Below are positions 1-33,216 of a stretch of DNA of 33,216 nt, one piece after another. Position numbers and translations under genes: made by a program. The stretch's first letter is position 1, and the number at the start of each line of letters is the position of its first letter. The notes below the pieces were generated by a model that was given only the letters and a program-made list of their open reading frames with translations, ran no database searches and was not told the origin of the DNA. Source of the stretch: Thermoleophilia bacterium (GTDB lineage Bacteria > Actinomycetota > Thermoleophilia > BMS3ABIN01); contig JACUUL010000021.1 in the NCBI GenBank assembly GCA_014859345.1, forward strand, positions 1 through 33,216, in the 5' to 3' direction.

Positions 1-62
1 TCTGCAGCTGAACATTAGCCTCAATTTGATTTAATGGCAAATGCCCTGGGCCCTCAACCATT

Positions 63-72
63 ACCTGACCCC
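63..72. repeat. Short copy of the palindrome core (GGGGTCAGGT)
   Basis: On the minus strand these ten bases read GGGGTCAGGT and lie 6 bases after the TAA stop of the FkbM methyltransferase. The same ten bases begin each arm of the perfect palindrome at 30278-30329, which also sits at the 3' end of a methyltransferase gene. A short inverted repeat, TAATGG (32-37) and CCATTA (58-63), lies next to it. This may be a decayed copy of the same repeat family, but ten bases could also match by chance. Confidence 0.25.
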
Positions 73-78
73 GCTCCT

Positions 79-807
79 TTAACGGGTCGCCCAGTATGTG
101 GTGAAAAACATCCTGTCGCCGGTTTTTTCCCGGATGGTCTCATCATCCGGAGGCGGATCGTCCAGAAACTCCAGCTTGAAACCCAGCTCATCGAGCAGCC
201 TGAGATACTCAGACGGATCAACCCCGGCCCGCTTGGTGCCGTAAGTCCAAAGCTCTCCCATCAAGGTGACACGCCCCGATTTGGCGATGATGTCCCGCAT
301 GCCCCTTAACGCGTAATATTCGTATCCCTGGATGTCCATCTTGATGAAATCCACGGCTTCGCCGCGCAGATATTCATCGATGGAGACGCAATCTATCTCC
401 ATCCGGGGGCGGCCCTCTCCGATATCGTAAGTCTGGTGATCAACGTTCATCTCCTCGGAGAGGTAAAGGTAGGCTTTTTTCGTGTTTTCCGCCACGGCGA
501 CGGGGTGCAGCCGCACATTGGGCAGCGATCCGGCCAGCGACTCGAGATGCCGGAAATTCAGCGGCTCCGGCTCGAATGCATGCACGCGTCCGTCTTTGCC
601 CACCAGTGAGGAAAACAGCATGGTGTAATAGCCGATGTTGGCCCCGATGTCCAGCACGGTCATCCCCGGCCTTACCGTCTCGCGGATGCGAGCGATCCAC
701 TTCCGGTCGGAGATCTTCTTGTACGGGAAATAAAGGCGCCGGTACAAACGGAAGTTTTTCTTATATATGCTGTTTGCCAGCCGGAAGCGGATGGGATAGT
801 AATGCAA
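79..807 (-). CDS. FkbM-family SAM-dependent methyltransferase (copy 1)
   Basis: A 242-residue class I methyltransferase of the FkbM family, which typically O-methylates sugars or natural products in the cytoplasm. Motif [13 protein letters not shown], lies at residues 51-62, followed by the acidic AFEPEP (77-82) that should bind the ribose of SAM, and IKMDIQGYE (155-163), the family's IKxDxEGxE signature with Q in place of the first E. Translation most likely starts at TTG (807-805), because AGGAG lies 6 bases upstream. It shares strand with the B12-rSAM gene at 980-2356 but is separated by 172 bases holding a palindrome, so it may have its own promoter. A second FkbM gene lies at 12644-13393. 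The acceptor is unknown; the surrounding membrane glycosyltransferase and flippases suggest a glycan or lipid-linked intermediate. Confidence 0.9.
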
Positions 808-843
808 GCGCGACTCCTGTGTCGAAATGACCGCCAGGGCACA

Positions 844-885
844 AATATTAGCAGGGCACCTGGTAGATGAGAAGCTAATATTAGC
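844..885. promoter_or_regulatory. Palindrome and inverted half-site upstream of FkbM 1
   Basis: GCTAATATTAGC at 874-885 is a perfect 12-bp palindrome. A half-site, AATATTAGC, lies at 844-852 and is an exact inverted match to GCTAATATT at 874-882, with 21 bases between the arms. The pair is in the AT-richer part of the 172-base gap upstream of the FkbM gene (minus strand). It could be an operator or a stem-loop. No regulator gene is seen in the window. Confidence 0.4.
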
Positions 886-979
886 GGCCCGAGCCAGAGC
901 CGGAGGATCTTAAATCACACGGTCAGGAAGGCAGATTCTTGCGCCGCCAGCCATCTGGACCGGGCCGCGGCCTTCCCGG

Positions 980-2356
980 TCAGCCGTTGTAACGCCAGGT
1001 ATAGTCCATAACGGTTCGGAAGACATCGCGCAGCTGCGACATCCTTATCGACCTGGCCGTGTTCCAGACCTGGCGGGGACGCAAGTAAAATCCGAACACG
1101 GCCCGCCGCTGCCAGCGTTTGAGCTCCCGGGTCGACATCTCACCCACGGGAAAGGGTGTGAAGAATTTGAAAGATTCATAGTCGGGTTCTTTGCCAGCCT
1201 CCTCGATGTACTTTCTGTAGAGGTCCGATCCCGGCAGGGGGGCCATCAGCGTGAAATTGGCCCGGTCGAGGCTCAGGCTGCGCGAGAGCTTCAATGTCTC
1301 CCGCACCGTTTCCCTCGTCTCGCCCGGAAGTCCGATGATGAAAAACCCGTGGGTGGCGATGCCGTGTGATTTTATCATCCTCACCCTCTCCGGCACCAAC
1401 GACAAGTCAAGCTTCTTGCGGTTTAAATCAAGGACGCGCTGGCTGCCGGATTCCAGGCCCAGGCCCACTGAAAAACAGCCGGCGGAACGCATGAGCCCGA
1501 GCAGGCCGTCGTCCAGCGAGTCGATTCTTACCCCGTTGGTGCAGGCCCAGCTGGTCCGGATGCCGCGGCGCAGAATCTCCTCGCAGACCGCGCGCGCGTG
1601 CGATGCCTTCTGCGTGAAGCTGTCATCCATGAAATGAATCTCCTGGACGCCGTATTCGCCAACCAGGAGCTCGATCTCGTCAACCACATCCTCCGGAGAG
1701 CGCCATCTCAGACGTTTTCCCCAGAGCGTGGTCGAGGCGCAGAAACTGCAGTCATAGGCGCAGCCCCTGCTGGTGGTGATGATGGCCACGGGAAAATTCT
1801 GGTGCAGTATCTGGCTCGGCTTGTCCGGATAAGTGCCGGGATCCATGAGATCCCAGGCGGGAAATCCGAGCGCGTCGAGATCGTAGACCCGTTCTCCCTG
1901 CGGGTTCACCACCACGGAGCCGTTTTCGCGGCGGCAAAGGCCGGGAACATCTTCCAGAGGGTCGCCTTTTTCCAGCGATGCGGCCAGCTGCCGGAGGCTG
2001 AGCTCAGACTCCCCCACCATGCCCAGGTCGGCGCCCAGGTCGCTAAAGCTGGAGGGTATGGAAGTGACGTGGGGGCCGCCTGCAATCACCTTGACACCGG
2101 GAGACAGGCGCCGGAACTCCGCCAGGAACTCCCTGGCCGACAGAAATGTCGTACTCAGGACGCTGACGCCGAGGAGGTCCGGTTTCCAGGAGGCGGCCGC
2201 CCGGGCCCCCGTTTCTGGATCCGAGTCGTCCCTGGCCAGGTCGAATATTCGGACTTCGTGCCCATCCTGCCTGATGCTGGCTGCCAGATATCCCAGTCCC
2301 AGGGGCTGCACGACGGTATGCGCCTGCGCATTCGGCGCCACCAGGGCGATCCTCAA
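980..2356 (-). CDS. B12-binding-domain radical SAM protein 1
   Basis: A 458-residue protein with the two-part BchE/HpnJ-like layout. Residues 1-140 form a Rossmann-like cobalamin-binding domain (IALVAPN start; QPLGLGYLAA; IAGGPHVTSIPS near 91-102). The radical SAM domain follows, with cluster cysteines C199, C203 and C206 in SRGCAYDCSFC, a GLGLESGS motif and the IIGLPGET strand typical of B12-rSAM proteins. Such enzymes use a 4Fe-4S cluster and SAM, usually with methylcobalamin, to methylate or rearrange unactivated carbons. The start is TTG at 2356, with AGGAGG 7 bases upstream. Its GGPHVT motif, instead of the WGGYH motif of five others here, places it with the protein at 16594-18054 in a separate subgroup. 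It diverges from the GT39 gene. The substrate cannot be told from sequence. Confidence 0.9.
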   Translation of the reverse strand: MRIALVAPNAQAHTVVQPLGLGYLAASIRQDGHEVRIFDLARDDSDPETGARAAASWKPDLLGVSVLSTTFLSAREFLAEFRRLSPGVKVIAGGPHVTSIPSSFSDLGADLGMVGESELSLRQLAASLEKGDPLEDVPGLCRRENGSVVVNPQGERVYDLDALGFPAWDLMDPGTYPDKPSQILHQNFPVAIITTSRGCAYDCSFCASTTLWGKRLRWRSPEDVVDEIELLVGEYGVQEIHFMDDSFTQKASHARAVCEEILRRGIRTSWACTNGVRIDSLDDGLLGLMRSAGCFSVGLGLESGSQRVLDLNRKKLDLSLVPERVRMIKSHGIATHGFFIIGLPGETRETVRETLKLSRSLSLDRANFTLMAPLPGSDLYRKYIEEAGKEPDYESFKFFTPFPVGEMSTRELKRWQRRAVFGFYLRPRQVWNTARSIRMSQLRDVFRTVMDYTWRYNG

Positions 2357-2649
2357 TGGAATACCTCCTGCTTGTTAACGGGTTCGGATATGAGACCTTT
2401 ATCCCGCCGATAATTGGCGGTTCCGGCGCCCACGGATGCCAGCGGGTGCCTCCCTCGGGGGGTGTATCAGACGGACTGACACTGCCTTTTATACCTCAAA
2501 CGGGATGTTATAAACAAGCGCGACGCGGGCGTTTCTTTAGAAGTCTGAATTGCGGACCGGGATGACAAGGACATCGCCCGCTTTCGGGAGTGGCCGCGGA
2601 CGCCGCTGCTTAAGGCAGGGCCGGGCGATTTCCGTATAATATCCGTGAG
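2357..2649. other. Divergent intergenic region between B12-rSAM 1 and the GT39 gene
   Basis: This 293-base gap separates two divergently transcribed genes, so it must hold both promoters. A stem-loop with arms CCGCC (2404-2408) and GGCGG (2416-2420) lies in the leader side of the minus-strand gene. A TATAAT hexamer serves the plus-strand gene (annotated separately). No cobalamin-riboswitch B12 box (GCCACTG-like) is seen. No convincing reading frame lies inside. Confidence 0.5.
2610..2640 (+). promoter_or_regulatory. Promoter of the GT39 gene; probably a leaderless transcript
   Basis: A perfect -10 hexamer TATAAT lies at 2635-2640 and the ATG starts at 2650, 9 bases later. Transcription would begin at about 2647-2648, leaving almost no leader and no room for a ribosome binding site. 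The -35 is weak (TTAAGG at 2610-2615, spacing 19). Confidence 0.55.
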
Positions 2650-4290
2650 ATGAATAATCAGACACTGAATTCCGGAAGCAGGCATTCAGCCCCCTGGATC
2701 CTGGTCTTGCTGGTGCTTTTTTCCCTGGTGATCCGCGTCGCCGTAGTCCTCACCCGGCAGATGATAGCCGGCGATGAGACCGTTTACGCCCGCATGGCGG
2801 AGAACCTCGCCAGGGGAAACGGGCCGCTGGACATGCTCGGGAGCCCCAGCACCGTCTTTTTCCTGCTGCTGCCAATAATGATCGCAGGGCTCTCCTTCAT
2901 CATTGACGACATCGTGGTTTCCGGATATGCCGTGGCGATTTTGTTTGGCTCCCTTCTGCCGGTTCCCACGTACCTGCTTGGCCGGGACCTGGCAGGCGAG
3001 CGGGCGGGGTTCATGGCGGCGGCCCTGGTGGCGGCCGCTCCATTAACGGTTCAGTATTCATCCCGCATCTACACGGAAGGCGTATACGCTTTTTTCATGC
3101 TGATGGCCGCCTGGCTCGTCTGGCGCCTGCTGAAACAGGGCCGGGCCGCTGACGGCGCCGCCGCAGGCCTCCTTGTGGGACTGGCTTACCTGGCCAACCC
3201 GGCAGCGGTCTTTTACGCGGTGGCTTTTCCGGTCCTGCTGCTGGCCGCGGCTCTCCGGAGCCGCTTGGGGATATTGAAAATGGCCCGGGGGGCGGCCCTG
3301 CTGCTGCTCGTTTTTTTCCTTCTGGGGCTGCCTTACGTCCTTTACCTGCACGGCGAGCTGGGAAAATGGACATACAGTGGCAAGACAGGATACAGCAACA
3401 TCGCCGCTGCCAGGGAGGGCCAGCGGCTGGCGACCCCGGAGGTGGAGAAGGAGACCATGGCCCTGACTGGCGACGGGCGAAGCATCGTTGACATGGAGCG
3501 GCTCGAAGAGAGCCAGGACCCGGTCAGCTTCTATCTGGAGAACCCCGCGACCGGCCTGAAGATCTTTCTGGGCCAGATCCGGATTTTTTACCAGGAAGAG
3601 TTCCCCAAGGTCATGCCCCTCTGGCTGCTGCCATTGCTGGGGCTGGGCCTTTTCAGCAGCGGCTGGGACCGGAACCGCGCCGGGGCCATTGGCTACACCC
3701 TGCTCCTGGCGGCCCCGGTGCTGTTGATTTTCATGATCGATCACCGGGCCCGGTTCTTCGTTCCCTTCGTTCCCCTGGGGATGATCTGGGTGGCCCAGGG
3801 CTGGCAACGGATGGAAGCGTGGGGCCGGGAGACGGCGGCTCTCAGCATCGGCGGCCGCGCCGGTGAGCGTCTGGGACACCGGATTCCGGCTTTCCTGGCG
3901 GCCGCGGTCCTGCTGCCGACCCTGATTCTGACCCTGGCTCTGGCGGCCTCGGAGTCGTACAGCACCGAGTACAGGGAGGCGGGAGAATGGATTAAGGACA
4001 ACGCCGGCAGGGACCTGAGGATCATGGACAGGGAGTTCTCCGCGGCCTACTACGCGGGCGGGACGGTGGTCCTCATCCCTTACGCGGATTACGATCGTAC
4101 CACCGCCTATGCCAGGTTCAACGAAGTCGATTACCTGGTGATCGGCCGCCAGGCTCTGACGGCAGGGCGGCCGGAGCTCATCCGCCTGCTCGAGGAGGAC
4201 GAAGGCTCCCATCCCGAATGGCGGCTGGTGCACACCGTCCTCAAAGGCGCCGACAGGGAAGTGCTCGTGTTCGAGCTGCTGCCGGAGTGA
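2650..4290 (+). CDS. GT39/ArnT-like integral membrane glycosyltransferase
   Basis: A 546-residue polytopic membrane protein of the GT-C fold (PMT/ArnT/DUF2723-like group). These enzymes move a sugar from a polyprenyl-phosphate donor to an acceptor on the outer face of the membrane. The first helix (about 15-35) is followed by the loop AGDETVYARMAENLARGNG, whose acidic pair D42-E43 matches the conserved acidic site in the first outer loop of GT39 enzymes. About ten further hydrophobic helices follow to about residue 440, with a soluble C-terminal part of about 100 residues. It is the only recognisable glycosyltransferase in the window. It has its own promoter and is followed after 49 bases by B12-rSAM 2. 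Donor and acceptor are unknown. Confidence 0.85.
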   Translation: MNNQTLNSGSRHSAPWILVLLVLFSLVIRVAVVLTRQMIAGDETVYARMAENLARGNGPLDMLGSPSTVFFLLLPIMIAGLSFIIDDIVVSGYAVAILFGSLLPVPTYLLGRDLAGERAGFMAAALVAAAPLTVQYSSRIYTEGVYAFFMLMAAWLVWRLLKQGRAADGAAAGLLVGLAYLANPAAVFYAVAFPVLLLAAALRSRLGILKMARGAALLLLVFFLLGLPYVLYLHGELGKWTYSGKTGYSNIAAAREGQRLATPEVEKETMALTGDGRSIVDMERLEESQDPVSFYLENPATGLKIFLGQIRIFYQEEFPKVMPLWLLPLLGLGLFSSGWDRNRAGAIGYTLLLAAPVLLIFMIDHRARFFVPFVPLGMIWVAQGWQRMEAWGRETAALSIGGRAGERLGHRIPAFLAAAVLLPTLILTLALAASESYSTEYREAGEWIKDNAGRDLRIMDREFSAAYYAGGTVVLIPYADYDRTTAYARFNEVDYLVIGRQALTAGRPELIRLLEEDEGSHPEWRLVHTVLKGADREVLVFELLPE

Positions 4291-4304
4291 TCCCGGTGTT
4301 TTCT

Positions 4305-4333
4305 TTCAGACTTGCGTGTTCCGGCTTTATAAT
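4305..4333 (+). promoter_or_regulatory. Promoter of B12-rSAM 2
   Basis: The -10 is a perfect TATAAT at 4328-4333 and the -35 is TTCAGA at 4305-4310 (four of six bases match TTGACA), with an ideal 17-base spacing. The predicted transcription start is about 4340, exactly at an in-frame GTG, so the gene may be leaderless. If this promoter is used, an upstream in-frame GTG at 4316 cannot be the start. Confidence 0.6.
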
Positions 4334-4339
4334 GAGGTA

Positions 4340-5812
4340 GTGAAAACGGTGCCCCGCAACAAGGTAGTTCTCCTCTACCCCAGAAACCATTACGGCAAGA
4401 TCTACCACCCGTGGACCTGGGCGCCGCTGCCCATTCTGGCGGCCTCGGCGCCGCTGTTCGCAGCAGGGTACGAAGTAATCCTGCTGGACGCCAACGTGGA
4501 GCCTGCCTGGCAGAAGAGGGTGGTCGATGAGTGCCGCGATTCGCTGATGCTTGGCATCAGCTCGATGACCGGACCCCAGATCCACTTCGGGCTGGAGGCG
4601 GCCCGGGCGGTGCGGGAGGCCGGCCTGAAACTGCCCATCGTCTGGGGCGGTTACCATCCTTCCATCCTGCCGGAGCAGACCAGCCGGAACGGTTTCGTGG
4701 ACGCGGTCGCACGGGGACAGGGCGAACGGACGCTGCTGGAGGTGGCGGAAAAAATCAGCCAGGGCGAGGACTTCGCGGATATCCGCGGACTCACGATCAC
4801 CCGCGACGGCGAGACCTTCTCCACCCCGGCGCGCCCGGTTGAGGATATCAATAACTTTCCCCGGCTGCCGTACGAGAAGCTGGAGAATCCCAGGCAGTAC
4901 CTTAACAACATGCACGTCGGCACCCGCGTCATCAACTACGTCTCCAGCCAGGGATGCCCCGCCCGCTGCCAGTTCTGCGCGGAGCCGCTGGTCTACGGGC
5001 GGCGCTGGAAGGCATACACTCCCGACCGGGTGATCTCGGACCTGGAGTTTCTGCAAAGCTTCCTTGATATCAACGGTGTCATGTACTTCGACTCCACCTA
5101 CTTCGTAAAGGAGAGCCGGGCCCGGGAGATCTCGGAGAAAATGGTTCAGAGAGGCATGAAACTGGGATGGGCCGCCAATGCCAGGGCGTCGCAACTGGGG
5201 AAATTCTCCGAAGATACTTTCGACGTGCTCAAGCAGAGCGGCCTCTGGGCCTTTCTGGTGGGCGCCGAAAGCGGCTCCGAGGCCCAGCTTGCCAGCATGC
5301 AGAAGGACATCGGGCCCGGTGACATCCTGGAGGCTGCCCGGGTGGCCAGCAGGCATGGCATAAAGATCACATACAGCTTCATAGTCGGGTTTCCCGGGGA
5401 GACTGATCCGGAGATCGAAGAGACGTGGGACGTGATGGAGCAGGTTTCGAAGATCGTGGGCGAATACAATTCACAGCTTCATTTCTACGCGCCCACACCC
5501 GGGAACGCCCTGTACGAGGAAGCAGCTCGATTCGGCTTGAGGACGCCCGAGTCGCTGGAGGAGTGGGCAGCGTTCAGTACCGTGGAAGGCGGGCTGCCCT
5601 GGATGAGCAAGGGATTTATGAACCGCATGCGGCAGCGGGAGTTTTACATGGTGTACGGCTATCCATCGGAGTGGGTTCGCCGCCGGGCGGCCCGCAGCCT
5701 GCTCAGGCGCCTTTATGTCGGGGTGGCCAGCGGCGTCAGCACGGCCCGCTGCCGGCGCCACTTCTGGCGGTTTCCGCTGGACTGGTGGCTGCTGCGCGGC
5801 CTGAGGCAATAA
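4340..5812 (+). CDS. B12-binding-domain radical SAM protein 2 (WGGYH subgroup)
   Basis: About 490 residues. The N-terminal cobalamin-binding-like domain carries WTWAPLPILAASAPL, SSMTG and VWGGYHPSILPEQT. The radical SAM cluster cysteines are C206, C210 and C213 in SSQGCPARCQFC, followed by the GAESGSE motif and FIVGFPGETD. The C-terminus keeps the YAPTPGNALYEE and SLEEWAAF blocks and ends with a short PLDWWLLR tail shared in form with four other proteins here. The start is uncertain: GTG 4340 fits the promoter, GTG 4349 fits a GAGG 11 bases upstream, and GTG 4316 is excluded by the promoter. It is probably cytoplasmic and bound to a lipid or sugar intermediate, but no substrate can be named. 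The closest relatives in the window are at 7612, 18071, 20520 and 26768. Confidence 0.88.
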   Translation: MKTVPRNKVVLLYPRNHYGKIYHPWTWAPLPILAASAPLFAAGYEVILLDANVEPAWQKRVVDECRDSLMLGISSMTGPQIHFGLEAARAVREAGLKLPIVWGGYHPSILPEQTSRNGFVDAVARGQGERTLLEVAEKISQGEDFADIRGLTITRDGETFSTPARPVEDINNFPRLPYEKLENPRQYLNNMHVGTRVINYVSSQGCPARCQFCAEPLVYGRRWKAYTPDRVISDLEFLQSFLDINGVMYFDSTYFVKESRAREISEKMVQRGMKLGWAANARASQLGKFSEDTFDVLKQSGLWAFLVGAESGSEAQLASMQKDIGPGDILEAARVASRHGIKITYSFIVGFPGETDPEIEETWDVMEQVSKIVGEYNSQLHFYAPTPGNALYEEAARFGLRTPESLEEWAAFSTVEGGLPWMSKGFMNRMRQREFYMVYGYPSEWVRRRAARSLLRRLYVGVASGVSTARCRRHFWRFPLDWWLLRGLRQ

Positions 5813-5871
5813 CCGCTTTCGGCCATTAGCGGAGCTTCCGCCTGCAAATTGAGAGCGGAGGCATCTGTCCG
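5813..5871. other. GC-rich stem-loop run after B12-rSAM 2
   Basis: Directly after the stop codon, CCGCT (5813-5817) pairs with AGCGG (5828-5832). A second potential stem follows between TTCCGC and GCGGAG a few bases further on. There is no T-run, so this is not a canonical intrinsic terminator, but the convergent small gene and the strand change suggest transcription may end here. Confidence 0.25.
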
Positions 5872-6075
5872 CTAGATATCGTTTATCGTCCCCGACCTCT
5901 TGCCCATTGAGGCATTTACGGCCCCCATGTGCTGGCGCCTGATCACCGTCATGACGCTCGCTATCTCCTCGAGCTTGCGGGCCACCCGCTCGGCCGGCCA
6001 GTCCTCTTTCTGGTCCGCGACTGTCCGGGCCTCGGCGCGCAGCGCTCTCTCCAGGTCCTTGTAATCCATCATCAT
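5872..6075 (-). CDS. Small hypothetical protein
   Basis: A 67-residue product rich in charged residues and predicted to be mostly helical (DYKDLERALRAEAR, EDWPAERVARKLEEIASVM). It has no signal peptide, membrane segment or cysteine motif. ATG at 6075 is preferred because AGGGAAAG lies about 9 bases upstream; a GTG at 6081 and further ATGs at 6072 and 6069 are alternatives. It stands alone on the minus strand between two plus-strand genes. I do not recognise the family. Amino-acid composition looks like a real protein, but it could be a chance frame or a fragment. Confidence 0.45.
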   Translation of the reverse strand: MMMDYKDLERALRAEARTVADQKEDWPAERVARKLEEIASVMTVIRRQHMGAVNASMGKRSGTINDI

Positions 6076-6151
6076 GGTCACCGACTTTCCCTAAGTGGTA
6101 ACATATATCCGCTTAATCATCCCATTACCTTACCTCAGGATTCTTAAACTG

Positions 6152-7576
6152 ATGATCAGCCGCCGCGAAGTGCTGAAACATTCCGGATACCTTCTCTCAG
6201 CGCGCCTGTTCGCCAGGCTTGCGTCCGTGCCGTTCCTTATATACGTGGCTGCTTCCCTGGGCCCTTCCCTGTTCGGGGTATTCAGCTTTGTGCTGGCTAC
6301 TGTTGAGATGATCTCCTCGCTCAGCGATCTGGGTATGTCGCGATACGGCGCCAGGGCGATCGTGCGGATGAAGCAGGGAAGGGAGCGCATGGCCGGCATG
6401 ATCCTGACCTTCCAGGTGGCGACGTCGGTCCTGCTTTCGGGCCTGGCGCTGCTGTTCATCCTCGCCCTCGCGCCGGAACAGCCCAAGCTCAACGTGGCGC
6501 TGCTGGGGCTTGCGGGCATCTTTTTCTCAGCCTTCATCTTCACCACGGAGACGATTTTTACGGGTTTCCGCCGCTTCGGAGCTTCGGCGACGCTGGCGGT
6601 ATTGGGCCGTCTCGCCTACGTGGCGCTGGGCGTCCTCGTTCTGGCTCTCGGCTACTCGGTGACGGCGGTGATGATGGCCTTCGTGGCCGGCATGGCCGTG
6701 GAAAGCGTGCTGAGGATGGGATATACCCTGGCCAGGGTGACTTCCTTCTCGCTGCGCTTTGGCGCCTCGGAGTTTAAGGAGGTGGCCGTGGGAACCCTCC
6801 CCTTCGCCGTAACCGCCATCGCAATCCTGGTCTTCTACCGGGCGGACATGATAATAATGGGGGCGCTCAGGGGCGACCGGGATGTAGGCATCTACAGCGC
6901 CGCCTATTCCTTCTTCTCCTTTTTCATGTGGTTTCCGATCGTGCTCAGCCGGGCCCTGCTGCCCGGCCTGACGTCGAGATTTCTGGAGAATCCCCGTGAC
7001 GCCGAACAGTCGAGCTGGTTCTGGTACCGGGCGGTGGGAATCGTCGGCATCCCCATATCCTTTACCATGACTATGCTGGCGCGCCCCCTCTTTGAGACCC
7101 TGCTGCCGGCGGCCTACGAGGGATCCATCATCACGCTGCAGATCCTCATGTGGGCGATTCCCCCGCTGATGATGGTAAGCCTGGGATTCATCGCCCTGAC
7201 GGTGACCGACCGGGAGAAGCAGGGAGCGAGGACGACCCTGGTTACCGCCGCCCTGATCGTGGCGCTGGACTTGGTTCTGATCAGACTGTTCGGTCCGGTG
7301 GGGGCGGCGGCGGCCATGGTAAGCGCCACAGCGGTCTGGATCGTGCAGGTGCAATGGCTGCTCAGGAAGCATGTCTTCGCGCCGCACCACGGCCTGCTGC
7401 TTACGTTCACGTTGCCGGTGAGCGGCGGCGTGGCCATGGCGCTTTCAGCGCTGCTGGCGATGCCGTTGGGCGGCGTGGTGTCGCTGGCCGCGGGCCTGAG
7501 TGTCTATGCGGCGGTAATACTGGGGGGTCGCCAGATAGAGCGGCGGCTGGTTTCACGGCCGGCGGGAGCAGCCTGA
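6152..7576 (+). CDS. Wzx/MATE-like flippase (copy 1)
   Basis: A 474-residue polytopic protein of the polysaccharide biosynthesis (MVF/Wzx) superfamily, which flips polyprenyl-linked glycans or similar lipids to the outer face of the membrane. The N-terminal block HSGYLLSARLFARLASVPF, then AASLGPSLFGVFSFV and SDLGMSRYGARAIV, is the signature of this family. About 12-14 helices follow, including the FYRADMIIMG segment and an RFLENPRD loop. ATG 6152 is chosen since the conserved N-terminal block begins there; an in-frame GTG at 6095 would add 19 unlikely residues. It converges on B12-rSAM 3. A paralog at 9230-10651 shares the same blocks, so the locus may export two substrates or have duplicated its exporter. 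Confidence 0.88.
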   Translation: MISRREVLKHSGYLLSARLFARLASVPFLIYVAASLGPSLFGVFSFVLATVEMISSLSDLGMSRYGARAIVRMKQGRERMAGMILTFQVATSVLLSGLALLFILALAPEQPKLNVALLGLAGIFFSAFIFTTETIFTGFRRFGASATLAVLGRLAYVALGVLVLALGYSVTAVMMAFVAGMAVESVLRMGYTLARVTSFSLRFGASEFKEVAVGTLPFAVTAIAILVFYRADMIIMGALRGDRDVGIYSAAYSFFSFFMWFPIVLSRALLPGLTSRFLENPRDAEQSSWFWYRAVGIVGIPISFTMTMLARPLFETLLPAAYEGSIITLQILMWAIPPLMMVSLGFIALTVTDREKQGARTTLVTAALIVALDLVLIRLFGPVGAAAAMVSATAVWIVQVQWLLRKHVFAPHHGLLLTFTLPVSGGVAMALSALLAMPLGGVVSLAAGLSVYAAVILGGRQIERRLVSRPAGAA

Positions 7577-7611
7577 GCAAACGCGGCCGCCGCGGCGCCG
7601 AGGGGTCCGTG

Positions 7612-9117
7612 TCAGTCGAAGGAGATCTTGCCCATGGATTTGGCCAGCGTCCATTCCACGGGCAGGTAATAAATGCCGTTCATGACCCGCGCCCGGGAGA
7701 TACGGGTCGCCAGCCGCCTGAGCCGGCCGTGGCCTTCCTCGTGCTCGGGAAAGGCCCATTCGAAGTATTGCAGCCTCTTTTTGATGAAATCCGCGTAATT
7801 CTTATCCAGGGACAGGGACCTGGTAGTGAACTTCACGTCAAATGAGTACTCGGCCCACTCCTCGAGGGACAGGTCCGGCAGGCCGTGCAGCCGCTTGTAT
7901 TCCTCGTACATTTCGCTGCCCGGGAAGGGGTGATAGAACAGCCCCGCGGTGCGGCATTCCGGCATGACCTGTTTCAGCCTCAGCATCAGGTCCAGCGTCA
8001 TCAGCGAGTCCTCGATGGTTTCGCCGGGGAGCCCGAACATGAAGGTGTAACAGGGGTCGACGTCGAGCTCTTTCAGCACTTTCAAGGATTCGACGATGTC
8101 ATCAACTTTTATCCTCTTGTCTATTCGCTTCAGCATGCGGGGAGAGCCCGACTCGCCGCCCACCCCTATGACCTTGAAGCCGGCCCGGCGCACCAGGTCC
8201 TTCATCCCGGCGTCCCATCTGAGGATCAGGTCCGCCCGGGTGGTGGTCACGCAGTCCAGATCGAGGCCGGCCTCGATCATCCCGGTCAGCACCTCCTCTG
8301 TCCATCTAGTGTTTACGAAGAAGATGGTGCCGTCGAACTCGACGGAATCTACACCGTAATTATCCACGAAATACCTGATCTCGCGGATGACCCGTTCGGG
8401 CGGCTTGGAGCTGAAGTGCCGGTGGTACACCGAGGCCACGGAGCAGAAGGTGCAGTTGTAAGGGCAGCCCAGCGAAGAAACATAGAACAGGCGCGCCTTG
8501 CTGCCGTCTTTGAACCGCAGGTAATTATTCATCTCCACCAGAGAGAAGTCCGTCTCCGGTGTTTCCCCGGCGCTTCTCAAATCGCGGGCCGGCTCGTTCA
8601 CGATCGCTCCGGCGGCCGTTCTGTGGGTAAGACCCGCGATGCCGCTGAAGTCGCGGGACCCGGCCTGGAGCCTCTCCGCGAGCTCCAGCGCCGTCCATTC
8701 CCCCTGCCCCCGGACGACGACATCGACGAATTCCGAGACGATGGTCTGCTCCGGGATCGCTGAGGCGTGCCAGCCTCCCCAGACGACGGGCAGATCCGGC
8801 GAGGACTTCCTGATGAATTTCGAGAAATCGAGGGCGCCCCGGATATCGAATCCGGTGCATGCGGTCGCGCCGGCGAAAAGAACATCGCTGTTTTTCAAAA
8901 TCATGGAGACAGTCTGGCGCCAGTTCTCATCGAACCGCTCGTCGATGATCCTGACGTCATAGGCGGGCGTCAGGGCCGACCCTACGGACAGCAGCCCCCA
9001 GGGAGGATATTTGAAGGTCTCTCTAAGTCCCGTGTAATACTTCTTGCTGCGCGGTTTCTCGTTGTTAAGAGGGCCGGGCCAGAACTTCGGCTGAAACAGT
9101 ATTATGGTTTTTTTCAC
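7612..9117 (-). CDS. B12-binding-domain radical SAM protein 3 (WGGYH subgroup)
   Basis: A 501-residue protein. The N-terminal cobalamin-binding-like domain carries the PPWGLLSVGSALT, ATACTGF and VVWGGWHASAIPEQT blocks. The radical SAM cysteines are C218, C222 and C225 in SSLGCPYNCTFC. It also has VGGESGSPRM, MFGLPGET, YHPFPGSEMYEEY and LSLEEWAEYS, and ends with LPVEWTLAKSMGK, the subgroup tail. The start is GTG 9117 with GGAG 6 bases upstream. It is alone on the minus strand between two flippase genes: it converges on flippase 1 and shares a 112-base divergent promoter region with flippase 2. It has the most N-terminal insertion of the subgroup. Whether it is a methylase or another B12-dependent enzyme is unknown. 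Confidence 0.88.
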   Translation of the reverse strand: MKKTIILFQPKFWPGPLNNEKPRSKKYYTGLRETFKYPPWGLLSVGSALTPAYDVRIIDERFDENWRQTVSMILKNSDVLFAGATACTGFDIRGALDFSKFIRKSSPDLPVVWGGWHASAIPEQTIVSEFVDVVVRGQGEWTALELAERLQAGSRDFSGIAGLTHRTAAGAIVNEPARDLRSAGETPETDFSLVEMNNYLRFKDGSKARLFYVSSLGCPYNCTFCSVASVYHRHFSSKPPERVIREIRYFVDNYGVDSVEFDGTIFFVNTRWTEEVLTGMIEAGLDLDCVTTTRADLILRWDAGMKDLVRRAGFKVIGVGGESGSPRMLKRIDKRIKVDDIVESLKVLKELDVDPCYTFMFGLPGETIEDSLMTLDLMLRLKQVMPECRTAGLFYHPFPGSEMYEEYKRLHGLPDLSLEEWAEYSFDVKFTTRSLSLDKNYADFIKKRLQYFEWAFPEHEEGHGRLRRLATRISRARVMNGIYYLPVEWTLAKSMGKISFD

Positions 9118-9164
9118 TGGTTGCTCCGGCGTGTCAGGGGCCGGATTATTCCGTGAGGTTGATG

Positions 9165-9189
9165 GTTAACTGAAGTCATCACAGTTCAC
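9165..9189. promoter_or_regulatory. Dyad in the divergent promoter region of B12-rSAM 3 and flippase 2
   Basis: GTTAACTG (9165-9172) and CAGTTCAC (9182-9189) are inverted repeats matching at seven of eight positions, with a 9-base spacer. It lies midway between two divergent starts (9117 minus and 9230 plus), where an operator controlling both genes would be expected. No cognate regulator is visible. Confidence 0.35.
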
Positions 9190-9215
9190 ATAATAAAGAA
9201 AACAGCTGCATTTGT

Positions 9216-9221
9216 TAAGAT
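9216..9221 (+). promoter_or_regulatory. -10 element of flippase 2; probably leaderless
   Basis: TAAGAT at 9216-9221 fits the TANNNT pattern and lies 8 bases before the ATG at 9230, so transcription would start at or next to the start codon. No ribosome binding site is seen in front of the ATG. No strong -35 is visible. Confidence 0.45.
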
Positions 9222-9229
9222 AAACGGCA

Positions 9230-10651
9230 ATGGCCAGGTTCAAGACAGTGCTCAGGCATTCCAGCTACCTCTTCGGGTCCAAGCTGCTTACCCGCCTGCT
9301 CTATACCGTCTTCATCGTCTACGCCGCCGCCAGGCTGGGACCGGAGCTGTTCGGCGTGCTGGCGTTCACCCTGGCCATGGTGGAGCTGCTGTCCTGGATC
9401 GGCGACCTGGGGCTCACCCGCTACGGGGCCCGGGAGCTCATCACCTCCGCCCGCGAAGACCGGCCGGTACTCAGCGGCCAGATACTGGCGCTGCAACTGA
9501 CCAGTTCCGTGATTCTCTGCGCCGCCGGCCTGGCCGCGATACTGGCATGGAGTCCGCCAGAGCCGAAGATGGAGATGCTGCTCATGGGCCTGGTGGCGGT
9601 GCTGTTTTCCGGCGTGGTGAACGCCACCGAATCAGCGCTGGTTGCCAGCCAGAAATTCTTCTACTCGGCCCTGCTGAGCTTCACCGGCCGGCTGATCTTT
9701 TTGGGAGCCGGGTTCGTCGCTATCTCGCTGGGCGCCTCGGTGGTGGTGGTCATGGCCGGATTTCTGGCGGGGATAGCGGTGGAATCGGTCCTCAGGCTCC
9801 TGCTGGTGTCGGCCCGGCTGGCCGGGTTCTCGTTCCGCTTCCGGCCCGCCGCGGTCAAGGCCATGTTTCTGGCGTCGCTGCCTTTTGCAGGCGCCGCCGT
9901 GGCCTCTGTGGTATATTCGCAGGCCGGCATCGTCGCCCTGGAGATCTTCAGGGACGACGCCGACGTGGGCGTGTACGGCGTCGCCTACAACCTGTTCATC
10001 CCTCTGGTCTGGGTCTCCACGGTGCTGGCCAAAGCCATCTTCCCCGGCATGACCGAGCTTCACCGGGAAAGCATGGATTCGGCCCGGCGTTATTTTTATC
10101 AGTGGTACCGGTTGCTGGTGATGGCCGGGGTTCCCATCGCCGTGGCCGTGACTTTCCTGGCAGGGCCGGCGCTCGCCTTTTTCCCCGAGGGATATGAAGA
10201 GAGCGCCGCGGTGCTGATAATTCTCATGTGGTCGGTTCCGTTTCTGATGATCTCTCCGAACGAGCTGAACATCCTCCAGATCATCGGGCGAGAGAGGGAG
10301 GCGGTCCGCTCTCTGTTGACGGTTATGGTCTTCACCGTCCTGCTGCAGTTTGTCCTGGTGCCGTTTTACGGTGTCAAGGGAGCGGCGGCCGCGGCGCTTG
10401 GCGGCGCGCTGGTCAGAGAGGTGCAGTTCTACGAGCTGGTTCGCAGTCATTTCTTCCTGGGTAAGCATTTTTTTGTTTTGTTCCTGCGGCCGGCCGCCGC
10501 GGGCGCGGCCATGGCCGCGGTGGCGCTGCTGGCATGGAATCTCATGGGTCCCTGGGTTGCCACGGCCGCAGGCGGGGCCGCGTACGTGGCGACCTTGTTC
10601 ATCTCTGGGGGCGTCAGCATTTCGGAAATCAAGGGTCTGGCAAGGAGCTAG
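9230..10651 (+). CDS. Wzx/MATE-like flippase (copy 2)
   Basis: A 473-residue polytopic membrane protein, paralogous to the flippase at 6152-7576. Both share the N-terminal LFGSKLLTRLL-like block, ARLGPELFGVLAFTLA, and GDLGLTRYGARELI. About 12-14 hydrophobic helices follow; the C-terminal quarter is more divergent. It probably moves a lipid-linked product across the membrane. The gene appears to begin a short operon: asparagine synthetase 1 starts 4 bases after its stop codon, so export and amidation may be co-expressed. The start ATG has no ribosome binding site but sits just after a -10-like hexamer. Confidence 0.88.
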   Translation: MARFKTVLRHSSYLFGSKLLTRLLYTVFIVYAAARLGPELFGVLAFTLAMVELLSWIGDLGLTRYGARELITSAREDRPVLSGQILALQLTSSVILCAAGLAAILAWSPPEPKMEMLLMGLVAVLFSGVVNATESALVASQKFFYSALLSFTGRLIFLGAGFVAISLGASVVVVMAGFLAGIAVESVLRLLLVSARLAGFSFRFRPAAVKAMFLASLPFAGAAVASVVYSQAGIVALEIFRDDADVGVYGVAYNLFIPLVWVSTVLAKAIFPGMTELHRESMDSARRYFYQWYRLLVMAGVPIAVAVTFLAGPALAFFPEGYEESAAVLIILMWSVPFLMISPNELNILQIIGREREAVRSLLTVMVFTVLLQFVLVPFYGVKGAAAAALGGALVREVQFYELVRSHFFLGKHFFVLFLRPAAAGAAMAAVALLAWNLMGPWVATAAGGAAYVATLFISGGVSISEIKGLARS

Positions 10652-10654
10652 CAT

Positions 10655-12550
10655 ATGTGTGGCATAGCAGGCATCGTGAGAATGAAAGGCCTCGAAAACG
10701 GCGATACCCGGCGGGCGGCGCAGATGGGCGATATCCTGAGCCACCGCGGTCCTGACGACGAGGGTTCCCGCGAGGGAGCTAATTACGCCTTTGCCCACCG
10801 GCGCCTCAGCATCATAGACCTGGCCGGCGGCCATCAGCCGATGTCGAACGAGGATGGCAGCGTATGGCTGATTTATAACGGGGAGATCTACAATTTCCTC
10901 AAGCTGCGGGAGGAGCTGGCCTCGAAGGGCCATGAATTCGCCACCCGCTGCGACACCGAGACGATTATCCATCTGTATGAGGAAGAGGGGCCGGCGTGCG
11001 TCGACCGGCTCAACGGGATGTTCGCGTTCGCGCTTTTTGATGAAAGCAGGAGGCTGCTGTTGCTGGCCCGTGACCGCGCCGGCATCAAGCCCCTCTATTA
11101 CTCTTTCGATGGAACTACCCTGGTCTTCGCCTCTGAAGCCAAGGCGATCGTGCAAACATCCGACCGGCCGCCGGCATACGATGCCCGCTCCATCGTTGAC
11201 TTCTTCGCCTTGAGCGTCTTCCAGGAGGGACGCACTGCCTTCGCGGGCGTCAGTGAACTGGAGCCCGGGCATACTCTGTCGTGGGATCTGAGAAACAAGC
11301 CGGATATCAACCGGTACTGGTTTCCGGCGTACGCGGAAAAGACCGTTCTCCAGGGAAGGCGGCTGGCGGCGGCGGTCTCCGATCTGCTGACGGACGCCAT
11401 CCGGAGCCATCTCATCAGCGACGTGCCGGTCGGCACCTATTTGAGCGGCGGCCTTGACTCCAGCGTGGTGTCGGCCGTGGCCAGGCAATATCTGGACGGC
11501 CTCAATACCTTCTCGGCCGGGTTCACGGGCCGGGAGAAGCTTGACGAGCGCGAATACGCCCGAGAGGCGGCGGCCATGATCGGCTCGGCGCACCACGAGG
11601 TGGAAGTGGGGCCGGAGAATTTTCTGGCCAACCTGCAGAAGATAGTCTGGCACATGGACGAGCCGACGCTCAGTCCGGGCGTTTATCCTTATTATTTTCT
11701 TTGCGAACTGGTATCGAGGACCGTCAAGGTGGTGCTGGGCGGCCAGGGCAGTGACGAGCTGTTCGGCGGCTACCCCCGTTACCGCATGGCCCTGCTGGAA
11801 GATGAAATCGCAGCCGCGGCCGGATCGGCGCGTTTCATCCGCATGGCTTTTCTGCTCAACGAATACAGGAAGCGGTACGGACCCGGCAGCCTCAAGAACG
11901 AGCTCAGGCGTCTGCGGGCCCCCGCCTCCCGCCGCATCTACGAGATCGTCAGCGGCTTTCATCCGCGGCGGCTGCCGCATCTGTTCTCGCCCGGTCTTAT
12001 CCGGCAGGCCGGTGGTTACGATCCTTTCACGGCTTTCTCGGATTCATTGGCCGGGTGCGACTCGGAGAATCTCATCGACCGCATGCTCTACAACGATTAT
12101 CACAAAATGCTGCCCAGCATCCTCAGGACCGAGGACCGCATGAGCATGGCCCATTCCATCGAATCACGGGTGCCGTTTCTCGACTACCGCCTGGTGGAGC
12201 TGGCGGCATCGATACCGGCGGCGGCCAAGGTCAGCGGCGACGAGCCCAAGCTCATACTGAAGGAAGTGTCGAAGGGCCAGGTCCCCGAACGGATAATAAA
12301 CCGCCGCAAGCAGGGCTTCACGGCTCCGGTGGAAAGCTGGTTCAGGGGCGCCCTGGGGCACCAGGTCCGCGAACTGCTGCTCGGCGAGCGGGCGGCCGAA
12401 CGCGGCATCTTCGCGCGGCCATATCTGGAACAGGTGGTTTCGCGGTTCCAGGGGCAGGGCAAGGATACCTGGCGGGTCTGGTCTCTGGTGGTTTTCGAGA
12501 TATGGTGCCGGGCTTATCTCGATGGCGAAGGTCCCGGCCCCGGCGGTTGA
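10655..12550 (+). CDS. Asparagine synthetase B-like glutamine amidotransferase (copy 1, intact glutaminase site)
   Basis: A 631-residue two-domain protein. The N-terminal class II glutaminase domain has the nucleophile Cys2 (MCGIAG), HRGPD (30-34), the arginine of RRLSI (R50), NGE (75-77) and D100, all expected for glutamine hydrolysis. The synthetase domain has the ATP PP-loop SGGLDSS (264-270), SPGVYPYY, GGQGSDELFGGY (362-373), where glutamine 364 stands where E. coli AsnB has a catalytic glutamate, and the conserved lysine region EPKLILK. Such proteins amidate free aspartate or, in glycan and natural-product clusters, carboxyl groups of other substrates. AAGGAG lies 8 bases before the ATG. 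It is cotranscribed with flippase 2. A paralog with a dismantled glutaminase site is at 14570-16450. Confidence 0.9.
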   Translation: MCGIAGIVRMKGLENGDTRRAAQMGDILSHRGPDDEGSREGANYAFAHRRLSIIDLAGGHQPMSNEDGSVWLIYNGEIYNFLKLREELASKGHEFATRCDTETIIHLYEEEGPACVDRLNGMFAFALFDESRRLLLLARDRAGIKPLYYSFDGTTLVFASEAKAIVQTSDRPPAYDARSIVDFFALSVFQEGRTAFAGVSELEPGHTLSWDLRNKPDINRYWFPAYAEKTVLQGRRLAAAVSDLLTDAIRSHLISDVPVGTYLSGGLDSSVVSAVARQYLDGLNTFSAGFTGREKLDEREYAREAAAMIGSAHHEVEVGPENFLANLQKIVWHMDEPTLSPGVYPYYFLCELVSRTVKVVLGGQGSDELFGGYPRYRMALLEDEIAAAAGSARFIRMAFLLNEYRKRYGPGSLKNELRRLRAPASRRIYEIVSGFHPRRLPHLFSPGLIRQAGGYDPFTAFSDSLAGCDSENLIDRMLYNDYHKMLPSILRTEDRMSMAHSIESRVPFLDYRLVELAASIPAAAKVSGDEPKLILKEVSKGQVPERIINRRKQGFTAPVESWFRGALGHQVRELLLGERAAERGIFARPYLEQVVSRFQGQGKDTWRVWSLVVFEIWCRAYLDGEGPGPGG

Positions 12551-12643
12551 TATATAGCGCCGAATGACCGAAAACGTAAGCCGGACGAGAGTGCGCTGAC
12601 GCTGGGTGGCTGACCTTTGGGCAGGTGATAATCCGGGGACCAG

Positions 12644-13393
12644 TTAACCCGGAAACCGCGCCACGATCTTCCGGGAGATGCCCTTTTTTCCTTCACTGTC
12701 CAGGAAGACGAGTTCGTATCCCGCCTCTTTCAGGATGTCGACGCATTCCTCGTGTATGTCAGGCCCGTGGGTGGTCAGGAAGATGGTGGGATGATACTTT
12801 TTCAGCGTATGGCCCGCGCCCTTAAGCGCCAGTGTCTCGGCGCCCTCGATGTCCATCTTGATGTAATCGGGAGCCGGAAGCCGGCCGCCACCCACCAGTT
12901 CGTCGAGTGCGGCTGTCTTCACCCTGATGCCGCCGTCGGTGGCGATCCGGGCGTTGAAGCTGTTCACACCCTCGGCAAAATTGACCTCACCGGCGCGCTC
13001 TGCCAGGGCCGTTTCGATCACCTCCACATTCGTGACATGGTTGAGCCGCAGATGTTCCCTGAGGAAATGCAGGTTGCGGGGCAGTGGCTCGAAGGCTATC
13101 ACCCGGCCCCGCGGCCCGACCAGCAGCGAGGAAAGCAGGGTATAGAAACCCGCATGGGCGCCCACGTCGTAAACCGTGGCGTTCTCGGGAACCAGTTTTT
13201 CAAAGGCCAGCCTCTGTTCATATTCATAGCTGCCCAGCCAGCAGCCATTGTTGGCGCTGGAGCCCGCTATCCACTTCGTGCCCCTGAGCCGCCCTCTGAG
13301 GATGGGCACCCGGGCGCTGCCCGGCACCAGCTTCAGCGGCAGGCGCAGTATCCTGCCCAGCAGAGTATCTTTGGATATCCCAGCGATTTTCAT
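12644..13393 (-). CDS. FkbM-family SAM-dependent methyltransferase (copy 2)
   Basis: A 249-residue FkbM methyltransferase. Motif I is VYDVGAHAGFYT (74-85), followed by IAFEPLPRN (99-107), and the family signature YIKMDIEGAE lies at 177-186. It resembles the methyltransferase at 79-807 in overall layout but keeps the canonical IEGAE. ATG 13393 is chosen: a TTG at 13408 would add five residues, but it overlaps the -10 element and has no ribosome binding site. It converges on asparagine synthetase 1 and diverges from SPASM rSAM 1 across a 95-base AT-rich region. Probable role: O-methylation of a glycan or lipid intermediate in the cytoplasm. Confidence 0.9.
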   Translation of the reverse strand: MKIAGISKDTLLGRILRLPLKLVPGSARVPILRGRLRGTKWIAGSSANNGCWLGSYEYEQRLAFEKLVPENATVYDVGAHAGFYTLLSSLLVGPRGRVIAFEPLPRNLHFLREHLRLNHVTNVEVIETALAERAGEVNFAEGVNSFNARIATDGGIRVKTAALDELVGGGRLPAPDYIKMDIEGAETLALKGAGHTLKKYHPTIFLTTHGPDIHEECVDILKEAGYELVFLDSEGKKGISRKIVARFPG

Positions 13394-13399
13394 AGTTTT

Positions 13400-13405
13400 A
13401 TAGTA
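13400..13405 (-). promoter_or_regulatory. -10 element of FkbM 2; probably leaderless
   Basis: On the minus strand TACTAT (13405-13400) lies 6 bases before the ATG at 13393, placing the transcription start at the A of the start codon. There is no ribosome binding site. This helps choose ATG 13393 over TTG 13408. Confidence 0.45.
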
Positions 13406-13419
13406 CAATTTTTAATAAA

Positions 13420-13434
13420 GAAATGACTCATTTC
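13420..13434. promoter_or_regulatory. Palindrome between FkbM 2 and SPASM rSAM 1
   Basis: GAAATGACTCATTTC is a perfect 7+1+7 palindrome, sited 27 bases upstream of the FkbM 2 start and 54 bases upstream of the divergent rSAM start. It overlaps the region where the -35 of FkbM 2 would be, so it is a candidate operator for a dimeric regulator serving both directions. Confidence 0.45.
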
Positions 13435-13477
13435 GGAGGTGCGCTGCGGCGCGCCGTATCATTCTTTAACAGGCAGT

Positions 13478-13486
13478 TGTTATATT
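13478..13486 (+). promoter_or_regulatory. -10-like region of SPASM rSAM 1
   Basis: TGTTATATT at 13478-13486 contains two overlapping -10-like hexamers (TGTTAT and TATATT) immediately before the ATG at 13489. No ribosome binding site is seen, so this gene too may be leaderless. The exact hexamer is uncertain. Confidence 0.35.
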
Positions 13487-13488
13487 AA

Positions 13489-14562
13489 ATGGCTGATAGT
13501 CCCAAAAAACTGGGCGATTACCGCCACTGGTATCACTTTCTGAGGCGCAGCGAAACTGTTCCCGGCGGGCCTCTTTATATCAACATCGAGCCCACCAACG
13601 CCTGCAACCTGAAGTGCAGCGTTTGCAGCACCGATGGCACGCGCCGGCGCGGCTACATGGATCTCGATCTGTTCCGGCGCCTGGTTGATGAGGCCCGGGA
13701 CAGCGGCGTCCAGAAGATCGCGCTTTTTCTGGCCGGGGAGCCGCTGCTGCACAAGGACATCGCCTATATGGTCCGGTACGTGGTGGAGAGGGGCATGGAG
13801 GCGCGCATCCGCACAAACGCCACCATGCTGACCCCGGAGAAGTCCGAGGCGCTCCTCGATGCCGGGCTTGATTTTCTGGGCATAAGTTTCGATGGCGACA
13901 ACAAGCAGGATTACGAGGCTATCCGCGTCGGCGCCGACTACGACCATGTGCTTGAAAACGTTTTCAACTTTCTCCGGCTCAAGAAGCAGAAGGGTCTGGC
14001 CAAGCCTTTTGTCTCCCTGCAGATGATCAAGCTGGTGGAGAATCCGAAGCAGGGGATTGATTCCAGGTTCGTCGAGCAGTTCGCCGGCCTGCCCATCGAC
14101 GAGTTTTCACCCATCAATCCGCACAACTGGCGTGGAGAGAAGGATGATATCGAACAGCGGGAACGGGGACGCAACTACTTTCCCTGCCAATTCCTCTGGT
14201 CGGCGCTGAGCGTCGCCTGGGACGGCAAGGTCGTCTGTTGCGCGGATCTGAACGGACAGCATGCCCTGGGCGATGTCACGAAGCAGACCCTGGAGGAGAT
14301 CTGGAACGGCGAACCATTCAGGCGGCACCGCCGGCTGCTTAAGGAAGGGCGTAACCGCGACCTGTCCCTGTGCGCCGATTGCCACGCGGTCTGGTATTAT
14401 GGCAATCCACGGCTTTTTATCCTCTCGCACCTGCCGCCGTTCGAGCAGTTGAAGAAGGGCTTCAGACGGATTCATCGCCCGCGTCAGACTTATATGGAAT
14501 TACTTCAAAAAACGGAAGAAGAGTCAAGAAGGGAAGCCGACCTCAAGGAGATCGAGGCGTGA
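13489..14562 (+). CDS. SPASM-type radical SAM protein 1
   Basis: A 357-residue radical SAM enzyme without a cobalamin domain. The N-terminal motif IEPTNACNLKCSVC carries cluster cysteines C39, C43 and C46. The middle holds FLAGEPLLH and the GISFDG strand. The C-terminus is a SPASM/Twitch region: a cysteine in YFPCQF, the VAWDGKVVCCADLNG block, GDVTKQTLEEIWNGEPFRRHRR, and a terminal CADC pair, which would bind auxiliary iron-sulfur cluster(s). Family members oxidise alcohols or modify peptides or sugars. It starts a plus-strand run; asparagine synthetase 2 follows 7 bases after its stop. A paralog lies at 28341-29318, beside another methyltransferase. Substrate unknown. Confidence 0.88.
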   Translation: MADSPKKLGDYRHWYHFLRRSETVPGGPLYINIEPTNACNLKCSVCSTDGTRRRGYMDLDLFRRLVDEARDSGVQKIALFLAGEPLLHKDIAYMVRYVVERGMEARIRTNATMLTPEKSEALLDAGLDFLGISFDGDNKQDYEAIRVGADYDHVLENVFNFLRLKKQKGLAKPFVSLQMIKLVENPKQGIDSRFVEQFAGLPIDEFSPINPHNWRGEKDDIEQRERGRNYFPCQFLWSALSVAWDGKVVCCADLNGQHALGDVTKQTLEEIWNGEPFRRHRRLLKEGRNRDLSLCADCHAVWYYGNPRLFILSHLPPFEQLKKGFRRIHRPRQTYMELLQKTEEESRREADLKEIEA

Positions 14563-14569
14563 GAGTTTT

Positions 14570-16450
14570 ATGAGCGGCATAGCCGGCATCCTCAAAACTC
14601 CATCAAGCGCCGTATCCGAAGAAGAGCTTATCCGCCTCGCCGACGCCATCGCCCATCGGGGGCCGGATGGCCGGGCGACCTTTATCGATGCCAATCTGGG
14701 GCTGGCCCATTGCTATCTCCGGATCCCCTCGGCGGTATCGACGCCGCATCCCGTCTATAACGAAGACCGGAGCCTGGCGGCGGTGTGCGACGGGCGCGTC
14801 TATAATCATGCGGAACTGCGGCGCCGGCTTGAGGCAAAAGGGCACCGGTTCTCCACCGCGTCCGATGTCGAGGTGCTTCTCCATCTTTACGAGGAGAAAG
14901 GAAACCGGTTTCTGGATGATGTCAACGGCATGTACGGTCTGGCGCTCTGGGACGGCCGCCGCCGGCGGCTGCTCCTGGCCCGTGATCGCATTGGCGTCAA
15001 GCCCCTTTATTACGCCCAGGCCGCCTCGGGACTGCTGTTCGGATCGGAGATAAAGGCCATCCTGGCCGATGCTTCGGTCAAGCGCCGGGTCAACTTCCGG
15101 GCCATGAGTGATTTTTTCGGTCTCTCATACATTTTCGACGGCGAGACCATGTTCGAAGACATCATGGCGGTACCGCCCGGCTGCATCTACTCTGTTGAGG
15201 CAGGCCGGCCGGGCAGGCTCAGCCGCTACTGGGAGATGGAGTTCGACCCCGACCGTCCCTGGAACGAGCCGGAGTTGATGGAAAGGGGTTTGGCGGTGCT
15301 GGAAGAGGCGGTCGCCCTGGAGATCGCCGATGTGGATCAGGTGGGCATCCATCTGAGCGGAGGCATCGACTCAAGCTTTATCACCTCACTGGCGGCGCGC
15401 AATGACCGCGATCGCATTATCGCCCTGTCGGCTGGGTTCAGGGAGAAGAGTTACGACGAACGCGACTATGCGCGCCTGGCCGCCGAGCAGGCCGGGGTGG
15501 AGCACCGCGAGGTGGAGGTCTTTCCCGAGGAGACCACATTCCTGGACACCATGGAAAAGGTGATCTGGCATGTGGACGAGCCCACGGTCAGCCCTGGTAT
15601 CCATTCTTTTTATGTGCTCAACGAATTCACCGCCCGGCACGTCAAGGTGGTTCTGGGCGGCCAGGGCAGCAACGAGCTGCTGGCCGGGTACAACCGCTAC
15701 GTCCTGGCCGAGACCAGGGATGTGTTCGCCCGGCATCTGAAGCGCCTGAACCTGCCCGGCATGGTTGGCGACATCCGGGCGACGGCAGGGTTTTTCGGGC
15801 CCAGGCCGCTAAAGGGCATGCTGCTTGAGGCATCCAGGTCCCCCGGGCAGCGGGCCCTCAAAATCGCCAGTACATTCGCCCCCCGGGAGAAGCTGGAGCT
15901 CTTCTCCGACGCGGTGAGAGCCCACCTGAATGGTTATACCACCGAGCGGCGGTACCTTTCAGGATTCGAATCAGCTCCGGCCAGCACCACCATGGACCGG
16001 ATGATGTATCTGGACATGAAGAACATGATGCCCAACATGTGCCGCATCCTCGACCGCACCAGCGCCGCTTTCGGCGTGGAGGCGCGCACCCCTTATCTGG
16101 ACCACAATTTTGTGGAGTTCGCCGCCAGCCTGCCTGATGATGCCGTGCTCAAAGGCACCGAATCGAAATACATCCTGAAAAAGATGGGAGAGGGGATACT
16201 CAATCACGGCACCATCTACCGCGACAAATCGGGATTCGCGGCTCCGGTGACCCCGTGGCTGCAGGGGCATCTGCGGCGGGAGGCCCGCGACATCATCTTC
16301 TCCCGCCGGGCCCTGGGCCGCGGCTATTTCGATGAGGGAAGCATGCGGACGCTGGTGGACCGCCATGAGAAGACCGGCCGCGGCGTGTGGCAGGTATGGA
16401 TGCTGCTTATCTTCGAGCTCTGGCACCGCAAGTTCATCGACGGAGACTGA
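14570..16450 (+). CDS. Asparagine synthetase-like protein with degenerate glutaminase site (copy 2)
   Basis: A 626-residue paralog of the protein at 10655-12550. The synthetase half looks able to bind ATP: SGGIDSS PP-loop (263-269), SPGIHSFY, GGQGSNELLAGY (363-374) and ESKYILKK. The N-terminal glutaminase half, however, has lost its key residues: Cys2 is Ser (MSGIAG), the substrate-binding arginine is Tyr49 (HCYLRI), and NGE has become DGR (74-76); HRGPD and D99 remain. It should therefore not hydrolyse glutamine. Possibilities are use of free ammonia, another amine, a partner glutaminase, or a beta-lactam-synthetase-like intramolecular reaction. GSDE of copy 1 is GSNE here. It follows SPASM rSAM 1 by 7 bases, so the two are probably cotranscribed. 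Confidence 0.88.
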   Translation: MSGIAGILKTPSSAVSEEELIRLADAIAHRGPDGRATFIDANLGLAHCYLRIPSAVSTPHPVYNEDRSLAAVCDGRVYNHAELRRRLEAKGHRFSTASDVEVLLHLYEEKGNRFLDDVNGMYGLALWDGRRRRLLLARDRIGVKPLYYAQAASGLLFGSEIKAILADASVKRRVNFRAMSDFFGLSYIFDGETMFEDIMAVPPGCIYSVEAGRPGRLSRYWEMEFDPDRPWNEPELMERGLAVLEEAVALEIADVDQVGIHLSGGIDSSFITSLAARNDRDRIIALSAGFREKSYDERDYARLAAEQAGVEHREVEVFPEETTFLDTMEKVIWHVDEPTVSPGIHSFYVLNEFTARHVKVVLGGQGSNELLAGYNRYVLAETRDVFARHLKRLNLPGMVGDIRATAGFFGPRPLKGMLLEASRSPGQRALKIASTFAPREKLELFSDAVRAHLNGYTTERRYLSGFESAPASTTMDRMMYLDMKNMMPNMCRILDRTSAAFGVEARTPYLDHNFVEFAASLPDDAVLKGTESKYILKKMGEGILNHGTIYRDKSGFAAPVTPWLQGHLRREARDIIFSRRALGRGYFDEGSMRTLVDRHEKTGRGVWQVWMLLIFELWHRKFIDGD

Positions 16451-16460
16451 TCGCCTCAGC

Positions 16461-16490
16461 TTACCTTTTAAGCGGGCGCGGGTGTAGAAT
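16461..16490 (+). promoter_or_regulatory. Possible internal promoter before B12-rSAM 4
   Basis: TAGAAT at 16485-16490 matches the -10 consensus at five of six positions. A weak -35, TTACCT, lies at 16461-16466 with 18-base spacing. The 143-base gap between asparagine synthetase 2 and B12-rSAM 4 is the longest in this run, which makes a second promoter plausible. Confidence 0.35.
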
Positions 16491-16593
16491 CCGTTTGGGA
16501 ATAATGTCATTCTGAAAGGCGCAGCGACGGGGATCTGCTTCCAAACGACCATTGTACGACTTATCCTGAAACAAGCCTGAAGGTTTTTACGCG

Positions 16594-18054
16594 ATGAAAG
16601 TCCTTTTCGTCTATCCCAACATAGCGCGCAACCGTTCGCCGCAGGTGGGCCTCAGCTCCCTGGCGGGCACCCTGGCCCGCGCCGGCCACGATTGCCGCTT
16701 GCTTGACATCACTTTTATCGAAGACTCCCGGGTAGCCGGCGCCTACCGGCGTCTTCTCGAGGATTATCAGCCTGATCTTGTCGGTTTTTCCTGCCGCAGC
16801 ACCGAATGGGAAACGGCCCAGGCCATCATGCGCATGGCCGATCCTGATGCTCCCGTTGTCGTTGGCGGTCCCCACGCAACCATTGCCCCCGAAGAAGTGA
16901 TCGCCGACCCGCGTGTGGACATGCTGGTTCGGGGCGAGGGTGAGGAGGCCATCATCGACCTGATCGGCCGCCTGGAGTCAGGCGCCGGCCTCTCGGATAT
17001 GCCCAACCTGTGGGGAAGAAAAGATGGCGCGGTCTTCAGCAACGATGTGCGGCCGCTGATTCAGGACCTGGACAGCATCGCCATGCCCGACTGGAGCCTG
17101 TGGGACGAGCGACATTTCCGTGAGCATGCCCATCATGCCTTTTCGCGGACGGCCGAGGTCTTCGGCGATCTGGAGACCTCCCGGGGATGCCCATATTCCT
17201 GCCCGTACTGCCTGACCCCGGTGATGCAGGAGATATACCGGGGCAAGGGCAAGTATCACCGCGAGAAGTCAGCCGGGCGGATTGTTGCCGAGGTGGCGAA
17301 AATCCGGGAGGAGCGCGGCATCGATTATGTCAGGTTCGTGGACGAGACCTTCATCCTTAATCGCGGGCGCCTCAAGGAATTCTGCGAGATGTACCGGGAT
17401 GATATAGGCCTGCCGTTCTCCTTCAGCACCCGGCCCGAGACCGTCAGCGACGACATGATGAGGCTGCTGGCAGGCGCCGGGGCCAACTGCGTCTCTTTTG
17501 GGCTGGAGTCCGGCAATGAACAGTACCGGCGCGAGATGCTTAACCGCCGCACCAAGCAACGCGAGGTTATCGATGCGGTGGCGCTCGCCAAGAAATACGG
17601 CGTCAAGACCTTCGCCTTCGTAATGATCGGCCTGCCTCACGAGACGAGGGAGCATATCCAGGACACCCTGGAGCTCATTCACCTGTTGCAGCCGGACGTG
17701 TTCCAGATCACCATTTTTTATCCCTTCGAGGGGACGCCTTTCTACGAATACTGCATCAGCGAGGGCCTCCTGGACAAGGACCACGAACGGCTGACAGAGA
17801 TCTGGAAAGGTTCGGTTCTCAAGCAGCCGGGGCTGTCCAGCGATTATCTGGTCCGCCTGCGGGAGCTGATGTTCGTGTTCGCCCGCCTGGAAAAGCGCTG
17901 GTGGCCTCTGATGACCTTCCTGGAAAAGCGGCCGCTGGCCTACGCCGTCTGGCATAACGCCCGCCGCGGCAGGCGGCTGGCGGCCAGGATCGCCCGGCGG
18001 CTGACCAACGGCCGCCGGGGCCGTTCGCCCCAGGCCGAAATCACGGGAACCTGA
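16594..18054 (+). CDS. B12-binding-domain radical SAM protein 4
   Basis: A 486-residue protein with a cobalamin-binding-like domain (VLFVYPNIARN; QVGLSSLAGTLARAGHD; VVVGGPHATIAPEEV at 88-102; VRGEGEEA) and a radical SAM domain with cysteines C199, C203 and C206 in SRGCPYSCPYC. FGLESGNEQ, FVMIGLPHETRE and FYPFEGTPFYEYC follow. With its GGPHAT motif it groups with B12-rSAM 1 rather than with the WGGYH subgroup; proteins of this shape include BchE, hopanoid HpnJ-like and P-methylase-like enzymes. The C-terminal 60 residues are very basic (RRGRRLAARIARR). A GAAGG lies about 10 bases before the ATG. B12-rSAM 5 starts 16 bases after its stop, so it probably opens an operon running to 21980. Confidence 0.9.
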   Translation: MKVLFVYPNIARNRSPQVGLSSLAGTLARAGHDCRLLDITFIEDSRVAGAYRRLLEDYQPDLVGFSCRSTEWETAQAIMRMADPDAPVVVGGPHATIAPEEVIADPRVDMLVRGEGEEAIIDLIGRLESGAGLSDMPNLWGRKDGAVFSNDVRPLIQDLDSIAMPDWSLWDERHFREHAHHAFSRTAEVFGDLETSRGCPYSCPYCLTPVMQEIYRGKGKYHREKSAGRIVAEVAKIREERGIDYVRFVDETFILNRGRLKEFCEMYRDDIGLPFSFSTRPETVSDDMMRLLAGAGANCVSFGLESGNEQYRREMLNRRTKQREVIDAVALAKKYGVKTFAFVMIGLPHETREHIQDTLELIHLLQPDVFQITIFYPFEGTPFYEYCISEGLLDKDHERLTEIWKGSVLKQPGLSSDYLVRLRELMFVFARLEKRWWPLMTFLEKRPLAYAVWHNARRGRRLAARIARRLTNGRRGRSPQAEITGT

Positions 18055-18070
18055 GGGAATCTCTTTTCGC

Positions 18071-19525
18071 ATGAGTGACAAGGTCACCCTCATCTTCCCC
18101 CGCCTGAGGCGCGAGAGCAACGTGTGGGCGCCGCTGCCCCTCATGGCCGTGGCTGCGCCTTTGCTCGCCGAAGGTTTCGAGATCGAGCTGCTGGACCCCC
18201 GGACTTTCCATCCCCACATCCCGGAGATCCTGCAGGCAGCCGGCGGCTCCCTTTTCGTAGGACTCTCGGTGATGACCGGATTCCAGATCCGGGACGCGGT
18301 GATCATTTCAAAGGCGCTTAAGGACGTTTATCCGGAGATGCCGGTGGTCTGGGGGGGCTACCATGCCAGCATGCTGCCGGAGCAGACCCTGGCCGAGGAT
18401 TACGTAGACATGGTCATCCGGGGGCAGGGCCAGCCGACGGCGCTGGAGCTGGCGCGCAGGCTGGCCGCCGGCGAAGACCTCGAGGGGGTGCCGGGCCTGT
18501 GTTACAAGCGGGACGGCGAGGCCATCGTCGCCGAGCATCCGCCTCTGGTGGAGATCGATCAGTACCCCTCCACGCCTTATGACATCCTCGACATCGAGAC
18601 GTATATGGTGCCCGATCTGGGCACCCGCACCATGAAGTATTTCTCGTCGCAAGGTTGCCCGTTCGGCTGCGGTTTCTGCGCCGAGACCTCCATGTACGGC
18701 CGCGGCTGGGTCGGCTTTCCGCCGGAGCGGGTATTGGACGATCTCGAGAATCTGGCCAAAAATTACGGAGTCAACGCCATCGATTTCGCCGATACCAACT
18801 TCTTTGTCAGCAAAAAGCGGGTCAAGGCCATCTGCGAGGGCATCCTGGAGCGGGGGCTCGACCTGAAGTGGGCTGCCGACGTGCGCACCAGGCAGTTCAT
18901 CGACTTCTCGCCCCGGTTCCGGGAGCTGATCCGCGACGCAGGATGCCGCCGTCTGCTGCTGGGAGCAGAGTCAGGCTCCCAGGAGGCGCTGAAGATGATC
19001 GGCAAGCAAACCACGGTGGATGATACCCTGCATGTGGCGCGTCTCTGCGACGGCCTGGGCATCACCGCGCGCTTTACCACAATGTTCGGTTTTCCGGGGG
19101 AGCCGGAGAAGGACATCGAGTTGACGCTGAGGATGATTGAAGGCATCAAGGCCGTCAATGAGGATTTCGAAGTGCATGGCTTTTTCTTCGCTCCATATCC
19201 GGGAGCTCCAATGTACGAGGAGGCCGTACAGCTGGGCTTTAGGCCGCCCGGCTGGCTGGAAGGGTGGGCCGACTTCGATCTCACCGAACTGCACACTCCC
19301 TGGGTGAATCCCGAATACAAGAAGAAAGTTGACATGATCATTGATTTTTATATGCCCTATGCCTCGCCGGGGCCCGAGCTGCGGCAGAAGATGGCCGCGG
19401 GGGGGCCCAGATCATATGCTTACAGGGCCATGCACCGTCTGGCTTCCTGGCGGGTGGGCAACCGCAATTTCGAGGCGCCTCTGGAGTGGAAGCTGAAGCA
19501 GCTAAAAGCAGGGCGCAGGGGATGA
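18071..19525 (+). CDS. B12-binding-domain radical SAM protein 5 (WGGYH subgroup)
   Basis: A 484-residue protein. The N-terminal domain has APLPLMAVAAPLLAEGFE, LSVMTGFQIRD and VVWGGYHASMLPEQT. The cluster cysteines are C196, C200 and C203 in SSQGCPFGCGFC. It has the subgroup blocks FADTNFFVSKKRV, LLGAESGSQEALK, MFGFPGEPEKD, FAPYPGAPMYEEA, GWLEGWADFD and the tail APLEWKLKQLK. The last codons overlap the start of zinc-ribbon methyltransferase 1 by 4 bases (ATGA), indicating translational coupling. The most similar gene products nearby are those at 20520 and 26768. Its likely activity is a radical methylation or rearrangement needing cobalamin; the substrate is unknown. Confidence 0.9.
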   Translation: MSDKVTLIFPRLRRESNVWAPLPLMAVAAPLLAEGFEIELLDPRTFHPHIPEILQAAGGSLFVGLSVMTGFQIRDAVIISKALKDVYPEMPVVWGGYHASMLPEQTLAEDYVDMVIRGQGQPTALELARRLAAGEDLEGVPGLCYKRDGEAIVAEHPPLVEIDQYPSTPYDILDIETYMVPDLGTRTMKYFSSQGCPFGCGFCAETSMYGRGWVGFPPERVLDDLENLAKNYGVNAIDFADTNFFVSKKRVKAICEGILERGLDLKWAADVRTRQFIDFSPRFRELIRDAGCRRLLLGAESGSQEALKMIGKQTTVDDTLHVARLCDGLGITARFTTMFGFPGEPEKDIELTLRMIEGIKAVNEDFEVHGFFFAPYPGAPMYEEAVQLGFRPPGWLEGWADFDLTELHTPWVNPEYKKKVDMIIDFYMPYASPGPELRQKMAAGGPRSYAYRAMHRLASWRVGNRNFEAPLEWKLKQLKAGRRG

Positions 19526-20523
19526 AGGCCGATTTAAAAAAAGAGCAAAAAAGCGGCAAAGACGCGGGCCAGCCGGTCAACTGCGCCGTCTGCGGCAGCG
19601 CCGGCGCCACGCTTAAATGGACAGTGCGGGACACGCTGCTGGATTTCCAGGGTGAGCAACAGATAGTCCAATGCCGCCTGTGCGGCACTCTCAGGATGTC
19701 GCCCTTGCCTCCTTTCGAGGAGCGCCGCCGCGCCTTTAGCGACGAGTATCCCCTGTTCGACTGGGCGCTGGGACGCAAGCATGCTTCCCCCGGGCAGCGC
19801 ATCGCCCGCTTCGCCGCCCAGATAGATCAGATCAACCGGCGCCAGCGTCCCGGCCGGCTTCTGGACGTGGGCGCCGGCGATGGATATTTCATGCTGTGCA
19901 TGAAGCAGCGAGGCTGGGAGGTGAGCGGCATCGAGCTCAACGAACAGGTCGCAATCTTCGCCCGCGAACAGCTGGGACTGGACATGGCAGCCGGCGCCGA
20001 GCACGAGGTGGACTGGGACGGCAGCTACGATTGCATCACGCTTTTTGGCGTGATCGAGGATGTCGACGATCCAGCAGCTCTGCTGGGACGGTGCCACCGG
20101 CACCTCAACGAGGGCGGCCTGCTGGTTGTCCAGACGCACAATATAGCTTCCTGGGAGGCCCGCTACTTCGGACGGCACTGGTTTAACGTGGAAGCGCCCC
20201 GGCACGTATGGCACTTTTCGCCGGGAACGCTCGGGCGGTTGCTGGAACAAAATCGCTTCGGCCTGGAGGACCTGTTGCACTACGGTTCGGCTTTCGTCAC
20301 CGAGCGCAGCATCGAGAACCGGAGGGGCCGGAAGTTTCCCGCGTCCGCCCTGGACCGGTTGCTGAGGAAAGTGGCCATCGCTCCGGCGGAGAAGATCCTG
20401 CCCCGCCTGGGACAGGGCATCATGATCGAAGCTTACTGCCGCAAGGCGGGCCGCGCAGCCGGGGCCCCGGGCCCGCAGGTGGACAGCCCGGGGCGGGTGG
20501 CCCCAAAGAAGGCGGTTAAATGA
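19522..20523 (+). CDS. Zinc-ribbon class I SAM methyltransferase (copy 1)
   Basis: A 333-residue protein. A zinc ribbon at the N-terminus (C21-x2-C24 and C51-x2-C54) is followed by a class I methyltransferase domain with motif I LLDVGAGDGYF, acidic IELNEQ and FGVIEDVDDP. It also has the VQTHNIASWEARYFGRHW and VEAPRHVWHFSPGTL blocks of the Methyltransf_23-like group that occurs in glycan clusters. ATG 19522 overlaps the stop of B12-rSAM 5 (ATGA), and its own stop overlaps the start of B12-rSAM 6 in the same way, so the three proteins should be made in a fixed ratio. The zinc ribbon may hold the domain together or bind a partner. A second protein of this design is at 29315-30292, again directly after an rSAM gene. 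The acceptor is unknown. Confidence 0.88.
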   Translation: MKADLKKEQKSGKDAGQPVNCAVCGSAGATLKWTVRDTLLDFQGEQQIVQCRLCGTLRMSPLPPFEERRRAFSDEYPLFDWALGRKHASPGQRIARFAAQIDQINRRQRPGRLLDVGAGDGYFMLCMKQRGWEVSGIELNEQVAIFAREQLGLDMAAGAEHEVDWDGSYDCITLFGVIEDVDDPAALLGRCHRHLNEGGLLVVQTHNIASWEARYFGRHWFNVEAPRHVWHFSPGTLGRLLEQNRFGLEDLLHYGSAFVTERSIENRRGRKFPASALDRLLRKVAIAPAEKILPRLGQGIMIEAYCRKAGRAAGAPGPQVDSPGRVAPKKAVK

Positions 20524-21980
20524 AGTTTGTCTTTTTCTTCCCTCTGACCAACAAGAACAACGCCCACAAGGTGAGCCCGCCCCTGAGCGTCATGGCTCTG
20601 GCGGCGCCGCTTAAGGCCAGGAACATCGAGGTGGATATCGTCGATGCCCGGGTGGAGCCGGATTATCGCGGGCGGGTGCTGGCCAGCATGGCCGACGCCG
20701 ACCTCCTCGGGGTAAGCTCCATGACCGGCTGGCAGATAGCCGACGGCCTGGCCGTTTCACAGGCCGTCAAGGAGAGATACCCGGAAAAACCGGTTGTCTG
20801 GGGCGGCTACCATCCCTCTTTGCTGGCCGAGCAGACGGCGCGCGATCCGCGGGTGGATATCGTGGTCCGGGGCCAGGGCGAGCATGCCTGCCTGGAGCTG
20901 GCCGGCTGGCTCGAGGGCGGGAAAGGCCTGGAAGAGATCGACGGCCTGACCTTTCTCACGGACGGCAAGGTCGTCAGCAACCCCGAGCGCCGCGTGGCCG
21001 ACATCAACGAGTTTCCCCCCATGCCATATGACCTGGTCGACGTGGAGAGTTATATGGATTTCAACCGCCGCGTGCACGGCGATACCCGCAGGGGCTTGAG
21101 CTATGTCTCCAGCTTTGGTTGTCCGCACGCCTGCGGCTTCTGCTCAAACCCCGAGGCCTATGGCCGCAAATGGAAGGGGCTTTCGGCAGAACGGGTGGTG
21201 GCTGAAGTGACGGAACTGGTCGAGCGCTACGATCTGGACCGGGTTTATTTCGATGACAACAACTTCTTCGCCTCCAAGCGCCGGGTACGGGAGATCTGCC
21301 GGGGTTTTCTGGATTCGCGGCGCCGGTTTGAATGGTTCGCCACCATCCGGCCATCGCAGGTGATGGCCTTTGGCGACGAGGACCTGAACCTGATCCGCGA
21401 TTCCGGCTGCACGAAGTTCATGATGGGGGCCGAGTCGGGCGACAACTCGGTCCTGGAGCTGATCAACAAGGGCAACGAGGCCCAGGACGTGCTGGACGCC
21501 ACCCGCCGCTGCCGCGACCACAGCATCCAGCCTTCCTACGTTTTCATCTTTGGTTTCCCCACCGAGAGCTGGAAGCAGATGCAGACGACGCTCGATTTCA
21601 TGAAGCAGCTTAAAGAGATATACGCCGACACCCGCACCACCACGCTCTTCTTCACTCCATACCCCGGCACAGCTCTGACCCGCCTGGGTGAGGCGGGCGG
21701 CTTCAGCATGCCCGCCACCCTTGAAGACTGGGCCGTCTACGACGCCCGGACCGTTCAGACTCCCTGGATATCCCGTAAACAGAAAATGAAGGTGAAACAG
21801 ATCGCCGACTTTTACCTGCCCTGGGCCTATCCAAATCAGCTGGCCCGGGAAAAGGTCTCACGCAGCCGGGCAAAGCCCGTCTTCTGGCTGTTTACCCTGG
21901 CCTGCCGGATCCGGGTGCGCCTGGACTATTACAGCCTTCCCTGGGAATGGAACCTGGCCCGGGCCCTCAGGCTTGCCTGA
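20520..21980 (+). CDS. B12-binding-domain radical SAM protein 6 (WGGYH subgroup)
   Basis: A 486-residue protein. The cobalamin-like domain carries SPPLSVMALAAPLKARNIE, VSSMTGWQIAD and VVWGGYHPSLLAEQT. The cysteines C201, C205 and C208 are in SSFGCPHACGFC. It also has YFDDNNFFASKRRV, MMGAESGDNSVLE, IFGFPTESWKQ, FTPYPGTALTR, TLEDWAVYDARTVQTPW and the tail LPWEWNLARAL. The ATG overlaps the methyltransferase stop by 4 bases. It closes the operon before a 377-base non-coding stretch. The GET motif common in the last strand of the rSAM core is TES here. The spacing of conserved blocks is close to that of the proteins at 18071 and 26768, so these three form the tightest paralog set. Confidence 0.9.
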   Translation: MKFVFFFPLTNKNNAHKVSPPLSVMALAAPLKARNIEVDIVDARVEPDYRGRVLASMADADLLGVSSMTGWQIADGLAVSQAVKERYPEKPVVWGGYHPSLLAEQTARDPRVDIVVRGQGEHACLELAGWLEGGKGLEEIDGLTFLTDGKVVSNPERRVADINEFPPMPYDLVDVESYMDFNRRVHGDTRRGLSYVSSFGCPHACGFCSNPEAYGRKWKGLSAERVVAEVTELVERYDLDRVYFDDNNFFASKRRVREICRGFLDSRRRFEWFATIRPSQVMAFGDEDLNLIRDSGCTKFMMGAESGDNSVLELINKGNEAQDVLDATRRCRDHSIQPSYVFIFGFPTESWKQMQTTLDFMKQLKEIYADTRTTTLFFTPYPGTALTRLGEAGGFSMPATLEDWAVYDARTVQTPWISRKQKMKVKQIADFYLPWAYPNQLAREKVSRSRAKPVFWLFTLACRIRVRLDYYSLPWEWNLARALRLA

Positions 21981-22357
21981 GATTTTTCCTGCCCCGCGGC
22001 CAGGGCTCCCGCCGCTCCGCTTTGCAGTAAACCCCCGATAACACTTTCCGGGTCCCAGCCTATGCTCGCCTCTCATTTGTCGCTGTTTCTGCGTGTGCGC
22101 CGGCATGATTTTCTGACCGGCCTGGTTCGGCGCTGGCAACAGTTTGCTTCCGCTCGCGGTGAACTCGCCGCAGCTTTCAGGCTGTTTGCTTCCGAAGTGG
22201 TGGGATTTCCCCGGCCTATTGGTGGAAATCCCTGATAGACGCCCTCTGAGGACCGCCTTAGACTTTTTTGACCATTCAGGTTTGCTTTGAGCCCGCCTGT
22301 TTGGCAGCGAAGGCAGGCGGGCTTGCATTCCGGATTCGAATCGCTCTGAGGGGGGCC
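21981..22357. other. Structured 377-base leader upstream of the secreted protein
   Basis: No convincing gene lies here. Several strong stem-loops are seen on the plus strand: GCGCCG with CGGCGC; a bulged stem around 22152-22174 (GCGG with CCGC); GGGATTTCC (22202-22210) with GGAAATCCC (22224-22232); and AGCCCGCCTG (22290-22299) with CAGGCGGGCT (22314-22323). GTTTGCTT occurs three times, at 22142, 22184 and 22280, the first two within the 11-mer GTTTGCTTCCG. A T-run lies at 22264-22269. A palindrome, GATTCGAATC, is at 22333-22342. The arrangement suggests a structured 5' leader or a cis-regulatory RNA, but I cannot match it to a known riboswitch. Confidence 0.4.
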
Positions 22358-24106
22358 ATGATTCGGAAGCGTCATCGCTTGATAGAGCTATCAGGAGCAA
22401 TGGTTTTTGCAATCGCCATTATGCTGGCGCCTGGCCGCGCGGCGGACGCGCAGTCCGGGAATCCGGATGCGCCTGAAATATTCATGAGCGGCGCCGCATT
22501 TTTTGGAATCGGCGAGCAAATCCCCGGCCTTCACGTCCAGAAAAATGGGACGAACTACATGAAGAACCCTTCGGCGGGAGTTAACACAGATGGGTCATAC
22601 AGTCAGTTCGACGCTGTGATAGAACGGCATGACGCAGGCTGCTATCTGGGCGGCTCCTGCTGGAAGGTGACCACGGGGGGTGACAGGTATTCCGGCATAG
22701 TTTTCCGGGAAGCTGACGCCTTTGAGCTGCCTCCGTTGGATCCAGGCCACGACCAGTACGCGCTCAGCTTCTGGGCGAAGGCGCTAAAGAGCAGCGAATC
22801 CGCGAACGAAATGCGCATATACGCCTTCGAGACCTCGCCCTTCGAAATATGGGCATCGCTCGGAGAGCAGGAGCTTGGCGACGACTGGAGGCTCTATTCA
22901 CTCACATTCACTGTGGATGACACCGATCTCCAGATAGCCGTACTGCCCCACGCGGACGGGACAGGCTCGGAGGGCACCGTGGTGTTGATCGATGGTGTGA
23001 CCCTGGAGCCCGAAAGATCGTTTGATGATTTCTATCAAGGAACCATCGCCAATAAAAGCTACGCGGTCCCTCCTTACAACGGCGATTCACCCGGTTGCTA
23101 CTGGGAGGGAGAGCCGCACGCGTCGAGGTCTGCGCGGATGCAGGGGAAGGCAGACATAGACGGTTCGGAGCTGAACATCGACTTCGACCGGGCGTTCTGG
23201 TTTGGCATGGATGTCACCCTCGGATTTAACCGGGAGGACAGTTTCGAAACCATCTCCACAGAATGGCTTTCGGTCGGAACTCCCCGTGGCGACGGCCTGG
23301 GTTGGGTCGATAACGTCGCTCTGGTCTTCGATTGGCACAGCCCTTATGGAATCGGCGGTGATTACAGGGTTTACTTCCACCGGGAGGAAGCGGGCAGCGG
23401 CGCCGAGATCGTCATGCCGAGGGGAATAGTAGCCGGTGACGTCATGAGGGCCGTGGGAATCTTCGACCCGGACGGCAGAAAGACACATCTCTATCTGCGA
23501 TTCAACGATGGCGAGGTTCTTTCAGACTCGCGCCTGCTTGCCTATGGCCCTGGAGGCGGGATATTGCCAATGCCGCCCGGTCACATGGTGGGCATAGGCT
23601 ATGCCAACGGCTGGGAAGGTCCCTGGCAGACCAACTCCGCGCACAGGAATCTCGTGCTCGAACAGGGGTTGCCCACTGCCGACCAGATAAGCGCCTATCT
23701 CAGCAATCCCGACGAGCCGGTTTTAAACGGCGGCTACTTTCTCCCCTTGAAAGAGGCGCCGTCCTGCAAACCCGTCAGGCCGGGGCTGAGTCCGTCTTAC
23801 CAGGGCGCATACTGGGCCAGCTTCAGGGACTATACCGATCGCATCCTGTCCATCGATATCAGCATCACCAACGAAGGACCCGTCGCTTATTCGGTAGAGG
23901 TGGTCGGAGCCACGAACACCATGGGAGTGACGCTGGACAGCGACATTCCGGTAGTTTTCGGGGATATCGCCGCCGGCGACAGCGCGACGGCGACAGTCGC
24001 GTACACCGTACCCGCGGGCATCGGGGCCTTCAGGACCTCCATTAACGCGACCGCCCGGGACGCCTGCGGAGTCTCTCACATCTATCCGGACGACGCGCCC
24101 ATCTAG
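22358..24106 (+). CDS. Secreted beta-sandwich protein of unknown function
   Basis: A 582-residue protein with a signal peptide at residues 1-31 (basic RKRHR, a hydrophobic core, cleavage after ADA). The N-terminal mature part resembles a carbohydrate-binding-like jelly roll in its layout: CWKVTTGG, YALSFWAKALKSS, WRLYSLTFTVDD and VVLIDGVTLEP are strands typical of CBM4/9-like folds. The middle (about 250-430) has LamG-like segments, for example VALVFDW and VMRAVGIFDPDGRKTHLYLRFNDGEV. The last 100 residues look like an Ig-like domain (DISITNEGPVAYSVEV; ATATVAYTVPAG). ATG 22358 has a GAGG-rich site just upstream; a TTG at 22268 would put 30 residues before the signal peptide. It lacks an obvious catalytic motif. 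It may bind the exported glycan, but this is inference. Confidence 0.7.
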   Translation: MIRKRHRLIELSGAMVFAIAIMLAPGRAADAQSGNPDAPEIFMSGAAFFGIGEQIPGLHVQKNGTNYMKNPSAGVNTDGSYSQFDAVIERHDAGCYLGGSCWKVTTGGDRYSGIVFREADAFELPPLDPGHDQYALSFWAKALKSSESANEMRIYAFETSPFEIWASLGEQELGDDWRLYSLTFTVDDTDLQIAVLPHADGTGSEGTVVLIDGVTLEPERSFDDFYQGTIANKSYAVPPYNGDSPGCYWEGEPHASRSARMQGKADIDGSELNIDFDRAFWFGMDVTLGFNREDSFETISTEWLSVGTPRGDGLGWVDNVALVFDWHSPYGIGGDYRVYFHREEAGSGAEIVMPRGIVAGDVMRAVGIFDPDGRKTHLYLRFNDGEVLSDSRLLAYGPGGGILPMPPGHMVGIGYANGWEGPWQTNSAHRNLVLEQGLPTADQISAYLSNPDEPVLNGGYFLPLKEAPSCKPVRPGLSPSYQGAYWASFRDYTDRILSIDISITNEGPVAYSVEVVGATNTMGVTLDSDIPVVFGDIAAGDSATATVAYTVPAGIGAFRTSINATARDACGVSHIYPDDAPI

Positions 24107-24176
24107 TTCCGCGACAGGCAGTTCCCGGTAACTCCATATTCTCCAGAGCTGAAATCCTTCCGGGCTACTATTTCCG

Positions 24177-24199
24177 CTTGCTTGACGAGGGCGAGCAAG
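24177..24199. repeat. Inverted repeat between convergent genes
   Basis: CTTGCTTG (24177-24184) and CGAGCAAG (24192-24199) form an imperfect stem in the 94-base gap where the secreted-protein gene and ppsA converge. It may help end transcription, but it lacks a T-run. Confidence 0.25.
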
Positions 24200-24200
24200 A

Positions 24201-26597
24201 CTATCCAGCCGGCTCCTGAGGACTTTCTCTCTGGGAGAGGCGTTTCATCACTTCTATGACGCTGTCGGGATTGAGCGAGATGGAGTCGATTCCCCTTTCG
24301 ACCAGGAAAGCCGCGATCTCCGGGTAATCACTGGGGGCCTGGCCGCAGATGCCCACTACCGAGCCGGCCGCGTGAGCCGCCTCGATCTGCATGGCCATCA
24401 TCCTCTTTACCGCCTCGTCGCGTTCATCGAAGAGCCCGGACAGTTCCTCGGAGTCCCTGTCGACGCCGAGAACCAGCTGAGTCAGATCGTTGGAGCCGAT
24501 GGAAAAGCCGTCGAAGCGGGCGGCAAACAGGTCGGCCAGGACCACGTTGCTCGGTATCTCGCTCATCACGTAAACCTTCAGGCCGTTCTCACCGCGCTGC
24601 AGGCCGCTTTGCGCCATGACCTCGAGCACCTTGTCGGCCTCATCCACGGTACGGCAGAAAGGAATCATGACGATCACGTTATCGAATCCCATCTCTTCCC
24701 TGACCCTCTTGATGGCCCGGCACTCCAGCGCAAACCCGTCACGATAGGTGTCGCTGTAGTAGCGGGAGGCGCCCCGGAAGCCGAGCATGGGGTTTTCCTC
24801 CCTGGGCTCGAACTGCCGGCCGCCGATCAGGTTGGCGTATTCGTTGGTCTTGAAATCGCTCATCCGCACCACCACGGGGTCCGGGTATTGCGAAGCCGCA
24901 ATGCGGGCGATCCCGCGGGACAGGTTGTCGACAAAATATTCAGTCCTGTCGCTATATAAGCGTGTCAGCTCATCGATCTGCCGCCGCGCCTCCTCATCCT
25001 CCAGCCGGTCGTAATCGACCAGCGCCATCGGGTGGATGCGGATGATGTTGTTGATGATAAACTCCATGCGCGCCAGGCCGATGCCGTCGGCGGGCACACG
25101 CCACCAGCGGAAGGCGGCCTCCGGGCTGGCGATGTTCATCATGATCTTGGTCCCGGTTCTGGGGATGTCGCTCAGATCTATTTCCTTTTCCTCGTATTCG
25201 AGCAATCCCTCGTAGACATAGCCCTCGTCCCCCTCGGCGCAGGAGATGGTTATTTCCTGGCTGTCCCTGATCGTCTTGGTGGCGTTGCCGGTGCCTACCA
25301 CCGCTGGAATGCCCAGCTCCCTGCTGACGATGGCGGCGTGGGAGGTGCGGCCGCCGTGGTCGGTGACGATGCCGGCGGCCTTCTTCATGATCGGCACCCA
25401 GTCGGGGTCGGTCATGCCGGTGACCAGGATAGCTCCGTCCTGGAAACGGTCGATCTCCGCGGCGCTCTTGATCACGTTGGCGGGTCCGGACGCCACCGCG
25501 TCGCCGATCGCGGCTCCCCGGGCGATCCGCTCTCCAGTCTCCTTGAGCGAGTAACTCCTGAACAGCGCGGTTTCCTTGCGCGATTGGACGGTCTCGGGCC
25601 GGGCCTGGACGATGAAAATCTCGCCCATGTCGCCGTCGATGGCCCATTCGATGTCCATGGGCTTGCCGTAGTGGCTCTCGATGGCTGCCGCCCACCGCGC
25701 AAGTTCCAGTATCTGCGCGTCGTCGATCACGAAGGAATGGCGCTCGCCGGCAGAAGTCTCCACGTTTCTGGTGGGTGCCGTTCCTCCCGAGGTGTATACC
25801 ATCTTCTTTTCCTTGGCTCCCATCTGCTTCCCGATGATTGGTCTCAGTTCCAGGTCGCTGAGCAGCGGCTTGAAAACCATGTATTCGTCAGGGTTGACCG
25901 CCCCCTGGACGACATTCTCGCCCAGGCCCCAGGCAGCGTCGATGATCACCACGTCCTTAAAGCCGGTCTCGGTATCGATGGAGAACATCACTCCGGAACC
26001 GGCCTTGTCGGAGCGCACCATCTTCTGGATGCCCACCGACAGCGACACATCCATGTGGTCAAAACCATGTTCCTCCCGGTAGACGATGGCCCGGTCGGTA
26101 AAGAGGGATGCGTAACAGCGGCGGCAGGCATCGATCAGCTCTTTCTCGCCGGTGACGTTCAGGAAAGTCTCCAGCTGTCCGGCGAAGCTTGCTTCCGGCA
26201 GGTCTTCCGCAGTGGCGCTGCTCCTTACCGCCACATCGGCTTCGGCGGCATCGTAGCGCCGGCTGAGCTCCCGGTAGGCCTCGAGGATACTCGTTTCTAT
26301 CTCGGTGGGGAATTTGCCCCTCTGCAGCCTTTTCCTGATGTCCGAGCCGGCTTCGTGCAGCGTCTTCCTGCCTGCTTTGTAATCGTCCAGGAGGCCGTGG
26401 ATCGCATCATCGAGTACGTTATGGCTAACATATTCCCGGTAGGCGGCCGCGGTGGTGGCAAAGCCGTCAGGAACCCGGATTCCTTCCTCCTTGAGGCTGC
26501 CGATCATCTCGCCCAAAGACGCGTTCTTGCCTCCGACAATGGCCACGTCGCCTGAATCAAGATCCTCAAACCAGCGGATATAAGATTTTTCGTTCAT
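24201..26597 (-). CDS. ppsA: Phosphoenolpyruvate synthase (pyruvate, water dikinase)
   Basis: A 798-residue protein, close to the roughly 790 residues usual for PpsA. It makes PEP, AMP and phosphate from pyruvate, ATP and water for gluconeogenesis. The N-terminal ATP-grasp-like domain has GGKNASLGEM (22-31), VRSSATAEDLPEASFAGQ (124-141) and IQKMVRSDKAGSGVMFS. The swivelling phosphohistidine domain has GGRTSHAAIVSRELGIP, with the catalytic His420. The C-terminal barrel has GFSIGSNDLTQL and the active-site cysteine in GICGQAPSDYP (C751). Translation starts at ATG 26597, with GAGGA 5 bases upstream. A GC-rich hairpin lies just upstream. It may simply be a metabolic neighbour, or feed PEP or pyruvate-derived precursors to the cluster. 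Confidence 0.95.
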   Translation of the reverse strand: MNEKSYIRWFEDLDSGDVAIVGGKNASLGEMIGSLKEEGIRVPDGFATTAAAYREYVSHNVLDDAIHGLLDDYKAGRKTLHEAGSDIRKRLQRGKFPTEIETSILEAYRELSRRYDAAEADVAVRSSATAEDLPEASFAGQLETFLNVTGEKELIDACRRCYASLFTDRAIVYREEHGFDHMDVSLSVGIQKMVRSDKAGSGVMFSIDTETGFKDVVIIDAAWGLGENVVQGAVNPDEYMVFKPLLSDLELRPIIGKQMGAKEKKMVYTSGGTAPTRNVETSAGERHSFVIDDAQILELARWAAAIESHYGKPMDIEWAIDGDMGEIFIVQARPETVQSRKETALFRSYSLKETGERIARGAAIGDAVASGPANVIKSAAEIDRFQDGAILVTGMTDPDWVPIMKKAAGIVTDHGGRTSHAAIVSRELGIPAVVGTGNATKTIRDSQEITISCAEGDEGYVYEGLLEYEEKEIDLSDIPRTGTKIMMNIASPEAAFRWWRVPADGIGLARMEFIINNIIRIHPMALVDYDRLEDEEARRQIDELTRLYSDRTEYFVDNLSRGIARIAASQYPDPVVVRMSDFKTNEYANLIGGRQFEPREENPMLGFRGASRYYSDTYRDGFALECRAIKRVREEMGFDNVIVMIPFCRTVDEADKVLEVMAQSGLQRGENGLKVYVMSEIPSNVVLADLFAARFDGFSIGSNDLTQLVLGVDRDSEELSGLFDERDEAVKRMMAMQIEAAHAAGSVVGICGQAPSDYPEIAAFLVERGIDSISLNPDSVIEVMKRLSQRESPQEPAG

Positions 26598-26609
26598 TCA
26601 GTCCTCATA

Positions 26610-26625
26610 CCCCGGGAGCCCGGGG
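26610..26625. promoter_or_regulatory. GC-rich hairpin upstream of ppsA
   Basis: CCCCGGG and CCCGGGG flank a 2-base spacer at 26610-26625, directly upstream of the ppsA ribosome binding site on the minus strand. In an mRNA this stable hairpin would sit within about 15-25 bases of the start codon and could modulate translation. No supporting partner sequence was found. Confidence 0.3.
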
Positions 26626-26636
26626 AAATAACTGAA

Positions 26637-26705
26637 GGGGACCAGATTCGGTAGCGATAGCCGCTGCGGTCTTACTATAATAAGATAGGTTTAACGCAGG
26701 TCCCC
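26637..26705. repeat. Possible small repeat element with terminal inverted repeats
   Basis: The ends are GGGGACCAG (26637-26645) and CAGGTCCCC (26697-26705), inverted repeats matching at eight of nine positions around 69 bases. Inside is a small stem, TCTTA with TAAGA, around CTATAA, which also contains a TATAAT at 26676-26681. The same end sequence, GGGGACCAG, is found once more at 12635-12643. It may be a mobile repeat (REP/MITE-like) that also supplies a promoter for the rSAM gene at 26768. Confidence 0.35.
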
Positions 26706-26767
26706 ATTCCTCTCCGCGTCAGGAAAGTCCAGGGTTACCGGGGAAAAAGCGGCCTGCTGTATTCGAG

Positions 26768-28300
26768 ATGAGCACAGTCGCGCGAAAAACCAATTATGAC
26801 CGGCGGGGAAAGCAGAAAGTTGTTCTTTTCTTTCCTACGCCGGCTTACGGCCATTACCGGATAGAGCTGGGGCTGGCCCTTGCTGTGGTAGCGGCGCCGC
26901 TGGAGGGCAAGTACGACCTCCACCTGGTTGACGAGCGTGTCACCCCAAATTACGAGCAGGCGGTGCTCAATCACCTCGACGATACTGTCTGCGTCGGCAT
27001 CAGCTCCATTACCGGCTACCAGATCAAGCGGGGAATCGCCATGGCCCGCCAGATCCGGGCCATGGACCCGGAGGTGCCGATTGTCTGGGGCGGGTATCAT
27101 CCCTCGCTCTTTCCCGAACAGTGTTGCGAGTCAGAGGCCTGCGACATCGTCTGCGCGGGGCAGGGAGACGTCACTTTTCGGGAGATAGTGGAGAGCCTGG
27201 CAGCCGGCCGGGCCCCGCGGGACATACCCGGGGCGGCCTACTGGACGGCGGACGGCATCGTTGTCAACCAGCCGCGGCCGCTGACTAACATCAATGATGT
27301 GCTGCCGGCCCCGTATCATCTGCTTGATGTAAACCGGGCCATAGAACTCAACCAGAAGATCAACCATGAGAAGATCCGCACAACCGAGTTCCATTCCAGC
27401 CAGGGCTGTCCCGGCAAATGCGGTTATTGCGCGGACGCCTCGCTGTTTCAACGCCGCTGGTTTGGGCTTGACGCCGAGCGGGTCGTGGCAGAGGTTACCG
27501 ACCTTGTGAAGACTTACCGGCTGGACCAGGTGAACTTCAGCGACGCCAATTTTTTCGCCAACCAGAAGCGGGTTGCGGCCATTTGCCGCGGTTTTATCGA
27601 GTCCGGCCTGGATATCCGCTGGGTAGCTTCGGCCCGTCCGGATACATTCCACCGCTACAAGCAGGAGACGCTGGAGCTTATCCGGGACAGCGGCTGCAAG
27701 CGGATAATCGTGGGCGCCGAGTCCGCGGCGGAGCCGGTTCTCGAGCTGATCTCAAAGGGCGCGACTGCCGAGGACCATTTAAAGAGCGCTGAAGTGTGCC
27801 GCGATTATGGCATCGGCGGCACTTTCACGTTCATAACCGGATTTCCGCACCCGCCCGGGACTCCGCCGCAGGAGACCACCCAGGACCTGCTGGATTTCAT
27901 CCAAAGGCTGAAGCACATCCATCCGGATATCCGCACCAAGATCTTCGTGTTTACTCCCTATCCGGGGACGCCTCTTTACGACCTGTCTGTCCAGTACGGC
28001 ATGCCCGAGCCCAAATCCCTGGAAGAATGGGCCGATTACAATCCGGCCACCATGAAGGAAAGCCAGTGGGTCGAACCCTGGGAGCGGCAGTTGATCGAGA
28101 AAGTGAACGGTTTTTACTTCCCCTTCGCCTATCCGGACTCGACTATGCAGCGCAGCCTCAAACACGGCATAAAGAAGTGGCCCTACCGGATCATGCATTC
28201 CCTGGCGAAGACCAGGGTGAACAGGGAATTTTACTGGGCTCCTGTGGAGTGGGAGTTGTTCAAGCGATTCAAGAAGGATACCTTTGAGCCAATAGCGTGA
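26768..28300 (+). CDS. B12-binding-domain radical SAM protein 7 (WGGYH subgroup)
   Basis: A 510-residue protein with a longer N-terminus than its paralogs. The cobalamin-like domain carries LGLALAVVAAPLEGKYD, ISSITGYQIKRG and IVWGGYHPSLFPEQ. The cysteines C214, C218 and C221 are in SSQGCPGKCGYC. The subgroup blocks FSDANFFANQKRV, IVGAESAAEPVLE, FITGFPHPPG, FTPYPGTPLYDLS, SLEEWADYNPATMK and the tail APVEWELFKRFKK follow. The rSAM motif AESGS is AESAA here and the usual PGE is PHP, an uncommon variant. It is the first gene of the last operon, 40 bases before SPASM rSAM 2. A TATAAT at 26676-26681 may drive it from about 80 bases upstream. The substrate is unknown. Confidence 0.9.
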   Translation: MSTVARKTNYDRRGKQKVVLFFPTPAYGHYRIELGLALAVVAAPLEGKYDLHLVDERVTPNYEQAVLNHLDDTVCVGISSITGYQIKRGIAMARQIRAMDPEVPIVWGGYHPSLFPEQCCESEACDIVCAGQGDVTFREIVESLAAGRAPRDIPGAAYWTADGIVVNQPRPLTNINDVLPAPYHLLDVNRAIELNQKINHEKIRTTEFHSSQGCPGKCGYCADASLFQRRWFGLDAERVVAEVTDLVKTYRLDQVNFSDANFFANQKRVAAICRGFIESGLDIRWVASARPDTFHRYKQETLELIRDSGCKRIIVGAESAAEPVLELISKGATAEDHLKSAEVCRDYGIGGTFTFITGFPHPPGTPPQETTQDLLDFIQRLKHIHPDIRTKIFVFTPYPGTPLYDLSVQYGMPEPKSLEEWADYNPATMKESQWVEPWERQLIEKVNGFYFPFAYPDSTMQRSLKHGIKKWPYRIMHSLAKTRVNREFYWAPVEWELFKRFKKDTFEPIA

Positions 28301-28340
28301 TGCCGTCAAACCCGGAAACAAAAGAGTAACGGAACAGGAC

Positions 28341-29318
28341 ATGTCGCTTAAGACCAAAGCCAAAAAAATAGTCAGGGATAACAAGGCCAAGAAGCTGATC
28401 AAGGACAAGGCCATGAGGGTGGAGGAGATCACGCCGGATTTCCCTTCGCGCATCAACATCGAGCCCACGAACCGGTGCAACCTGCGCTGCAACATGTGTC
28501 CCCGCCAGGACCTCACCCGGCCGGTGGGCGATATCAGCATGGACCTGTTCGACAAGCTGGCGCAGGAGATCTCGCGCCATCCGCCCGCCGAGGTGCGTCT
28601 GCACAAGGACGGCGAGCCGCTGAAGGCGCCTCATATCTTCGATCTCATCGACCACATCAAGACAGTGGCCCCCAGCACCCTGCTCAACATGGACACAAAC
28701 GCCCTGCTGCTGGACGAGGAGAAAGCCGAAAGGCTGCTGGACTCGAAACTGGATGTTCTGCTCTTCAGCGTCAATGCCGCCACCCCCGAGACCTACAGGC
28801 AGGTGAGGGGTTCTACCAAGTACGACCAGGTCATCGCCAATATCGAGCGCTTCCTGGCCATGCGCAAGGAGCGCGGCTATGTCTGGCCCAGGGTGAAAGT
28901 GCAGCTGATCGTCATGGCAGAGACCAGGAACGAGATAGGCCTCTTTAAGGAGAAATGGGGTCCCCACGACGTGGACATCCTGCTCATCCCGGCCATCAAC
29001 TGGGGCGGACACCGCCCCGAGGTCAAAAGCCTGATGCAGCTGCCAGCCAGGCGCTATCCCTGCGGTTTTCTTTTTAACTCCTTTTCCATCAACTACGACG
29101 GCAAGGTCAGCTTCTGTAACGTGGATTTCAACCACCTGGGCGTAATCGGCGACGTGAACGGGCAGACCATCGAGGAAATCTGGAAAGGTCCGGAATTCGA
29201 GCATTTCCGCCGGTTGCACAAGCAGGGACGTTTCAGCGAGATCGACCTCTGCCGTGACTGCAATTATTGGGCCTACACCCGCAACGTCTGGTACCCGGCC
29301 GGAAAGGGCTGGAAGTGA
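28341..29318 (+). CDS. SPASM-type radical SAM protein 2
   Basis: A 325-residue radical SAM enzyme without a cobalamin domain. INIEPTNRCNLRCNMC gives cluster cysteines C46, C50 and C53, followed by a VRLHKDGEPLKAPH block. The C-terminal SPASM-like region has YPCGFLFNSFSINYDGKVSFCNVDFNHLG, with cysteines for an auxiliary cluster, GDVNGQTIEEIWKGPEFEHFRRL, and a final LCRDCN pair. The N-terminal 25 residues are very lysine-rich. It is a paralog of the SPASM protein at 13489-14562, sharing the IEPTN start and the TIEEIWKG-like segment. Its stop overlaps the start of zinc-ribbon methyltransferase 2 by 4 bases (GTGA), so the two are translationally coupled and may act in sequence. Substrate unknown. 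Confidence 0.88.
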   Translation: MSLKTKAKKIVRDNKAKKLIKDKAMRVEEITPDFPSRINIEPTNRCNLRCNMCPRQDLTRPVGDISMDLFDKLAQEISRHPPAEVRLHKDGEPLKAPHIFDLIDHIKTVAPSTLLNMDTNALLLDEEKAERLLDSKLDVLLFSVNAATPETYRQVRGSTKYDQVIANIERFLAMRKERGYVWPRVKVQLIVMAETRNEIGLFKEKWGPHDVDILLIPAINWGGHRPEVKSLMQLPARRYPCGFLFNSFSINYDGKVSFCNVDFNHLGVIGDVNGQTIEEIWKGPEFEHFRRLHKQGRFSEIDLCRDCNYWAYTRNVWYPAGKGWK

Positions 29319-30292
29319 GCGGCGGGCGGGCGCCGCGGGAGGTCAGAGGTCAGGGGGACGCCACGGGCGGCGACGGCATATTCTGCGATGTCTGCGGCGG
29401 CGGCTACCGCGATTTGCTATTTATCGGCCGCGACCGCCTGTATGGCGTCCCGGGGTGGTTCCCGTTAGTGAGGTGCCAGGACTGCGGCCTTGTTTACGTG
29501 AGCCCGCGCCCGTCCTTCGACGAGATGTCCCGCTATTACCCGCAGGAAGATTACGACCTTTACAACAAGGCGGCCGGGCTCAAGGACAGGAGCCTGGAAG
29601 AGCTGGGACGGCTGCTGGGCCCGCGCAAGGGACTTATCGAGCGCTACCGGAGGCCGGGGCGGCTCCTGGACATCGGTTTCGGGGACGGTTCCTTCCTCTA
29701 TTTCATGAAGGAAACCGGCTGGGACGTGACCGGCGTGGATGCCAACGAGAAGATGGTGGAGCTGATGACACAGGCAGGCATCGACGCCCGCGCCGGCCAG
29801 CTCGAGGATGCCGGATTTGGGGATGGAGCCTTTGACGTGGTCACCCTCTGGGGGGTGCTGGAACATGTCCAGAGTCCACGCCGGACAATCGATGAGATCG
29901 GCCGCATTACCGGAGAGGATTCATTGCTGGTCATCTACACCCAGAACGCGGCGGCGCCCGAGGCCGGCTTGCTGGGGCCGGACTGGTTCATCTACGAGGT
30001 GCCGCGTCACCTCTACAGCTTCAACCTCGGCAACCTCGAGCGGCTGCTTGCGGCCGGCGGCTTTCGCGTCGTCGAGACAGTGTACGAGACGCCGCTGTAC
30101 TATTGCCAGATGAACTGGCAGTATTTCAAGGAGCGCCGCCTGCGCCGTCCCGGAGATGTGGTGCACACGCCCTCCTTTCTGGACCGGCTGGTGGTGAAGG
30201 GTCTTTCGAAGTACAAGAAACTGGTTGACGGACACAGGTGGTCATCGGCCATGACAGTCTACGCGGTGAAAGGGCAAGGGGTCAGGTCTTGA
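29315..30292 (+). CDS. Zinc-ribbon class I SAM methyltransferase (copy 2)
   Basis: A 325-residue protein of the same design as the one at 19522-20523. A zinc ribbon (C24-x2-C27, C54-x2-C57) is followed by motif I LLDIGFGDGSF, VTGVDANEKMV, VTLWGVLEHVQSP and the YTQNAAAPEAGLLGPDW and PRHLYSFNLGNLERLL blocks. GTG 29315 is chosen because it overlaps the stop of SPASM rSAM 2 and leaves the zinc ribbon near the N-terminus. The last four residues and the stop codon lie inside the left arm of a perfect 52-bp palindrome (30278-30329), so the natural end of the protein may have been altered by its insertion. The acceptor is unknown, but it probably methylates the product of its rSAM neighbours. Confidence 0.87.
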   Translation: MSGGRAPREVRGQGDATGGDGIFCDVCGGGYRDLLFIGRDRLYGVPGWFPLVRCQDCGLVYVSPRPSFDEMSRYYPQEDYDLYNKAAGLKDRSLEELGRLLGPRKGLIERYRRPGRLLDIGFGDGSFLYFMKETGWDVTGVDANEKMVELMTQAGIDARAGQLEDAGFGDGAFDVVTLWGVLEHVQSPRRTIDEIGRITGEDSLLVIYTQNAAAPEAGLLGPDWFIYEVPRHLYSFNLGNLERLLAAGGFRVVETVYETPLYYCQMNWQYFKERRLRRPGDVVHTPSFLDRLVVKGLSKYKKLVDGHRWSSAMTVYAVKGQGVRS

Positions 30293-30329
30293 ATGTTGAA
30301 TCGCGATTCAACATTCAAGACCTGACCCC
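30278..30329. repeat. Perfect 52-bp palindrome
   Basis: The left arm (30278-30303) is the exact reverse complement of the right arm (30304-30329), 26 bases each, centred on TCGCGA with no spacer. The arms begin GGGGTCAGGTCTTGAATG and end in the mirror. The left arm encodes the last four codons and the stop of zinc-ribbon methyltransferase 2; the right arm lies in the gap before the aldo/keto reductase gene. From memory, similar GGGGTCAGG-type ends occur with REP-associated tyrosine transposases, but no transposase lies in this window. It could be a mobile repeat, a cruciform-forming site or a hairpin that stabilises mRNA. There is no T-run, so it is not an obvious intrinsic terminator. Confidence 0.95.
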
Positions 30330-30355
30330 AAACAAAGCGAGAACTAAGAGCAGAT

Positions 30356-31423
30356 ATGCAAAGGCACAAATTAGGAAATACCGGGCTTGAGGTCTCCCGC
30401 CTGGGACTGGGAGGCATACCCTTCCAGTACATCTCCCAGACTGAGACCAACGAGCTGATACAAACATCATACAACCGGGGGGTCAACCTTTTTTACACTT
30501 CCCGCATGTACCGGGACTCCGAGAACAAGATCGGGCTGGCGGTCCGGAATTTCCGCGACCAGGTGGTTCTGGGCACCAGCACCCACAAGCGCAAGAAGAC
30601 CGAGGCGCTGGCAGAGGCACGCCAGAGCCTCAGCAACTTCGGGGTCGACTATATCGACATCTACTCCCTGCACAATGTGCTGACGCTTTCAGTCCTGAAC
30701 GAGATCATGAGCCCGGCTGGCGCCTACCATGCCCTGGAGGAGCTGAGAAGCGCCGGCTATGTGAGGCAGGTGGGCATCAGCGCCCATCAGCCGGAGACGA
30801 TTCTGAGGGCGCTGGAGATGGCCGCGTTCGACGTGGTGGAATTTCCCCTCAACTATGTGGATCGTGAGGCCACCGAGGGCCTGATGGAGGAACTCAGGCG
30901 CCGCGGCATCGGCCTGGTCACTATCAAGCCCATGGTGTTCGGGTATGCCGGCGATGCCCGCCTTGCGCTGCGCTACATCTTTTCCCAAAAACCGGAAGCC
31001 ACTATCGTGGGCGTATACAACCTGAACGAGCTCACCGAGAACCTGGACACGGAAGAGGCCGCGAGCAGCGACGGCCTGGTTCCCCGCGACGATGTTCTGG
31101 CCACTATCGCAGAGTCGGAAAAGAAGTGCGAGAAGGTCTTTTGCCGGCGCTGTGAGACCTGCGTGGTCTGTCCCCAGGGCATCGATATCAGGACTATCCT
31201 GCGCTGGTACGAGTATTTCGACCGCTATCATTCCTGGGACTGGGCCCGGGAACAGTACCGGACTGCCAGTCCGGATCTGGAGGCCTGTGACAACTGCGGC
31301 ATCTGTGAACGCGAATGCCCCTACCATCTGCCGATCAAGCGTGTTTTCTCCCGGGCGAAGGTGGACCTGCTGCCCCGCCGAAGTCCAAGGCGGCTGATGC
31401 AGAAGAAACTGCTCGGCAGATAA
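30356..31423 (+). CDS. Aldo/keto reductase-like protein with C-terminal iron-sulfur domain
   Basis: A 355-residue protein. Residues 1-225 form an aldo/keto reductase TIM barrel (LGNTGLEVSRLGLGG; DYIDIYSLHNV; LRSAGYVRQVGISAHQPE). The C-terminal part has two cysteine clusters: C263, C266, C269 and C272 with CPQG, and a ferredoxin-type CxxCxxCxxxCP at C311, C314, C317 and C321. Such reductases act on sugars or other carbonyls using NAD(P)H or ferredoxin electrons. In the catalytic tetrad, Tyr52 (RMY) and His106 are kept, but the expected Asp is Tyr47 (LFYTS instead of FDTS) and the usual lysine of the TK motif is Ser75 (LGTST). The active site is therefore atypical. It is followed 15 bases later by the ligase gene. 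Confidence 0.88.
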   Translation: MQRHKLGNTGLEVSRLGLGGIPFQYISQTETNELIQTSYNRGVNLFYTSRMYRDSENKIGLAVRNFRDQVVLGTSTHKRKKTEALAEARQSLSNFGVDYIDIYSLHNVLTLSVLNEIMSPAGAYHALEELRSAGYVRQVGISAHQPETILRALEMAAFDVVEFPLNYVDREATEGLMEELRRRGIGLVTIKPMVFGYAGDARLALRYIFSQKPEATIVGVYNLNELTENLDTEEAASSDGLVPRDDVLATIAESEKKCEKVFCRRCETCVVCPQGIDIRTILRWYEYFDRYHSWDWAREQYRTASPDLEACDNCGICERECPYHLPIKRVFSRAKVDLLPRRSPRRLMQKKLLGR

Positions 31424-31438
31424 ACGGGTGAATCCGGC

Positions 31439-33196
31439 ATGCCCCTAGTCGACTCCAAAGGCAATGCGGGGCCTGACAGCGCTGAGTTCCGGCTTCCCGC
31501 CAATATAAGGCTGCACCGCGCCTGGCAGGCCGCCACGACTGCCACCATCGCTTTCGGCCTCTTTCATCTCATCAACCTCGTGGGACCCGGCCGGGCCGGC
31601 CTGGGACCGGCGCTCGTGACGCCCTTCCGCACAGCCTTTGTTGTCTCCTGGATGTTGTTGGCGGCCGGATACATCGCCGGACGCCGGTGGCCGCGACTGG
31701 ACATGGTGGACGCGCTGGTTGCGGCTTTGGCGGCGGTTTTCCTGCTGCGCGGAGCCTTCACCCCGGAGACCCTGGGAATGACTGTCAATTGGGTCGTCAC
31801 CGGCGCCGGAACATTCTTCCTCATTAAGCACGGTGTCAGGAGCAAGGGCGACGTGCGCCTGCTGACAGCCGTCATCGCCATCGCGGTAGTGTCGCTGAGC
31901 CTGGTAGGCGTGGCTGAATATGCGGCCAAGAGAAATCCCATATTCGACGCTATCCAGGTGGAAGTCATCGGCACGGACACGAGGATTGACGCCAGCAGCC
32001 AGTTTTACCGCGTCCGGTCCCTGATCGGGCATCCAGGGTTTGTGGGCGCCGTCATGTCCGGAGCGGCGCCGCTGATCATGCTGGCCCTGTGGCGGCGCCG
32101 CCTGCTCCTGGCTGCTTCCCTGTTGCTGGTGGCCGCTGCTGTCTTTCTGTCCTTTAGCCGCGGCTCATGGCTTCTGGCGGCGGCAATATACACACCGTTG
32201 CTGGCTTACAGGGGCCGTTTCTGGCTGGCGCGGCACGCCCGCTGGCTGGTTCCCGCTCTGGTCCTTCCGGCAGCCTTGATCACCATTGATTTCCTGAGGT
32301 TGGAGAAGGTATGGACGCATCTCGGCGAGATCCGCGTGGAGGAAGGACTTGCCTGGACGGAGACCCGTGATGGGCCATATACGGTGGTCAAAGGCGAGGC
32401 CGGTGGCATCACCCCAATAAACAAGTTCCTTTACTTTAACGTTGGCGATGATTTCTATCGCGGTGAGCGTGGTTCGGTGACCGTCATAGTCAGATTTTTC
32501 GACCAGGGCCGGGGAGCCATGCATGTCGAGTACGACTCCTGGGACGAAAACGCAAACGAAGGCGGAGTATACGCCCTCTCCGGATACGTTCAAAAGGCGG
32601 ACAGCCGTACCAGGACCAGCGCGGCTTTTTTCCTGGCTGACGCCCGGCTGGACGGCCGCCAGAACGGCGGCGCAGATTTCCGCATCGTGGACGATGACAG
32701 CCAGGTCATCATAGACGAAGTGATCTTGCAGAAAGGCAGACTCAAACTGCCCACGGTCATCGCCCAGCAGTGGGCGTCGCGGGCTGGATCGATATCCACC
32801 CGCGCCGATCTGCATCCGCTGGCCTGGGCCGTGTTTAAGGATAATCCGCTGGGAGTCGGCCTTTATAACTCGCCCGGCACCAACAATCGCGCTGTGGACA
32901 GTCTGCCGCTTACCTGGATGATGGAATTCGGCTGGTTGGCTGCGCCGCTGCTGGCCCTGTTGATCGCGGGTCTGGCATGGGAAGGATTTCTGGTCATCAA
33001 GAACCGGTCCGGTCCGGCCGTGGCGCTGTACGTCTCGCTGGCGGTGCTGCTTTTACATGGCGGCCATCTGATGGTTCTTTATGACAAGCCGAGCCTGGTA
33101 TTGTTCAGCGCCGTTGGCGCCCTGTACGCCCTGGTGCGCCCCTGGCGGCGGCAAGGGCCTGTCATCGATATGAAAAATCGCGAATGCATGCTTTAA
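31439..33196 (+). CDS. WaaL/Wzy-like ligase with an inserted beta-sandwich domain
   Basis: A 585-residue polytopic membrane protein of the O-antigen ligase/polymerase superfamily, which joins or transfers a lipid-linked glycan on the outer face of the membrane. Hydrophobic helices fill about residues 30-285, and the SFSRGSWLL segment (238-246) is the typical motif of the Wzy_C region. The long extracellular loop is unusually large: residues about 310-433 contain a soluble beta-rich module (DGPYTVVKGEAGG; FNVGDDFYRGERGSVTVIVRFFDQGRGAMHVEYD; VIIDEVILQK). Helices resume near 490. A glycan-binding role for the insert is inference from its resemblance to carbohydrate-binding folds. ATG 31439 follows GGGTG by 9 bases. 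It closes the last operon. Confidence 0.85.
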   Translation: MPLVDSKGNAGPDSAEFRLPANIRLHRAWQAATTATIAFGLFHLINLVGPGRAGLGPALVTPFRTAFVVSWMLLAAGYIAGRRWPRLDMVDALVAALAAVFLLRGAFTPETLGMTVNWVVTGAGTFFLIKHGVRSKGDVRLLTAVIAIAVVSLSLVGVAEYAAKRNPIFDAIQVEVIGTDTRIDASSQFYRVRSLIGHPGFVGAVMSGAAPLIMLALWRRRLLLAASLLLVAAAVFLSFSRGSWLLAAAIYTPLLAYRGRFWLARHARWLVPALVLPAALITIDFLRLEKVWTHLGEIRVEEGLAWTETRDGPYTVVKGEAGGITPINKFLYFNVGDDFYRGERGSVTVIVRFFDQGRGAMHVEYDSWDENANEGGVYALSGYVQKADSRTRTSAAFFLADARLDGRQNGGADFRIVDDDSQVIIDEVILQKGRLKLPTVIAQQWASRAGSISTRADLHPLAWAVFKDNPLGVGLYNSPGTNNRAVDSLPLTWMMEFGWLAAPLLALLIAGLAWEGFLVIKNRSGPAVALYVSLAVLLLHGGHLMVLYDKPSLVLFSAVGALYALVRPWRRQGPVIDMKNRECML

Positions 33197-33216
33197 ATGA
33201 AATCTGTCATCCCGGG

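Follow-up and report, generated by a model that had tools for sequence, protein, structure and literature searches.

What does a protein of the asparagine synthetase B (AsnB) type do once its glutamine site has been replaced while its ATP site is kept? The question is posed by one of two AsnB-like genes in the window, that is, the whole 33,216-nucleotide stretch of Thermoleophilia contig JACUUL010000021.1 analyzed here. The two encoded proteins, which we named AsnQ and PAR, resemble each other in domains and length, are 37–38% identical and lie in the same cluster. However, PAR retains Cys2, Arg49, N-G-E and Asp351, which AsnQ lacks.

10655 to 12550, forward strand: PAR, the paralog, with Cys2, Arg49, N-G-E and Asp351 intact
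14570 to 16450, forward strand: AsnQ, 626 residues, ATG start, GATase-type N domain and Asn_synthase C domain

AsnQ matches the Pfam domains PF13537, PF13522 and PF00733 (268 bits), and its AlphaFold2 model, generated with 65 homologs (mean pLDDT 94.3, pTM 0.93), predicts a well-ordered two-domain enzyme. A Foldseek search of the PDB with this model returned TsnB9 (7ylz) as the top match, followed by AsnB (1ct9), human asparagine synthetase (ASNS), beta-lactam synthetase and carbapenam synthetase. TsnB9, a hydroxyamidotransferase, is the closest solved structure by both sequence and fold, at ~23% identity; it starts with MCG and carries SGETYN where AsnQ has DGRVYN. E. coli AsnB and human ASNS share with AsnQ the fold (TM 0.62–0.65 on the query), the PP-loop, Lys449 and the lysine of the KYILKK region. 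Unlike these enzymes, AsnQ has Ser2, D-G-R, Asn368 and His261 and no Arg49. Beta-lactam synthetase (1jgt) and CarA (1q15) also share the overall fold, but their fold match is below that of AsnB and they are not the nearest relatives of AsnQ by sequence.

Active site residues were assigned by alignment to AsnB from E. coli K-12 and compared across a family alignment of 104 members, which include 16 AsnQ orthologs. In AsnQ, the glutamine site is altered at the following positions.

14573 to 14575, forward strand: Ser2, replacing the catalytic N-terminal Cys (mature Cys1 of AsnB), from the alignment
14714 to 14716, forward strand: Tyr49, replacing the glutamine-binding Arg49, from the alignment
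14789 to 14797, forward strand: D74-G-R76, replacing N-G-E, invariant in the 16 orthologs

Ser, encoded by AGC or AGT, occupies column 2 in 16/16 AsnQ proteins, while the other members that reach this column all have Cys (79/79). Position 49 is Phe in 11, Leu in 4 and Tyr in 1 of the AsnQ proteins and Arg in none, compared with Arg in 81/81 others. The remaining members have Asn74 (81/81) and Glu76 (80/82), and within the 104-member alignment D-x-R is exclusive to the 16 AsnQ proteins. AsnB Asp98 is retained, as Asp99. The corresponding human ASNS residues, Arg48, Asn74, Glu76 and Asp96, are parts of the glutamine-recognition and thioester network (PMC6748925). The initial annotation had set Ser2, Tyr49 and DGR of AsnQ against the Cys, Arg and NGE of PAR and AsnB; the alignment bears out each of these residues, and conservation of Ser2 and D-G-R in orthologs, which it proposed checking, is complete (16/16). 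Its contrast at position 49 holds in part, as Arg is absent from all 16 orthologs but Tyr itself is not conserved. Its further claim, that AsnQ should not release ammonia from glutamine, is also upheld at the sequence level: with the nucleophile and three glutamine-recognition residues replaced in 16/16 orthologs, there is a strong case that glutamine hydrolysis should be lost. A misplaced start codon masking a Cys was considered and rejected, because the starts (ATG, GTG or TTG) and the following xSGIAG align across the orthologs and with the MCGIAG of PAR.

These replacements have a practical consequence. AsnQ scores 397.2 bits against TIGR01536, the glutamine-hydrolyzing asparagine synthase family, well above its cutoff of 267.1, and automatic annotation would therefore give AsnQ that name. 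Yet the glutamine site that defines the family (the N-terminal Cys and R49/N74/E76) is found neither in AsnQ nor in the 16 orthologs. AsnQ thus represents a directly testable misannotation, in which "glutamine-hydrolyzing asparagine synthase" is very probably the wrong name.

Of the 19 species in the order to which the window belongs, 16 carry AsnQ, at 68–72% identity and with the window's own genome counted. This order consists of a single family of actinobacteria that are uncultured and represented by metagenome-assembled genomes (MAGs). A scan of GTDB genome contigs found 13 loci, eleven of them at 68–71% identity, in actinobacterial MAGs (Thermoleophilia, Gaiellales and others). Outside the own family, no ortholog was found in a sample of 399 genomes of the class (about 380 without the family; best other match, 38% identical) or in one of 396 genomes of the phylum (about 390 without the family; best other match, 37%). 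A 17th species (G008) carries a C-terminal AsnQ fragment that is 79% identical. In the same genome, open reading frames at the start of a contig (L035, 33–683) translate to strings such as LEFRRVLFRS; we take such strings to resemble Illumina adapter read-through, and this contig end is presumably contaminated.

The orthologs are under clear constraint. In the three AsnQ pairs of lowest dS, dN/dS was 0.04, 0.10 and 0.09 (NG86), and dN in the C subdomain was 0.005–0.033 in the three closest pairs. Mean identity among AsnQ proteins is 66% in the GATase domain, 74% in residues 167–376, 55% in 377–470, 90% in 471–565 and 72% in the tail; the matching regions of PAR gave 71, 75, 66, 82 and 61%. The synthetase C subdomain (471–565) is thus the part of AsnQ under the strongest constraint, and the GATase domain is just slightly looser than that of PAR. 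Because the nucleophile and three glutamine-recognition residues are replaced in every ortholog, the loss of the glutaminase site is a fixed divergence and not recent decay. A pseudogene in progress, to which the loss of several catalytic residues might point, has next to no chance of being correct, given that the changes are fixed in 16 species, dN/dS is 0.04–0.10 and the predicted fold is full length and of high confidence.

Orthologs with an intact Cys2/NGE site, which the initial annotation had named as the sign of such decay, do not occur among the 16. One sequence resembles such an ortholog. At the end of a Desulfobacteraceae MAG contig (L016, 7914–8753), the first ~165 residues of the encoded protein are those of an ordinary MCG/NGE AsnB, and the last ~85–100 are AsnQ-like (77% identical over 99 residues). 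The switch lies in the conserved LARDPIGIKPLY stretch, the GC content rises there from 0.49 to 0.63, and the contig stops before Asn368. The position of the switch, the GC jump and the contig end argue that this sequence is probably an assembly chimera or a recombinant and not an AsnQ ortholog with an intact glutaminase. Among 297 genomes of the same phylum no AsnQ ortholog was found, the best matches apart from this fragment being 33–35% identical. If real, the fusion would favor ammonia as the AsnQ nucleophile.

The synthetase site presents a mixture of retained and newly invariant residues.

15350 to 15352, forward strand: His261, at AsnB Leu232 / human Leu255, a hydrophobic tunnel residue, from the alignment
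15356 to 15376, forward strand: SGGIDSS PP-loop (ATP/pyrophosphate), residues 263–269, with Ser263 and Asp267 in 104/104 family members
15602 to 15607, forward strand: His345-Ser346, in place of a mostly hydrophobic residue and a conserved Pro; invariant in AsnQ, with Pro346 in 77/88 others
15656 to 15691, forward strand: GGQGSNELLAGY motif, with Asn368 (15671–15673) for AsnB Asp351, from the alignment
16166 to 16183, forward strand: KYILKK, with Lys533 retained (Lys in 102/102)
16226 to 16228, forward strand: Lys553, equivalent to AsnB Lys449 and human Lys466 (Lys in 102/102)

Of the features of an AMP-forming AsnB-type synthetase (PF00733), AsnQ thus has the PP-loop and Lys449 and lacks Asp351. 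Glu504 and Arg506 are also conserved in AsnQ, and Thr507, Val526, Asp552 and Ser554 add to the invariant residues that are specific to AsnQ. Position 261, which is mostly Phe, Tyr, Leu or Met elsewhere, is invariably His in AsnQ. AsnB Asp351, which is human Asp367 and belongs to the GxGxDE motif, is replaced by Asn368 in 16/16 AsnQ proteins and is Asp in all 88 relatives. In beta-lactam synthetase, the equivalent Asp coordinates Mg. In human ASNS, Leu255 lines the tunnel (PMC11615228), and Asp367 was placed by computation at the aspartyl-AMP alpha-amino group; D367A has no activity, but D367N retains reduced ammonia-dependent activity (PMC6748925). The replacement of Asp by Asn at 368 would therefore fit a changed substrate, and it is no proof of a dead site; by analogy with the human enzyme, Asn368 appears compatible with catalysis on another substrate. 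Since Asp351 is otherwise universal (88/88), however, Asn368 could also signal loss of activity. The expectation that the synthetase site is kept, set out in the initial annotation, was correct for SGGIDSS, Lys533 of KYILKK and Lys553, but not for Asp351 and Leu232, which are Asn368 and His261 in all orthologs. A mutated synthetase site in relatives, which it had named as counting against its reading, is formally present at one position (Asn368), although death of the site is not implied, as human D367N is partly active (PMC6748925).

The substitutions in both sites (Ser2, D-G-R and Asn368), the co-occurrence of AsnQ with PAR and the constraint on a GATase domain that would be dead as a glutaminase could all be accounted for if AsnQ were a pseudoenzyme acting on PAR as a regulator or scaffold, with ATP or an adenylate bound. 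We judge this unlikely, as the PP-loop and both lysines are fully retained and the synthetase C subdomain is better conserved in AsnQ than in PAR. The retention of the PP-loop, Glu504, Arg506, Lys533 and Lys553 counts instead for a catalytic AsnQ.

A tree of 97 sequences (quick IQ-TREE, LG+G4), built from a set that excludes beta-lactam synthetase, CarA and the lasso cyclases, resolved AsnQ and PAR as one clade each (SH-aLRT 100 for both) and placed them as sisters (SH-aLRT 99). The AsnQ stem is long, at 0.84 changes per column. PAR is present, whole or partial, in every genome that carries AsnQ, and in relatives with both genes on one contig the two are on the same strand, 0.1–7 kb apart. The simplest account of these data is that AsnQ arose by duplication in the ancestor of the order and then passed through rapid change followed by strong constraint. 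In one genome of the family that is 98% complete (G002), no AsnB-like protein was found, AsnQ and PAR included, apart from a weak short match, which suggests that AsnQ and PAR are cluster enzymes and not the asparagine supply of the cell. Another genome (G006, 88% complete) has just pieces of an AsnB-like protein, with ~40% identity to AsnQ.

The gene neighborhood, by its encoded families, is that of a surface-glycan cluster.

6095 to 7576, forward strand: Wzx-type flippase (Polysacc_synt, Pfam)
9230 to 10651, forward strand: predicted Wzx-type flippase, directly 5' of PAR; role inferred from its hydrophobic sequence and kept beside PAR in relatives
13489 to 14562, forward strand: radical SAM/SPASM protein (Pfam), directly 5' of AsnQ
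16594 to 18054, forward strand: B12-binding radical SAM protein (Pfam), directly 3' of AsnQ

The protein encoded at 9230–10651 has no NCBIfam match. The window also encodes a PMT_2 protein and FkbM and other methyltransferases. A longer contig from a relative (G009) extends the cluster by GT1 and GT2 glycosyltransferases, Wzy_C ligases or polymerases, a DegT aminotransferase, a Bac_transf initiating transferase, a GDP-mannose 4,6-dehydratase-like protein and LytR-CpsA-Psr. A homolog of the radical SAM/SPASM protein at 13489–14562 (58–59% identical) lies directly upstream of AsnQ at loci L048, L051, L053, L058 and L059, and homologs of the 16594–18054 protein (73–78% identical) adjoin or are near AsnQ in several relatives. 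No uronic acid-forming gene was seen within the window; 4/4 genomes examined carry a gene of the UDP-sugar dehydrogenase family at another location.

The best NCBIfam match of AsnQ is TIGR03108 (XrtA/PEP-CTERM eps_aminotran_1), against which AsnQ scores 445.4 bits and PAR 508.0, with a cutoff of 816.9. The members WbpS, WbqG and PGN_1234 are, like AsnQ, AsnB-like proteins encoded in surface-glycan clusters beside wzx. Unlike this WbpS-type family, AsnQ falls below the TIGR03108 cutoff and lacks the glutaminase residues. WbpS makes uronamides from uronic acids (PMC7468200). PAR is probably a WbpS-like sugar glutamine amidotransferase, and on its sequence AsnQ would be filed under the AsnB-like synthetases as a variant, outside the beta-lactam synthetases. 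A relationship by descent to beta-lactam synthetase, whose type of reaction the initial annotation had brought up, finds no backing, with AsnQ the sister of PAR (in a tree that did not contain beta-lactam synthetase) and its fold nearer to TsnB9 and AsnB.

Similarity to beta-lactam synthetase could still be one of chemistry, with AsnQ closing an amide inside a peptide or small molecule. Beta-lactam synthetase and CarA likewise have no catalytic Cys, keep the synthetase fold and form their amide with an amine. Radical SAM/SPASM proteins such as those near AsnQ are known from RiPP clusters, and AsnQ matches the lasso peptide cyclase profile NF033535, at 253 bits (cutoff 525). We nonetheless regard a lactam or peptide cyclase as very unlikely: the neighborhood is one of glycan biosynthesis, no lasso precursor or B-protein gene is among the annotated neighbors of AsnQ in the window, and AsnQ groups with PAR, albeit in a tree without lasso cyclases, beta-lactam synthetase or CarA.

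We favor, with a probability of about 0.5, AsnQ being an ATP-dependent amide ligase that acts on a surface glycan without using glutamine; its sequence and context are best read as those of an enzyme for glutamine-independent amide formation. AsnQ, with its AsnB fold, would adenylate a carboxylate, most likely that of a uronic acid or other carboxylated sugar of the glycan, as suggested by the WbpS-type kinship and the TIGR03108 match. It would then couple the adenylated carboxylate to an amine bound in the remodeled pocket, with His261 as the candidate general base at the former opening of the ammonia tunnel. The dead glutaminase site and the polarity of the tunnel mouth both hint at such a nucleophile. 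That the pocket and tunnel positions have become new invariants (Asn368, His261, His345 and Ser346) counts for this mechanism. The purifying selection on the GATase domain counts against it, as a pure synthetase would need no such domain unless it is structural, and so do Asn368 and the failure to find a uronic acid-forming gene in the window.

The amine might, alternatively, be ammonia, taken up free or passed on by PAR within a hetero-oligomer, in which case AsnQ would make a primary amide such as a uronamide. Consistent with this, PAR is found in every AsnQ genome, usually nearby and on the same strand, the AsnB-like PesC accepts ammonia instead of glutamine (PMC13060819) and the reduced activity left in human D367N is ammonia dependent (PMC6748925). 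However, the invariant His261 at the tunnel mouth (Leu232) is a poor fit to the passage of neutral ammonia, and PAR has an intact synthetase site of its own. An ammonia-fed amidotransferase thus seems rather unlikely, though it is the likeliest of the alternatives to the favored reading. Returning to the glutamine-independent ligase, a bolder form of this reading is that AsnQ is the founding member of a new amide ligase type, derived from a sugar amidotransferase by rebuilding of the tunnel and of the substrate Asp (His261 and Asn368), which would join a glycan carboxylate and an organic amine into an amide-linked decoration characteristic of the order; we offer it tentatively, as possible but doubtful. 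The chemistries of beta-lactams, carbapenams and lasso peptides come from AsnB-fold enzymes that abandoned glutamine. With the intact twin adjoining and species sampled across the order, a clear case from a surface-glycan cluster would document the conversion of a sugar amidotransferase into another amide synthetase.

Further genes of the window deserve mention. Seven B12-binding radical SAM proteins are encoded within 33 kb (980–2356, 4316–5812, 7612–9117, 16594–18054, 18071–19525, 20520–21980 and 26768–28300), in addition to two radical SAM/SPASM proteins. This unusual density suggests that sugars or lipids are heavily C-methylated or rearranged. Two proteins, encoded at 22268–24106 (612 residues) and 31439–33196 (585 residues), have no Pfam match; the former has a weak NCBIfam match, below cutoff, to a phage head spike fiber domain. 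Finally, a phosphoenolpyruvate synthase / pyruvate phosphate dikinase-like protein is encoded on the opposite strand inside the cluster (24201–26597, reverse strand).
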